This document shows, one piece after another, positions 1-64,000 of a stretch of DNA of 64,000 nucleotides (the first letter of the stretch is position 1; every line of letters starts with the position of its first letter). Source of the stretch: Hemileia vastatrix (Eukaryota > Basidiomycota > Pucciniomycetes > Pucciniales > Zaghouaniaceae); NCBI GenBank assembly GCA_030280995.1, contig JASXTE010000001.1, forward strand, positions 26,351,606-26,415,605, read 5' to 3'. The notes under the pieces were generated by a model. The model ran no database searches. It saw only the letters and a program-made list of their open reading frames with translations, and had not been told where the DNA came from. Position numbers and translations under genes: made by a program.

Positions 1-134
1 TTAAAACAGATGACAAAAATACTATTCAGCTGATGTAAAATGCAACTAAAAACTATTCCAATTTTCAAATTTTTGGTGAAATAGCATTTATTCATACTCA
101 CAAGGAAACATGCTGAAAACTAGATCAATGAGCC

Positions 135-1950
135 TTGATTTGTAAGTGTGTAGGTTATTCCTTAAACAATTCTGGCTGGATTTTTCGGCATGAAGAATCA
201 AACACTTTTTTTGAATCCGCCATGGCTGTTTTCCCTGGTGATTGCCTTCCCACTCATGACACTGCTCTCCAAGCTCTAAAGACAACACCATCAAAGGGTT
301 CTCTTCAGTCTATTCTCAACAATCTGAAATTAGGTAATTTCAAAGATGAAGAAGAGCTTCTGTAACAAGAAAAAGCTATTACAGAGATTTTCAAAAAAGT
401 TTTGTCACACTCTGATATTATCCCTAGAACTCATCTACAAGCCATTCTATCTCCTGACTGTCAAAAATGGGAGCTGGCATGCAGAAGAGAACTAGCAAAC
501 ATGAAGAACATGGGTGCTTGGTATGAAGAGAAAGTCCAACCAGGCAGTAAATTCACCAATTCAAAATGGGTATTCACCATCAAAAATACGTCTTCAGACT
601 CACCAACATACAAGGCACGCTATGTAGCAAAAGGTTTCCTTCAACAATATGGTATTTACTTTACTGAAAATTTTGCTCCCACTGAAACTTCTGCTTCACA
701 GAGTGTTCTATTGAACCTTGCAGCATATCAAAAATGACCTTTAAAGTCTTTTGATGTCACGACAGCCTATCTTCACAGTCCAAATGACAAAGCTATATGG
801 ATACGTCCTCCTGAAGGTTCTCAACTGAAGGATAAAGACAGTTCTCTCCATCTGAAGAAAGCTCTATATGGCACCAAGCAGGAAGAAAGATGTTGGTGGT
901 TAAACATTGATGACAAACTTGACTCTCTAGGATAGAAAGCTAGTCAATAAAACAAAAATTTTTATGTCTTAAGGAATAAAGGTTGTTTGGGTGTATTTTG
1001 GATACATGTAGATGATGGAATTGTAACTGGAAGTAGTTAGGAGGTGTTGAAGGAGTTGGAGGATGGTTTGGATGTATATTTAAAGGTAAAATGGAATGAT
1101 AAAGTGAATAGAATTGTAGGCGTAGGTATCAAAGAGGTACCTGAAGGCTTTAATCTCAAATATTTTCAACTCATTAACAAAATATTATGAGAACACAATC
1201 CTGCAAGACCAATCACAAGATCTTGTTTACCTCAGCAACTAAAAATCAGGACAGAAACTGATTATGAAGAAGCAGTTTACACTACCAAGTATCTTTCTAT
1301 TCTAGGTGCTCTCAGCTACATAGAAGTGGTAACTAGGCCTGATCTTTCTTTCCCAGTAAACTTCCTGGATAGATTCTCTTCAAAAAAACAGCTACTTATT
1401 GGACAGCTCTCCACCATTTCTTACTCTATGTAAAATACAATGATAAAATTTTATTTCACATTTATTCTGACAGAGCCATCCCCTTTGAATTATTCTCTTA
1501 CACTGATGCCACATGGAACAATGAGGAGTTTTCCAGAGGCCAATCTGGTGATCTTTTACTGCTCAATGGCCGGCATGTTTTCTAGACATCAAGATGTCAA
1601 CTAACTGTAAGCAACTCATCTATGACAGCTGAATATGTCTCTCTTAGTAATTGGAAGAAGGATGAAATTAGGATCTCAAATTTGCTTCAAGAACTTTACC
1701 CTGATTTTCCACCTGTCAGGCTCCATTGTGACAATACAGGGGGCCATCTCCAATGCAGGAAATAATGCTGGGGAAAAGAGGACAAGACATATTAGTAGGT
1801 GATATTACTTGGTGAATTGACAGCTCTTCCTTAAGAAAGCTTTTCTAGAATGGGTTCCAACTGCAAAACTGCGTGCTGATATTCTAACCAAAGCACTGAG
1901 CCCATCTCTTACTTTCAACAAAAGGAAAGATGTCTGTGTGTGGTGATATA
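135..1950 (+). pseudogene. Ty1/copia polyprotein remnant (RT and RNase H)
   Basis: This is a decayed copia-type pol fragment read mostly in one frame with several stops (near 363, 735, 932). It contains the integrase-RT linker style (SGWIFRHEES), the RVT_2 start (WVFTIKN, then YKARYVAKGFLQQYG and ENFAPTE), FDVTTAYLHS, KALYGTKQ, and the HVDDG form of the catalytic motif near 1010. The RNase H tail follows, with YTDATW near 1500, SMTAEYVSLS near 1620, and CDN near 1730. The 5' half (gag, protease, integrase core) lies outside the window or is lost. The reading breaks at about 1960, where a satellite and the Harbinger elements begin. Sequence at 10330-10589 may be its 3' end. The element is inactive. 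Confidence 0.85.
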
Positions 1951-1965
1951 TGAGAAATGGTGGCG

Positions 1966-1998
1966 TTATTTCTTATTATTTCTTATTATTTCTTAATA
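1966..1998. repeat. 10-bp satellite, left segment
   Basis: About three units of TTATTTCTTA lie directly left of the deleted Harbinger derivative. The same unit continues at 2446-2490 and at 9913-10210, so one array appears to have been split by two element insertions, or else amplified beside their ends. Confidence 0.85.
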
Positions 1999-2445
1999 GG
2001 GGGTATTAATGTTCAGGGATCCGCAATTAGGGATCAGGGATTTTCTTCTCAGGATCAGACATTATTAATTGTGGAAAATTCTTATCCACTAGCCCCGGGG
2101 ATAGTAGATAGGGAATCCACAATAATGGATTATCCCGCCTCTTATACCCCAATTTTCATTCCTAATTCCTGATCTCAAACTCATCACATCCATGAGGCAT
2201 ATCCAGAGAGTAGTCCAAGATGTGGTTATGGCAGAAAGTTTTGCAACATGTGGTTATGACAGAAAGTTGTCCAAGATGTGGTTATGAAAAATTGAGCAGA
2301 AAAATGTCAAATAAGAGGTGAACATTGACACATAAAGTTTATAATAACCCAATTATTAGCAAAAATAATTGTGGAAGATAATTGGGGTATAACAATTTTT
2401 ATGCACAATTAATTTAATTGCAGATCCCTGAACATTGATACCCCC
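1999..2445. mobile_element. Internally deleted Harbinger derivative (MITE-like, 447 bp)
   Basis: The left end (GGGGGTATTAATGTTCAGGG) and the right end (ATCCCTGAACATTGATACCC followed by CC) are inverted copies of one another and of the ends of the 7.4-kb element that follows. The first ~195 bp match the left end of that element (subterminal palindrome, TTATACCCCAATTT block). The rest, from about 2194, matches its right end (three GATGTGGTTATG units, ACCCAATTATTAG block). It has no coding capacity. It looks like a simple internal deletion of an autonomous element. Confidence 0.85.
2083..2112. repeat. Imperfect subterminal palindrome in the MITE
   Basis: This is the counterpart of the perfect palindrome at 2575-2604, centred on CCCCGGGG, with a few mismatches in the right arm (ATAGTAGATAG). 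Confidence 0.7.
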
Positions 2446-2490
2446 TATTATTTCTTATTATTTCTTATTATTTCTTATTACTTCTTATTA
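2446..2490. repeat. 10-bp satellite spacer between two Harbinger ends
   Basis: About four units of the TTATTTCTTA repeat separate the right end of the MITE-like element from the left end of the large element. Because the flanks are TTA-rich, the 3-bp target duplication cannot be assigned uniquely. Confidence 0.85.
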
Positions 2491-2574
2491 GGGGGTATCA
2501 ATGTTCAGGGATCCGCAATTAGGGATCAGGAATTTTTTTTTCAGGGATCAGACATTATTAATTGCGGAAGATTC

Positions 2575-2604
2575 TTATCCACTAGCCCCGGGGCTAGTGG
2601 ATAA
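2575..2604. promoter_or_regulatory. 30-bp perfect palindrome near the left transposon end
   Basis: A perfect 15+15 inverted repeat is centred on CCCCGGGG, with arms running outward through CTAGTGGATAA. It lies about 85 bp inside the terminal repeat. A decayed copy sits at the same place in the MITE-like derivative. It could be a binding site for the transposase or the Myb/SANT protein, or a cruciform; this role is inferred from position only. Confidence 0.5.
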
Positions 2605-2869
2605 GGAATCCATGATAATGCATTATCCCGCCTCTTATACCCCAATTTCCATTCCTAATTCCTGATCCCAAACTCATCTCATCTATGATGGATTTGCAAG
2701 AAAGTCACATGACTCATAATTGCTGATGCCATCCTTAAGTTTTTCCTCACTCTATGCTACTTAATTTTGGTGGAGAACACTTAAGTTTTTTTTCTATCTA
2801 CACACCCCAACTGCACATTTGGCGGTGAATTCCCACTTCCCTCATCACATAACCCTTCCACCGGCAACA

Positions 2870-4132
2870 ATGAAACACCTCTCTACTAGACGGTTACTTC
2901 ACTCCACTATTAATACCATCACTTTACTTTTAGTTCTCTACTATAAATCTGACTCTGATTTGGAAGATTCTTTAGTTTATATGTGTTTTCTTTCCAAAAA
3001 GTTTTACATCATCACCAGGGGGCCAAATCTTTATCATGATCCCCAATATGATCTGGCCTCCATTCTCAACATTCCTCATTTAAAATTCATCCAACTTTTT
3101 AGAAATTCTCCCGATTCTTTCTCCAAACTTAATCAACTCATCTCCGATCATCCTATCTTTCATAACAATTCCCATAACAAACAGCGTAATCTTGCCATCC
3201 AACTTGCTGTTGCACTATGTTGCTTTGGCTCAAATGGAAACGGTGCTTCTGTAAGACATTTGGATAATCTCTTTAACATAGGATATGTTACCGTGATATT
3301 ATACACCAAGAGCTGTATGATTGCTATCCTTTCCCTCAAGTCTCAAACACTTGCTTGGCCAACTCCAGAACAGTGACTTGAATCCTCTCAAGTAATGCAA
3401 GCTGAAGGTTTCCCTGTCTGTATAGGTTTTTTTGATGGCACAACCATCCCTTTGAGTCAAAATCCTTCTCATGATGGCAACCATTATTGTGATTGCAAAA
3501 AAAGGTTTATTCAAAATCTTCTCCAAGTTTTCATCTTTCACAATCTAACTTTTTATCTTCTTTCTAGATACTCTATTGCCATTCAACTTGTATGCAATGT
3601 CAATAAAAAATTTATTGCTTTTCACAGTGGCTGCCCTGGATCATGTCATGACTCTTCTGTCTTCCAAAGAATGAGGATTTCTCAATCCCCTGACTCATAC
3701 TTTGACAAATCTCAGTACCTCCTTGTAGACTCAGCATATGCAAGTGGAAAGTACATTATACCTGCTTTCCGTGGTGCAACTTCAGAAAATGCCCCCAAAA
3801 CTGCCTTTAATTATCAACTTGCACAATCAAGAGTACAAATTGAACATGCTAAAGGTATTTTAAAGGGAAGATTTTCTAGTCTTCGGGAGCTCAGAATCCA
3901 ATTTCAAAAAAAATTGGAGATCAAAACTGAAAATCATTGGATCTTGACTTGCGTTTTACTCCAAAATATTCTAGCTGATTTAAAAGATGAGTGGAATGAT
4001 CTTTATGAAGAAGAGGATCCTGAACCACCACCGACACTCCCCTCCCTTGATTCACAAATCATTCAATCAACCGGCATACGCTCCATTATAATGCCAATAA
4101 CTCTCCAACATTTCAATTCACAATGCTTTTAA
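2870..4132 (+). pseudogene. Harbinger DDE transposase, one in-frame TGA, one intron
   Basis: This is a DDE_Tnp_4-type transposase that would cut and paste the element through its inverted ends. The start is the ATG at 2870 (MKHLSTRR). The catalytic triad is visible as FDGTTIPL (first Asp), YLLVDSAYASGKY (second Asp) and SRVQIEHAKGILKGRF (Glu), with the family block GCPGSCHDSSVF between. A 63-nt intron at 3505-3567 (GT...TTTCTAG) is inferred: removing it joins KKR to YSIAIQLVCNVNKKF without gap. The intron is a multiple of three and stop-free, so it also reads through. An in-frame TGA at 3374-3376 (before LESSQ) breaks the gene, consistent with a C-to-T change of CGA. The spliced product would be about 399 residues, near the usual family size. 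The C-terminus is acidic and proline-rich (EEEDPEPPPTLPSLDS). Confidence 0.85.
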
Positions 4133-4609
4133 TTTTTAATTTTATGTTTTCATACTCTCCAAATATCCTCTTTTTGTACTCTATTCACTTGGTTTGGTAT
4201 TTTGGTTGGTTGCATCTTCATTTTTTTTTGAATTTACGGTGAATATCTTTTTTTTGGATGGCTCATTGGTTTTCTTTCACCAGCTCAACATGAAATCGCA
4301 TATTTTGTCAGTGATTTTTTTTTCATTCATCACTCATATCCTTTTCATCCTCTCCTCAAACATCCCTCAGTTTTTTTGGTTGCATTTATTTTATCAACTC
4401 AACTCACCAGGTAGGTCATTTTTTTTCTTTTTTCTTGGTTTTTTATTTGCTAATCATAATTTTTTCTTTCTTTCTTTCTTTTTGTTTTTTTTGTTTTTTT
4501 TGTAAGTGCTTCATTTATTTTTGTTCTAGGGTAAACTAATTTTTTTTTGTTTTTTTCTCTTTTTTCTCTTTTTTTTTTTTTTTTTTTCTCCTTCACCTCT
4601 CTTTATCAT
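4133..4609. other. T-rich noncoding DNA after the transposase
   Basis: Long T-runs and pyrimidine-rich sequence follow the transposase stop codon. The start of the segment is probably its 3' UTR. No gene is visible. The same kind of pyrimidine tract follows the transposase remnant of copy 3 (55740-56400). Confidence 0.5.
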
Positions 4610-5400
4610 CCTCAAGGCCCCCCTTTTTCCCTCTCTTTACCTGTCTCAACAACCCTTTTTAGCTGCCTCAAATCCCCCCTTTCCCCCCTCTTTAGGTCCC
4701 TCATCACCCCCCTTCCCCTCTTTTTAGGCGCTTCAAGACTCCCCCCTTCCCCTCTATTTATGTCCCTCAACCCCCCACCTTCACCTCTCTTTTGCCGCCT
4801 CAAACCCCCCCTTCCCCTCTCTTTAGCCACCTCAAACCCCCCCTCCCCCTCTCTTTAGGCGCCTCAAACACCCCCACCCACTCCCTTACCTCCTCCTCTA
4901 CCCCCCCTTTTAATTAACGAACGATCATTAACGATTGTTCATTAACAAGGAGGGGGGGGGGGGGGGGGGGGGGGGTAGAGGAGGAGGTAAGGGAGTGGGT
5001 AGGGGTAAGGGGAGTGGAAGGGGGGGAGGAAAGATGTTAAGGGGGGGGGGAAGGGGGGGTTTGAGGCGGCTAAAGAGAGGGGAATGGGGGGGGTTTGAGG
5101 CGGCTAAAGAGGGGGGGATAGGGGGGGGTTGGGACATATAAAGAAGGGTAAAGGGGGGGATTAAGGTAACTAAAGGAGGGGATTTGGGGGGTTTTAAGGT
5201 AATTAAGGGGGGGGGGAATTTGGGGGGGGTTTTGAGACAATTAAGCAGGGGGTTTCAGGGAGTTTTTGAGGCAGGCAAGGAGAGGATTTGAGGGAACTTT
5301 TGAGGCAAGGAGGGAGGGATTTGTAAGGGGATTTCAAATAAATAAAGGAGGGTAAAAGGGGAAATTTATGGGAGATAAAGAGGGGTTACCTACTTTCAAA
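4610..5400. repeat. Pyrimidine-to-purine inverted minisatellite with a G24 run
   Basis: The left half (4610-4913) is a C/T minisatellite with about 30-bp units (CTTTAGCCACCTCAAACCCC). The right half (4952-5400) is the complementary G/A sequence (GGTTTGAGGCGGCTAAAGAG). The central arms (about 4878-4912 against 4970-5004) pair almost perfectly around a short AT-rich loop that itself contains an imperfect palindrome (GAACGATC...GATTGTTC). An uninterrupted run of 24 G occupies 4952-4975. The tract has strong potential for cruciform, triplex and G-quadruplex structures. The short ORFs read through it are low-complexity artefacts. Confidence 0.8.
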
Positions 5401-5996
5401 TAAATATACTAACAAATTTTTTTTTGTAAATTTGATTAATTTTTTAATTTTTTTGGCTGGCAGTATTATAGAATAAAATTTTTTTCTTTCTGTTAAGGAC
5501 TGTCCCTCTTATTTACAAATCAAAAAAGGTTTTTAAATTAATTTTTAATTTTTCTAGTAAATAATTTATCTGGTTTTTATTTTATTTAAAATTTTTTTTT
5601 GTTTTTGATTTTGGTTTTACTGATTTTTTTTTTTTTTTTTCAGGATCTTGTGAGAAGGTTTTTAATAAACAATCTTCAGGTTCACTTTTAAATTTTTTTT
5701 TTTTTTTGATTTAATTTTTACTGAAATTTTTTTTCTTGAATTAATTTAATTATTATTATTTTTTTTAAAGGATTTTGCTTTTATTGTGTTTTTTAAAATA
5801 AAACCTCAGGTTTTTTTTTGACAAATTATTTTTTTGGAAAATTTTTTACTGATTTTTTGGTTTTTTTTATTTTTTTTTTTTAATTTTATTTTTCAAATAA
5901 AAAAAAATCTTTTTTTATTATTAGGTGAGAATTTTTTTTTAAAAAAAATTGAGTTGAAATTTTATTGACAAATAAATTCTTTTTCAGATCAAAAAA
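5401..5996. other. T/A-rich noncoding DNA upstream of the Tet-like gene
   Basis: Homopolymer T and A runs separated by short unique blocks; no ORF is supported. It lies directly upstream of the Tet-like gene and would have to hold its promoter, but I see no convincing core motif. Confidence 0.5.
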
Positions 5997-7297
5997 ATGT
6001 CTTCTTCTTCAGATTCACCCCTTACTTCTCTCTTATCTTCATCTTTATCTTCTTTATCATCTTCATCTTTATCATCTCTATCATCTTCTTTGAAATCAAC
6101 TTCCATACAATCATCTTCTAAATCATCAAAAAAATAATAATGATAATCAGTCTCATAAGAAGAAAAGATATCTGAGAAAAAAAATTCATCATCTAAATCA
6201 TCAAAAAAAAATAAAGATAATCAGTCTCATCAGAAGAAAAGATATCTGAAAAAAAAAATTCTCCGTGAAAGTTATTTTCGTCATATCCCAAACATTTTTT
6301 TTTATAAAACTAAAGTAGATAAAAAAAATCAATATCCACAAAAATTACCAGAAGATATCAAATATCTAACCAAATTTGGAGATGATCGAGTTGTTGCAGT
6401 TATCAGTAATTCTTATAAGGCTCAATTCATATTGGAAGTTCATTCATTTGATGGTGTAAAAGATGAATCTTTTAATCAACTATTGGATCTTATCATAACT
6501 CTTTATCAAATGGCTTTGGTTCAATTAACTATAAGGAATACAAATTTGTTGGGTGGTATCATGATTGGATTTGGCTGGAGACCAGGTTTTGTTAAAGGAT
6601 ATTCTCTTGGTATGTCTAATAATTTTTTTTCCATTCTTAATATCATTTCACTTATTTCATTTATATAGGCATATATTTGTTGGTCAAGAATATCACTAAA
6701 GCTCAAAAAGATGAAGATTTTCGCTTATGGGACACTCTACCTTCCTTTAACTCTTTTCTTGCTTTTCGACTCAAAAAGCTCTGTAATAAAGCATTTGAAA
6801 AAAATCATGAACTAGCAACCAAAGTTGGAATACCGAATCGGTGTGACTCTGAATGTGAAGATATCAGCCACGAATATCTTTTATTTTCTAATGTTATTAT
6901 CATTCATTCTGGATTTCACAATAGGATTCATATCGATAGGAATGATGCCAATTTTCTTACTTTTGGTATATTCTCATATATCAATTCAATAACTGGCCAC
7001 CCAATACCATCTCCAGCTAAAATCAAAGGACATGGTTTATATTTTCCAGACCACCGGTGCATCATTGATTTTGGTTTGGGAAATGGTATCATGGAAACTA
7101 TTTGGAATTCTTCTAAGTATAATCATCAAACGACCAAAGCCCCTCCTGGTTTGGAATCCTGTCAAGATTTCACACATTTTGGTTTCTCATTTCAAATCAG
7201 TCATAAGTTGATTCAAAGAGTCAATAAGTTAAAGAAAGAAGGTAGAGTTATTCGATTTAAAAAAACTTTATCTAGATCCAAAAAGTATGGGGATTAG
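5997..7297 (+). pseudogene. Tet-like 2OG-Fe(II) oxygenase carried by Harbinger copy 1
   Basis: It resembles the Tet/JBP-type 2-oxoglutarate and Fe(II)-dependent dioxygenases annotated in rust fungi, whose relatives oxidise 5-methylpyrimidines in DNA. Exon 1 ends at 6609 and a 59-nt phase-1 intron (6610-6668, GTATGT...TATATAG) joins GYSLG to IYLLVKN. Iron ligands are visible: the H-x-D of RIHIDRNDAN (His 6929, Asp 6935) and a distal His in SKYNHQTTKAPPG (7124). The family block LYFPDHRCIIDFGLGNG lies between them. Where I would expect the 2OG-binding Arg the sequence is FTHFGFSFQI (His at 7175). The N-terminus (ATG 5997) is Ser-rich. It hits in-frame stops near 6135 inside the first of two ~76-bp tandem repeats; the second repeat is open. 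The gene is therefore either broken there or starts further downstream. The 3' end faces the Myb/SANT gene. Confidence 0.75.
6080..6265. repeat. ~76-bp tandem duplication in the Tet-like N-terminal region
   Basis: Two copies of a block containing AAATCATCAAAAAAA...GATAATCAGTCTCAT and AGAAAAGATATCTGA are adjacent. The first copy has lost frame (TAA TAA TGA) and the second stays open and leads into the oxygenase. Confidence 0.6.
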
Positions 7298-7589
7298 AGT
7301 TGTCATTGAAAATTATATATTTTTTCATAAATTTTTAATAAATATTTTTTATATATCAATTTGCTCAAGTAATGTGATGAGCCAACAACCTTTGGTTGTA
7401 TAACAGGTAATCATGATAACATTTATTTGTTTCATGGGGTTCGTCTTGCCTATACCTGTGGAAAGTCCCAAACTTTTGTTTCTCGACTTGGTCTGCATTT
7501 TGGCTTGAGGAATTGTCATTACTTTAAACTAGGGAAATTGATATATATTAAATATTTATTTAATAATTTATGTGTTAATATTAAATTTA
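7298..7589. other. Noncoding 3' flank of the Tet-like gene
   Basis: AT-rich DNA after the TAG of the oxygenase. A block near 7380-7520 (CAGGTAATCATGATAAC) has a counterpart near 57720-57745 in copy 3, so it is an old part of the element. No ORF is supported. Confidence 0.45.
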
Positions 7590-8015
7590 GATGACTTCCA
7601 CCCCTTACTTCAATAAAATGCAGGGGGGGGGGGTATTGCCAAATTTTCAAATCTGACATGTGAAATTGATGACTTAAAATTTTTTTGGTGATACCCACCC
7701 CTTGCTTCAATAAAATGCAGGGGAGAGTATTGCCAATTTTTTAAAACAGATATAGAATTTTTTAGACTTGTAAATATTTTCGTGAAACTTTTTTGGTGAT
7801 ACCCATCCCTTACTTCAATAAAATCCATGGGGGGTTTTGCCAAAATTTCTTATAAGACTTGTGAAATTCTTGACATGTAAGAATTTTTGGGATACCGGTA
7901 AAATGCAGGGGGTAGTAAAGCCAAATTTTCATATAAGACTTTCAAGATTCATGACATAAAAGAATTTTTAAGATACCCACCCCTTACTTCAAAAAAATCA
8001 AGGGGTGGGGGATTG
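7590..8015. repeat. Five-unit minisatellite between the convergent genes
   Basis: Five imperfect units of about 90-105 bp share GATACCCACCCCTTACTTC, AATAAAATGCAGGGG and TATTGCCAAATTTTC (near 7590, 7690, 7800, 7890 and 7975). Each contains a short inverted pair (CCCC...GGGG) around AATAAA. One or two related units lie at the same place in copies 2 (near 44945) and 3 (57900-58050). Its position between two 3' ends suggests a transcription end or barrier role, which is inference. Confidence 0.75.
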
Positions 8016-8162
8016 TCAAATTTTCAAAGGAGACTTGAAAATTTTATTTAAAAAAAGAATATTTAAAATTAAAATACGAAATTTCAAGAAATACAGAAAA
8101 TAATTGTAAAATTTATGTACAAATAAATATGAACACACGAAGTGTGAAAGAAATAAAAGAAA

Positions 8163-9510
8163 CTAGTCAACAAAAAATTTCATTAAATGTTCTATTTCTT
8201 CAAAAGATTTGTTTGCTTTAATGCATTGGATCAAGAAATCTTTCTTTTTAGAACTTTCTTGAAGATCATGCTTATACTTCATCTGTTCCATTAAGTTTTG
8301 ATGCTTGAGTGTTTTTTCCTCTTTTTTGGATTTTTCAATACTAAGAGTTAACTTGAACTTCTTCTCCTCCAAATCTTGGACCCGATCATCCTTCCATAAG
8401 GAGAGCTCGTACTTCCTCTCTTCCAAATCTTGTACTCTGTCATCCCTCCTTAGAGAGAGCTCGTATTTCTTCTTTTCAAACCTTAGAGTCTCTTTAGCAA
8501 TTTCCACTTGTTCTAGAGTGAGAATGAAAATTAACATAAAGTAAAAGAAAAGTAGAGTAAAGTAATAAGAGGTATGATATCACTTACCAGCATCACATTT
8601 CTCTAAAAACTGTTCCATCGAAGAAAAGGGTGTTTGTGATTAAGTATCACTTTTTTGTCTTCTTTAGGAGTGGAAATTTAGACTACTTGAAGCCCTTCGC
8701 TTTTTGATCAACGTAGCATTTTCCTCCTCATCATTGTCACTAGCTTCAGACTCAGTTGATTGAGGATCCTGGGTTTTTTCATCAGCCTTTTAAGAAATAA
8801 GAAAATGATAAGTAAAAAAAAATAGAAAAGATAAGATAAAAGAAAAAAGAAACAGACCTGAGTTAGATTTGGTTGGGTTAATTCACCTATAGGATCTACA
8901 GAAAAGCTATCTAGATATGTCTCATTCAAATGAGGGGAGGCTTGAGTGGAGGAAGAAGATGGGAAAAGATTTGCTTCGACATCATGTTTGGAGATAGGAT
9001 CTTCACCATCCAACATGTTTACAGGATTAACATCGGCTCTCTCTCCAAAAACTGCATCCATTTCTTTAAAGTAAGGACATAAAGTTTCAAGTTTATTGTC
9101 TATGGATTTTATGCCCTTAGTTATATTGTTGTTGGTAACCCCAAAACCAGTGTAAGATGAAAGAGCCCTTGCCTTCTTGTATTTTGCTCAGTAATGGTTG
9201 AATTGTTCAGAAATCTGTTTAGGCAAAAGATCAATCCTTACCTTGGTCTTATTCTGTAATTCATTTGCCATTAGAAGATAGCCATTAACTTTTGATGTGG
9301 GGGGCCGTCCTACTTTAGTGGCATACTCAGTACCAGAACAAGAATCATAGTTAGATTTGGATTTCAGCCAGTTGATAAGAATGAGATCATCATCTTTTTT
9401 AATTGAACCGTCTTTGATTTCTTGGCTGAGCGGGGGAAAGAGGAAGTAGTGGGAATTGAAGAACAACTGGGTGGTGGCTGCCTTTGAGAAGATCTAGGAT
9501 GACGAGGCAT
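8163..9510 (-). pseudogene. Myb/SANT-like and coiled-coil protein of Harbinger copy 1
   Basis: The start is the ATG at 9510 (MPRHPRSSQRQ). A Ser/Pro-rich leader is followed by a Myb/SANT-like block (LILINWLKSKSNYDS, GTEYATKVGRPPTSK, LLPKQISEQFNHY) of the kind that partners Harbinger transposases in DNA binding. An acidic linker follows (NMLDGEDPISKHDVE) and then a charged coiled coil with ~15-residue repeats (DDRVQDLEE, KKYELSL). Introns are inferred at about 8791-8858 and 8520-8588 (GTAAGTGAT...CTCTAG); the second is conserved in all three copies. This copy is dead. One A is missing from a homopolymer near 9397 compared with copy 3, and stops occur near 9188, 8666 and 8641. The function as the transposase's DNA-binding partner is inferred from family practice. 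Confidence 0.7.
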
Positions 9511-9669
9511 GTTATTATAAATGAAGATGAAAAGAAGCAGAAACAAGCAGATGAGATAGCGAGATGAAAAGGAGCAGAATCAAATAGATAAAATGGGGAG
9601 AAATTCTGAGTGGATAGAATGAACAGGATGGGATGAGAATGGAAGTGCTCAGCAAGATAGAAGGCATAT

Positions 9670-9765
9670 CCAGGGAGTAGTCCAAGATGTGGTTATGGCA
9701 GAAAGTAGGTCAAGATGTGGTTATGACAGAAGGTTGTCCAAGATGTGGTTATGAAAAATTGAGTA
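9670..9765. repeat. Three-unit subterminal repeat at the right transposon end
   Basis: Three ~30-bp units contain AAGATGTGGTTATG. The same three units occur in the MITE-like element (2205-2290). Single units occur in copy 2 (inverted, near 43285) and copy 3 (near 60100). Repeated subterminal motifs next to the ends are typical transposase or partner-protein binding sites. Confidence 0.65.
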
Positions 9766-9912
9766 AAAAAATGTTGGATAAGAGGTGAAAATTGACACAT
9801 AAAGTGTCTAATAACCCAATTATTAGCAAAAATAATTGCGGAAGATAATTGGGGTATAAGGATTTTTATCCACAATTAATATAATTGCTGATCCCTGAAC
9901 ATTGATACCCCC

Positions 9913-10210
9913 TATTATTTCTTATTATTTCTTATTATTTCTTATTATTTCTTATTATTTCTTATTATTTCTTATTATTTCTTATTATTTCTTATTATTT
10001 CTTATTATTTCTTATTATTTCTTATTATTTCTTATTATTTCTTATTATTTCTTATTATTTCTTATTATTTCTTATTATTTCTTATTATTTCTTATTATTT
10101 CTTATTATTTCTTATTATTTCTTATTATTTCTTATTATTTCTTATTATTTCTTATTATTTCTTATTATTTCTTATTATTTCTTATTATTTCTTATTATTT
10201 CTTCTTATTT
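9913..10210. repeat. 10-bp satellite array, about 29 near-identical units
   Basis: The unit CTTATTATTT is repeated head to tail with almost no variation directly against the right end of Harbinger copy 1, and degenerates after about 10200. Such homogeneity suggests recent expansion. The open frame through it (Ile/Ser/Tyr/Phe/Leu repeats) is an artefact of a 10-bp period. Confidence 0.9.
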
Positions 10211-10584
10211 TTAATTATTTATATTGTTTTTTTATTTCTTATGATTTCTCATTATTTCTTATTCTTTTTTCTTTTTCTCTTTTCTCTTTTATTTTTATTT
10301 TTCTTTTCATTTTCTTATTAAATTTTGATGGTTAATGGCAAATAGGGAAGATATATATGCTGGAATAATTTAAATGAACATGTGGGGGGGATTTTATGTG
10401 CTTAGGCACCTTATGTACATAGTCATTTAGGATATAGTCTGTAGTAGGGGCATCCCCTGTTCTCCAGTTCTTTCTGGAGTTCTACAGGCTGACACCATGC
10501 TACAGGTAGGCAATGAAATGGTTCTTTCCAGAGTTCTACAGGCTGACACCGTGCTACACTTTCTCACATAATTTTTCAACATCT
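10211..10584. other. Possible copia 3' end and LTR fragment
   Basis: After the satellite come a pyrimidine tract, then TGTGGGGGGG (polypurine-like, near 10380) and LTR-like sequence. Two ~60-bp tandem copies share GAGTTCTACAGGCTGACACC (near 10475 and 10530). It may be the 3' end of the copia remnant at 135-1950, split off by the satellite and Harbinger block. The segment ends at the ATCCT target site (10585-10589) of gypsy A1. Confidence 0.4.
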
Positions 10585-10589
10585 ATCCT

Positions 10590-12090
10590 TGTCAGGCTAA
10601 GGTCAAGTACAAGGACGTGAACTAGCTTGAATGGTCAGTTGTCTAGAAGATTTAAATGGTCCTATATGAATACTGTAGTATAAATCCAATAAGTAGTAAA
10701 ATATAATCAAAATTTAAAGGTCTCAGTAATATAATTCTCACTAGTTTTATATATGGCTTACAATCTTTGTAGTTGGTAGAAAAATAGATTTTATAATTCA
10801 GATACTATTCAAAAGTCTTATAAAAGTACTAATTGATATGTATTGTAATTTGTTTGGTTATATTGGTTAATTGTAAATGATAAAGAATGTAGAAATACAA
10901 CCCAAAAACCTCCTCCTTTTATACACACTGAGTTCCCCAATGATTCCCTTGATGTACCACCTAATACACAGTTAATCACGCCTCTAAACAACTAATAGAC
11001 ATTCCCATCAACACTCCCAGTGATCCTTGATATAATTAGAAGAGTAACAACCGCCAAAATCCTGAAATAACAAGGGAAATCCATCAAAATTAAAGAAAAA
11101 GACAAAAAGAGAGTATATGCGTATAAAACAATAATATTAAGGACTAAAGGAGACTTTTTAAGGTTAATAATAGCTTAATAATAAGGGGGATTTACTATAG
11201 AAATAATGGGGCTAATCCTGACATTATACTACGTGAAATTCCCATTCAAAAATAACCAAAATTGACTGAGAAACCACCCAAAAACTTAAAAAAGAGCGTG
11301 AGATGTGGGGTAACTACATGCAGTTCTTGGCAGGCGCTTGCACGGGTAAATCCTTGACTAAAATTAGGCGAGTTTAAGCGTGGTGATGAAATAAAGTGCC
11401 AAGAGTGAGGTTATTAATGAAATTAGTGCATATAAACAGGGTCAATGCATTATTAATTAAGCTAGGACACTAAATAAGCGCCTGTCGCCTATTTTAGTGT
11501 GTTTCCCCACAGTGGGCGTAGAATGTGGGGTAATTATAGTGTGAAAAAGCTAACTTTGCTAAAAATGAAGCTATTCACACGGGAAAAAAGCAGGCAGTAT
11601 GTGGCCAGTACACAGAAGCCATTTCTGGCATAAAAAACACCAAATTTGAAAAGTGTTATTTTTATGCATTTAAATAGCCAAATCAATAGTTCTAAATGAG
11701 CCCAATTGATCTGTCAAAGCGCAATTTTGATATTCTCAATTTTATAGCGCATATAGTCAACTTTTAAGTGAAATAAAGCGCATTTCTTGTTTTTTGCATA
11801 AAACAATGAATATAACAGCTTTAAGTGTACTTAAAAATTATGCAGCCTTATACTTAAGGTTCTTAAGATTACCCTAACATATTCCAACTTAATATTAAGT
11901 ACATAAGACCTATAAAAGGTGGATATATGCGTGTATATAAGGTGTTATAATGGCATTTTTTGTGTATTATCATAATTTTACTTATGTATACTATTTGTGT
12001 ACTCTTATTTATTATTCCCATGTATAGTTCATGTGTTTAACATAACTTATAAGTACTTTTTACTCAGTCCTGGAGATATACAGGCTGACA
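10590..12090 (-). repeat. A1 3' LTR
   Basis: The LTR starts TGTCAGGCTAAGG and ends ATACAGGCTGACA on the plus strand. It matches 18815-20317 almost base for base. Next to it inside the element (12091-12130) lies a short G-rich tract on the minus strand (GGGTGGGCC), the candidate polypurine primer for plus-strand DNA synthesis. Confidence 0.95.
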
Positions 12091-12273
12091 CTGGCCCACC
12101 CAAAAAAAACAATAAAAAAAAATGATAAGTCATACATTTTATTTTATTTAATTTGTAATTTTCAGGTATTCAGAATAAATCTGTAGCATTAAAGATTCAA
12201 CTTTAAAGAAATAAAACATAATAAAATATTATGAGTACTGGTTTTTTAACCCCTCAGCTGGTTGAACAGAAAT

Positions 12274-15200
12274 TTATTTCTGTTTAAATTTTTTAAGAAG
12301 GGTGGATAAATTAGAAATTTCTTTTTCAGGTATCCATTTATCAAATTCATTTGATTTCCCTTTAAATCTTAGTAAATACTCAGTTCCTTTTTCTTTAGTA
12401 AGGATTCTTTTCTTGAGTATTTTTTCAATCTCTGCTTTTTCCACAATTTCTTCAGGTTGCTTTTTAGGCCTTCCCCTTCTTTTTGGAAATAAGTCAGGAT
12501 CATTTGCATGGTAAGGTTTCAATAATGAGATAGGGAAAACTGGATGTTTCCTATCATATGGAGCATATAATATGACTTCCACTGCATTATTCCCAACCAT
12601 TTTATTTACTACAAAAGGTCCTACAAAGGGATCCTTTAATTTAACATTACCTTGTAAGTTAAAATGTAGTGTTGATATGAGGACCTCATCTCCTTTTTTA
12701 AATTCAAATTCTTTATGAGATTTGTCCCACCTTTTCTTTTCATATTCAAATGCTCTTTGGATGCATTCCTCTGCATGCTTCCTACACATTTGTTGCATAT
12801 GAATAAAGGATTTAGTGCCAGGGTGTATATCCAACCTTGGTAGCTTATTTAAAAGATTTACTGGGGTATTTGGTACATATCCCAGCCAGAGTTCAAATGG
12901 TTTCTTCTCTGTTACAGAATGAGTTGTGCTGTTATAAGCAAATTCAAGGCCAGGAATTAATGTTACCCAGTCATGTGTGAATTTCTCATTGTCTTTGTAT
13001 TCTAATCCAAAGGCACAATATCTTCTGATCATATCTTCAAGAGTTTGTATCATCCTCTCAGCCAGCCCATCAGTTTGTGGATGGTGTGCTGTAGACAATT
13101 TTAATTGACAACCTGATACTTCCATCAAAGATGTCCAGAACTCTGAAGTAAATTTAGGGTCTCTGTCAGAGATTATGGCTTTGGGGAACCCAGCAGTATT
13201 CATCATCTGAGTCCACCATAGTAATGCCAAGTCTTTTGCAGATACCTCTTTATGGGTAGGGATAAACTTACACATTTTTGTTAATCTATCCACTATTACC
13301 CAGCAAGAATTGAAACTTTCTTTTCCTGCTAATGGCAAGCCAGTTACAAAATCCATGTTTATAATTTCCCATGGAGCTTTTGGCTGCTCTATTTGTTGTA
13401 ACAACCCAGCTCTCTTCCCAGTTAATCTTTTAGATTTCTGACAAGAGTCACATGTTTCAATGTATTTTTGTACATCCTCTTTCATGTTTATCCACCAGGC
13501 TGTATTTTTAACTCTGGTTAATGTTTTGTTAAAGTCAAAATGACCAGCTAAGATGTCATCATGACAAGTACTCAACATTAACTCTTTCATAGAAGGTGGT
13601 ATTACTATTACATTGCTTAACTTTTTCCTGTAATATATATATCCATCTTCAATTGATAGTTTACCTTTTTCCAACGCATTTTTATACTTTGGAGGCAAGG
13701 TTTTAATTAATGCACTCATGGAGGCATTTGTTGGATCATTAAGAATGGTAGATAGTTTAGACAAATCTTTATCAGATGAATAATTTTCCAATATAGTTTG
13801 CATAAACTCTTCTTCTAAATCCACTATATAAATCCCAAATATATGTATAACCTCATTTTCAGGTACATAAGCTGGGTTGTCAGCATCATTTGGCAAAGGA
13901 CTTCTTGATAATAAATCCACATTTGAATGCAATGTTCCTGCTCTGTGAGTAATTGTCATTCTTCCTCTGTACTCTTGTACAGCTAGTTGCCATCTAAACA
14001 TGTGCCTATTAGGTGTTTTCATGTTTAGTAATGATTTTACTGCACTGCAATCTGTTATAAGTTCAAACTTCTGGTCTTCCAGATAGTAATGAAGTTTCTC
14101 CAAAGCCCACACCACGGCTAAACATTCTAGCTGTGTGGCACCATACCTTAGTTCTGTCTTTCTTAAGGTTCTTGATATATAACAGATAACTACTTCAGAT
14201 AATTTTCCATTTATTATCTGTTTTTGCTGTAAAGCAGCACCCAAACCTATGAAACTTGCATCAGTGTACAAGATAAAAGGTAGGGTGAAATCTGGCAGTC
14301 CCAATATTGGAGCTGACATCAAACATTCCTTTAATTTGTTAAAGGCGTGCTGTCTTTCATTATTCCAAATGAAAGCTTCATTCTTCCTGATTAATGTTGT
14401 TAAAGGGGCTGCAATGGATTGGTAATTTTTAATATATTGTCTATAATATCCACACATACCTAAAAAACTTTGAACCTCTTTTACATTTTTAGGTATCCCA
14501 ATGTTTTTAATTGCTGCCACTTTATTCTGGTCAACACAAATTTGTAATCCAGATACAACATGTCCAAGTACTTTCAAGGATTGAAATCCAAACTTACATT
14601 TCTTTAATGCAATAGTCATATTAATTTCATCCATTTTTTGAAAGACTCTTTTCAGGTGACTTAAATGGTCATCATATGTTTTTGAAAACACTATGATGTC
14701 ATCAATATAGACCAATAGCCATCCTTCCACCATTTCCTGATGAAAAACACTATCCATCAATTTTTGGAAGACTGAAGGGGCATTCTTTGGGCCAAATGGC
14801 ATTCTCACATACTTATAAATACCCATATGTGTGGTTATTAATAAGTAATTTTGAGAATCTCTTTCCACAGGAATCTGGTGGTAACCCTTGTTCCCATCCA
14901 GACAGGAAATATATTTTGCTCCTTGTAAGGTAGCATGGATAGAAGCTATCCTTGGTAGAGGGTAAATATCATCTACTGTATATGTATTCAGAGCTCTATA
15001 ATCACCACATAATCTTGCCTTATCTTTTTCATAAGAGATTAATACTGGTGAAATGACACAATACTTAGGTGTTGTGTCCACTTTTTCAACAATACCCATT
15101 TCCAACAACAATTTTATATTGTCTTCAATATCTTTCCTTTTTGCAGGAGATGCTGGGTAAGGTTTCTTTTTTAAGCTGCCAGGAATATTATCCAGATTAC

Positions 15201-18147
15201 AGCTTAAAGAGATTTTCATCTCATGGTCTTTGACCAATCCTAGTTCATTTGAGCCATGAGCAAATGCCATAGGATATGATTTAATCAATCTCAAAATATC
15301 TTCTTGTTCAATTTTTGAGAGTTGAGGACTGAAAGAGGCCTTTTGGATTTCATTTTCCAATTCACCCACTTCATTGGTGGTTCTTCCACCTTGCAGTTGT
15401 TCTTCTCTAGGAGAAATGGCATATACTGAATTTTCAGAACATATTTTGAATTTCCTTTTACCATTTACCCCTATGGTGAAACAACTGTTTGCAGGATCTA
15501 GTTTAATGCCAAATTTTGTCAATAAATCATTGCCAATAATAAACCAATCACTACAATTATTATTATCCATTATTACAAATTCACAAACTGCTCTAACATA
15601 TCCATTACTATATTTAAAGAATACAGCAGTTTTGTATTTGCCAATTGGATTTAATACTGAACCAAAACCCCTCCAGTTCTTTGTCTGAACAGGTTCTAGT
15701 TTTTCCTGGTACTTACTATCAAGTTTCATTAATGCATTAAGTGAAACTACGCTACCTGCAGCCCCAGTGTCAAGAATGGCATTCATTTCTTTTCCACATA
15801 TGATAACAGGTGCTCTGATAGGTGTTATTTTGTAAGTATCCTGAGATACATCTTTAATTATTTCAGCTTCCTCTATGGAAGTTAAAGATGTGTCTGTATG
15901 AGGTATAGCATCATTCAGGAACATTATATCCTGTTCTAATACAAATATCTCATTTTCATCATCATTGTAAGATATGTTACTCTTGCAATCCTCACTGGAT
16001 TCCACATTCTCATCTTCATGATTACTAGGTTCAGAATTTTGTGAGGTTTCAATAACATTTATTCTTTTCTTACACGTGTGACCTTTAACCCAAGGTTCAT
16101 TACATTTGTAACAAGTGTTATTTTCTTGTCTCTTAGGGACAAGGGGAGCTGAAGGTTTTTTCTTTTCCACTGGTAACTTACTTGTAGTAGGTTTTACCAC
16201 TTCAACACTTTGTCTGTAATTACTATACTTGGTTTCATATTTGTGGTTTAATAATATCTCATTGCATATATTAATGAATCCAGAGGTGTCTCTGACAGTT
16301 TCAGTTCTAGCTACAATAATGTCTCTAACTGATATAGGCAACTTGTATATTATTTTTTCTTTCCACTCTTCATAATCCATTTTTGGATCCATAGCTTTCA
16401 TGATTTTTATTAAATTCATTAAGAAGACCATGGGTTTATCTCCAGCATTTGGATTATATCTGGCCCTTTCATACAGTCTTTGTTGAGTGATTCTAAATTT
16501 TGGGCCACCAAATTGCCTTTCAATTAGTGCCTTCCATTCATTCCAGGAGTAATTAATTCCCTCACTCAATACAGATTCAAACCATAATAAGGCCACATCT
16601 GTAAATAAAGATATTAACTTTGAAGTAATTTCTTCATCAGGTAATTTGTATGAAAATTTTAAGTTATCAATTCTTTGTATGAATTGTTGCCAATCAGATT
16701 TTGAATCCCCGTCAAAAGAAGGGTACTGATCCAACTTAGGCCAGTTCTTTTGGCTAGTTTTTGCTTCCCTAACCTGAGGAATATTGAGTAATTCACTTAC
16801 TTTAGAAAGATGATCATTTATTTCATCTTTTACTGATTTTATATTTTCAGAGCCCATGACACTATGTTCATGTTCTATCATTGGTTTATCCTCAGAGTGT
16901 TTCATAAAACCTGGTACTCTCTCTACATAAGAGGTATTATCCTTTATTGTTTCAGTATTTTTCAAAATGTTAGCTACTTCAATTTCTACCCTTTGTAACC
17001 TATCTTTTATTACAGGTACTTGAGTCAAAGTATCATTTACATTTGAAAAAGACAATTTTACACGTCCCTCTATTGTAGCCATAATATTCTGAGAGTGTTC
17101 TAATTTACTTTCTAAATTTCTAATCTCAGATTTTAATCTTTTATTCTCATTGATTAATTCATTATTTGAATTTTCAATAATTTTTAATCTATTGGCTGTG
17201 GTACTCAATGATTGTGTTAGCTGTAATAATACATTTTCTGTATTAATGTTTGACTCTTTTGAAAACTCTTCCACTTTTTCAATTCTCAATAATAATTTAC
17301 TTATTATTTTTGATTCCATTGGATTCTCTTTTAAAAAATATTCTATTTTTTCCGTGTCCAATTCAGAAGACTCATTTTCAGGGTCAAGATTTAATTCATT
17401 TGGTTCAATTTTTATATTAATAGTATTTTCCTGGTGATCCATAAAACTATTTACATTGTCCTCATGTAAAGACAAGTTTAACATATTCTGTTCAAATGAA
17501 TAATCCTTTAAATCCTTATCAATAATATCCAATATTTCCTTATCAATCTCATTACCTATAAGTAATTTATTGTCAGGTTGATATAATTGATCATAAGAAG
17601 TTGGATGACTTACCAAGGTCTTATCCCACTTCCTCTGCCTCTCCTTGCCTTTCCCCTGTAAGGGTGACTGCTGGAGCCCTGCTGTTGAGGATTGTTGTAG
17701 TTTTGGGCGTACCAATCCCATTTCCATTTGCTTACTGTAATTTTTTGGTCCTCCTCTTGGGCTGGAGGTGTTGCTATGGAATTGTTGGTTGCTACTGTTG
17801 GTGGTTGAGTCTTTATGTCCACTAGAGCTTGGTTGACTTCTATGAAACCTTGAGCTGCTCTCTTTTCCAGATTGTTGATCTGGTCCACTATATTGTTGAC
17901 TCTTACTGTCAAGGTGTTCATTAGGGTGGATAGGGAGTGAACTTGTTCTTGTAATGTATTTTTTGATTTCTTTATTGAAACCTGCTTTAGAAGCTTTTCC
18001 CTTTCCTCCAGAGACATTGACGGAGTGTTGTTTATTATGGGAGAGTCCTGGCCCTCCATTTGAATGTCCTGTAACAGGTCTTTCAGCTCTAGGTCTTAAG
18101 TTATAAGGTTTTACCTTATTACTTACAATGTCATTGTTGTCACACAT
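12274..18147 (-). CDS. Gag-pol polyprotein of gypsy A1 (1957 aa, intact)
   Basis: It encodes the whole replication machinery in one frame. The start chosen is the ATG at 18147 (MCDNNDI, A at -3); the frame is open 16 codons further upstream. Domains by approximate residue: basic Ser/Gln-rich region (1-180, overlapped by a second ORF), coiled coil (260-410), capsid (470-640), zinc knuckle CYKCNEPWVKGHTC (~680), aspartic protease DTGAA (~793), RT with YIDDIIVFS (~1147), RNase H with LYTDAS (~1295), integrase with H-H-C-C (HDDILAGH...CDSCQKSK, ~1530-1570). The integrase catalytic residues are D (NMDFVTG), D (ISDRDPKF) and E (GLAERM) at ~1600-1700, followed by a C-terminal chromodomain-like end (YLLRFKGK, FDKWIPEKE, ~1905-1955). 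Such chromodomains usually steer integration to marked chromatin. No stop separates gag from pol, so a gag:pol ratio would need another mechanism. There are no visible inactivating changes. Confidence 0.93.
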   Translation of the reverse strand: MCDNNDIVSNKVKPYNLRPRAERPVTGHSNGGPGLSHNKQHSVNVSGGKGKASKAGFNKEIKKYITRTSSLPIHPNEHLDSKSQQYSGPDQQSGKESSSRFHRSQPSSSGHKDSTTNSSNQQFHSNTSSPRGGPKNYSKQMEMGLVRPKLQQSSTAGLQQSPLQGKGKERQRKWDKTLVSHPTSYDQLYQPDNKLLIGNEIDKEILDIIDKDLKDYSFEQNMLNLSLHEDNVNSFMDHQENTINIKIEPNELNLDPENESSELDTEKIEYFLKENPMESKIISKLLLRIEKVEEFSKESNINTENVLLQLTQSLSTTANRLKIIENSNNELINENKRLKSEIRNLESKLEHSQNIMATIEGRVKLSFSNVNDTLTQVPVIKDRLQRVEIEVANILKNTETIKDNTSYVERVPGFMKHSEDKPMIEHEHSVMGSENIKSVKDEINDHLSKVSELLNIPQVREAKTSQKNWPKLDQYPSFDGDSKSDWQQFIQRIDNLKFSYKLPDEEITSKLISLFTDVALLWFESVLSEGINYSWNEWKALIERQFGGPKFRITQQRLYERARYNPNAGDKPMVFLMNLIKIMKAMDPKMDYEEWKEKIIYKLPISVRDIIVARTETVRDTSGFINICNEILLNHKYETKYSNYRQSVEVVKPTTSKLPVEKKKPSAPLVPKRQENNTCYKCNEPWVKGHTCKKRINVIETSQNSEPSNHEDENVESSEDCKSNISYNDDENEIFVLEQDIMFLNDAIPHTDTSLTSIEEAEIIKDVSQDTYKITPIRAPVIICGKEMNAILDTGAAGSVVSLNALMKLDSKYQEKLEPVQTKNWRGFGSVLNPIGKYKTAVFFKYSNGYVRAVCEFVIMDNNNCSDWFIIGNDLLTKFGIKLDPANSCFTIGVNGKRKFKICSENSVYAISPREEQLQGGRTTNEVGELENEIQKASFSPQLSKIEQEDILRLIKSYPMAFAHGSNELGLVKDHEMKISLSCNLDNIPGSLKKKPYPASPAKRKDIEDNIKLLLEMGIVEKVDTTPKYCVISPVLISYEKDKARLCGDYRALNTYTVDDIYPLPRIASIHATLQGAKYISCLDGNKGYHQIPVERDSQNYLLITTHMGIYKYVRMPFGPKNAPSVFQKLMDSVFHQEMVEGWLLVYIDDIIVFSKTYDDHLSHLKRVFQKMDEINMTIALKKCKFGFQSLKVLGHVVSGLQICVDQNKVAAIKNIGIPKNVKEVQSFLGMCGYYRQYIKNYQSIAAPLTTLIRKNEAFIWNNERQHAFNKLKECLMSAPILGLPDFTLPFILYTDASFIGLGAALQQKQIINGKLSEVVICYISRTLRKTELRYGATQLECLAVVWALEKLHYYLEDQKFELITDCSAVKSLLNMKTPNRHMFRWQLAVQEYRGRMTITHRAGTLHSNVDLLSRSPLPNDADNPAYVPENEVIHIFGIYIVDLEEEFMQTILENYSSDKDLSKLSTILNDPTNASMSALIKTLPPKYKNALEKGKLSIEDGYIYYRKKLSNVIVIPPSMKELMLSTCHDDILAGHFDFNKTLTRVKNTAWWINMKEDVQKYIETCDSCQKSKRLTGKRAGLLQQIEQPKAPWEIINMDFVTGLPLAGKESFNSCWVIVDRLTKMCKFIPTHKEVSAKDLALLWWTQMMNTAGFPKAIISDRDPKFTSEFWTSLMEVSGCQLKLSTAHHPQTDGLAERMIQTLEDMIRRYCAFGLEYKDNEKFTHDWVTLIPGLEFAYNSTTHSVTEKKPFELWLGYVPNTPVNLLNKLPRLDIHPGTKSFIHMQQMCRKHAEECIQRAFEYEKKRWDKSHKEFEFKKGDEVLISTLHFNLQGNVKLKDPFVGPFVVNKMVGNNAVEVILYAPYDRKHPVFPISLLKPYHANDPDLFPKRRGRPKKQPEEIVEKAEIEKILKKRILTKEKGTEYLLRFKGKSNEFDKWIPEKEISNLSTLLKKFKQK
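17610..18059 (-). CDS. Overlapping ORF inside gag, +1 frame (149 aa)
   Basis: The ORF lies wholly inside the gag frame, starting at ATG 18059 (MEGQDSP; C at -3, G at +4), 88 nt downstream of the gag ATG. That spacing would suit leaky scanning. The product is a predicted coiled coil (about residues 15-80: LEEREKLLKQVSIKK, INNLEKRAAQGF) with an acidic/Pro linker, a conserved KWKW (111-114), HPYRGK (132-137) and a basic RRGRG tail. A2 has the same 149-codon ORF (37451-37900) and A-prime a recognisable homologue (50615-51040). Between A1 and A2 about 19 of 149 residues differ in this frame, against about 40 of ~147 in the gag frame over the same DNA. The function is unknown. I infer an accessory or alternative Gag-like protein. 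Confidence 0.7.
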   Translation of the reverse strand: MEGQDSPIINNTPSMSLEEREKLLKQVSIKKSKNTLQEQVHSLSTLMNTLTVRVNNIVDQINNLEKRAAQGFIEVNQALVDIKTQPPTVATNNSIATPPAQEEDQKITVSKWKWDWYAQNYNNPQQQGSSSHPYRGKARRGRGSGIRPW

Positions 18148-18468
18148 TTTTACGTGGAATTTAAGGAATTGAAAGTTTAGATATGAAAACTTCAAAAAGG
18201 AGTTTTATCAGTATATTAATACCACTGAAGACAATTTTATTGCTTACTTATTGGTATGAAGTGAATATATAAGTGCCAAAAGTCAAATATGCTTTTATGT
18301 GGTCACTTGATTTAACTGGTCTACAATATGTAGCCGTGTTTTTATATTCAAAAGAAAACAACTGTCAGTATGATTCTTTCTAAATATTTAATGAATTTTA
18401 CAAACCAATAAAAGAGAAGATTAAGAGTCCTGTTAAAAGAAAACAATTAATCAGTTTAATTGGTTATC

Positions 18469-18640
18469 ATCTGCAAAGATCACAAATTTAATTGGTCTAT
18501 TGACAGACTCCCACTAAGAACAATTATATGTTAAATTAGTGGTAAAAAATTTTATCTGCAAAGATCTCAAATTTAATTGGTCTATTAACAGACCCACTAA
18601 TAACAATCATAAGTTAAATTAGTGGTAAAATTGTTGATTC
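18469..18640 (-). repeat. Two ~88-bp tandem repeats in the A1 leader
   Basis: Two copies of a block (ATCTGCAAAGATC, TTTAATTGGTCTATT, TAAATTAGTGGTAAAA) lie between the primer site and gag. On the RNA strand each can fold: CCACTAA pairs with TTAGTGG and GTCT with AGAC. A2 keeps the same two units (38311-38475). The position in the 5' leader suggests an RNA packaging or dimerisation element, which is inference. Confidence 0.65.
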
Positions 18641-18795
18641 AATATCACAATTTTATAATATAACAGGGCTTCTTTTTCTAAAATCACTATATAAGTGACC
18701 CCAACCTGTTGTAATTATCCAAATATTTTTATAGGGATATTATTTACGTGCACCTTCTCTTGAAAATTTCACTTACCAGGATTATAACAGAATTC

Positions 18796-18812
18796 TTGAG
18801 GAAAGGCCCCCA
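18796..18812 (-). promoter_or_regulatory. Candidate primer-binding site of A1
   Basis: Two bases inside the 5' LTR, the minus strand reads TGGGGGCCTTTCCTC. The same block is conserved next to the LTRs of A2 (38641-38655) and A-prime (51621-51634), as expected for a tRNA primer site. I could not name the tRNA. Confidence 0.6.
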
Positions 18813-18814
18813 AT

Positions 18815-20317
18815 TGTCAGGCTAAGGTCAAGTACAAGGACGTGAACTAGCTTGAATGGTCAGTTGTCTAGAAGATTTAAATGGTCCTATATGAATACTG
18901 TAGTATAAATCCAATAAGTAGTAAAATATAATCAAAATTTAAAGGTCTCAGTAATATAATTCTCACTAGTTTTATATATGGCTTACAATCTTTGTAGTTG
19001 GTAGAAAAATAGATTTTATAATTCAGATACTATTCAAAAGTCTTATAAAAGTACTAATTGATATGTATTGTAATTTGTTTGGTTATATTGGTTAATTGTA
19101 AATGATAAAGAATGTAGAAATACAACCCAAAAACCTCCTCCTTTTATACACACTGAGTTCCCCAATGATTCCCTTGATGTACCACCTAATACACAGTTAA
19201 TCACGCCTCTAAACAACTAATAGACATTCCCATCAACACTCCCAGTGATCCTTGATATAATTAGAAGAGTAACAACCGCCAAAATCCTGAAATAACAAGG
19301 GAAATCCATCAAAATTAAAGAAAAAGACAAAAAGAGAGTATATGCGTATAAAACAATAATATTAAGGACTAAAGGAGACTTTTTAAGGTTAATAATAGCT
19401 TAATAATAAGGGGGATTTACTATAGAAATAATGGGGCTAATCCTGACATTATACTACGTGAAATTCCCATTCAAAAATAACCAAAATTGACTGAGAAACC
19501 ACCCAAAAACTTAAAAAAGAGCGTGAGATGTGGGGTAACTACATGCAGTTCTTGGCAGGCGCTTGCACGGGTAAATCCTTGACTAAAATTAGGCGAGTTT
19601 AAGCGTGGTGATGAAATAAAGTGCCAAGAGTGAGGTTATTAATGAAATTAGTGCATATAAACAGGGTCAATGCATTATTAATTAAGCTAGGACACTAAAT
19701 AAGCGCCTGTCGCCTATTTTAGTGTGTTTCCCCACAGTGGGCGTAGAATGTGGGGTAATTATAGTGTGAAAAAGCTAACTTTTCTAAAAATGAAGCTATT
19801 CACACGGGAAAAAAAGCAGGCAGTATGTGGCCAGTACACAGAAGCCATTTCTGGCATAAAAAAACACCAAATTTGAAAAGTGTTATTTTTATGCATTTAA
19901 ATAGCCAAATCAATAGTTCTAAATGAGCCCAATTGATCTGTCAAAGCGCAATTTTGATATTCTCAATTTTATAGCGCATATAGTCAACTTTTAAGTGAAA
20001 TAAAGCGCATTTCTTGTTTTTTGCATAAAACAATGAATATAACAGCTTTAAGTGTACTTAAAAATTATGCAGCCTTATACTTAAGGTTCTTAAGATTACC
20101 CTAACATATTCCAACTTAATATTAAGTACATAAGACCTATAAAAGGTGGATATATGCGTGTATATAAGGTGTTATAATGGCATTTTTTGTGTATTATCAT
20201 AATTTTACTTATGTATACTATTTGTGTACTCTTATTTATTATTCCCATGTATAGTTCATGTGTTTAACATAACTTATAAGTACTTTTTACTCAGTCCTGG
20301 AGATATACAGGCTGACA
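18815..20317 (-). repeat. A1 5' LTR
   Basis: Near-identical partner of 10590-12090, followed by the ATCCT target duplication at 20318-20322. It would hold the promoter for minus-strand transcription. I did not find a single convincing TATA box to assign. Confidence 0.95.
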
Positions 20318-20322
20318 ATCCT

Positions 20323-20767
20323 CCTGATAAATACATATTTATTTCTTAACTACTATATATGGATGCCATGCTTAATCTCTTTTTGGCATTCATTTTTCCT
20401 TATTTATTTTTGTCTCACTAGCTGTTCCATCTCGGTCATCACTTTCCTTATAGATTTTTCCTTATTTTTCTTTTCCACTTGTCCCTAGTCCATCTATCAT
20501 TTGTCCCTTTAACTTAACTAACTACATAACATCCATCTTATCAGCCATAGGTAGGAAAGCCATCATGAACTCTTTCATACTTGTGAAAATTCAATTCTAG
20601 AATCCTTTGGTTCTCATTGGAGATCAGACCTATCTCAATTCAAGCCAAACAAGCTTTATTTGCAGAAAAACACCACTTTACTCTAAATCCATTGATAATA
20701 ACTTCATACGTTTTTGAAGAAATTAGGTATACTGAAAATTCAAAAATGCTTGAGATTTTTAAACAAC
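20323..20767. other. Unassigned insertion-site DNA between A1 and A2
   Basis: This was continuous with 10584 before A1 inserted and with 40152 before A2 inserted (CACCC target duplication). It is pyrimidine-rich at first. A 63-codon reading frame from 20617 runs out into the A2 LTR and is not convincing. Possibly more of the copia LTR or leader. Confidence 0.4.
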
Positions 20768-20772
20768 CACCC

Positions 20773-21764
20773 TGTCAAGCTGAGGTCAAGTACAAAGACG
20801 TGAACTAGCTTGAATGGTCAGTTTTCTAGAAGATTTTAATGGTCCTATATGAATACTGTAGTTTAAATCCAACATGTAGTAAAATATAATCAAAATTAAA
20901 GGTCTCAGTAATATCATTCTCACTATTTTTATATATGGCTTACAATATTTTTAGTTGGTAGAAAAATAGATTTTATAATTGAGATACTATTCAAAAGTCC
21001 TATAAAAGTACTAATTGATATTTATTGTAATTTATTTGGTTATATTGGTTAAATTGTAATGATTAAGAATGTAGAAACATGACTTAAAAACCTCCTCCTT
21101 TTATACACACTGAGTTCCCCAATGATTCCCTTGATGTACCACCCAATGCACAGTTAATGACGCCTCCAAACCACAAATAAACATTCCCATCAACATTCCC
21201 AGTAACCCATGACATGATTAGAAGAGTAAAAAACATCAAAATCCTGTATTAATAAGGAAAATCCATCAAAATTAAAGAATAAGATAAAAGAGAGTATATG
21301 CATATCAAACAATAATATAAAGGACTAAAGAGGAAATTTTTAAGGTTAATAATAGCTTAATAACAAGGGAGATTCACTGTAGAAACAATGGGGCTAATCC
21401 TGACATTATACTACGTGAAATTCCCATTCAAAAATACCCAATATTGACTGAGAAACCACCCAAAAACTCGAAAAAGAGCGTGAGATGTGAAGTAACTACA
21501 TGCAGTCCTTGGAAGGCGCTTGCACGGGTAAATCCTTGACTAAATTTTGTTGGATTTAAGCGTGGTAGTGAAATAAGGCGCCAAGAGTAAGGTTATTAAT
21601 GAAATTAGTGCATATAAACAAGGTCAATGCATTATTAATTAAGCTAGGACACTAAATAAGCGCCTGTCGCCCATTTTAGTGTGTTTCCCCACAGTGGGCG
21701 TAGAATGTGGGGTAATTATAGTGTGAAAAATCTAACTTTGCTAAAAATGAAGCTATTCACACGG
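20773..21764 (-). repeat. A2 3' LTR, first part
   Basis: Matches A1 LTR from its start to the CACACGG block, where gypsy B is inserted; the LTR resumes at 33429. The ACGG at 21761-21764 is duplicated at 33429-33432. Confidence 0.9.
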
Positions 21765-22862
21765 TATGGTAAGGTAAACTCTTACAGTCGCCTTGCTGTA
21801 AGAAGAATCCAGAGGAGATGTGTGGATTTAGTGGAAAACCCCGTCCTTCCAATAAAAATAACAAAATGGGAATTCTAAATCACTAAGCTAACCAGTCTAC
21901 TTGGATCTGATTGATAAAAATAATGAAACTCTAAAATATTTAACGCTTATTGAGATTTAAAGAATGTGGCTGTTGAGAAAAGAAATACTGATAACAACAA
22001 TTAAGGTGTACCAGTGAAAGATCTGAAAAGATTGACTTTTATGTTTTTATAATAATTTGAATTTTTATGAGACAGCAATAATCAAGTCCCAGTGATGAAG
22101 ACCTTTCTAAAGATACCCTGTATGAAGTGTGATTTAAATTGTTGAGTAGTATTTCTAAAATGTTATATATAAAATATAAAGTTATAAGGGTATTACAATT
22201 TATTTAATTTGTTGAGTAATTAAAAATGAGACTGTGGTGGTTAAAGATTAAGCTGTATGTTGTCTGATTGTATGATGATCCCCAATTTCGAGTCTGAGAG
22301 GCTCTTAAGTATACCTAGTCACCTGCCTAAGTTTCCCCTCCAGAGCTCAGCCAGAGCCTATCCGGAGCCCGTATGGAGTCAAAGCGGAGTCCGTCTGGAC
22401 TCAATTAGAGCCTTTAAAACTATAATAAAAAATCTAGAAGAATTACACATAATAGAACCACTTCCCCTTTACATTCCAAACTAATTTTCGTAGTCTGCGC
22501 AGCTCTAATCACCCCGTTAAAATTCATCAAAGTTAAGTAATTTCTAAAAACGTAAATATTTCTATAAATCTTTAAAATTCATTTAAAAATATAAGAAAAA
22601 TAGTAAAAATTCTGGAAAAATTTCCCAAGGTTCTTGAGTGACTCGACTTGATACTTATAAATTATTCAGACCGTAAAAATAAGTTTTCTCTGTAAAATAA
22701 ATTGTTTTCGCGTAGGCATTTGCTTTTAACCAATTTCTTCATATTTAAAACTCAAATAAATTAAATAAATCCCTTTTTAAAATAATAACATCGTCAATCT
22801 TTACGCGCTGTAATAACTCCATTTACGTACTTAGGTGCCATACTAAACTTTAGGCTACCACA
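21765..22862 (-). repeat. Gypsy B 3' LTR
   Basis: Plus-strand ends are TATGGTAAGG and GGCTACCACA; on the coding strand it begins TGTGGTAGCC. A hairpin (CTTACAG...CTGTAAG) lies near 21778-21799. It differs from the 5' LTR mainly by lacking one 22-bp unit of the GGAGTC repeat near 22370. Confidence 0.9.
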
Positions 22863-22875
22863 TCCTCCCTCCAAT
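22863..22875 (-). promoter_or_regulatory. Gypsy B polypurine tract
   Basis: On the coding strand TTGGAGGGAGGA directly precedes the TGTGG start of the 3' LTR. This is the classic position and composition of the primer for plus-strand DNA synthesis. Confidence 0.75.
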
Positions 22876-23500
22876 TGAGAATGTCCCCATTCGTAAAACT
22901 TTGCATAAGTGATTGAGCAATTCCAAAAGAATTATCTTTTATAATAAAATAATTTGATAAATTTGTTTTAGCTGGTCTTTTTTTTAATTTTTTAAAATAA
23001 AAATGTTGTTTCTTTCTTCTCTGGCTTGATATAACATAAAATAAAATAAATCTTGTGATGATTCCACTTCTGAGAGCAAGGTTTGAATCCCTTATGACTC
23101 CCATTAACCAGTCTTCCTTCTTGTCACAGCATTGAGAGAGTGGATCTTCCAATGAGCCGAATACTCCTGATTCCAACCTCATAGGGCCCCCCCTGAGCCG
23201 AATTCTATGATTCCAATCTTGCCATAAAATCCTCCAAGCTTCACACCAAAAAAAAATGGCCTAACTATGAGGCACTAAAAAAATCATTCCCTAAAATCCA
23301 ACTACCATCCTAACTTCTGATTCCTTCATCACAATTTTCAAACTTTGCTATGCAGCAAACCCATAAAATACTTTTGCCAGGCTTCCAATAATAATATTAA
23401 CTTTAAACCATGTTGAAGCGCCACAAATTTCACCTAATTAACCATTATGCTTTCCTTAGCATCATCACCACCTAGAATTTTAACCTCCTAAAGCTTATCA
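22876..23500. other. Start of the B 3' region, no gene supported
   Basis: Mixed-composition DNA between the polypurine tract and the hairpin repeats. A 110-codon minus-strand frame (22850-23182) overlaps the LTR edge and shows no recognisable domain. I treat it as noncoding. Confidence 0.4.
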
Positions 23501-23527
23501 GCACCCAATTCCAGAAATAATTGAATA

Positions 23528-24225
23528 ACCAGTTTAGAGTCTTAGTGGACATTGATAAATTAAAAGATTGAATTGAGTTATCCAAACAAGATTGACATTC
23601 CAGTTTAAAGTCTTGGTAGACCAAACATATAATAAATTGCCAGTTTATGGTCTTGGTGGACCAAAGATCGTTTAAGTGCATAAATAACTTGAAATATTCC
23701 TAAGTAAGGCCTAGGCTTGACCAAAGATTGAATAAACTTGATAATCCAGTTTAATGTCATAGTGGACCAAACATTTGATTGACAAGTAATCCAGTATAAG
23801 GCCATAGTGGACCAATGAATGTTGAATTATCCTGCAGATATTAATTTTCCAGTTTAAAGTCATAGTGGACTAAAACAATGAATGAACTACCAGTTTAAAG
23901 TCATGGTGGACCAAATATTTGATCAATAAGAAATCCAGTTTAAGGTCATGGTGGACCCAAGAACATGATAATAGTCCAGTTTAAGGTCTTGGTGGACCTA
24001 ACATTTGATAACACTCCAGTTTAAGGTCTTGGTGGACCTAACATTTGATAACACTCCAGTTTAAGGTCTCGGTGGACCTAACAACTCCAATAAAAAATCT
24101 TTAATGAAAGTCTTGAAAATTAGCCAGTTTAAAGTCTTGGAGGACTAACAGCTCCAAAATTTGTATAAAAAACCTTAAAGAATGTTTTGAACAGTAGCCA
24201 GTTTAAAGTCTTGGAGGACCAACAG
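23528..24225 (-). repeat. About 14 hairpin repeats in the B 3' region
   Basis: A ~27-nt motif, CCAGTTTAARGTCTTGGTGG followed by ACC, recurs with spacers of 10-50 nt; three copies near 23976, 24016 and 24056 are at an exact 40-bp period. A further copy lies near 24916. Most copies contain a 4-5 bp stem with a 6-nt loop (GGTC-TTGGTG-GACC; AGTC-TTGGAG-GACT). Related stems with other base pairs occur at 25313-25570, inside pol, and in the leader of the same element. Confidence 0.8.
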
Positions 24226-24239
24226 CTATCTTGAAGTAA

Positions 24240-25250
24240 AATCCTGTAGGTATTTAACTCCCCTAGACCCTATTTCCTGTCTAAACTAAATGAATAAAAC
24301 TAAAAAGAATGAAGACTGAAAAATAAAACTAAGAAATATAATAATAATTTTGATTTAATTAATTAATTTTTAATTTTTAATTTTTTTTTATTTTATTATT
24401 TTATTTTTATTTATTTTTTTTAATTTAAATTTTTTTTTTTTTTTTAAATTTAAAATAAAAGATTTTAGAAAAGATAGTTTTGAAATAAAAGTTAAAGTTT
24501 AATTTTTAAAGAAAGATAAACGAGTGTGAAAAGAAAGATAAAAAAAGTAATAAAAAAAGAATTATCAAAATTAAAATTTCTAAAAAAGATGCCCCCCAGC
24601 CATTTGATGAGCCGTACCCTCGACATCATACCCACATCCAAGTGCAACTTGATGTGGTTACACAATTTTGAGAAATTAAAAAGAAAAGAAAATAAATGAA
24701 AGTTTTTAGAAGATAATTTTATAATGATGATCACTGGGTGGGCTACCTCCAATTTATAAAAATGATTAGAGACCACCAGTAAGCATCACCTTTGCAATAA
24801 TTTATAATATATATTAAAGAAAAGAAATCACAATCTAACATAAAAAAATCAAAAACAAAATAAAATAAAAAGAATCTTGAATCCAGCATTGAGAGCTGTG
24901 TCTCTTGATTCGTTCCAGTTTATAGTCTTAGTGGACTTCCTATAATTAAAAGTCAAAGCCAGGATTCAACTAGAAACAGGGAAAATTTTGGAAACAAACA
25001 TTATGGGGTAATTGTGTATAGAGCAGCCAGCCCATCAATTACCCCCACACTTGCCAATATTAAATTAAGAAGGTTCCCCTGTGAAAAATTCTTCCAATAA
25101 AATTTTAAAATTTTCCAACACTATCTTCACCCATATTTTAAGAATTTTAAATTTTGAAAATTTCCAAGAAAGTTTTCTTGCATTTGGTTAAGTTTCATCA
25201 AAGTTTCGTTGCCCATATGAAGTGTAACGACAGTAAAGTATTTTTGATAA
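24240..25250. other. Rest of the B 3' region, AT-rich
   Basis: A/T-rich DNA with T- and A-runs (24340-24480). One 94-codon minus-strand frame (24492-24776) has no recognisable domain, and one more hairpin motif lies near 24916. No gene is supported. Confidence 0.4.
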
Positions 25251-25312
25251 AAAAAAAGATAGTCTATCATCGTTGCAGAGGTTGATAAGATTTTTTTTTT
25301 AAAAAAAAACAT

Positions 25313-25570
25313 CATAGTTTATCCTCATTGAGGAGGAATCCATAAAATTTCATAAATGTCATAGTTTATCCTCATTGCGGAGAAATCCATAAAATTTTGT
25401 AAATGTCATAGTTTATCCTCATTGCGGAGGTTAATAAAATTTGATAAATGTCATAGTTTATCCTCATTGCGGAGGGATCCATAAACTTTCGTCGATATCA
25501 TAGTTTATCCTCGTTGCAGAGGAACCCATAAAATTTCATAAATGTCATAGTTTATCCTCATTGCGGAGGA
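25313..25570 (-). repeat. Six 47-bp tandem hairpin repeats at the end of pol
   Basis: Units start at about 25313, 25360, 25407, 25452, 25499 and 25546 (CATAGTTTATCCTCATTGCG, then GAGG). Each contains TCCTC-ATTGCG-GAGGA or a close variant, a 5-bp stem with a 6-nt loop. The last unit overlaps the 3' end of the integrase frame, whose final residues (LRNEDKL) are encoded by the repeat. Confidence 0.85.
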
Positions 25571-28500
25571 AGACTTTGGCACTCCTGGTGCCTCTAGGAT
25601 AGAACCGTTTCACTTGATCAGCCGCTACCCTCTTCTTCAATACTACTCCATCCAACTCTTCTAGCACATATGAACCTCCAGAAACTTGCTCCTTAACTTT
25701 ATACGGTCCATTCCACCTATCTGCAAACATTTTCCCCCATTGACTCTCTAGACTTCTATGATACACCAGAACCATATCACCTGGGTTCAAAGGTTTCCTT
25801 AATCGATGTGCCAACCGCTCATCCCAATATCTGACTGATTGATTTCGGATCTTCATCATCCGCGAATATGCCTTTTCTAAATATTCTTCTTTCTTTTCTA
25901 GCTGCATCATTCTTGCACACAATAATTCATCTGTAGTTTTGACCGTGTCCCAGTCAACTCCAAGATATGATTCAGCTTCTAAATCAACCGGTAAAACTGC
26001 TTTCTGTCCAAAAACAAGTTCATAAGGTGAAAATACGGTCGTCCTTTTGGCAGTGATTCGATCAGCAAATAAAACTAAAGGTAAATAGTGCCTCCACTTT
26101 TCGGCACTTGTCCCACACATTTTAACTAAAGCATCCTTAATAACTTGATGCCCTCTTTCAACCATGCCTTCAGCTTCAGGATAATATGGGGTTGCTACCC
26201 TAACCTTTGATCCAACTTTCAATACGGCCTCTTTAAACTCTGTCCCAAATTCAGGACCTCCATCTACCGTCACCAACTTCATCACCCCATACCTATATAC
26301 CCAATTATTCAACAAAAATTCTGCCACATTTTTGGCAGTTAAATTAATAAGAGGCGATGCCTCTACCCAACCAGATAAATCATCTCTGGCCACAATTAAA
26401 TATTTATACCGTCCCTCTTTTATATGAACGGCATCTAAACTAACTCTCCCAAAGAGCGTATATTCACCGGTCGCGCGTCCAGGTTCTTTTGGCCTTAAAT
26501 AACTTTGTCTTTGACATTCTTCGCATGAATGAACCCACTGTTTAACAGCCATCTTCATGCCAGGCCACCAAAATTGATCAGAAATTCTTCTAAAAGTTTC
26601 TCCAACGCCTCTATGCCCGAGATCTTCATGCAGTGATTTCAAAACTAATTCTTGCCCCTTCTGTTGAGTTAAAACTACTTGAGGATTTGGATACCTTCTC
26701 CTCATTAAATGTTGACCAGATAGGTAAAACGTAGATGACTTCCTCTTGATAGCCACCCATTCATCGTCTTAACAATCTTCTGGCCTCTCTAAAGTCAACA
26801 AATATTTGACTAACAAAAAATAAAAACCAGTCTGACCCCAGACTTCATCTTGAAAATCGATTAATATAACATCAATAGGGACTTCTCTATCACCAATATC
26901 ACCTGCACATGAATGAGCCAATAATCTTTTACCCCTAAATAAATCTTTAATCGAGCCATGTCAACTTTTTTCTTCTGAACCTTTGGATCCTTCGTAAACC
27001 GTATTTGAAAATACCTCTTTCTCTTTATCCACCCTTTTATTTAAGTTCTCTAATTCTCCAACATATACACCTTTCCTTAATTTACTACTATCCCACACTA
27101 CTAATCCATCTTCCTCTACAAACACCACATCTTCTTCTACCCCCTTTCTACCAAGTTTATCTACACCTTTTCTAACACCTTTATTAACATAAAAACTATT
27201 TTCCAGTTTAACCTCTTGGTGGAGATCATCATCACCATAATCTAAATACAATAGTCCTGCCAGTTTAACCTCATGGGGGAGGTATGGAAAGTTTTCAGCT
27301 CCTTTAGTGCTGGCTTTGATAATAGGTATATCTTCATCGAACTCTTCTGAGTCTGAATCATCTTCAGTGGGTGGTCTCCTTGATAAACCATCTGGCATAG
27401 TAAAAGTTTTTCCAGGCTTATGACCTAAATCAAACAAAAAATGTTGAATAAAAGCTACCCATCTCGTCATGGGTGCATTTGGTAAACTTGGGGAATTAAT
27501 CATCTGGATTAACAATTTCGCATCCACTTGCAACTCAAAATGTTGCCCCCACAAAATATGCTGAAGTTTCTTCAGTATTTTTGCCACACCACATAATTCT
27601 GATTTTGGTTGAGAATATCTTGATTCGACCCAAGTAAATACTACAGATTCATACCTAACTGGCCTGATGTAACCAGCTTTATCCATCTGAGACAAAACCG
27701 CCCCAGCTGCAACCTGACTTGAATCTACTACTAAATAAATTCTGCCAGCATCTTTTCCATAATCCAACTTGTGCAGGACTAAATCATTCCCCACAACCTC
27801 CTTCAACTTCACAAAAGCCTTCTCACACTCTTCATCCCACTCCCAGTCTGCATCCTTTCTTGTTAACCGTCTCAATGGAGCTGCCAATGAAGAAAAGTCC
27901 TTGATAAACATTCTAACATATACGCAAATAATTAAAAACCCTCTAAATTCGGTCGTATTCTTGGGTCTTGGCCAGGACTGAATTTTGTTAACTTTCTTCT
28001 TGGACATAATCCTACCCTCTCTACATACCACATGGCCTAATATTTCTAAGGCTGGCACACAACATGAAAATTTTGAACGTGAAATAGTTAAACCAGCCTC
28101 TTCAATTCGAAACAAGATTCTTTCTAATGAAATTGCAAACTCCCAAATGAATTTGCGTATCCCGGGATTCTCTTCCAACACCTGGTTATCATAGTCAGTT
28201 GTTGGTCCCTTAATTCCTCCATCATCTATAAAGATTCCAGCATATTGTGGAATTTCGTCTTGAAGGATCCAAGCCATCTGAGCCTGATAAACTGCAACTG
28301 AATTTGTTGCTCCTTGAGGTAATCTTGTTAACTGTAAACGTCCTAGTGGTGTATCAAATGTAGTGAGAGGCCTTGAGTCCAGATGTAACTCTCTCTCATC
28401 ATATACACCCATAATATCTCCCAAAACATAACACACTCTCCCTGCAAACGCTTCAACAAACTCCTCAGCACTAGGCGGTATCCCAGCATCCTTTATTGTA

Positions 28501-29336
28501 ACCCTATTTAATTCCCTAAGATCATGAAAAACTCTAAGCTTGCCATTTGGTTTCTTGATACAAAATACCGGACTAGAATAACTTGACGTTGATTGATCAT
28601 ACAGTCCAGTGCATATCCGTTCTCTGACAACTTCAATATAGGCTTCTTCTAATGCAGCCGGAATAGGAATCGGTTTCTTCTGCCACGGTTCATGACATAC
28701 CACAGGAATCTTGTAAGGCTCCCCATAGGAATGCTTCAACACACCCCTCTCCTCTTCTACAAAAGCAATGGCCTTCTCTCGCATGACCATCACATCCAAC
28801 AACAACTTCTTCTCTTCTCCAGACAACCAACCATCAGGTCCAAAATTAACAACACCCAGTCTCTCAAAAGTGATTCTTGACATCTCAGAAAATTCAGGCG
28901 GATTCTTTACCAAGGGACTTTCATAAGGATCTCTTGATAACCTTGGTCTTCTCAAGGGTGGATTTAATTTGGAAGGTAGCAGTTCATTAATTGGTCGAAC
29001 TTTATTTGCTACTTTCTTATATTTGGCAGCATCCACATCTAAATAAGCTTGAGGTAAAACATTTACTTTTGTTTTTCCATTAAAAATTTCATCAAATGAA
29101 TCTTCTTCAACGTCAGAATCGGAATAAGAAAAATTAGAAAAATATTTTATTTCATTTTTAAATTTTACCCTTTTCTCCTTTCCCTCGTCTAGATTTTTTA
29201 TCAGATTTTGATGTGATTTTTGAAGTTTACCCTCTTGCTGGAGGTCCGGAATAGAAGGAGATACTTGCAGTTTAACCTCTTGCTGGAGGTCATTAAACAT
29301 ACCCTTCCAATTTTTATCCAACCTAATTTGGCCCAT
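25545..29336 (-). pseudogene. Gypsy B pol: RT, RNase H, integrase (two nonsense codons)
   Basis: One continuous minus-strand frame is interrupted only by TGA at 26961-26963 and TAA near 26772. The RT has the SPVFCIKKPNGKLRVFHDLR and LPQGATNS blocks and the FIDDGG active-site form (near 28225) seen in many basidiomycete gypsy elements. RNase H follows (VVDSSQVAAGAVLSQ, SKSELC-like QPKSELCGV, MPDGLSRRPP). Integrase has H-H-C-C (HEDLGHRG...CEECQRQS, 26690-26510) and the catalytic residues D (LDAVHIKEG), D (VTVDGGPEF) and E (GMVERGHQ). The N-terminal region carries the repeated peptide DLQQEVKLQ / DLQQEGKLQ / DLHQEVKLE, encoded by copies of the hairpin motif. No chromodomain is visible. The ~200 codons' worth of DNA between gag and this frame (29337-29546) contains further stops. 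Confidence 0.88.
27205..29295 (-). repeat. Four hairpin motifs inside gypsy B pol
   Basis: Copies near 27205-27225, 27261-27283, 29225-29245 and 29268-29290 read AGTTTAACCTCTTGCTGGAG and variants. The stem here is ACCTC/GAGGT, base pairs different from the GGTC/GACC stems of the 3' region. They encode the L-x-Q-E-V-K-L peptide. Confidence 0.7.
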
Positions 29337-29546
29337 TTTGCCTTTTTCACCATTTTTAAATTTAATAGTAAAAACAGGGTAAATCCAATAAACATGTAGA
29401 AAAGTCCAAAACGTATTTGCACTCCAAAGTAATATTAACAGAAAATAATTGAGAATCCACTTGAATTATCTCCAAGTGAGCTGACCTATTGCAATCTGGG
29501 ATCTCATCCTGAGGAGAGATTACAACATTAGAGTGATCAGCCCCTG

Positions 29547-32120
29547 CTACCCCAAAAAATGAGGGCATTCATCCCTTTCAAACAAACATAATTCACCAGA
29601 AGCCCTTTGTTTTATATGCCGCTTCTTGGTGCAAAAACAACACTGGCACAGAGTAGTAATCCCTGGCCGTTTTTCCCAACCTTCATCTCCAGGAGGCGCT
29701 AACCGCATATGTAACCTCCGCATATCTTCACCAGTGATTTCCAAACTAATCCCCATGCCAGCTTGATACCCTATCCTGGCCTCAAAATCCATCAAAAAAG
29801 GACCACCAAGAACAGTTTTGACTGCTCCTCTGGCCACATATAAGTGAACCTTACCAACAGATCCACCAATGCCTAACCTGACATGCTCAGCTGTACCCAT
29901 CAGCTCCATTGCATGCCCTCCAATGCCTCTGAGGTTTCCCCCAGTTCCACTTTTAATTGGCAAGCCTATACTTGTCGCTTGCTCCAATGAAATTAAATTA
30001 ATTTGAGACCCTGAATCAACCAAGGCCTTTACTTCTTTACCATATAGAGTTACCACCAGGTAACCCAGGGGAGCGGAAAAATGTGTATCTACATCTTCCC
30101 CAAACTTTTCAGCATTTTCACAAATATATTCCACCTCTCCAGTGGAAACCCAAAGCCTTGTCAAATGCTTCTTTTGCTTTTCAGAAAGCGCCGGACTAAT
30201 TGTAAATAACTCCCCCAAAGATAAGGGAATCTGCAGTTGATTCACCCTATTCAAAACTACGTCCATTGCATTAGCTTGACCAGAAACTACTGGCCGCTCA
30301 TACTGGACCTTTGATTTAACAAACTTGGCCCTGGGTACCTCTTGAGGTCCAACCAAGCCATCTTCACTTTTTATAACCCTAACTCTGTCACCAGCTTCTT
30401 GCACTAATCCTGATCCATTGCTAGTCCTTCTTACACCCTCCATTGGGATGGGAACGCTAAAACTTGGTCTGGGTAGAGACGCCAACGGTACGTCCTCCTC
30501 AGAATCCGAATCATCCTCTGGCATAGGCTTACCATTTAAATCAAACTTGCCATAACTAGGGGGCCCCATATCAGCAATCCCCTTCTTCATTTTATATAAT
30601 TTGTCCTTAGAGTAAGGGTTCAATTTGTTGGCGGCAGTTTGAGCACTAGAATTTTTGTCCTTAGAGTAAGGGTTCACTTTGTTATTCGCCTTGCCAGGAT
30701 TAGCCCTCAGTTGGCTCTGAATGCTACTCTTAGCCTTAGTAGCAGCTGCTCTTCTAGCAGCATTAACATTGTATTTGCCGGCCATACAACTACCCTCCAC
30801 TTGGGCAACCATTTCCAGCTCTAAACCTCCAAAAGAAGTAGAAAATGTGGCTTTACTGACCTCTTTCTCTTTACCTTTGTCAGCTTTTCCACCATTACCA
30901 TTACCATTTTTGCCACCCTTGGCATTAACATCTTCATCTGTCACCTCTTCAAATCTGGCTCTCCTTTCAGCCGTTAAACTTCTTCTGACCAAATCAGAAG
31001 GAGACTGTCCATCACTGGGCTTGATGAACGAACCATCGGGAAATTTATAAACTTTACCATCAAATAAAACTCGCCCAGCATCCATATCCTTATCAAGAGC
31101 AAAACAAACTGTTGCTCTGTGCCCCCTCCTATTACAATAGGAGCACACCTTTGGCTCATCGTAGCCACCTCTATAACTACTACCACCATTCCCACCATTT
31201 CTCCCATTGCCTGGGAAGTGGTTACCATTATTATTGCCATTATAATTTCGACGTTCAAAACCTCTAGACTGATAAGAAGTCGACGTCGACAAAGAATCGA
31301 TTGGGGCCTTGCTAGCCTTCTGTGTCTCTTGAACAAATATTTTTAATTGTTTTGTTAAATCGGCCAAGTGATCAACCATCTTATTATCTACATTGCCCTC
31401 CACTTTAGCAGCAGGTAATCCCATTTGTGCCTTCTTGGCCTCCTGGGCTTTGACCATAATATTGTTGTTTTTGGCCAAACCTTTGCTAACCTTGCTAACA
31501 TATTGAGTGCAGGACTCTTGATATTTGTCCAATGCTAACAGCTTGAGATGGGCCTGAATGTTCTCTTTGATAACCTCCAGAGCCGGCAGTTTCTGCTCAC
31601 CATTAGGCAGTTACTTCATCAAATCCTTTCTTGAAAGATCCTTCAAGACGTCCATTTGAATATCCCTGCTGCATGCTGACCAAAACAAATCTTTTGCTTG
31701 GTTCTCATGCACTAACTCGTCCACCAGTATGAGATATTCCACCACTTCATCAAACTGAACGCAGAGCTTTTTGAAGTCAGCCATAGAAGAAACTCCACCT
31801 TTTGCTTTCCAGTCTCCAACAATTTTATTGAGGTCCATCATAGTAAACCTAACACCCCATCTATCAACCATAGCTTTAGAAAGCTTAACCCAATCCTTGT
31901 CCTTGAATGCCTGCATAACAATAACCTCTTTTTCCACCTCCCTATCAGCAATAAAAAATCTAACTTGCTTCACCATGTCCACATGAGAAGCACCATCAAC
32001 AGCAGCAGCAGCTTCATACCTGCTAATGAACCATTTAACCTCCTCCCCATCAAACTTTGGGCCATCCCGAGAAACAATTCTAACTGAGGGAGTAAGAGGG
32101 TTAGAAGATCCAGAAGCAAC
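29547..32120 (-). pseudogene. Gypsy B gag and protease (one nonsense codon)
   Basis: The minus-strand frame runs from the leader to 29547 with a single in-frame TAA at 31611-31613 (DLMK-stop-LPNGEQK). The related B2 copy reads IKSLPDGE at this point, so a Ser codon has probably mutated. Capsid-like sequence comes first (VRIVSRDGPKFDGEEVKWF, HVDMVKQVRFF). A CX2CX4HX4C zinc knuckle follows (CSYCNRRGHRATVC, near 31110-31150), then a basic, Asn/Lys-rich linker and an aspartic protease (ALVDSGSQINLIS, near 30010). No in-frame ATG is obvious before the capsid. The frame passes back through the primer-binding site, so the true start is uncertain. Confidence 0.85.
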
Positions 32121-32175
32121 AGCAGAAGAAATCCCAATAAGCAAAGAAAAGCGTTTATCAATCGATAAAAAACAA

Positions 32176-32238
32176 GCCTCTTGCAGGCCAATAACAAAAA
32201 TCCAATTAGAGTTCCAGAAAATAAGCCTCTTGCAGGCT
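32176..32238 (-). repeat. Two GCCTCTTGCAGGC hairpins in the B leader
   Basis: GCCTCTTGCAGGC occurs at 32176-32188 and, with one more pair (A...T), at 32224-32238, about 49 bp apart. They resemble the hairpin motifs of pol and the 3' region and lie between the primer site and gag. Confidence 0.6.
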
Positions 32239-32287
32239 AAGAACGTTCTTGATCCAAGTAAGTCTTTAAAGAAAGCTAGAGAAATTG

Positions 32288-32306
32288 AACCCCACGTTGG
32301 GCGCCA
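32288..32306 (-). promoter_or_regulatory. Gypsy B tRNA primer-binding site
   Basis: On the minus strand, TGGCGCCCAACGTGGGGTT lies 2 nt inside the 5' LTR. Its complement looks like a real tRNA 3' end: T-stem CCCAC, acceptor strand GTTGGGC, discriminator G, CCA. The tRNA identity is not assigned. Confidence 0.8.
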
Positions 32307-32308
32307 AC

Positions 32309-33428
32309 TATGGTAAGGTAAACTCTTACAGTCGCCTTGCTGTAAGCAGAATCCGGAGGAGATGTGTGGATTTAGTGGAAAACCCCGTCCTTCCAATAAA
32401 AATAACAAAATGGGAGTTCTAAATCACTAAGCTAACCAGTCTACTTGGATCTGATTGATAAAAATAATGAAACTCTAAAATATTTAACGCTTATTGAGAT
32501 TTAAAGAATGTGGCTGTTGAGAAAAGAAATACTGATAACAACAATTAAGGTGTACCAGTGAAAGATCTGAAAAGATTGACTTTTATGTTTTTATAATAAT
32601 TTGAATTTTTATGAGACAGCAATAATCAAGTCCCAGTGATGAAGACCTTTCTAAAGATACCCTGTATGAAGTGTGATTTAAATTGTTGAGTAGTATTTCT
32701 AAAATGTTATATATAAAATATAAAGTTATAAGGGTATTACAATTTATTTAATTTGTTGAGTAATTAAAAATGAGACTGTGGTGGTTAAAGATTAAGCTGT
32801 ATGTTGTCTGATTGTATGATGATCCCCAATTTCGAGTCTGAGAGGCTCTTAAGTATACCTAGTCACCTGCCTAAGTTTCCCCTCCAGAGCTCAGCCAGAG
32901 CCTATCCGGAGCCCGTACGGAGTCAAAGCGGAGTCCGTCCGGAGTCCAAGCGGAGTCCGTCTGGACTCAATTAGAGCCTTTAAAACTATAATAAAAAATC
33001 TAGAAGAATTACACATAATAGAACCACTTCCCCTTTACATTCCAAACTAATTTTCGTAGTCTGCGCAGCTCTAATCACCCCGTTAAAATTCATCAAAGTT
33101 AAGTAATTTCTAAAAACGTAAATATTTCTATAAATCTTTAAAATTCATTTAAAAATATAAAAAAAATAGTAAAAATTCTGGAAAAATTTTCCAAGGTTCT
33201 TGAGTGACTCGACTTGATACTTATAAATTTTTCAGATTGTAAAAATAAGTTTTCTCCGTAAAATAAATTGTTTTTGCGTAGGCATTTGATTTTAACCAAT
33301 TTCTTCATATTTAAAACTCAAATAAATTAAATAATTCCCTTTTTAAAATAATAACATCGTCAATCTTTACGCGCTGTAATAACTCCATTTACGTACTTAG
33401 GTGCCATACTAAACTTTAGGCTACCACA
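32309..33428 (-). repeat. Gypsy B 5' LTR
   Basis: Partner of 21765-22862, with an extra 22-bp unit in the GGAGTCCAAGCGGAGTCCGT repeat near 32930-32965. It is followed by ACGG and the remainder of the A2 LTR. Confidence 0.9.
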
Positions 33429-33941
33429 ACGGGAAAAAAGCAGGCAGTATGTGGCCAGTACACAGAAGCCATTTCTGCCATAAGAAACACCAAATTTGAA
33501 AAGTGTTATTTTTATGCATTTAAATAGCCAAATCAATAGTCCTAAATGAGTCAAACTGATATGTCAAAGCGCATTTTTGATATTCTCAAATCTATGACGC
33601 AAAAAGTCAACTTTTAAGTGAAATAAAGTACATTTCTTGTTTTTTTGCATAAAACAGTGAAAATAACAGCTTTAAGTGTACTTAAAAATTATGTAGCCTT
33701 ATACTTAAGGCTCTTAAGATTACACTAACATATTCCAACTTAATATTAAGTACATAAGACTTATAAAAGGTGGATATATGTGTGTATATAAGGTGTTATA
33801 ATGGCATATTTTGTATATTATCATAATTTTACTTATGTATACTGTTTGTGTACTCTTAATTATTTTTCCCATGTATAGTTAATGTGTTTAAAATAAATTA
33901 TAAGTACTTTTTATTCAGTCCTGGGGATATACAGGCTGACA
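33429..33941 (-). repeat. A2 3' LTR, second part
   Basis: It continues the A2 LTR after the gypsy B insertion (GGGAAAAAAGCAGGCAG) and ends GATATACAGGCTGACA. Confidence 0.9.
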
Positions 33942-34129
33942 CTTGCCCACCCAAAAAAAACAATAAAAAAAATGATAAGTTATACATTTTTATTTATTTA
34001 TTTGTTTAATTTCAGGTATTCAGATTTATTCTGTAGCATTAAAGATTATACTTTAAAGAAATAAAACATAATAAAATATTATGAGTACCGGTATTTTAAC
34101 CCCTCAGCTGGTTGAACAGAAATTTATTT

Positions 34130-36705
34130 CTTTTTAAATTTTTTTAGAAGGGTGGATAAATTAGAAATTTCCTTTTCAGGTATCCATTTATCAAATTCAT
34201 TTGATTTCCCTTTAAATATTAATAAATACTCAGTTCCTTTTTCTTTATTAAGGATTCTTTTCTTGAGTTATTTTTTCAATCTCTGCTTTTTCCACAATTT
34301 CTTCAGGTTGCTTTTTAGGCCTTCCCCTTTTTTTTGGAAATAAGTCAGGATCATTCGCATGGTTAGGTTTCAATAATGAGATAGAACAAACTGGATGTTT
34401 CCTATCATATGGGGCATATAATTTGACTCCAACTGCTTTATTACCAACCATTTTGCTTACTACAAAAGTTCCTACAAAGGGATCATTTAATTTAACATTA
34501 CCTTGTAAGTTAAAATGTAGTCTTGATATTAGGACTTCATCTTCCTTTTTGAATTCAAATTCTTTATGAGATTTATCCTACCTTTTATTTTCATATTCAA
34601 ATGCTTTTTAGATGCATTCTTCTGCATGCTTTTTACACATTTGTTGCATATGAATAAAGGATTTAGTACCAGGGTGTATATCTAACCTTGTTTATTTGTT
34701 TAAATGATTTAAAATCTGGTGGTAACCATTGTTTCTATCCAGACAGGAAATATCTTTTGCTCCTTTTAAGGTAGCATGGATAGAAGCTATCCTTGGTAGA
34801 GGGTAAATATCATCTACATTGTATGTATTCAGAGCTCTATAATCACCGCATAATCTTGCCTTATCCTTTTCATAAGAGATTAATACTGGTGAAATGACAA
34901 AATACTTAGGTGTTGTGGCCACTTTTTCAACAATACCCATTTCTAACAAAATTTTTATGTTGTCTTCAATATCTTTCCTTTTTTCAGGAGAAGCTTGGTA
35001 AGGTTTCTTTTTCAAGCTGCCAGGAATATTATCTAAATCACAACTTAAAGAGATTTTTATCTCATGGTCTTTGACCAATCCTAGTTCATTTGAACCATGA
35101 GCAAATGCCATAGGATATTATTTAATTATTCTCAAAATATTTTCTTCTTCAATTTTTGAGAGTTGAGGACTGAAAGAGGCCTTTTGGATTTCATTTTCCA
35201 AATCAACCATTTCAGTGGTGGTTCTTCCACCTTGCAGTTGTTTTTCTCTAAGAGAAATGGCATACACTGAGGTTTCAGAACATGTTTAAAATTTTCTCTT
35301 ACCATTCACGCCTATAGTGAAGCAACTGTTTGCAGGATCTAGTTTAATGCCAAATTTTGTCAATAAATCATTGCCAATAATAAACCAATCACTACAATTT
35401 TTATTATCCATTACTACAAATTCACACACTGCTCTAACATATCCATGATTATATTTAAAGAATACAGCAGTTTTGTATTTTCCAATTGGATTTAATACTG
35501 AACCAAAACCTCTCCAGTTCTTTGTTTGAATATGTTCTAGTTTTTCCTGGTACTTACTATCAAGTTTCATTAATGTCTTAATCGAAACTACACTACGTGC
35601 AGCCCCAGTGTCAAGAATGGCATTCATTTCTTTTCCACATATGATAACAGGTGCTCTTATAGGTGTTATTTTTTAAGTATCATGAGTTACATCTTTAATT
35701 ATTTCAGCTTCCTCAATGGAAGTTAAAGATGTGTCTGTATGAGGTATAGCATCATTCAGGAACATAATATCATGTTCTAATACAAATATCTCATGTTCGT
35801 CATCACTGCAAGATATGTTACTTTTGCAATCCTCACTGGATTCCACATTCTCATCTTCATGATTACTTGGTTCAGAATTCTGTGAGGTTTCAATAACATT
35901 TATTATTTTCTTACACGTGTGACCATTAACCCAAGGTTCATTACATTTATAACAAGTGTTATTCTCTTGTCTTTTATGGACAAGGGGAGCTGAAGGTTTT
36001 TTCTTCTCCACTGGCAATTTACTTGTAGTAGGTTTTACTATGTCAATACTTTGTTTGTAATTATTATACTTGGTTTCATATTTGTGGTTTAATAATATTT
36101 CATTTCATATATTAATGAACCCAGAGGTATCTCTGATGGTTTCAGTTCTAGCTACAATAATTTCTCTAACTGATATAGGCAACTTGTATATTATTTTCTC
36201 TTTCCACTCATCATAATCCATTTTTGGATCCATAGCTTTAATAATTTTTATTAAATTCATTAAAAAGACCATGGGTTTATCTCCAGCATTTGGATTATAT
36301 CTGGCTCTTTCATACAATCTTTGTTAAGTGATTCTGAATTTTGGTCCACCAAATTGTCTTTCAATTAGTGCCTTCCATTCACTACAGGAGTAGTTAATTC
36401 CCTCACTCAATACAGATTCAAACCATAATAAGGCCACATCTGTAAATAAAGATATTAATTTTGATGTAATTTCTTCATCAGGTAATTTGTATGAAAATTT
36501 TATGTTATCAATTCTTTAAATGAATTGTTGCCAATCAGATTTTGAATCCCCGTCAAAAGAAGGGTACTGATCTAACTTAGGCCAGTTTGTTTGGCTAGTT
36601 TTTGCTTCCCTAACTTGAGGAATATTGAGTAATTCACTTACTTTAGAAAGATGATCATTTATTTCATCTTTTACTGATTTTATATTCTCAGAGCCCACGA
36701 CACTA
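34130..36705 (-). pseudogene. A2 pol remnant with a ~2-kb deletion
   Basis: The order is chromodomain/integrase tail (34130-34700), a junction near 34715, then the start of RT (LCGDYRALNTYNVDDIYPLP), protease (ILDTGAARSVVS near 35610), zinc knuckle (CYKCNEPWVNGHTC near 35945) and capsid. By comparison with A1 the missing part (about 12855-14870 of A1) covers the RT active site, RNase H and the integrase core. Several stops occur (for example near 35109, 36103 and 36516). The fragment cannot transpose by itself. Confidence 0.88.
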
Positions 36706-36707
36706 TG

Positions 36708-38009
36708 TTAATGTTCAATCATTGGTTTATCATCAGAGTGTTTCATAAAAACTGGTACTTTTTGAACATAAGAGGTATTATCTTTTATTTTTTCAGTATT
36801 TTTCAAAATGTTAGCTACTTCAATTTCTACTCTTTGTAACCTATCTTTTATTACAGGTACATGAGTTAAGGTTTCATTTACATTTGAAAAAGACAATTTT
36901 ACACGTCCCTCTATGGTAGCCATAATATTCTGAGAATGTTCTAATTTATTTTTTAAATTTTTAATCTCAGAGTTTAATCTTTTGTTTTCATTGATTAATT
37001 CATTATTTGAATTCTCAATAACTTTTAACCTATTGGCTGTTGTACTCAATGATTGTGTGAGGTTTAATAATATACTTTCTGTATTATTGTTGGACCCTCT
37101 AGAGAATTCTTCCAATTTTTCAATTCTTAATAATAATTTACTAATTATTTTTGATTCAATTGGATTTTCTTTTAGAAAATATTCAATTTTTTCTGTGTCC
37201 AATTCAGAAGACTCATCATCAGGGTCAAGATTTAATTCACTTGGTTCCATTTTTATATTAATAGCATTTTCCTGGTGGTCAATAAAACTATGTACATTGT
37301 CATCATTTAAAGAAAAGTTTAACATGTTATTTTCAAATGAATAATTTTTAAAATCCTTATCAATTATATCCAATAACTCTCTATCACTTTCATTACCTAT
37401 AAGTAATTCATTGTTAGGATTATATAATTGATCCTGAGAAGATGGATGACTTACCAAGGTCTTATTCCATTTCCCCTGCCTCTCCTTGGCTTTCCCCTGT
37501 AAGGGTGACTGCTGGAGCCCTGCTGTTGAGGGTTGTTGTAGTTTTGGGTGTACCAATCCCACTTCCATTTGCTTACTGTAATTTTTTGATCCTCCTCTTG
37601 GGATGGAGGTGTTGCTATGGAACTGTTGGGTGCCACTGTTGGTGGTTGAGCCTTTATTTCTACTAGAGCTTGATTGACTTCTACGAAACCCTGAGCTGCT
37701 CTTTTCTCCAGATTGTTTATCTGGTCCACTATATTGTTTACCCTTATTGTCAAAGTGTTCAGTAGAGTGGAGAGGGAGTGAGTTTGTTCTTGTAAGGTAT
37801 TTTTTGTTTTCTTTATTGATACCTGTTTTAAAAGTTTTTCTCTTTCCTCCAGAGACATTGGCGGAGTGATGGTGTTTATGAGGGACTCCTGGCCCTCCAT
37901 TTGAATGTCCTGTACCAGTTTTCTCAGCTCTAGGTCTTAAGCTATAAGGTTTTGCCTTACTACTCACAATATCATTGTTGTCACACATTTTTACGTGGAA
38001 TTTAATCAA
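36708..38009 (-). pseudogene. A2 gag N-terminal part (433 aa, truncated by a stop)
   Basis: It is the same gene as the A1 gag start (FHVKMCDNNDIV, YSLRPRAEK) with the coiled coil (KLLLRIEKLEEFSR, ENKRLNSEIKNLK). The frame stops at 36708, before the capsid, which continues in the same frame in pieces. It differs from A1 at about 16% of residues downstream of the nested ORF, but about 27% inside the overlap. Confidence 0.88.
37451..37900 (-). CDS. Overlapping ORF inside A2 gag (149 aa, intact)
   Basis: This is the A2 copy of the nested ORF at 17610-18059, again 149 codons in the +1 frame of gag, from ATG 37900 (MEGQESL) to the same stop. The coiled coil (LEEREKLLKQVSIKK, VDQINNLEKRAAQGF), KWKWDWY, HPYRGK and basic tail are unchanged. 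About 19 residues differ from A1, most of them conservative. It has stayed open although pol of this element is badly decayed. Part of that may simply be chance given its age. Confidence 0.65.
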   Translation of the reverse strand: MEGQESLINTITPPMSLEEREKLLKQVSIKKTKNTLQEQTHSLSTLLNTLTIRVNNIVDQINNLEKRAAQGFVEVNQALVEIKAQPPTVAPNSSIATPPSQEEDQKITVSKWKWDWYTQNYNNPQQQGSSSHPYRGKPRRGRGNGIRPW

Positions 38010-38310
38010 AGAATTGAAATTTGAGATTTTTAAAACTTCAAAAAGGAGTTTTATCAGTACTTATTAATACCACTGAAGAAAATTTTCTTGCTTACTTGTA
38101 GGTATAAAGTGAATTTAGAAGTGCCAAAAGTCAAATATGCTTTTATGTGGTCACTTGATTTAACTGCTCTACAATATGTAGCCCTGTTTTTATATTTAAA
38201 AAAGAAAATTTGTCAGTAAGATTCTTTCTAAATATTAAATGAATTATACAAACCAATAAAATGGGATTAAGAGTTCTGTTAAAAGAAAACAATTAATCAG
38301 TTTAATTGGT

Positions 38311-38475
38311 TATCATCTGCAAAGATCACAAATTTAATTGGTCTATTGTCAGACTCCCACTAAGAACAATTTTATGTTAAATTAGTGGTAAAAATTTTAT
38401 CTGCAAAGATCACAAATTTAATTGGTCTATTGACAGACCCACTAATAACAATTATATGTTAAATTAGTGGTAAAT
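38311..38475 (-). repeat. Two tandem leader repeats in A2
   Basis: Counterpart of the A1 repeats at 18469-18640 with the same AATTGGTCTATTG and TTAGTGGTAAA blocks. Confidence 0.6.
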
Positions 38476-38657
38476 TTTTTGATTCAATATCATAATTTTA
38501 TTATATAACAGGGCTTCTTTTTCTGAAATCACTATATAAGTGACCCCAACCTGTTTTAATTATCCAAATATTTCTATAGGGATTTTATTTACGTGTACCT
38601 TCTTTGAAATTTTTACTTACTGGATTATAACAGAATTCTTGAGGAAAGGCCCCCAAT

Positions 38658-40146
38658 TGTCAGGCTGAGTTCAAGTACAAAGACGTGAACTAGCTTGAAT
38701 GGTCAGTTTTCTAGAAGATTTTAATGGTCCTTTATGAATACTGTAGTTTAAATCCAACATGTAGTAAAATATAATCAAAATTAAAGGTCTCAGTAATATA
38801 ATTCTCACTATTTTTATATATGGCTTATAATATTTTTAGTTGGTAGAAAAATAGATTTTATAATTCAGATACTATTTAAAAGTCTTATAAAAGTACTAAT
38901 TGATATTTATTGTAATTTATTTGGTTATATTGGTTAAACTGTAATGATAAAGAATGTAGAAACAAGACCCAAAAACCTCCTCCTTTTATACACACTGAGT
39001 TCCCCAATGATTCCCTTGATGTACCACCCAATGCACAGTTAATGACGCCTCCAAACCACAAATAGACATTCCCAGTAACCCATGACATGATTAGAAGAGT
39101 AACAACTGTCAAAATCCTGTATTAATAAGGAAAATCCATCAAAATTAAAGAATAAGATAAAAGAGAGTATATGCGTATTAAACAATAATATAAAAGACTA
39201 AAGAGTAAATTTTTAAGGTTAATAATAGCTTAATAATAAGGGAGATTCACTGTAGAAACAATGGGGCTAATCCTGACATTATACTACGTGAAATTCTCAT
39301 TCAAAAATACCCAATATTGACTGAGAAACCACCCAAAAACTCAAAAAAGAGCGTGAGATGTGAAGTAACTACATGCAGTCCTTGGCAGGCACTTGCACGG
39401 GTAAATCCTTGACTAAATTTAGTTGAATTTAAGCGTGGTAGTGAAATAAGGCTCCAAGAGTAAGGTTATTAATGACATTAGTGCATATAAACAAGGTCAA
39501 TGCATTATTAATTAAGCTAGGACACTAAATAAGCGCCTGTCGCCTATTTTAGTGTGTTTCCCCACAGTGGGCGTAGAATGTGGGGTAATTATAGTGTGAA
39601 AAGTCTAACTTTGCTAAAAATGAAGCTATTCACATGGGAAAAAAGCAGGCAGTATGTGGCCAGTACACAGAAGCCATTTCTGCCATAAAAAACACCAAAT
39701 TTGAAAAGTGTTATTTTTATGCATTTAAATAGACAAATCAATAGTCCTAAATGAGACAAATTGATCTGTCAAAGCGCATTTTTGATATTCTCAAATTTAT
39801 GGCGCATATAGTCAAATTTTAAGTGAAATAAAGTGCATTTCTTGTTTTTTTGCATAAAACAGTGAAAATAACAGCTTTAAGTGTACTTAAAAATTATTTA
39901 GCCTTATACTTAAGGCTCTTAAGATTACCCTAACATGTTCCAACTTAATATTAAGTACATAAGACTTATAAAAGGTGGATATATGCGTGTATATAAGGTG
40001 TTATAATGGCATATTTTGTATATTATCATAATTTTACTTATGTATACTGTTTGTGTAAACTTAATTATTTTTCCCATGTATAGTTCATGTGTTTAAAATA
40101 ACTTATAAGTACTTTTTACTCAGTCCTGGGGTTATACAGGCTGACA
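38658..40146 (-). repeat. A2 5' LTR (1489 bp)
   Basis: Starts TGTCAGGCTGAGTTC after the conserved primer site and ends TTATACAGGCTGACA. The CACCC duplication follows at 40147. Confidence 0.9.
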
Positions 40147-40151
40147 CACCC

Positions 40152-41045
40152 CAACACTTTCCAAATTGTGCCAGGATATGCAAGGTCAGCTTCCATGTTA
40201 GCATAATATGGCAGGTAAGGAGTGGTGTTATTTTTTTTGAAAACCTGCCAGCGTTTTTGAATTAGCTGTATTTATTTGTTATTGAAATATTCTTTGGCCT
40301 ATAAGGGGAAGGTAAGAATCTAAGAAAGCCCAGTAGCCACAAGATTTCAAACTCATGTTTTGTTTTTAAAATTAACATTTGCTCTATGGATTGGAAAAAA
40401 TCATCAACAAACTTCTTCTACTGCTCATTATTAATGCACTGACTAGATCAAACTTAGAAAGATGGAGATGTGCTCCTGAAGTTATTCCCATCATAAATTA
40501 TATAACCAAATATATGGCTAGGCAATCTTTATGGCAAACAAAAGGGAAAAATGAAAGAAATAAGATAATAAAAACAGTAAGTAAAATAAAAAATGATACA
40601 AAAATCAAACATTATGATAAATAAATGAAATAAAGAATAAACAACATCATTATATGCAATATTCACATGGTAAAAAGTAATACAGTGGAAACTCAAAGCA
40701 ACTTTTACTATGATAAAAAAGGGTTAAATGTAAGAAACAATGAAATTCAGGTATCAATATAAATATATATGAATATGAATGCCCATGCAACTACTCAGGG
40801 CAACAAATAAATAGACAAGAAAAATCTTTTAGGGTAGAAAAGTGAAAATATAAGTGAGAAGTAATGTTTTAAAAATTAGCAATGAAAAGTCAGAACACCC
40901 CCCAAAAAAATCAGACATGAAGGTATACTATAAAGACATACACAAAAAATGACCTGTACTGATTCACCATCACCTTTTCTGGGAATGTCTAGCTTTCTAG
41001 CCCCTTGATTTATTTGGCTTTCTCATTTTCTTTCTTCCCTTTGAT
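40152..41045. other. Unassigned DNA right of A2
   Basis: Continues the sequence left of A2 (20767). It is A-rich. A plus-strand frame of 81 codons (40379-40624) has no recognisable domain and poor start context. Nothing else is supported. Confidence 0.4.
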
Positions 41046-41615
41046 TTAGAATTTTTTTTTCACTTTAGTAATGAGACCACTCAGTCTCTTGGGATGAATT
41101 GAAAATTCTTGGCTGCTGTCAATATTCATTTCTATTCTAGCCTTTTTTTCTGGCTTTTTTTCTTTTTCAGGATAATCAAAGAAATCCCAAGCATGGAATC
41201 TCCCCTTAAATAATGTAAAGGACTAAGCCCTCATTTAATATTATAAAATGGAAGCAAAACAAAAGCTTCTTACCTTTGTAGAGAGCTTTGGTCAAAAATA
41301 CAGAAGCTGAATAGTTTGAGACAATGGCAGAGGAGAAATAGAGGGAACAGAAGAAGTGCAAGAATAGGGAGAAGAAGGAATATCAACAGTAGAGCAATAG
41401 AAACTAAAATTTTGAGGGGTAGAAGCAGAAGCGGAGGAAAATTTTTTGATTGTATAGGGTAGTGATGTAGGAATATGTAAAAGTAGTATTGATTCTGTGA
41501 TAATTGTTCCATAGTGTGAAAAACTGGACTGAGGATTGAATGAAAAGGGAGGGAAAACAGGAAAAGTTCTTATAGGCAATGGTGAGGGTGCAAATGAGGC
41601 AAAAACTGTTACCAA
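41046..41615 (-). pseudogene. Broken two-exon gene of unknown function
   Basis: A minus-strand Ser/Pro-rich exon (41615-41274) contains TPQNFSFYC and PSSPYSCTSSVPSISPLPLS. A TGA at 41292-41294 interrupts it. A good 69-nt phase-0 intron (41273-41205, GTAAG...TTTAAG) joins LSTK to a 52-codon second exon (GRFHAWDFFDYPEKEKK ... SIHPKRLSGLITKVKKKF). The second exon has charged, protein-like composition and its own stop. I do not recognise the product. It could be a host gene remnant or the gag-like part of another element. Confidence 0.4.
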
Positions 41616-41669
41616 ATCTGAGAAGGTGTTTGAAGGAAGAATTGTAAAACAGAAAAAAAGTCAAAGATT

Positions 41670-42110
41670 GTATTTAGCATGAAGTGAGCTTATACTTGTC
41701 ATAAATAATGATGAAAATAAAGAAGAGAATTTCAACTAGAATACTCGTGGAGAAGTGGCAGTTGTAGATAACCTCACACTTGGAGGCTGCTTTGTCAATG
41801 TCCACATGTTGGAGGCTGCAATATATCTGGTATTCTATCAACGCACAATATATTTTCTATCATTAATCACACATTATCTATCATGTGCTGCAGCCAGTTA
41901 AATATTTTAAGTGAAATTTTGTCACATATCACAATCTTTAGGAAATATGTGTGCCCCAAATCCCAAATACCCCAAAAAATTATCTTTACACATGGAGATC
42001 AATTGAGTAAACCTTGGAATGAGTTGAATCAAATGCGATGACATAAATTTGCTAGTGCAAGTTGCTGGTCCAGAAACCCTTCCACTTACTTATTCTCACT
42101 AATATACAGT
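41670..42110. other. Unassigned noncoding DNA
   Basis: No ORF of note and no repeat that I can match elsewhere in the window. It ends where the first Harbinger-like terminus starts (ATTAGGGAGTATCAAA). Confidence 0.4.
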
Positions 42111-42112
42111 CA

Positions 42113-42560
42113 TTAGGGAGTATCAAACTACTCTAATCCACCATTAAATTAATGGTAAGTAAAAAATGAAATGCACCAGTTATTTTTCATCATTTTTTTT
42201 GACAATAAATGGGTTATTTGGTGTGGGATGTATCAAAGTTTGAGTTTAATTGGGAATTTTTTTTTTAGTGGGATCCACCATTATGACCAAAAATTGGAAC
42301 ATTAAAACAAAATAGATAAGTTATTTTGGTTTTTTTAATCACTGGCCTGAATTTTATTGGATAAGAATATTCTGTCAGTAATAATAGGGGGTATCAAAGT
42401 AATTGTTTTTGTCATTAAATTAATGGCCAATAAAAATCACAATACCACAATTTTCTTCCATTATTTTTTTCAAAATAAATGGTTTATTTGGAATATGATG
42501 AATTAAAGTTTTGCCCCAAAAGGGCGTATAAAAGTTAGAAATTTGTAATTATATGATAGA
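42113..42560. mobile_element. Two divergent Harbinger-like termini in tandem
   Basis: Two ends in the same orientation start at about 42115 (AGGGAGTATCAAACTAC) and 42386 (GGGGGTATCAAAGTAATTG). Both continue with blocks that align to the right end of copy 1 read inward (ATTAAATTAATGG, AATAAAAATCACAATACC, AATAAATGGTTTATTTGG). They are a related but older subfamily, and I see no partner ends for them. Confidence 0.5.
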
Positions 42561-42720
42561 GGCCTTAAAGGGGCCACCCTTTTTGCTGCTTTGGAGACCA
42601 ACTTTCTATTTTTGGTGCTTCTTGGCTGCAGTTCCCAAATTAGTTTCTGCATTTCAATTAGCTTTCCAACATCACATAGTATGTGATAAGCTGGTATGTA
42701 TATACCAAAGATGATTTAGT
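42560..42720 (+). repeat. Dispersed repeat, partner at 62040-62190
   Basis: Shared blocks include TTTGGAGACCAACTTTCT, CTTGGCTGCAGT, GCATTTCAATTAGC and CATCACATAGTATGTGATAA. The other copy is on the minus strand at the far end of the window. The last block is itself palindrome-like (TCACATAGTATGTGA). The class is unknown. Confidence 0.55.
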
Positions 42721-43120
42721 TGCCTGTTTACCTCATAGAAATGAAATGGATTCTTCTCTGTCACCAAAGGTGTTAGATGAGACCTTGAATGAGGCTAAAA
42801 CAGTTTCCTGTGACTTTACCACTTATCAAGGAGATAGTTTGATTTGTATCCAACAAAATAAATATGAGCATGATACGATTTGATAAATCCTCCTTGGTTG
42901 CATAAATTATTGAAAAAATTATGATAAACAATATCAGCTTCCTGGAAATTCACCTACACAGAAAATGAAAACTTTTTCAATGTGAATGCTCATGGAGAGC
43001 CAAAATTGTTTGTGGACTGGCCGCCTGATTAATTAAGCATTACTTTCAGCCAGGCTGTACCAGGAGTCCAGTATATGTTATATTGATTTATTGGACCTGG
43101 AAAAGGGCAAATAATTATGC
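42721..43120. other. Unassigned DNA before Harbinger copy 2
   Basis: A 66-codon plus-strand frame (42683-42883) starts without a good context and has no recognisable domain. Nothing else is supported. Confidence 0.35.
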
Positions 43121-43425
43121 ATATTAGGGGATAGAAATTTTAAGGAATTCTTAATTAAATTAATTATGAATAAAAATCATTGTAACACAATTATATTCCA
43201 CAATTATTTTGCTAATAATTGGATTATTAGACTTTTACATGTTGATGTTCACCTCTATCTGGAATTTTAATCTTCAATTTTTTATAACAACATCTTGGAC
43301 AGCTTTCTGGATGTTCCAGCCTCCCTACCTTGCTGTGCATCCCCATCATGTCATTCTATCCATTTAGAACCCCTACCCATATCATCTGTTTGTTTCCTCT
43401 ACTTTTAATCTTCAAATATCTTAAC

Positions 43426-44745
43426 ATGCCTTGTCATCATAGATCTTCTCAAAGGAGTCATTCCCACAGTAGTTCTTCAAATCCAATCACTCCTCTTTCC
43501 CCTTCTCAGCTGAGAAATAAAAGACTGTTCAACTAAAAAAAGATGATCATCTCATAGTTATCAACTGACTGAAAGCTAAAACTAGTTATGATTCTTGTTT
43601 TGGTACTGAAAATGCAACTAAAATAGGATGGCCCCTGCATCAAATGTCAATGGATATCTTCTAATGACCAATTAATTACAAAATAAGACAAAGGGAAGGA
43701 TTGATTTTTTTACTAAACAGATTTCTGAATACTTCAAACACTATTGAGCCAAATAAAAGAAGGCTAGGACTCTTTCATATTCAACTGGTTTTGGTATTAC
43801 TGAACTTGATATTAGTAAGGGCATCAAATCTATAGACAATAAACTTGATTATTTATGTACTTACTATTATGAGTTGGATTCCATATTTGAAAACTAAACC
43901 AATTTTAGTCCCACAAACATGTTGGATGGAGAAGATGATATCTCTGAACATGATGTAAAAAGAAATCTTTCCCCTTCCTCTTCTACTCAAGCCTCCCCTC
44001 ATTTGACTTTTACCAATCAAGATATATTTTAAATAGATCCTTATTGCAATATAAACCAACCAATTCTAAATCCAGTGAGCTTTTATTTCTTGTCTAGTTA
44101 TTTTATTTTTTTTAATTTACATCTCTTTTTTTAATTTCTAAAAAGGCTAATAAACAAACCCAGGATCCTCAAGCAAGCAAGTCTGAAGCTAGCATCAATG
44201 ATGAAGAGGAAAATGTTACCCCCAAAAAAAGCAAAGAGCATCAACTACTCTGAATTTCAACTTTCAATGAAAATGAAACTGAGATAGCTTTTCCAAACCA
44301 CTTTTTTTCGATTGATGATTTTTTGGAGAAATGTGAACCTGGTAAGTAATAGATTACCCCTTAATAATTAAGTTAGCTTTTCTTTTCTTTTGTAAATATT
44401 CCTTTTCATTCTAGGTAAATTTATACTGGAAAGAGATACTCTTAACTTTCAAAAGAAAAGAAATTCAAGCTGTCTTTACACAGGGATAATTAGACATAAG
44501 ACTTGGATGAGAAGAATTTCAAGGTCTCTGTGCAGAGGGAAAAGTTTGAATGAGTCTTGGAGGAGAAGAAATTTGAGATAAAGAAAGAGGATAAGGCTCT
44601 CAAGTACAATTTCCTATTGGATAAGATGAAACTCAAGTATTAACTTGAATATGATTCAAAAAAGAAAGTTTTCATGATAGAATGTGTTAAAGCTAATAAA
44701 TCTGTTGAGAAAATTGAACACTTAATAAAAATTTTTGATGACTAG
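43426..44745 (+). pseudogene. Myb/SANT and coiled-coil gene, copy 2 (decayed)
   Basis: The ATG at 43426 gives MPCHHRSSQRS, matching copies 1 and 3. Stops appear early in the SANT block (INstopLKAK near 43567) and frame is lost repeatedly. The acidic linker (CCTTCCTCTTCTACTCAAGC coding block), the intron at 44342-44414 (GTAAGTAAT...TTCTAG) and the coiled-coil exon (ERDTLNFQKK-like) are all still recognisable, so gene structure is the same as in the other copies. Confidence 0.7.
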
Positions 44746-44999
44746 TTTTTTTTTATTTTGTTCATATTTCATTCAAGTTTTTTTTAGATAGTTTTCTTGA
44801 TAGAATGAATTAAAGCTACTAAGTCTTTTGAGGAAATTGACTGCTTAATTCATAATTTTTAAGGATTATTTTTTTTATTTCATTCATATTTCATTCCAAA
44901 TTTGTTTCAAGTCAAAAATTTTACACATCTTATTTGAAAATTTGGTAACCCCCCCCCTGAAATTTACTCTGGGAGTAGGCAAGGATTACTAAATTTTCA

Positions 45000-45335
45000 T
45001 TTTAATTTCATAAATAATTAAGTAAATCAATTAAAAAAGATAATCACAAAAGTAAAGGAATCCCAAATACTACCTGCCAATGATTTCATGAGCAAACCAA
45101 AGAAAAGATATGATAAGAATGGTATTGTGAAATTATTCATAGAATATAAATGAATGAAAGCCTTTATACAGCACATGAGCTCAATGGTTCACTACTTAAA
45201 GTCAATTGATTATCTTTAATAACTGATAAATTAAAAATTTAAGAAAAACAATATAAATTTGGAAATACTTTAATTACCACACTTAGAACTCTTCCCTAAA
45301 ATTTTACTAGAAATTGACAATTAAACCCTTACTTT
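45000..45335. other. Noncoding spacer in Harbinger copy 2
   Basis: Between the single minisatellite unit and the Tet-like remnant; AT-rich with no supported ORF. Confidence 0.35.
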
Positions 45336-45339
45336 ACTT

Positions 45340-45600
45340 ACCCAGTTTATCAAACTTTGATGGATCTTGAAAGAATATCCAAAATAAGTAAAATTTTCAC
45401 AAGATTCCAATCCAGGAGGCACTTTAGTAATTTGATGATTATCTCTTGAAAAATTCCAAATTGCTTCAAAAATCCCATATCCTAAACCAATTTCCATGAT
45501 TCATTTATGATACTGAAATTATAGTCCATGGACTTTCATTTTAGAAGTGAAAGGATTGGTCTTCCAGTAATAGGATTGATATAGCAGAAAAGCCAAAAAG
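45340..45600 (-). pseudogene. Tet-like oxygenase remnant, copy 2
   Basis: Translating the minus strand across frames gives YINPITGRPI, then MEIGLGYGIFEAIWNF, then NHQITKVPPGLESCENF and TYFGYSFKI. These align with IDFGLGNGIMETIWNS, NHQTTKAPPGLESCQDF and THFGFSFQI of copy 1. The distal iron-ligand His is kept; the H-x-D part is not recognisable. Frameshifts and stops make it nonfunctional. It faces the Myb/SANT gene as in the other copies. Confidence 0.65.
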
Positions 45601-45889
45601 TAAGCATATTAGAATTGGTTTTTTCAACATGGCTCTGTTTATAAGATCCTCTATAGCTGATGATAAAATTAGAATAAAATATATAATTTATCTGAGTTCA
45701 ACCCATTCTATATATGTTCATCTGGGAGGTCCAGCTTTCTTTGCCAGTATATGATTAGATTAAAATAGATGAATATATAATTTTTTCAAGTTATTTTCCA
45801 AGAAATAATTGAGTGATCCTAAGCTTCAGGAGATAAAAGCCTAGATAATCATCAGATAAGAGTTTCAGAAGCCTTATTTGCTAATTATG

Positions 45890-46085
45890 GAATATAAAAA
45901 CCTGAAATAAATTAAGTGAATATTCAAAAGAAAGGCTCAAATTTAAAGGTCAATATCTCAGCAACCACTGAACCAAATTCAAATCTGATTATGGTAAGTG
46001 AAAGATAGGCTTCAGAAGAATCCTCAGCTAAAAGAACATTAGATTTGAATAAACCTAACCCTAATTCCGAGTCTTTTTTTCAAAA
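45890..46085 (-). repeat. Unit shared with the tandem repeat of copy 3
   Basis: Contains the reverse complement of the unit repeated at 56560-57190 (GGTCAATATCTCAGCAACCA; AATAAACCTAACCCTAATTC). It lies upstream of the Tet-like gene in both copies. Confidence 0.55.
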
Positions 46086-46104
46086 TTTTACATAAACTTG
46101 AAAA

Positions 46105-47380
46105 GAGGTTTAAAAAGACTCTTACAGTCGCCTTGCTGTAAGCAGAATCCAAGTCTTTTACCCATAAAAAACCTAATGTGCTTCAACATATCCAAAGGTA
46201 AAGCTCCATCCAATCAAGAAGAAGTTTCATACCTATATGAAAATCCTTTTAAATCCTCACCAGAAAACTTGTGCCCATCCCAGGATACAATCCTTACTGA
46301 TGCCCTAATAGATAAACCAGTAGTCAAAACACCAGATCCAATATCAAAAGACATCCAAAAAAAAATAAGATTAAACCTTTAAAAAAATATACGTGTTCAT
46401 TAAATATACCTCATTCAGGCTAAGCCAGTTCAGATACCAAGTAAGATCAATTAAAAGCTAGAGAACTTAAACCCCACTTTGGGTTCCACCAAGGTAGAAA
46501 GACTCTTACACTTACCTTGCTGTAAGCAGAATCCAAGGGAGTTGGATAAACCTAAGAAAAACATGTCCCTTTAAGTAAATAAAAAGTTCTCAATTAACTA
46601 AGATGTAATGTCTACTTGATAAGAAATGACCAATAAACTAATTATTATTCATGGTTTTTAGATTTAGAATCAGTGTTATTTAATAACATGGGTGAGAAAC
46701 ACAACAGTGAAGCTGTAATTATAAAATTTATTTAAATAATTGAATATTATATTTTTATGAAGATTTTATATTTTTAATGATTTAGTTGTTAAATTCAAAT
46801 CCCTGATGATGAGACCTTTATAATGGTACCCTATAAGTTAATTTTTATGATGATGAGTGAAATTAATAAAATGTTATGTAAAATTGTTATATTTATAAGG
46901 GTAGTACAATTTATAAGTTGTTATGAACATAATAATAATTGTTATAATATGCGTTGTTGTGGTAGGTTGTTAAGTTACTTTTTATCTGTATGATTATCCT
47001 GTCTAATTTTGAGTCTACAGGCTTTATGTAAGCCGGTTTTCTAGAAGAAGAAGAAGAAAAAAAAATAGAGGAGGAAAAGGAAAATATAAATAAATGGTTT
47101 GACAAAAGTTGAAAGAATTGAAATTAATAAAATAATTGAGTTAATTAAAAGAGTTGCAACAACTATTTCTTAAGATTGACAAAACAGTGAGGTTTTATTT
47201 TTTCATAATATATTTATTTAAGTAGTATCTTCAATGTGTGGCAAAAAATTACTATTATTAATAGACTTACTGCAACCTTAGAATATTTATTTACTTTTTA
47301 AATTAGATTTATAATACTAATAAAAATAAAATAAACGTGTTATATATATTTAAAAAATATGTTAAAAGTTAAGTGTAATA
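46105..47380 (-). mobile_element. B2 gypsy fragment: LTR stub, gag start, primer site, LTR
   Basis: An LTR edge (GACTCTTACAGTCGCCTTGC, 46117) is fused to a gag N-terminal piece (46153-46380). A primer-site region follows (TGGAACCCAAAGTGGGG on the minus strand, near 46490) and then an LTR from about 46497 (AGGTAGAAAGACTCTTACAC). Pol and the 3' region are deleted. 46160-46910 is closely similar to 53945-54645. The LTR reads GAGTCTACAGGCTTTATGTA near 47020, as in gypsy B (GAGTCTGAGAGGCTCTTAAG). Confidence 0.65.
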
Positions 47381-47384
47381 AGTG

Positions 47385-47475
47385 ATGTAGCTACAGAGGA
47401 TTATACAAACCCTTTTATAGACAAGGGATCCTCTGAAGCGCCAAAATGAAAAATTAGAAAAGAGTAATAAGGTAA
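47385..47475 (-). promoter_or_regulatory. Candidate LTR promoter (TATAAAAGGG)
   Basis: On the minus strand GTCTATAAAAGGGTTTGTA is followed by CCTCTGTAG. A matching block (CCCTTATAAAAGTCGTGG, CCTCTGTAG) lies on the plus strand at 61071-61100. A conserved TATA box and downstream sequence in two LTR-like pieces supports a core promoter. Confidence 0.5.
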
Positions 47476-47479
47476 AACA

Positions 47480-48314
47480 AGAATATAAAAGAAGATAACT
47501 AAAACATAGATATTGAGAGAAAAACATGAAACAATAAGTTAAACCAGCGAGTAAGTAACCAAATTTCCCACCATAAGTTCCCAAAACAATTAATTAAAAT
47601 AATCAGTAACTAAATAAGTCTGAAACATAAGAACAGTGAGTAAAATAACCCAAAACAGATATTACAGTGAGATGTTAAGGGTTTAATTAAAACAACTAGA
47701 AGTATTTTCACAAAAAAACATGTAATCAATTTAATCCAGTATAAATCAAATTTAATTAATTGTTTTAACTATGTAATTAATTTAATAACTAGTTTAAATG
47801 AAACAAATAATTAATTTAATGATATTTCTAATTTAGAGTGAGAATTTGAATACCATCTTATTAAATAAATATTTTAATTTATTTAATAATTTTACTGACA
47901 CAATTAAGGGTCAAAAAAGAACCCAATATTATTGTTTAATAAGATATGTATGGCTTTATTTAATATATAATTTTAATTAACTAATTTAATTACATTATAA
48001 GTTAATTTTACACTTATAATTATAATATATGTTTATAATTAATTAATTATTAATTTATATTTATTAAATACATAAAAATGCGCCATAATTTATAGAATAT
48101 AAAATATATCATGCTTAATTTAAATGTATAAATAATTTATATAATAATAAAATTAATATAATACTTATAAAATATATTTAATAAAATAATTATATCATTT
48201 CATTATGCAATATAATATTAATTTATATACCTAATAAGCATATTTTTACGCCCTCTTTTAGTTCCAGTAAATTGACATAAAATTTAATGGGCTCCTGGTA
48301 TAGCCTGGCTGACA
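47480..48314 (-). repeat. A-prime 3' LTR (left boundary uncertain)
   Basis: Very AT-rich sequence ending GCCTGGCTGACA at 48314, the same end as the A LTRs. The start cannot be fixed because the expected TGTCAGTG start is not present. It is probably truncated against B2. Confidence 0.45.
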
Positions 48315-48346
48315 CTCCCTCACTGTAAAAAAACAATAAAAAAATG

Positions 48347-51134
48347 CTAAAATTTTTTCTTTTTATACTTCTTTAACAGAGTAGGAAGATTTGAGATTTC
48401 TTTTCCAGGTATCCAAGCATCATGTTCAGATGATTTGTTCTTATATCTCAATAAATATTCAGTACCTCTTTCAGAAGTGATAATTCTATCATTGAGAATT
48501 TTATCAATTTCTGCAGTTTCTGTGACTTCCTGAGGGTTTTTCTTAGGTCTTCCCCTTCTTTTGGGAAAAACATCACAATTAGAAGTATAAGGCTTAAGCA
48601 AAGAAATGGGAAAAACAGGATGTTTCCTATCATATGGAGAATACAATACAACTTCTACTGCATTATCTCCAACCATTTTGTAACAACAAATGGTCCCACA
48701 AAAGGATCTTTTAATTTGTTGTTACCTTGTAGATTGAAATGAAAAGTAGATATCAACACTTCATCACACTTGTTAAATGTGTATTCTTTATGGGATTTAT
48801 CCGATCTCTTCTTTTCATATTAAAATGATTTTTCAATACATTTTTGAGCATGATTTCTGCATAGCTGTTGCATTTGCATAAAAGATTTTACACCAGGGTG
48901 TAGTTCCAACTTAGGTAATTTATAATTGAGAGTTTGTGCAAGAGTGTTTGGGACATAACCTAACCAAAGCTCAAAAGGCTTTTTCTCAGTGACAGAATGA
49001 GCAGTGCTATTATATGCAAGTTCAAGACCAGGCAATAGAGTGACCCAGTCATGAGTAAATCTGTCATTGTCTTTATATTCTAATTCAAGGGCAAAATACC
49101 TTCTAATCATATATTCCAGAGTTTGAATCATTCTCTCAGCTAGACCATCAGTCTGAGGATGGTGAGCTATAGACAACTTTAACTCAAATCCACAAATATC
49201 CATCAAAGAGGTCAAAAACTCAGATTTAAATTTTGGATCTCTATCAGAGATAATGGCTTTTGGAAATACAACAATATTAAACACGTAAATCCACCATAAG
49301 AAGGCTAATTCCTTTGTGGATACATCTTTGTGGTGAAAATAAATTTTCACATTTTGGTGAATCTATCCACTATTACCCAACAAGAGTGATAACTGTCTTT
49401 ACCTGCTACAGGAAGACCAGTGACAAAATCCATGTTAATTTTTTGCCAAGGAGCATCAGGTGATTTAATATGTTGTATCAAATCATACTTTCTGCTAGCC
49501 CATAAGTTTGTGGATGGTGTGCTGTAGAAAGTCTTAATTGACACCCTGAAACATCCATAAGTGATGTCCAGAAATCAGAAGTAAACTAAGGATCTCTGTC
49601 TGAAATTATTGCGTTGTGAAAACCTGCTATATTTAACATTTAGGTCCACCATAAAAAATTGAAGTCTTTTTCAGAAACCTCTTTGTGGGTAGGAATAAAT
49701 TTACACATTTTTATAAATCTATCTACAATTACCCAGCAGGAGTTATAACTTTTATGCCCTGCTATTTCCAAACCTGTTACAAAGCCCATGTAAATTATTT
49801 CCCATGGAGCTTTTGGTTGCTCAATTTGTTGTAATAAACCAGCTCTTTTGCCTGTTAATCTCTTAGATTTTTGACAAGAATCACATGTCTCAACATATTT
49901 TTGAACATTCTCAGACATGTTTATCCGCCAAGCTGTGTTTTTTACTCTGGTTAATGTTTTATGGTAGTCAAAATGACCTGCTAAGATATCATCATGACAT
50001 ATACTTAACATTAACAGACACTTTGATTTGTCTGCAAAAAAGATAACTTAGTTCTTGATTCACTTTTCAATAAGTGTGCTTCATACAACTTTTCTGACTC
50101 ACAGAATTTGTTTGAAAGTTCACTATATTTATTCCTCAATGAATAATAATTAAGAGTTAGAGACATTTGTCAATTCTCTAATTATTTAGTTTGTGTTGCC
50201 AGTTGAGAAATGTTCAACTTTAAGGATGAAGTTGTATCACTTTTGAGCTTAACTGTCTATTCCTCACAATTAGTCATTCTATTCCACAATGCTGAAACAA
50301 TTCTATGGACAGTTGGATTATTGTTAAAATACTCCATGTCTTCCTTCTCAATTCTCTCACTATCTTGTGAACTTCTCATCTCACTAGTAAGTGGTGGCAA
50401 CTGAGGATTAACTGTATTATTATTATAAATAGTACTGTTGTTATTGACAAAAGATAAGTCAGGTGTATCTACATCAAAACTAATTTTCTCAAGTCCTCCT
50501 CAATTCTCTGTACAGATTTCACATCAATAATATTACCTATATTGTAATTATCAGTATTTTGTTCAATATGAGAGGGTAATCTACTTACCACGGGATTAGT
50601 GCCAGTCCTTATTTTTAGCCCTTTTGCTTTCCTTTGTAGGGGTGAGCTGAGGAAGTTTGATGAGGAGGAGGATCTCTGCTGCAGCTGTGACTGGACCATT
50701 GTTGATGGAACAAATACCACTTCCATTTGTCTACCAGTATTTTCTCCTGGGAATGATGTGATCCTCCTGGGGTAGGGGGTTTCTGACTTGGCTTGCCTCT
50801 CTTTAGCTCTGCCAAGATTTGATTCATCTGTTGGAATCCTAACTTGTAATTGTTCTGCAATCACTCTACTTCCTTCAGCATGAGAGACTTTGATTCCTTT
50901 AACTTCAGGACCTGTTTTTCAAGATTGGACAGCTGATCCTGCAGAGGAAGAGACATCTTTTTTACTGTAATCTTTTTTAAGAGGGTGTCTTTTTCCTTTA
51001 TACTCATTTGCTCTGGCTGGGGGTATGATTGACCCTCCATGGTTATGCCCTGGAGCAATGTTTTTATTAGCTTTAGAACTGGTATTATAAGCAGGCTTTT
51101 CACTTACATTGTCCTGGGGAGCACCCATATTCAT
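48347..51134 (-). pseudogene. A-prime gypsy polyprotein remnant (rearranged)
   Basis: A divergent member of the A family. From its 5' end: gag start (ATG 51134, MNMGAPQDN) with one stop before 50919, a gag segment to about 50470, then a junction near 50015 that skips capsid, protease, RT and RNase H and enters the integrase zinc region (HDDILAGHFDYHKTL...CDSCQKSK). The integrase core is present twice: one partial copy (50011-49500) is fused to a second that restarts before NMDFVTGLPVAGKDS (49544) and runs on (ISDRDPKFKSEF, GLAERMIQTL) to a chromodomain-like end (YLLRYKNK, HDAWIPGKE). Many stops. Inactive. Confidence 0.85.
50615..51040 (-). pseudogene. Overlapping ORF homologue in A-prime gag (one stop)
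   Basis: In the +1 frame of gag, ATG 51040 (MEGQSYP; A at -3 and G at +4, a strong context) opens a frame that aligns with the nested ORFs of A1 and A2. Shared features are the MEGQ start, MSIKEKDTLLKKITVKK against MSLEEREKLLKQVSIKK, LQDQL, GFQQMNQILAELK against GFIEVNQALVDIK, the KWKW motif, and SSAHPYKGK against SSSHPYRGK. One in-frame TGA at about 50861 breaks it. The similarity at this distance, in a frame that is not gag, argues that the protein is real. Confidence 0.65.
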
Positions 51135-51139
51135 AAGAA

Positions 51140-51636
51140 TAACAACATTTTATGTCTACAAAAGAGAAAACCTATATGGTAATTAGTATACAAGAATTAT
51201 TAGCAATACAATTAGTAATAAAAGCTCTGGAGCTTACCCTGAATTTATATATTTATTTATTTAAATAAAATATAAGAAAAATTCAAAAAATCTGTTAAAA
51301 ATAAAATAATAGGTTTAACTAGACCTTTATAAGGGTGAAGAAATAGCTTACCAATCTTTAACCAAATACCAAATTAATTGGGTGTTATATTGGTGACCAA
51401 ATACCAAGTGAAATTGGGTTTATATTGGGTGCAGTAACTACTGTAAATACCTAATTTTTATTATAAAAAATTAGTAAAATTATTATAAGGGTTCTTTTCC
51501 GCAATCACTGATCTATGATGACCCACTAATGTGCATCAGACCCAAATATTTGGTTTTTTTGAGATATACTAGAGTAAAAATAACGTCCTAAGGCTTGTTC
51601 TAAATAATAAGTAATAATTAAGGAAAGACCCCCAAT
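51140..51636. other. A-prime leader and primer site
   Basis: AT-rich leader with a short tandem block (CCAAATACCAA...AATTGGGT, near 51360-51420). It ends in AGGAAAGACCCCCAATTGTC (51620-51640), the primer-site block shared with A1 and A2. No repeat like the 88-bp A1 units is clear. Confidence 0.5.
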
Positions 51637-52735
51637 TGTCAGTGTATCTAGTATATAAGTATGATTTAATAGAATTTATTAATGGTCCTACTACTTATTT
51701 ATAAATTATTTAGTGATTAAACATCAGGGGAAGACTATTAAAATAGTTATACTCAAATAAAACTCACAATACTTGGATTTAAATGCGTGCTAGTGGTGGA
51801 AAATAGATAAATAGAATATAATTATAGCTTATATAATGATAATATTAATTTATAAAGGCTTTATAATATATTTCTAAATGATAGTAATTGTTTTTAAATT
51901 TTTAATTGAATTGTAGTAAGTAAAAGATGTCTAATAACCCTCAAAATCCTCCCTTACTTATACCAAAATCCACTGGAGTGCACAGACCTTCAATCCAGAT
52001 GATGTCACTGCTATCCTTGCAAATTACAGCACTTTGAGGGCCCATCACCTCCGCATGCCTTCCACTTCAAGCAGATTCAACATCCAGACCTCCAGTAAGG
52101 ACCCTCCATTACAATTAATGATAACACAGACCCATACCATAAATAGAAAATCCAGATAATAGCGGATACCATAAAGAAAAAGGTAAAATAACTAATCCAA
52201 AAGGAATAAAATGAAACCCAAAGCATATAAAGGAAACAAATTAAATGTACGAGCCCCCAATAACATCCGCAAGTATCCAAATTAACCCAGAAATGACCTC
52301 CCAACCCATAAGTCTGTGAATATCAATCCAAGGAAACAGATTAAGTTGTCCAAACTGTGTACATGCACCTGAAATAGATGTATATGCTTCTGTAGGTGTT
52401 GTGAATCCACTTAATACATCCATATGACCTAAATAAGCAGAAAACAAAGTTTATAGGATATTAAGAGGCTAAAACCCACTTATAGACCTAAATATACATA
52501 TTATACTGCATATTTCACTGAATATGAGATTTATGTATACATATAAGCTTATGTATGTCAATAATTACTTAATGTCACTTAAGATAAATATATTATGACT
52601 CCATTAACACCTTAATAAGTATTATTAGGCTATGGATAAGCTATTTAAACTACTATAAGTCATATAATAGTATAATAATTATATATATATGTTTTATCAT
52701 CATATATATAAGTATTTTAACCTGATTTTTAAGTA
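51637..52735 (-). repeat. A-prime 5' LTR (right boundary uncertain)
   Basis: Starts TGTCAGTGTATCTAG after the primer site. It resembles the A LTR in general order (ATGGTCCT, CTCACAATA, a CCTCC block followed by cytosine-rich sequence near 51950-52050) but is strongly diverged. It loses the expected GGCTGACA end near 52735, where B2 sequence begins. Confidence 0.5.
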
Positions 52736-52739
52736 ATAA

Positions 52740-54140
52740 GCTTAATGTAAGAGGAATTATATTCTTGATATCTCTTGGTTGAAATACATAAATTTTTCCC
52801 AAGGGAATATTTACTAATTCCAAAACTTGCCAAAACCATTCACAGAATAACATATCTTTTCCAAATTTTAGGTGAATCCAAGTTATTTACCCACTCAATA
52901 AATGCCTCTGCACCCTCTATTAGTTCAGGAGCAACATTAACCATCACATCCTCTTAACCATCCTCTACTGGCCTTTCATAATGAATTTTATTTTTAATAT
53001 CTTTGTCCCTGGGAACCTCTTTAGGACCCACATTGTCTTCTTCAACCCCCATAATAACATCTTCATCTTCAATAACCCTAGCTCCATTGCCTACTGATTT
53101 CACTATTACAGATCCATAAGCCATATTCCTAGCTCCATTTTCTACTTCTTTCACTATTCCAAATCCATTAGCCATATTCCTAGCTCCATTGCCTACTTCT
53201 TTCACTATTCTAGATCCATTAGCCATATTCAGCTATTCATTGCAGACAGTCTCTGCTTCTAAAATAAAAACCTGAGTGAGATAATTCTCAGTATCCAACT
53301 CCAAATCAACTATCCCAAAATCTTCCATAAAATCCAAATATTCTTCATAATTTATAATAAATTTATCGTCTTCAGCAACCACTAATTCCCCAAAAAAATT
53401 CATCTTCCACAACTTTATCTCCAGGTTGACTGAAATCTTCAGGAATAGTTGAGTCCAAAATTTCCACACTAGCTACCTCTTCCACCTCTTGAGTCACCAA
53501 AGTGTCTTCTCCAGAGTCCAAATCAAAATAATTATGAGTATCCAGATATTCCAAAATAACTTTCTTTAGCACCTCCATACCAGGAATCCTAGTTTCTCCA
53601 TCTGGGAGACTCTTTATCAAATAAGAATTAATAAGAACAATCAAAACATCTTTCTTGAACTTTTCCCCCATAGCATCACAAAAAAAATACTTTGAAAAAT
53701 TATCATGATGTAAAATTTCATACTCCAACAAATAATCCAAAACCACCTGGAATTCAACCATAAACTGATGATACTGACCCTGAGAGTTGACACCACCTTT
53801 AGATTCCCATTTCCTAGCTATACCCTTGATATTCTCTAATGAATAAATCTTTGGCCACCTTTTTTACATCTCCTTCTTCAGATTCTCCCAATCCTGAGAT
53901 TTTTAGCCATCCATAGAAATAACCTCTTCTTCCACCTCTATCTTTTACCCATAAAAAACCTAATCTGCTTCACCATATCCAAAGGTAAAGCTCCATCCAA
54001 TCAAGAAGAAGTTTAATACCTATATGAGAATCCTTTTAAATCCTCACCAGAAAGCTTGTGCCCATCCCAGGATACAATCCTTACTGATGACCTAATAGAT
54101 AAACCAGTAGTCAAAACACCAGATCCAATATCAAAAGACA
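52740..54140 (-). pseudogene. B2 gypsy gag remnant
   Basis: Minus-strand pieces align with gypsy B gag: SSVRIVSWDGHK (near 54090), LDMVKQIRFF, ENIKGIARKWESKGGVN, then a 129-residue open stretch (53372-53761: LDYLLEYEILHHDNF, IKSLPDGETRIPGMEVLKK). An acidic segment and a repeat-bearing stretch follow (53226-52954, ending GPKEVPRDKDIKNKIHYERP, as in gypsy B GPQEVPRAKF...VQYERP). Stops and frameshifts separate the pieces, and protease and pol are not present. Confidence 0.75.
53080..53232 (-). repeat. In-frame 60-bp tandem repeats in B2 gag
   Basis: Two and a half units of 60 bp encode NGSRIVKEVGNGARNMA-type repeats. Gypsy B has only one such unit (SNGSGLVQEAGDRVRV). The expansion kept frame. 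Confidence 0.7.
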
Positions 54141-54280
54141 TCCAAAAAACATAAGATTAAACCTTTAAAAAATATAAGTGTTCATTAAATATATCTAATT
54201 CATGCTAAGCCAGTTCAGATACCAAGTAAGATCAATTAAAAGCTAGAGAACTTAAACCCCACTTTGGGTTCCACCAAGGT

Positions 54281-54645
54281 AGAAAGACTCTTACACTTAC
54301 CTTGCTGTAAGCAGAATCCAAGGGAGTTGGATAAACCTAAGAAAAACATGTCCCTTTAAGTAAATAAAAAGTTCTCAATTAACTAAGATGTAATGTCTAC
54401 TTGATAAGAAATGACCAATAAACTAATTATTATTCATGGTTTTTAGATTTAGAATAAGTTTTATTTAATAACATGGGTGAGAAACACAACAGTGAAGCTG
54501 TAATTATAAAAGTTATTTAAATGATTGAATATTATATTTTTATGAAGCTTTTATTTTTTTGTTATTTAGTTGTTAAGTTAAAATCCCTGATGATGAGACC
54601 TTTATAATGGTACCCTATAAGTTAATTTATATGATGATGAGTGAA
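54281..54645 (-). repeat. B2 5' LTR fragment, cut by Harbinger copy 3
   Basis: Same start as at 46497 (AGGTAGAAAGACTCTTACAC) after the same primer-site region. It breaks off at about 54645, where inverted Harbinger sequence begins (GGCATAATTACAGATCCC). Confidence 0.7.
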
Positions 54646-55722
54646 TTGGCATAATTACAGATCCCATGCTGGTTGAAAGAATGTTTTTTGATTCAAGGGA
54701 GTAGAGAGCTGGTGCAGTTTTGGAATCCTCTTTTTCATAAAGATTATTGAGAAGACATATAAGCTAAAGTGTCTTTGAAACCTAAGTCAGAATAAGATTC
54801 AGAAGCTAAAGTTAAAGTGATAGCATTCATAGCTGTGAAATATTGCTTCCTAGTAGAGAGGTGCTTCATTATTTTCAGTAGAAAAGGTTGTTGGTAGAAG
54901 GTTTTGGTGATGAGTGGGAAGTGGGTATTTGCCATCAAATTAGCAGGTAGAGTGTGTAGATAGAAAGAATTGTTATGTGTTTGCCACCAAAATTAAGTAT
55001 CATGGAGTGATGAGAGACATAAGGATGGATCTGCAATTATATGCCATGTGACTTTCTTAAAAATAAATCATGGAGGTAATAAGTTTGGGATCAGGAATTA
55101 TGAATGGAATTCAGGGTACAAGAGGTGAAATAATGCATTCTTGTGAAATACAAATTTAAAATAATGCATTATCCTGCCTCTTATACCCCAATTTCCATTC
55201 TCAATTCCTGATCCCAAACTCATCACCTCCATGATGTATTTTAAAGAAAGTAACATGACTTATAACTGCTGATGCCATCCTTAAGTCTTTCCTCACTCTA
55301 TGCTACTTAATTTTGGTGGCAAAAACTTAACATTTTTTCTCATCCTTATGTGTCTCTTCACTCTATGATACTTAATTTTGGTGGCAAACAAATAACATTT
55401 ATTCCTATTTACACACCCCACATGCTCAGTTGGTGGCAAATTTACACCTCCCACTCATCATCTAAACCTTCTACCAACAATAATAAAGCATATCTCTACT
55501 AGGAAGAAACTTCACTCAGCTATGAATGCTATCACTTTAGCTTTAGCTGCTAAATCTGATTCTGACTTTGGTTTGAAGACTCTTTAGGTTATATGTCTTT
55601 TCAATGATCTTTATGAAGAAGAGGATTCCAAAACTGCACCAGCTCTCTACTCCCTTGAATCAAAAAACATTCTTTCAACCAGCATGGGATCTGTAATTAT
55701 GCCAATCACCCTCCAACATTTT
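54646..55722. repeat. Large inverted duplication of a deleted transposase
   Basis: The left arm (54646 to about 55115) is the reverse complement of the right arm (about 55155 to 55722), around a short centre near 55135. Both arms carry the same internally deleted transposase. The right arm has an extra ~65-bp tandem block (CTATGCTACTTAATTTTGG, then CTATGATACTTAATTTTGG) that is single in the left arm. Confidence 0.8.
54744..54908 (-). pseudogene. Transposase N-terminal fragment, left arm
   Basis: MKHLSTRKQYFTAMNAITL and LGFKDTLAYMSS align with the copy 1 transposase start (MKHLSTRRLLHSTINTITL, LEDSLVYMC). A minus-strand stop follows, then the C-terminal piece near 54720-54660. The catalytic core is missing. 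Confidence 0.75.
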
Positions 55723-55725
55723 TAA
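55480..55725 (+). pseudogene. Transposase fragment, right arm, core deleted
   Basis: The start codon is lost (ATAAAGCATATCTC in place of ATGAAACACCTC). About 50 N-terminal codons run directly into the C-terminal NDLYEEED block and SVIMPITLQHF, so the whole DDE core is deleted. The same deletion is present in the left arm. Confidence 0.75.
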
Positions 55726-55739
55726 ACACACCCTTTTAT

Positions 55740-56555
55740 TTTTTTCATACTCTCTATATTTTCAGCTTGTGTTCTTTTTCACTTGGTTTTGTGTTTTTGT
55801 TTTTTGCATATTCATTTTTATTTTTAATTTATGCTGAATGTCTCTTTTTTGGACTTCTCATTTGTTTTCATTCACCAGATCAACATGAAATTGCATATTT
55901 TCTGCAATTTCATAATTTTTCACAGTTTCTTTTTTTCATTCATCCCTCATATCCTTTCCTCCTCTCCTCAAACATCCCTCAAGGAATTTGGTTCTATTTA
56001 TTTTCTCATCTCATCTCTCCATGAAGTCATTTTATTCATTTTTTTGATTTTTTGATTGGTGATTATATATTTTTTATATTTTATATTTTTTTCTTTCTTT
56101 TTTGTGTCTAATTTTTTTTAAGTGGTTATTTTTGATTTTATGGTAAAATTAACCTTTTTTTTCTCTCCTTCTTTTCTTTCTTTTTTAGCTCCATCACCCT
56201 ACTCATCATTCCTCCTTGGCATGTTCATTATCCCCCTTTCCCCTATTTCACTTTTTTTTGGTTCCATGTCATTGAAACACATACATTGCGCATGATTTAT
56301 GCATTTCACTTACTCCATATTCATATTCTCCCAAATTCCAACATCATTCTTTCTTTCTCTATTTTTCTTAATTTTTAATCAAGGTAAGTTTCATCTCCTT
56401 TTTTTTACAACTGAGTGATATCTATTTCCTTCTATGAAAATTTCATACTTAAATATATGCATGACTCTTATCTGGATAACAGTGGACTTATTAAACTCTT
56501 CTTGTTTTTATCTCCATTACCACCTTTCAAGTTTTTGTAAAATTTTAAAAATCAG
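55740..56555. other. Pyrimidine-rich noncoding DNA in copy 3
   Basis: T/C-rich sequence with small blocks in common with copy 1 after its transposase (CATCCCTC, CTCCTCAAACATCCCTCA). It lacks the C/G minisatellite of copy 1. Two short frames here (55767-56055) are low-complexity Phe/Ser/Ile-rich and not supported. Confidence 0.5.
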
Positions 56556-56559
56556 ACTT

Positions 56560-57190
56560 GGAATTAGGATTAGGTTTATTCCAATCTAATTTTCTTTTTA
56601 TTAAAGATTCTGAAGAAGGCTACCTTTCATTTCACACAAACAGATTTGAATTTGGTTAAGTGGTTGTTGAGATATTGACCTTTGAATTTGAGCCTTTTTT
56701 ACCCAATTTAATTTTTTTATTTCATTTTTTTATGTAATAAATTAGGGTTAGGTTTATTTAAATCACATGTCCTTTAACTGAATATTCTTCTGAAAACTAT
56801 CTTTCATTTTCCACAAAAAAGTTTGAATTTGGTTCAGTGGTTGCTCAGATTTTGACCTTAAAATTTGAGGCTTTTTTCCAAATGTTACTCAATTTATTTT
56901 ATTTTTTTATATTGCATAATTAGATAAAATTGTTTCTGAAAATCTTATCTGATGATTATATAGGCTTATATCTCCATCTTGTTGGAATTTTTATCATCAA
57001 TTTTCAAGTTTTTGTGCAATTTTGAAAATTAGAGTCAAAATTATGGTTAGGTTTATTCAAATATTAGGTTCTTTTAGCTGAAGATTCTTCTGAAGACTAT
57101 CTTTCATTTCCCATAAATGGATTTGAATTAGGTTAAGTGGTTGCTGAGATATTGACCTTTAAATTTGAGGCTTTTTTCTAAATTTCATTT
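56560..57190. repeat. Three tandem units upstream of the Tet-like remnant
   Basis: Units near 56570, 56745 and 57045 share TTAGGTTTATT, GATTCTTCTGAAGACTATCTT, TTCATTTCC and GAGATATTGACCTTTAAATT. A copy lies inverted at 45890-46085 in Harbinger copy 2, so the unit belongs to this transposon subfamily. Confidence 0.65.
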
Positions 57191-57207
57191 AACTTATTTC
57201 ATGTTTA

Positions 57208-57620
57208 AACCAGGATTTGTTAAAGGATATTCTCTTGGTATGTCTGATAATATATATTTCATTCTTAGAACTAGGTTACTCATTTTATTTCCATAGGCAT
57301 CTACTCTTTACCTAAAAAAGTTTATCAAGTTCATCACCAAATGACCAAAGCTCCATCTGGCTTGAAATCTTGTCAAGAGTTCACACATTTAAGATGTTCA
57401 TTTCAAATAAGTAAAAAATTAATCCACAGAATAAACAAGGTAAAAAAAGAAGATAGATTTGACAAATATAAAAAAACATTAAAAATTCTGTGAAGAATTT
57501 ACTCACTTTGACTGTTCTTTTCAAATCAATAGGGAGCTGATCAATAGGATTGATAAGGTATGAGAAAAAGGTGAGGTAAAACAAAAAACATTTAATAGAA
57601 AGAAAAAGTATGGGGTGTAA
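57208..57620 (+). pseudogene. Tet-like oxygenase remnant, copy 3
   Basis: PGFVKGYSLG is followed by the same intron as in copy 1 (GTATGTCTGAT...TTCCATAG, about 57239-57297). The iron-binding region is deleted: IYSLPKKV jumps to HHQMTKAPSGLKSCQEF and THLRCSFQISKKLIHRIN. The C-terminal block is then repeated once more (FCEEFTHFDCSFQINRELINRI, near 57490-57570) before the GGTGTAA stop. Without the H-x-D it cannot be an active oxygenase. Confidence 0.7.
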
Positions 57621-57894
57621 TAAAGGTTGTCAACTTTTATTTTTATTTCACAAATTAACATTTTACAAGTCATAAATAATACTCTACTTACCTAAATTAA
57701 TAAGCCATTGGCTGTGTGTCATATAACAGTAATCATGAGGAAATTTGTTTTTTTCTTGAGTTTCATGTATACATTTGTGCTTGATTTTATTGACTTTGGC
57801 CACAGATGACTTTCACACACACTTTTACTTGTATTGTAATTAATTTAGGTTTGTAAATTATCTTATAAGACTTGTTTACATGCTAATTTATGCA

Positions 57895-58050
57895 ATGGAC
57901 ATAAATTTTGGCAATCTATGCCCCTACTTCAATAAAACACAGGGGAGGGTATTGCCATTTTTTCGTCATAATTTTTTTCTAACTTAGAAAAACAATGGTG
58001 ATCCCCACCCCCTGTTAGGGAAAATAGAAGGGGAGGGTATTTTGAAAAAT
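57895..58050. repeat. Two minisatellite units in copy 3
   Basis: CCCCTACTTCAATAAAACAC followed by GGGGAGGGTATTGCC, and a second worn unit (GATCCCCACCCCCTG...GGGGAGGGTATT), match the five-unit array of copy 1 at 7590-8015. Confidence 0.65.
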
Positions 58051-58054
58051 TTTT

Positions 58055-58330
58055 TTTTGACATAAATCATTTTCATTTTATTGGCTTGAAACTGAATTTT
58101 GGCGTTTTTCAATTGAAATTGATTATTTTTGAATTTTTCATCATTCTCTCTTTGAATACTAACCTTCTCCCTCTCCAAATCTAAATGATCTTTCTCAATT
58201 TCTAAAAATTATTCTTTCTTTGATTGTGAATGAAACCACTTCTTTTCCTCAAAAAGTAGTTGATGTTTTGCAGTTTTTTCATGAGACTCCAACTTCATGA
58301 TTTCAATTTTCACTTTTTCTTTTTCTGCAA
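58055..58330 (-). pseudogene. Extra coiled-coil exon in copy 3
   Basis: The minus strand after a TTTTTGCAG acceptor reads EKEKVKIEIMKLESHEKTAKH, then a stop, then LEREKVSIQRENDEKFKNN. It is a charged coiled coil like the main exon at 58637-59015 but diverged, so probably a duplicated exon. Copy 1 does not have it. Confidence 0.45.
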
Positions 58331-58636
58331 AAAGTTTAAATTTTAAGAGTAAGAGAAATAAATTAAGAAAAATTCTTTAATCATAACAAAAATAAAAAAT
58401 GTTTGAGTTTTTCAAATTTTTGCAAAATAAATCATCAAGAATAAAGACCTTTAAAAAGTCAGCACATATGAAATCATCACCAAAAAGAAATAAAAAGAAA
58501 TTTATTTAACCAAACAAACAAATAATCTAAAATGTTGCAATAAAATATTTCACATCTAAGTGAGGAGTGTGTGACAAGGATTGATTATTAGCTTCAATGC
58601 ATTCTATCAAGAAAAATTTCTAAAAAAATAAAAAAA

Positions 58637-59974
58637 CTAGTTATTAAAGATTTTCATTAAGCATTCAATTTCCTCAATAGATTTATTAGATTTAACACAT
58701 TCTCTCAAGAAATTATTCTTTTTGAACCATCTTCAAGTTGATACTTGAGTTTCATTTGATCCAATAAGAAATTGTACTGAAGAGCCTACTCCTCTTTCTT
58801 TATCTCAAATTCCTTATCCTCCAAGTCATGTGCCCTCTCATCCCTTTTAAAGAAAGCTCGAGTTTCTTCTCCTCCAAGTCTTGTACCCTTTCATCCCTCA
58901 GTAAAGAAAGCTTAAATTTCTTATCCTTCAAGTCTTGTGCCCTATCATCACTTTGTAAAGAGAGCTCGTATTTTTTCTTTTGAAAGTTGAGAGTATCTCT
59001 TGCAACTTCAACTTTACCTACAGTGAAAAAACATATTAACACAAGAAAAGAAAAGCTCACTTAATTATTAAGAGGTATGCTATCACTTACCAGATTCACA
59101 TTTCTCCAGAAAATCATCAATGGAAGAAAAAGGGGTTTGTGAAAAACTATCTCTGTTTTGCTTTCGTTGACTGTTGAAATTCAAAGTAGTTGATGGTCTT
59201 TCCTTTTTTATGGAGGTAACATTTTCCTCTTCAGACTCACTTGCTTGAGGATCCTGGGTTTGTTCATTAGCCTTTTTAGAAATATAAAAAATAAAACAAC
59301 TAGAAAAGGATGAAAGGTTACTGGAGTGGAATCACATTGAATTATATCACCATAAGGATCTATCGGAAAGCCATCTAGATTTTTTGAATTTAGAACAAGC
59401 AAGGCTTGAGTGGAGGAGGAGGATGGGAAAAGATTTGTTTCAACATCATTTTTAGAGATAGCATCGTCATTATCCAACATATTTTCAGGATTAACATCAG
59501 CTTTCTCTCCAAAAATAGCCTCCATCTCTTTAAAGTATAAACATAGAGATTCAAGTTTATAATCTATGGATTTTATGCCTTTACTGATATTGATGTCAGT
59601 AATACCAAAACCAGTAGAAAATTAAAGTGTCTTTTCCTTCTTGTATTTGGCTCCGTAATTCTTGAAACATTCAGACATCTGTTTAGGCAAAAGATCAATC
59701 CTTCCCTTTGTCTTATTTTGTAATTCATTGGCCAATAGAAGATAGCCATTGAATTTTGATGCAGGAGACTATCCTAATTTAGTTGCATTCTCAGTATTAG
59801 AACAGAATCATAATTAGTTTTTATTTTTAGCCAGTTGATACGAATGAGATGATCATCTTTTTTTAGTTGAAAAATCTTTGATTTCTCAGCTGAGTGGGGG
59901 AAAGAGGGATTAATGTGATTCAATGAAAAATTGGGGGAAGGCTGCCTTTGAGAAGATCTATGATGACAAGGCAT
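58637..59974 (-). pseudogene. Myb/SANT and coiled-coil gene, copy 3 (best-preserved start)
   Basis: The ATG at 59974 (MPCHHRSSQRQ) begins a frame that stays open through QLKKDDHLIRINWLK, where copy 1 is shifted. It then loses one T near 59803. SANT block pieces (LLPKQMSECFKNYGAKYKK), an acidic linker (NMLDNDDAISKNDVE), an intron at about 59272-59320 ending CTAAAAAG, and the conserved intron at 59020-59087 are visible. The coiled coil has four ~15-residue repeats (DDRAQDLKD, DERVQDLEE) and a late frameshift near 58845. Comparing copies, the breaks differ, so each died separately. Confidence 0.7.
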
Positions 59975-60089
59975 TTTGAGATATTTAAAGATGAAATGGA
60001 GAAGAAAAAACAGATCAGATGGGGAGAAGTTTTGAATAGAAATTAATAGACAGTATGGGAGTGCAGAGCAAGGTAGAAAGGCTGGAACA

Positions 60090-60275
60090 TCTAGAAAGTT
60101 GTCCAAGATGTGGTTACAAAAAATTGAAGATAAAAATTTCAGATAGAGGTGAGCATTGACACATAAAAGGTCTAATAACCCAATTATTAGTAAAAATAAT
60201 TGCAGAGATAATTGGGGTATAATGATTTTTAAACGCAATTAAATTAATTACAGATCATTCAACATTGATACCCCC
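60090..60275. repeat. Right subterminal region and inverted end of copy 3
   Basis: One GATGTGGTTA unit, the AACCCAATTATTAG block, ATTGGGGTATAA and the terminal AACATTGATACCCCC are in the same order as in copy 1 (9700-9912). Confidence 0.7.
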
Positions 60276-60289
60276 TATTATATTGAGTA

Positions 60290-60900
60290 ATAAAACTATA
60301 TAATAAATTTATGATAATATAATTAAATAGGGTTATATGAATTTGATTACCATATAAATTGAATATACAATCAAATAAGAATATAATAATTTTTTTTAAT
60401 AATGTGGGCACTTTTTTATGTATTTAACAATTATAAATTAATAATAATTAATTTTATATTTATATTTTAATTATAAGTAATAAAATTTAATTATAATTTA
60501 CTAAATTAAATGATTAAATATATATTATAATTAATAAATCTCATATCTTAAAATCCATAAATATTAGACACTTTTTTGACTCATAATTTTATCATCAAAG
60601 TATTATACAAGTTAAAACACTTTAATAAATAAAAGAATAATGTTTTACATTAAAAATTAGAAATTTATTATAATAAAAACTTGTTTGACTTAAAATATTT
60701 ATTATACTAATAAAATAGTTTAAGATAATAAATAATTCATTTTTTATATTAAATTAATTAATTAAATTAATTTTATGGGTTAAAATAGTATAATTTTTAT
60801 GTTTAACCTAAATTGATCATTATTAAAATAATTATAAAACATGTTTTAAATTAAATTCATTAATTTTGTTGTGTCTCACACTTATTTAATCTCTCACTAA
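60290..60900. other. Very AT-rich DNA, no feature
   Basis: Almost only A and T, in short runs, as in 47880-48240; it may be the outer part of an LTR of the same type. No ORF is supported. Confidence 0.35.
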
Positions 60901-60929
60901 GTTAATTGTAACAATTTGGGTTTAAACTA

Positions 60930-61570
60930 GTGTATTTTAGGCTCTTAAAAAGATATTTTATTTACTTGTATTACCCTTTCTCTAACATTTGCTTATTTTT
61001 AAGTTTCATTTATGTTTCACTTTATTATCACAATTTTATGTGCATTTTGTTGAGCTTCAGGAGTCGTCTTGCCCTTATAAAAGTCGTGGTAACCCTCTGT
61101 AGTTTTATCACTAATATTACTTTTATTATAACTTATTTTTATTTTATAAAATAAATAAAATTTATTATATTAACTTTTTAGCTATTAGTGCAGCATTGAC
61201 CTCTATTAGAACTATAAATTATATAATAATAAAAGGGTTCTTTAAGAGTGTTTTAATATTAATTATTGTTTTGTTTAAGCAGAGACAGTAAAAATTTACT
61301 TACATGTTAATAAAAATTCCCCTTAAGTCATCAAAATATTACTCTAGTCCTCTTTTCTTCATCATTTGTTTTCCTCTCCTTTTCTCTTTTCCTTTTCCCT
61401 TTCTCTTCCTTCTTCTTCTTCTTCTTCTTCTCCTTCTAAAAAAACTGGCCTATAATTACTCTCAAAATGTTTGTGAAGAAAAAATGAAAAATACAGGTAG
61501 TAATGTAGGCATTCAAAAATGTAATACATTAGTTCATTTAATCATAGGGTACTGAAATATTCCCCTTCTA
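60930..61570 (+). repeat. LTR-like piece related to 46900-47480 (inverted)
   Basis: Blocks shared with the reverse complement of the B2 LTR at 47020-47470 are GCTTCAGGAGTCGTCTTG, ATAAAAGTCGTGGTAACCCT, CTCTGTAG...ATCACT and the CTTCTTCTTCTTCT...AAAAACTGGC block. No internal sequence or target duplication was found, so it may be a solo LTR or a fragment. Confidence 0.5.
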
Positions 61571-61579
61571 TAGTATATC

Positions 61580-62035
61580 CTCATTGAAACTCCTTGTGAT
61601 GACATAGATATATATAAAATTAATGTAAAAATACTGCAATGGAAATTAGTTTATGAGGATTTCTCTCACAATCACTGCACAGATCCAAGTCTTTCAGCTT
61701 GTGTGTTCAAAAGTTACCTGAGTCAAAAACAACAGATGATGGTCAAAAGATTTCATCATGCTGGTTCAGCATCTAGTTGTATACTTACAGCTTTACACTC
61801 AAAGGACCCTTTCTTCAATGCTCTCCCTAATTATATCAAAACACTAGTTGCATTTAAACTATGTATACTAATAATTTTCAAAAGTGACACAAATCATACT
61901 TCTTTTTACTTATCTTTGTCATATTACTTAGCCGCTGGTGAATTTCCTAAAACCTAGAAAATGCCCTTCAAAGTATGATTTTTTTACCTATATGAAAAGT
62001 GAATTTCAAAACAAACAATATGGCTGCATAACACC
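61580..62035. other. Unassigned DNA with one unrecognised frame
   Basis: An 84-codon plus-strand frame (61703-61957; contains HHAGSASSCILTALHSKD) has no recognisable domain and no paralogue in the window. It is too weak to call a gene. Confidence 0.3.
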
Positions 62036-62039
62036 ATAT

Positions 62040-62190
62040 ATATTTGAATATATATACCACCTTATCACATACTATGTGATGGTGGGTGGCTAATTGAAAT
62101 GCCACAACTGATTTGGACACTGCAGCCCAGAAGAATCAAAAAAAGAAAGATGGTCTCCAAAGAAGCAAAAAAGGGGCCCTTTTTGTTAGA
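62040..62190 (-). repeat. Dispersed repeat, partner of 42560-42720
   Basis: Reverse-complement match to the block at 42560-42720, including TCACATACTATGTGATGG and TTGGTCTCCAAAG-type sequence. Confidence 0.55.
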
Positions 62191-62329
62191 ATTTAGATCT
62201 AATATTTAATATAAATTAATAAAATAATGTGGCAAAAATGGGGAAATAAAATGTGATGTAATTTAATAAAAATAAAGTAATAAAATAATTAATAAGGGGA
62301 CAAACACCTAATAGAAGATTATGATGATT

Positions 62330-62690
62330 AGACAGATACAATGCTCCAACAGCAAGGCTGATTTGGTGATGTGAGGAATAATAACCAAATTAATAAATAT
62401 CTTGTGAAATGGAAGGAGTTGATGGTGATGCTGAAACAAAGGCAAGTTTGATGATGGTTCTTGGACCAAAAGGCCAGTATTGATCATGATGCAGAAGAAA
62501 ACTTCCAAATTGAATGATAAAAATGCTGGGACTACTGGCCAGTCTTAAATGATGTGGGGAAACTATGGCCTGTCTTAAATTTATTATTCCAGGATAACAG
62601 CTGGTCTTAACTATGGCAATGCAGGGAACAATGGCCCAACTTAAAATGATGGTGCTGGGACAATGGCCAGTCTTTAATTTTTTAGAAAAG
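62330..62690. repeat. Degenerate ~45-55 bp minisatellite
   Basis: About five or six imperfect units share GGCCAGTCTTAAA, ATGATG and GGGACAATGGCC (near 62470, 62530, 62570, 62615 and 62660). It resembles in style the 3' region repeats of gypsy B but does not match them. Confidence 0.6.
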
Positions 62691-62699
62691 TAGGCAAAG

Positions 62700-64000
62700 G
62701 CACTATGGATCTCAGGGCTGGTGATGATTGGTGAGCAAAAATTGAATCTTGAATACTTTTTTGTTCTCCAATAATCACTAGGTTTATGATATGAAGAATT
62801 AAGCCTAATACTATGTGAGAGAATCTTTCAAATATATATATATATGTGGGTGTAGATTTTATATTTTATGTATTTTTATGTATTTTCATAATATGAGGGG
62901 GTGTCAAACATTATCATATACGCCACTCAAGAAAGCCTCAAAAAAGGTACCAAGTAGGTCATTTTAATTCTAATTAAATACCCCATTAACTGGTATACTT
63001 CAATAGCATGCTTTTCCCTACACATGCCATATTTTGGGTGCATCCAAGCCCCTCAAGCACTTCTTCCTCTTAACTTGATCAATCAACATTAGGTACATAC
63101 CCTCCCATACCTTGAAATTTTTATTCCCCTAATCCTTAGGCACCCATTTTTATATGCACAGTACACTGTGTAGCAAGCTATAAGCAACCCCTAACATCAT
63201 GGCCCTTCTGAAAAACTTTCATATTGGGATACTCAAATAGCAGACATTTTGTCTTCTGATTTTAACTTGAGCTAGGCTTAAATTACACATGTGCTGCTGT
63301 AGTGCATTTTGCCAATCTACCAACCCCTGAAACTTTTGATGACAGTCACCACAGGAAATCAGGGGGTGAACTTCTAGAAGTTCCCTCCATTTGAAACTTT
63401 CAGGAAGAGGTTAGTAAAACATTGGGAAAATTTTGTAAAAGTGTTAGGAAACTGTTTTTGAATTAGATGAAAAAATTTTGAAAAAAAAGTTGGCCCTAAA
63501 TTGAGCCTCAATCTATCCCTTCTTGAGAAGAGCTTTTTATTCAAGTTGAGCATCAGTTGAACCAAATTTGAGCTATGGTTTAGCCACAACACTTAACATA
63601 CCATAATATTCAATTTTATATCTCAATCTATTGAATGTTGGGAGGTCAGGTTTTGATATTAGTAGAAATATCTTAAATGACACATAGTATACTAGGTCTA
63701 GGATATTATTTCAATTATCATTTTTATTTCCACAAATATTTAAAAAAGAATACTATTTAAGTCCTTTTTAAAAATATTATTAATAACAATAAAACTCTCT
63801 AAAAATATTTGCACATAATTTTAAATTTTCTAGAAAAATATTGATATTGAGCCTTTATCAATAGAAATTTCTCATTATTCCTTGGAATAAAAAGATATAA
63901 GACAATTTTCAAAAAATTAAATATAGGAGAAAATATATATATATATTTTTTAAGGGGAAAAAATAGTAATGTTTTTTTCTAAAAATTTACACTATTGAAG
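62700..64000. other. Unassigned DNA at the window end
   Basis: Mixed AT-rich sequence. The more GC-balanced stretch 62930-63370 has no convincing frame on either strand, and no repeats matching the rest of the window were noticed. A 72-codon minus-strand frame (63374-63592) is not supported. Confidence 0.35.

What the first reader, a model, noticed from the sequence alone, without database searches (positions are those of the whole stretch)
17610..18059. A second, better-conserved protein is encoded inside gag in another frame
Seen: a 149-codon ORF in the +1 frame of gag is present at full length in A1 and A2 and, with one stop, in the divergent A-prime (50615-51040). By hand alignment A1 and A2 differ at about 19 of 149 residues in this frame but about 40 of ~147 in the gag frame over the same bases. 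The gag frame downstream differs at only ~16%. A-prime keeps MEGQ, the coiled-coil spacing, KWKW and HPY-x-GK. Inferred: in this segment selection acts mainly on the nested frame, so the retrotransposon makes an extra coiled-coil protein, perhaps by leaky scanning from the gag AUG 88 nt upstream. I know of no described equivalent in Ty3/gypsy elements.
Basis: partly seen in the sequence, partly recalled or inferred. Interest (0 to 1): 0.88.

Follow-up and report, generated by a model that had tools for sequence, protein, structure and literature searches.

The report
Hidden second gene inside retrotransposon gag
A jumping gene in a probably rust-like fungal genome carries a second, better-conserved protein gene hidden in another reading frame of its gag gene, and stripe-rust relatives appear to show the same overlap, which points to an unrecognised helper protein of these elements.

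Summary
On the minus strand, a 149-codon ORF (17610-18059) lies in the +1 frame of gag in Ty3/gypsy chromovirus copy A1, and again in A2 (37451-37900). A1 and A2 differ at 19/149 nested residues but 40/150 gag residues over the same bases. Nested omega is about 0.32, like gag-pol downstream (0.38); gag residues in the overlap show no constraint. Degenerate A' matches A1 strongly in the nested frame (z 32), weakly in gag (z 2.7; 5.9 against A2). Yet the gag frame stays open more than chance allows, so both frames look maintained. Direct protein search found no relative of the nested protein. Through pol I found Puccinia striiformis gene models that read matching DNA in two frames over up to 203 codons, the second being gag +1. 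The layout is alike (helical part, tryptophan motif, basic tail), but sequence homology to the window's nested protein is not shown. Best reading: a real, dual-coded accessory gene, possibly made by splicing from the gag AUG (conserved 58-nt intron-like segment) and possibly acting on genomic RNA, as CERV of Cer1 does. Expression and function are inferred.

The parts
17610..18059 (-). Nested ORF of copy A1: 149 aa, predicted helix 17-84, KWKW region, basic RG-rich tail; +1 frame of gag
12274..18147 (-). gag-pol ORF of A1 from ATG 18147 (1957 codons; gag with a CCHC-like motif by eye, then protease, RT, RNase H, integrase, chromodomain)
37451..37900 (-). Nested ORF of copy A2, 149 aa, 87% identical to A1
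36708..37988 (-). gag frame of A2, open across the overlap, then stopped; about 2.0 kb of pol is missing downstream
50588..51040 (-). Nested-frame remnant of divergent copy A' (three stops)
18069..18126 (-). Putative intron 1 of A1 (GTAAGT...ACAG, 58 nt); removal joins 7 gag codons in frame to the nested ORF
   Evidence: sequence inference only
37910..37967 (-). Putative intron 1 of A2 (GTGAGT...ACAG, 58 nt)
51050..51107 (-). Putative intron 1 of A' (GTAAGT...CTAAT...CCAG, 58 nt)
17556..17613 (-). Putative intron 2 of A1 at the nested stop (GTAAGT...CTGAC...ATAG, 58 nt)
37397..37454 (-). Putative intron 2 of A2 (58 nt, CTAAC branch-like site)
50537..50588 (-). Putative intron 2 of A' (52 nt, CTGAT branch-like site)
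18430..18776 (-). Putative leader intron of A1 (347 nt, GTAAGT...CTGAT...TTTTCTTTTAACAG); holds both AUGs of the leader
38276..38620 (-). Putative leader intron of A2 (345 nt), same features
10590..12090 (-). 3' LTR of A1 (TG...CA, flanked by ATCCT; ends set by eye)
18815..20317 (-). 5' LTR of A1, 99.8% identical to the other LTR

Best explanation
The nested ORF is a genuine second gene of the retrotransposon, overlapping the start of gag in the +1 frame. SHOWN from sequence: selection preserves its amino acids between A1 and A2 and it is recognisable in A'; the gag frame over the same bases is kept open while its residues are nearly free to change; a matching +1 arrangement is seen in Puccinia striiformis gene models. 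INFERRED: the gag frame there is a basic, disordered linker, while the nested frame makes a separate small protein (long helix, tryptophan motif, basic arginine/glycine-rich tail). INFERRED, about 50%: it is made from a spliced RNA in which a 58-nt intron joins the gag AUG and six further codons in frame to the nested ORF, unspliced RNA giving Gag-Pol and the genome. INFERRED, about 30%: the protein oligomerises through the helix, binds the element's RNA through the tail and controls the fate (export or packaging) of unspliced genomic RNA.
For: A1/A2 substitutions by gag codon position in the overlap are 26/12/7 against 48/33/123 in the rest of the compared gag-pol (P 1.9e-7); nested omega 0.32, gag-pol codons 480-1090 0.38; nested-silent changes that alter gag are 24.5 observed against 10.3 expected. 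A1 to A': nested z 32, gag z 2.7. Given the nested peptide, the gag frame should hold about 13 stops in A1 but has 0 (P printed 0.0000, 20,000 redraws; synonymous-permutation P 0.0003 in A1, 0.0027 in A2). Two-frame test: A1 control 243; P0031 vs P0101 308 over 203 codons; P0044 vs P0040 265 over 194 codons; maximum of 300 shuffles 18.4. Hidden GWNP region in frame +1 of P0020, P0035 and P0105. Predicted helix 17-84, 63 residues at pLDDT 90 or more, against a disordered gag N-terminus. Intron-like cassettes in the first 700 nt: 2 (loose branch site) against 0.036 expected, 1 (strict) against 0.018; in-frame join in three copies; leader AUGs 2 against 11.6 expected, both inside the putative leader intron.
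Against: Only two intact copies of the nested frame were available, 87% identical; A' is dead. No transcript, footprint or peptide was seen. No database relative of the nested protein, none in viral contigs. The A-family nested protein is not detectably homologous to the P. striiformis nested readings (hhalign probability below 1% for two families, 4% for a third). Intron 1 in A1 and A2 lacks a strict CTRAY branch site, and A1 has five further GTRAGT sites in gag-pol (8 in all, 3.7 expected), some also kept in A2, so the motif alone is not special. The intron criteria were set after seeing the sites. P. striiformis evidence rests on gene models of different paralogous loci, not on DNA, and which of the two frames is gag's was judged by me from how the models run on into gag. 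In the first 87 nt of gag, before the nested ATG, gag constraint is not clear either (6/29 residues differ, omega 0.76).
Confidence: 0.72

Rival explanations
1. Same dual-coded gene, but expressed by leaky scanning or reinitiation from the unspliced RNA: ribosomes pass the gag AUG (or translate a 1-3 codon mini-ORF) and start at the nested AUG 88 nt downstream.
For: In A1 and A2 only one AUG, that of a 3-codon mini-ORF in the nested frame, lies between the gag AUG and the nested AUG; A' has a start-stop at the corresponding place. The A' nested AUG sits in ACCATGG.
Against: The gag AUG has A at -3 and the nested AUG has C at -3 in A1 and A2; it leaves the GTRAGT/AG pairs around the nested ORF unexplained.
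Confidence: 0.3
2. The nested ORF is the only real product here; Gag starts downstream and the upstream gag frame is open by accident or is a relic.
For: In the overlap the gag frame shows no residue constraint, and the 29 codons before it show none clearly; the gag frame is hardly recognisable in A' (z 2.7 and 5.9).
Against: Zero gag-frame stops where about 13 are expected; gag-side readings of P. striiformis relatives stay open over 194-203 codons of a like overlap; several relatives have a basic motif near the gag start (read by eye).
Confidence: 0.12
3. The nested ORF is the 5' exon of a spliced ORF1-Gag-Pol fusion, as several P. striiformis gene models are drawn.
For: P0101, P0030, P0025 and P0027 join the nested frame to gag in one model; a GTAAGT site lies at the nested stop in A1, A2 and A'.
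Against: In A1, A2 and A' removing putative intron 2 still gives TGG-TAA, a stop (read by eye from the sequences and the sites). Gene finders bridge frames with introns.
Confidence: 0.08
4. No second protein: the open nested frame is a by-product of gag codon usage and recent common ancestry of A1 and A2.
For: Permuting synonymous gag codons leaves the nested frame open in 3% (A1) and 10% (A2) of trials.
Against: The codon-position pattern and omega, the A' conservation and the recurrence in other elements are not explained by this.
Confidence: 0.04

Closest known systems
CERV of Cer1 (Ty3/gypsy, Caenorhabditis; PMC10309623)
   Same: A Ty3/gypsy accessory protein with part of its coding sequence in a frame other than gag's; its first exons share the gag frame; helical leucine-zipper part; made by splicing while genomic RNA stays unspliced (abstract, passages and sections 9 and 15 read).
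   Different: [quoted passage not shown] it has a Cys-rich loop, whereas the nested protein has no cysteine. No sequence comparison was made; splicing is unproven here.
Overlapping ORF1/gag of Puccinia striiformis Ty3/gypsy elements (found here)
   Same: Same +1 frame, same place upstream of the gag helical region and capsid, same layout of helical part, tryptophan motif and basic tail.
   Different: The ORF1-frame segments also run upstream of the overlap in the gene models (about 530 aa in one family); no detectable sequence homology to the A-family nested protein.
Additional ORFs (aORFs) of LTR retrotransposons (PMC7264820, part 1 of 3 read)
   Same: An extra gene besides gag-pol, kept in most copies.
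   Different: [quoted passage not shown] this one lies inside gag in another frame.
HIV-1 Rev type RNA export factors (as described in PMC10309623, section 15; otherwise recalled)
   Same: Possible analogy only: an oligomerising protein that would act on unspliced RNA.
   Different: No homology, no evidence of RNA binding or export here.

Membership tests
Ty3/gypsy chromovirus | protease, RT, RNase H, integrase and C-terminal chromodomain in this order in one polyprotein | tested here: met
   Pfam hits in that order; RT, RNase H, H2C2 and Chromo above curated cut-offs, RVP and rve just below theirs
Ty3/gypsy chromovirus | paired LTRs with short target duplication | tested here: met
   A1 LTRs 99.8% identical; ATCCT on both sides (duplication read by eye)
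Overlapping (dual-coded) gene | purifying selection on the inner frame | tested here: met
   omega 0.32 in the overlap; P 1.9e-7 on codon positions
Overlapping (dual-coded) gene | outer frame also maintained | tested here: met
   no stops against about 13 expected; residues themselves not constrained
Overlapping (dual-coded) gene | both products made | not testable with these tools
   no RNA, footprint or peptide data
CERV-type accessory protein | made from a spliced mRNA using a frame other than gag | tested here: inconclusive
   intron-like segments and in-frame join in three copies; no transcript seen
CERV-type accessory protein | Cys-rich loop | tested here: not met
   no cysteine in the A1 nested protein
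CERV-type accessory protein | sequence homology to CERV | not tested
   CERV sequence was not fetched
CERV-type accessory protein | needed for nuclear export of genomic RNA | not testable with these tools
   needs an experiment
P. striiformis ORF1/gag overlap family | ORF in frame +1 of the gag N-terminus | tested here: met
P. striiformis ORF1/gag overlap family | sequence homology incl. GWNP motif | tested here: not met
   hhalign probability below 1% against F1 and F2, 4% against F3; A1 query above its shuffle maximum in 0 of 24 relatives
aORF between pol and 3' LTR | location between pol and 3' LTR | tested here: not met
   lies inside gag

The most novel reading that the evidence does not exclude
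Rust-fungus Ty3/gypsy elements carry an ancient second gene written in the +1 frame of the gag N-terminus. It encodes an RNA-handling factor, produced by a small alternative intron that starts just after the gag AUG, so that one AUG serves two proteins and splicing switches between accessory protein and Gag-Pol/genome. This would be a fungal counterpart of CERV/Rev that arose independently and forces gag to begin with a disordered linker.
Probability: 0.3. Interest if true: 0.88.

Novelty: new variant of a known kind. Interest (0 to 1): 0.74.

Why it matters
Ty3/gypsy elements are usually read as gag-pol only. A conserved dual-coded gene at the start of gag in rust-type elements would mean that gene models of their Gag N-termini (as in the P. 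striiformis records here) are mixtures of two proteins, that these elements have an accessory function for which I found no assay in print (searches named in the full report), and that alternative-frame accessory genes, known in Cer1, evolved in fungi too. It also makes a question testable with existing RNA data: how do intron-bearing fungal retroelements get unspliced RNA out of the nucleus?

Tried and rejected
Direct protein search with the nested protein: 22 candidates shared words, none at E 10 or better. Gag residues 1-760: 7,978 candidates scored, none at E 1 or better; yet gag residues 181-760 do match relatives found through pol when compared directly. Viral contigs: four scans, no relatives. 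Bacterial/archaeal genomes: one scan, two loci: a 64%-identical pol fragment in a Streptomyces record, probably contamination, with no gag seen in its ORFs, and a 31% match in a MAG, not looked at further. Solved structures: one weak match, E 0.48. Pfam on the nested proteins: none for A1, one weak torovirus spike hit below cut-off for A2, treated as coiled-coil noise.

A frameshift joining the two frames was considered by eye: a run AAAAAAT exists, but a -1 shift there from gag leads to the third frame, so this was rejected. Element B (25545-32408) was checked as a possible relative with a separate upstream ORF; its 265-aa ORF shows no similarity by eye and no Pfam hit. A by-eye resemblance of P0035's gag frame, read +1, to the KWKW region did not pass the formal test (A1 query above its shuffle maximum in 0 of 24 relatives). 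In one search, besides the clear hits, some scores exceed their own maximum of 20 shuffles by about 2 or less (F1 query: P0009, P0106, P0050, P0101; F2 query: P0043, P0031); I treat these as noise. The two-frame test also flags shorter pairs (17-55 codons, for example P0033/P0090) upstream of the overlap, which look like gene-model disagreements, so short scores alone are not proof; weight is put on the 160-203 codon cases. For one search I picked 37 of the 120 listed relatives, by gag matches; two were left out for a short N-terminus and a few with short or weak gag matches (for example P0034, P0049, P0058, P0060, P0069, P0070) were never picked. Of the 35 used, 16 gave a pair above 22 and 19 gave none; the test needs a partner read in the other frame, so this is not evidence of absence.
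Full report
What is there. The window holds three copies of one Ty3/gypsy chromovirus family on the minus strand. A1 (LTRs 10590-12090 and 18815-20317, 99.8% identical, ATCCT on both sides) has an unbroken gag-pol ORF of 1957 codons from the ATG at 18147. A2 has the same family layout, but its gag frame is stopped at 36708 and about 2.0 kb of pol is missing. A' (about 48350-51130) is divergent and dead. The window is AT-rich (32-33% GC over sixteen 4-kb steps). In a pol search 2105 proteins matched; of the 120 listed, the closest are two metagenome proteins (61% and 59%), then mostly Puccinia striiformis (about 44-49% over the whole stretch), with Austropuccinia at 41% and some plant, alga and animal-record hits lower. 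A rust-type fungus is therefore likely; the species is not identified.

The nested ORF. At 17610-18059 (minus) a 149-codon ATG-to-TAA ORF lies in the +1 frame of gag, 88 nt after the gag ATG. A2 has it at 37451-37900. There are no gaps between A1 and A2 over the first 3277 bases of gag-pol.

Which frame is selected. Between A1 and A2 the overlap has 45 substitutions, at gag codon positions 1/2/3 in the numbers 26/12/7; in the rest of the compared gag-pol (bases 540-3270) they are 48/33/123 (chi-square P 1.9e-7). Counting silent and replacement changes against a mutation model, omega is 0.32 for the nested frame and an apparent 4.0 for gag in the overlap, against 0.58 and 0.33 for the next two 450-base pieces of gag and 0.38 for codons 480-1090. 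Changes silent in the nested frame but altering gag are over-represented (24.5 observed, 10.3 expected); those silent in gag but altering the nested frame are under-represented (4.0 observed, 11.4 expected). The nested third-position rate (0.173) is not below the third-position rate elsewhere (0.135, Fisher P 0.21), so gag residues there are not visibly constrained. No substitution made a stop in either frame (about 2 expected in each), too few to tell. In the 85 bases before the nested ATG, 9 substitutions show no clear gag constraint (omega 0.76) (all). Against A', local alignment gives z = 32 (A1) and 30 (A2) for the nested frame and z = 2.7 (A1) or 5.9 (A2) for gag.

The gag frame is nevertheless kept open. 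Redrawing synonymous codons for the nested peptide gives a mean of 13.4 gag-frame stops in A1 and 12.1 in A2; zero, as observed, had a printed frequency of 0.0000 in 20,000 draws each. Permuting the actual nested codons gives P = 0.0003 (A1) and 0.0027 (A2). The third frame has 16 stops, close to expectation. The reverse test (nested frame open given gag) is weaker: 0.0017/0.0069 by redrawing, 0.03/0.10 by permutation. So the residue evidence points to the nested frame and the stop evidence to the gag frame: both look used.

Relatives. No database protein matches the nested protein, and none was returned for gag residues 1-760. Pol relatives gave a way in. I asked whether two predicted proteins could be two readings of one DNA stretch. 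With A1 gag against A1 nested as a positive control (243) and 18.4 as the maximum of 300 shuffles, P. striiformis P0031 (taken as the gag frame) pairs with P0101 (308, 203 codons), P0030 (249), P0025 (213), P0027 (191, 160 codons), P0037 (165), P0029, P0033 and P0090 (131 each) and P0104 (116). P0044 pairs with P0040 (265, 194 codons), P0036 with P0040 (45) and P0035 with P0105 (62). In these pairs the second reading is +1 of the one I take as gag, as in the window. In one search the first family's GWNP region was found hidden in frame +1 of P0020 (metagenome; 25.2 against a maximum of 15.5 in 20 shuffles), P0035 (25.7 against 12.0), P0105 (24.3 against 12.7) and, in its own family, P0031 (50.3 against 15.9): 4 of 24 relatives. 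The second family's region was found, in its own family, in P0044 (34.5 against 16.2) and weakly in P0036 (16.7 against 13.2): 2 of 24. The window's own KWKW region was found in 0 of 24. The two P. striiformis families share GWNP followed by a basic tail (hhalign P 0.0023, probability 13%). The A-family protein shares the layout but not detectable sequence. So the arrangement recurs; common descent of the A-family gene with the others is not shown. Caveats: these are gene models of different paralogous loci, gene finders hop between frames, and which reading is gag's was judged from how the models run on into gag; no DNA could be fetched.

The protein. A model from two sequences gives one helix, 17-84 (63 residues at pLDDT 90 or more), a less certain short helix around KWKW (107-121) and a disordered tail. 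Residues 35-85 have a heptad pattern (0 of 2000 shuffles). The last 40 residues have pI 11 and charge +6.5. The gag N-terminus (179 aa, single sequence) models as disordered, mean pLDDT 54, and is basic (+17).

How it may be made. In A1 and A2 a GTRAGT follows the first 21 bases of gag, and an AG ends 9 bases before the nested ATG, 58 nt in all; A' has the same spacing counted from the second of its two in-frame ATGs (51128). Removing the 58 nt joins the gag AUG in frame to the nested ORF without a stop in A1 and A2; the A' join was read only to its first 23 codons. The branch-like site is CTAAT in A' but only CTGA-type in A1 and A2. At the nested stop a second GTAAGT is followed by strict CTRAY and TAG, 58, 58 and 52 nt long; removing it still leaves TGG-TAA (by eye). 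In the first 700 nt of A1 two cassettes occur with a loose branch site (0.036 expected) and one with a strict site (0.018 expected), none in the other 5.2 kb; the criteria were chosen after seeing the sites. GTRAGT alone is not confined to these places: A1 has eight, 3.7 expected. The leader has 2 AUGs where 11.6 are expected (P 0.0007), both inside a 347-nt GTAAGT...TTTTCTTTTAACAG segment that recurs in A2 with its two AUGs. Against pure leaky scanning, the gag AUG has A at -3, the nested AUG has C at -3 in A1 and A2, and a 1-3 codon mini-ORF lies between. Splicing is my preferred route at about 50%, scanning or reinitiation about 30%.

What it may do. A helix for oligomerisation plus a basic tail, in an element whose genomic RNA would carry removable introns, suggests a factor that binds the element's RNA and controls export or packaging. 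The nearest described case that I saw is CERV of Cer1 (PMC10309623: abstract, passages and sections 9 and 15 read): made from a spliced mRNA with exon 4 in a frame other than gag's, and required for export of unspliced genomic RNA. CERV is larger, has a Cys-rich loop, and its C-terminal half lies after pol; the nested protein has no cysteine. I claim an analogy, not membership, at about 30%.

Novelty. Ten literature searches in the open-access library listed no paper whose title or abstract start describes a gag-overlapping gene in fungal Ty3/gypsy elements. Five of the ten returned no paper at all, so the wording was narrow; only two papers were opened; subscription papers are not covered. 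Upstream ORFs in Ogre and brtp in Botrytis elements are recalled and were not confirmed (one search found nothing; none of the 8 papers listed contained BRTP).

Noticed in passing
window 21765-33204: A second Ty3/gypsy element (B; protease-, RT- and integrase-bearing parts in separate ORFs) sits in the 3' LTR of A2, splitting it (20773-21764 and 33429-33941). A PBS-like TTGGCGCCCAACGTGGGG follows its upstream LTR (read by eye).
   Followed up: partly
window 9803-10300: A tandem array of 10-bp units lies next to the 3' LTR of A1.
   Followed up: no
window 25260-25616: A tandem repeat of about 47 bp, six copies in register, at the end of element B's integrase ORF.
   Followed up: no
window 3395-4132 and 6677-7297: A DDE_Tnp_4 transposase ORF and a Tet-like 2OG-Fe(II) oxygenase ORF (PF20515) on the plus strand.
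   Followed up: no
L001 76-2310: A record labelled Streptomyces fumigatiscleroticus (NZ_BMQF01000089.1) encodes rust-like Ty3/gypsy pol, 64% identical to A1 in the best segment; probably contamination of a bacterial assembly.
   Followed up: partly
window 18134-18123, 37975-37964, 51109-51104 (minus): A 1-3 codon mini-ORF (MTL*, MIL*, M*) in the nested frame shortly after the gag ATG in all three copies; its stop overlaps the GTRAGT site.
   Followed up: partly
P0031, P0101, P0030, P0025, P0027, P0040, P0044: P. striiformis gene models mix two reading frames at the Gag N-terminus, so annotated Gag starts of these elements look unreliable.
   Followed up: yes
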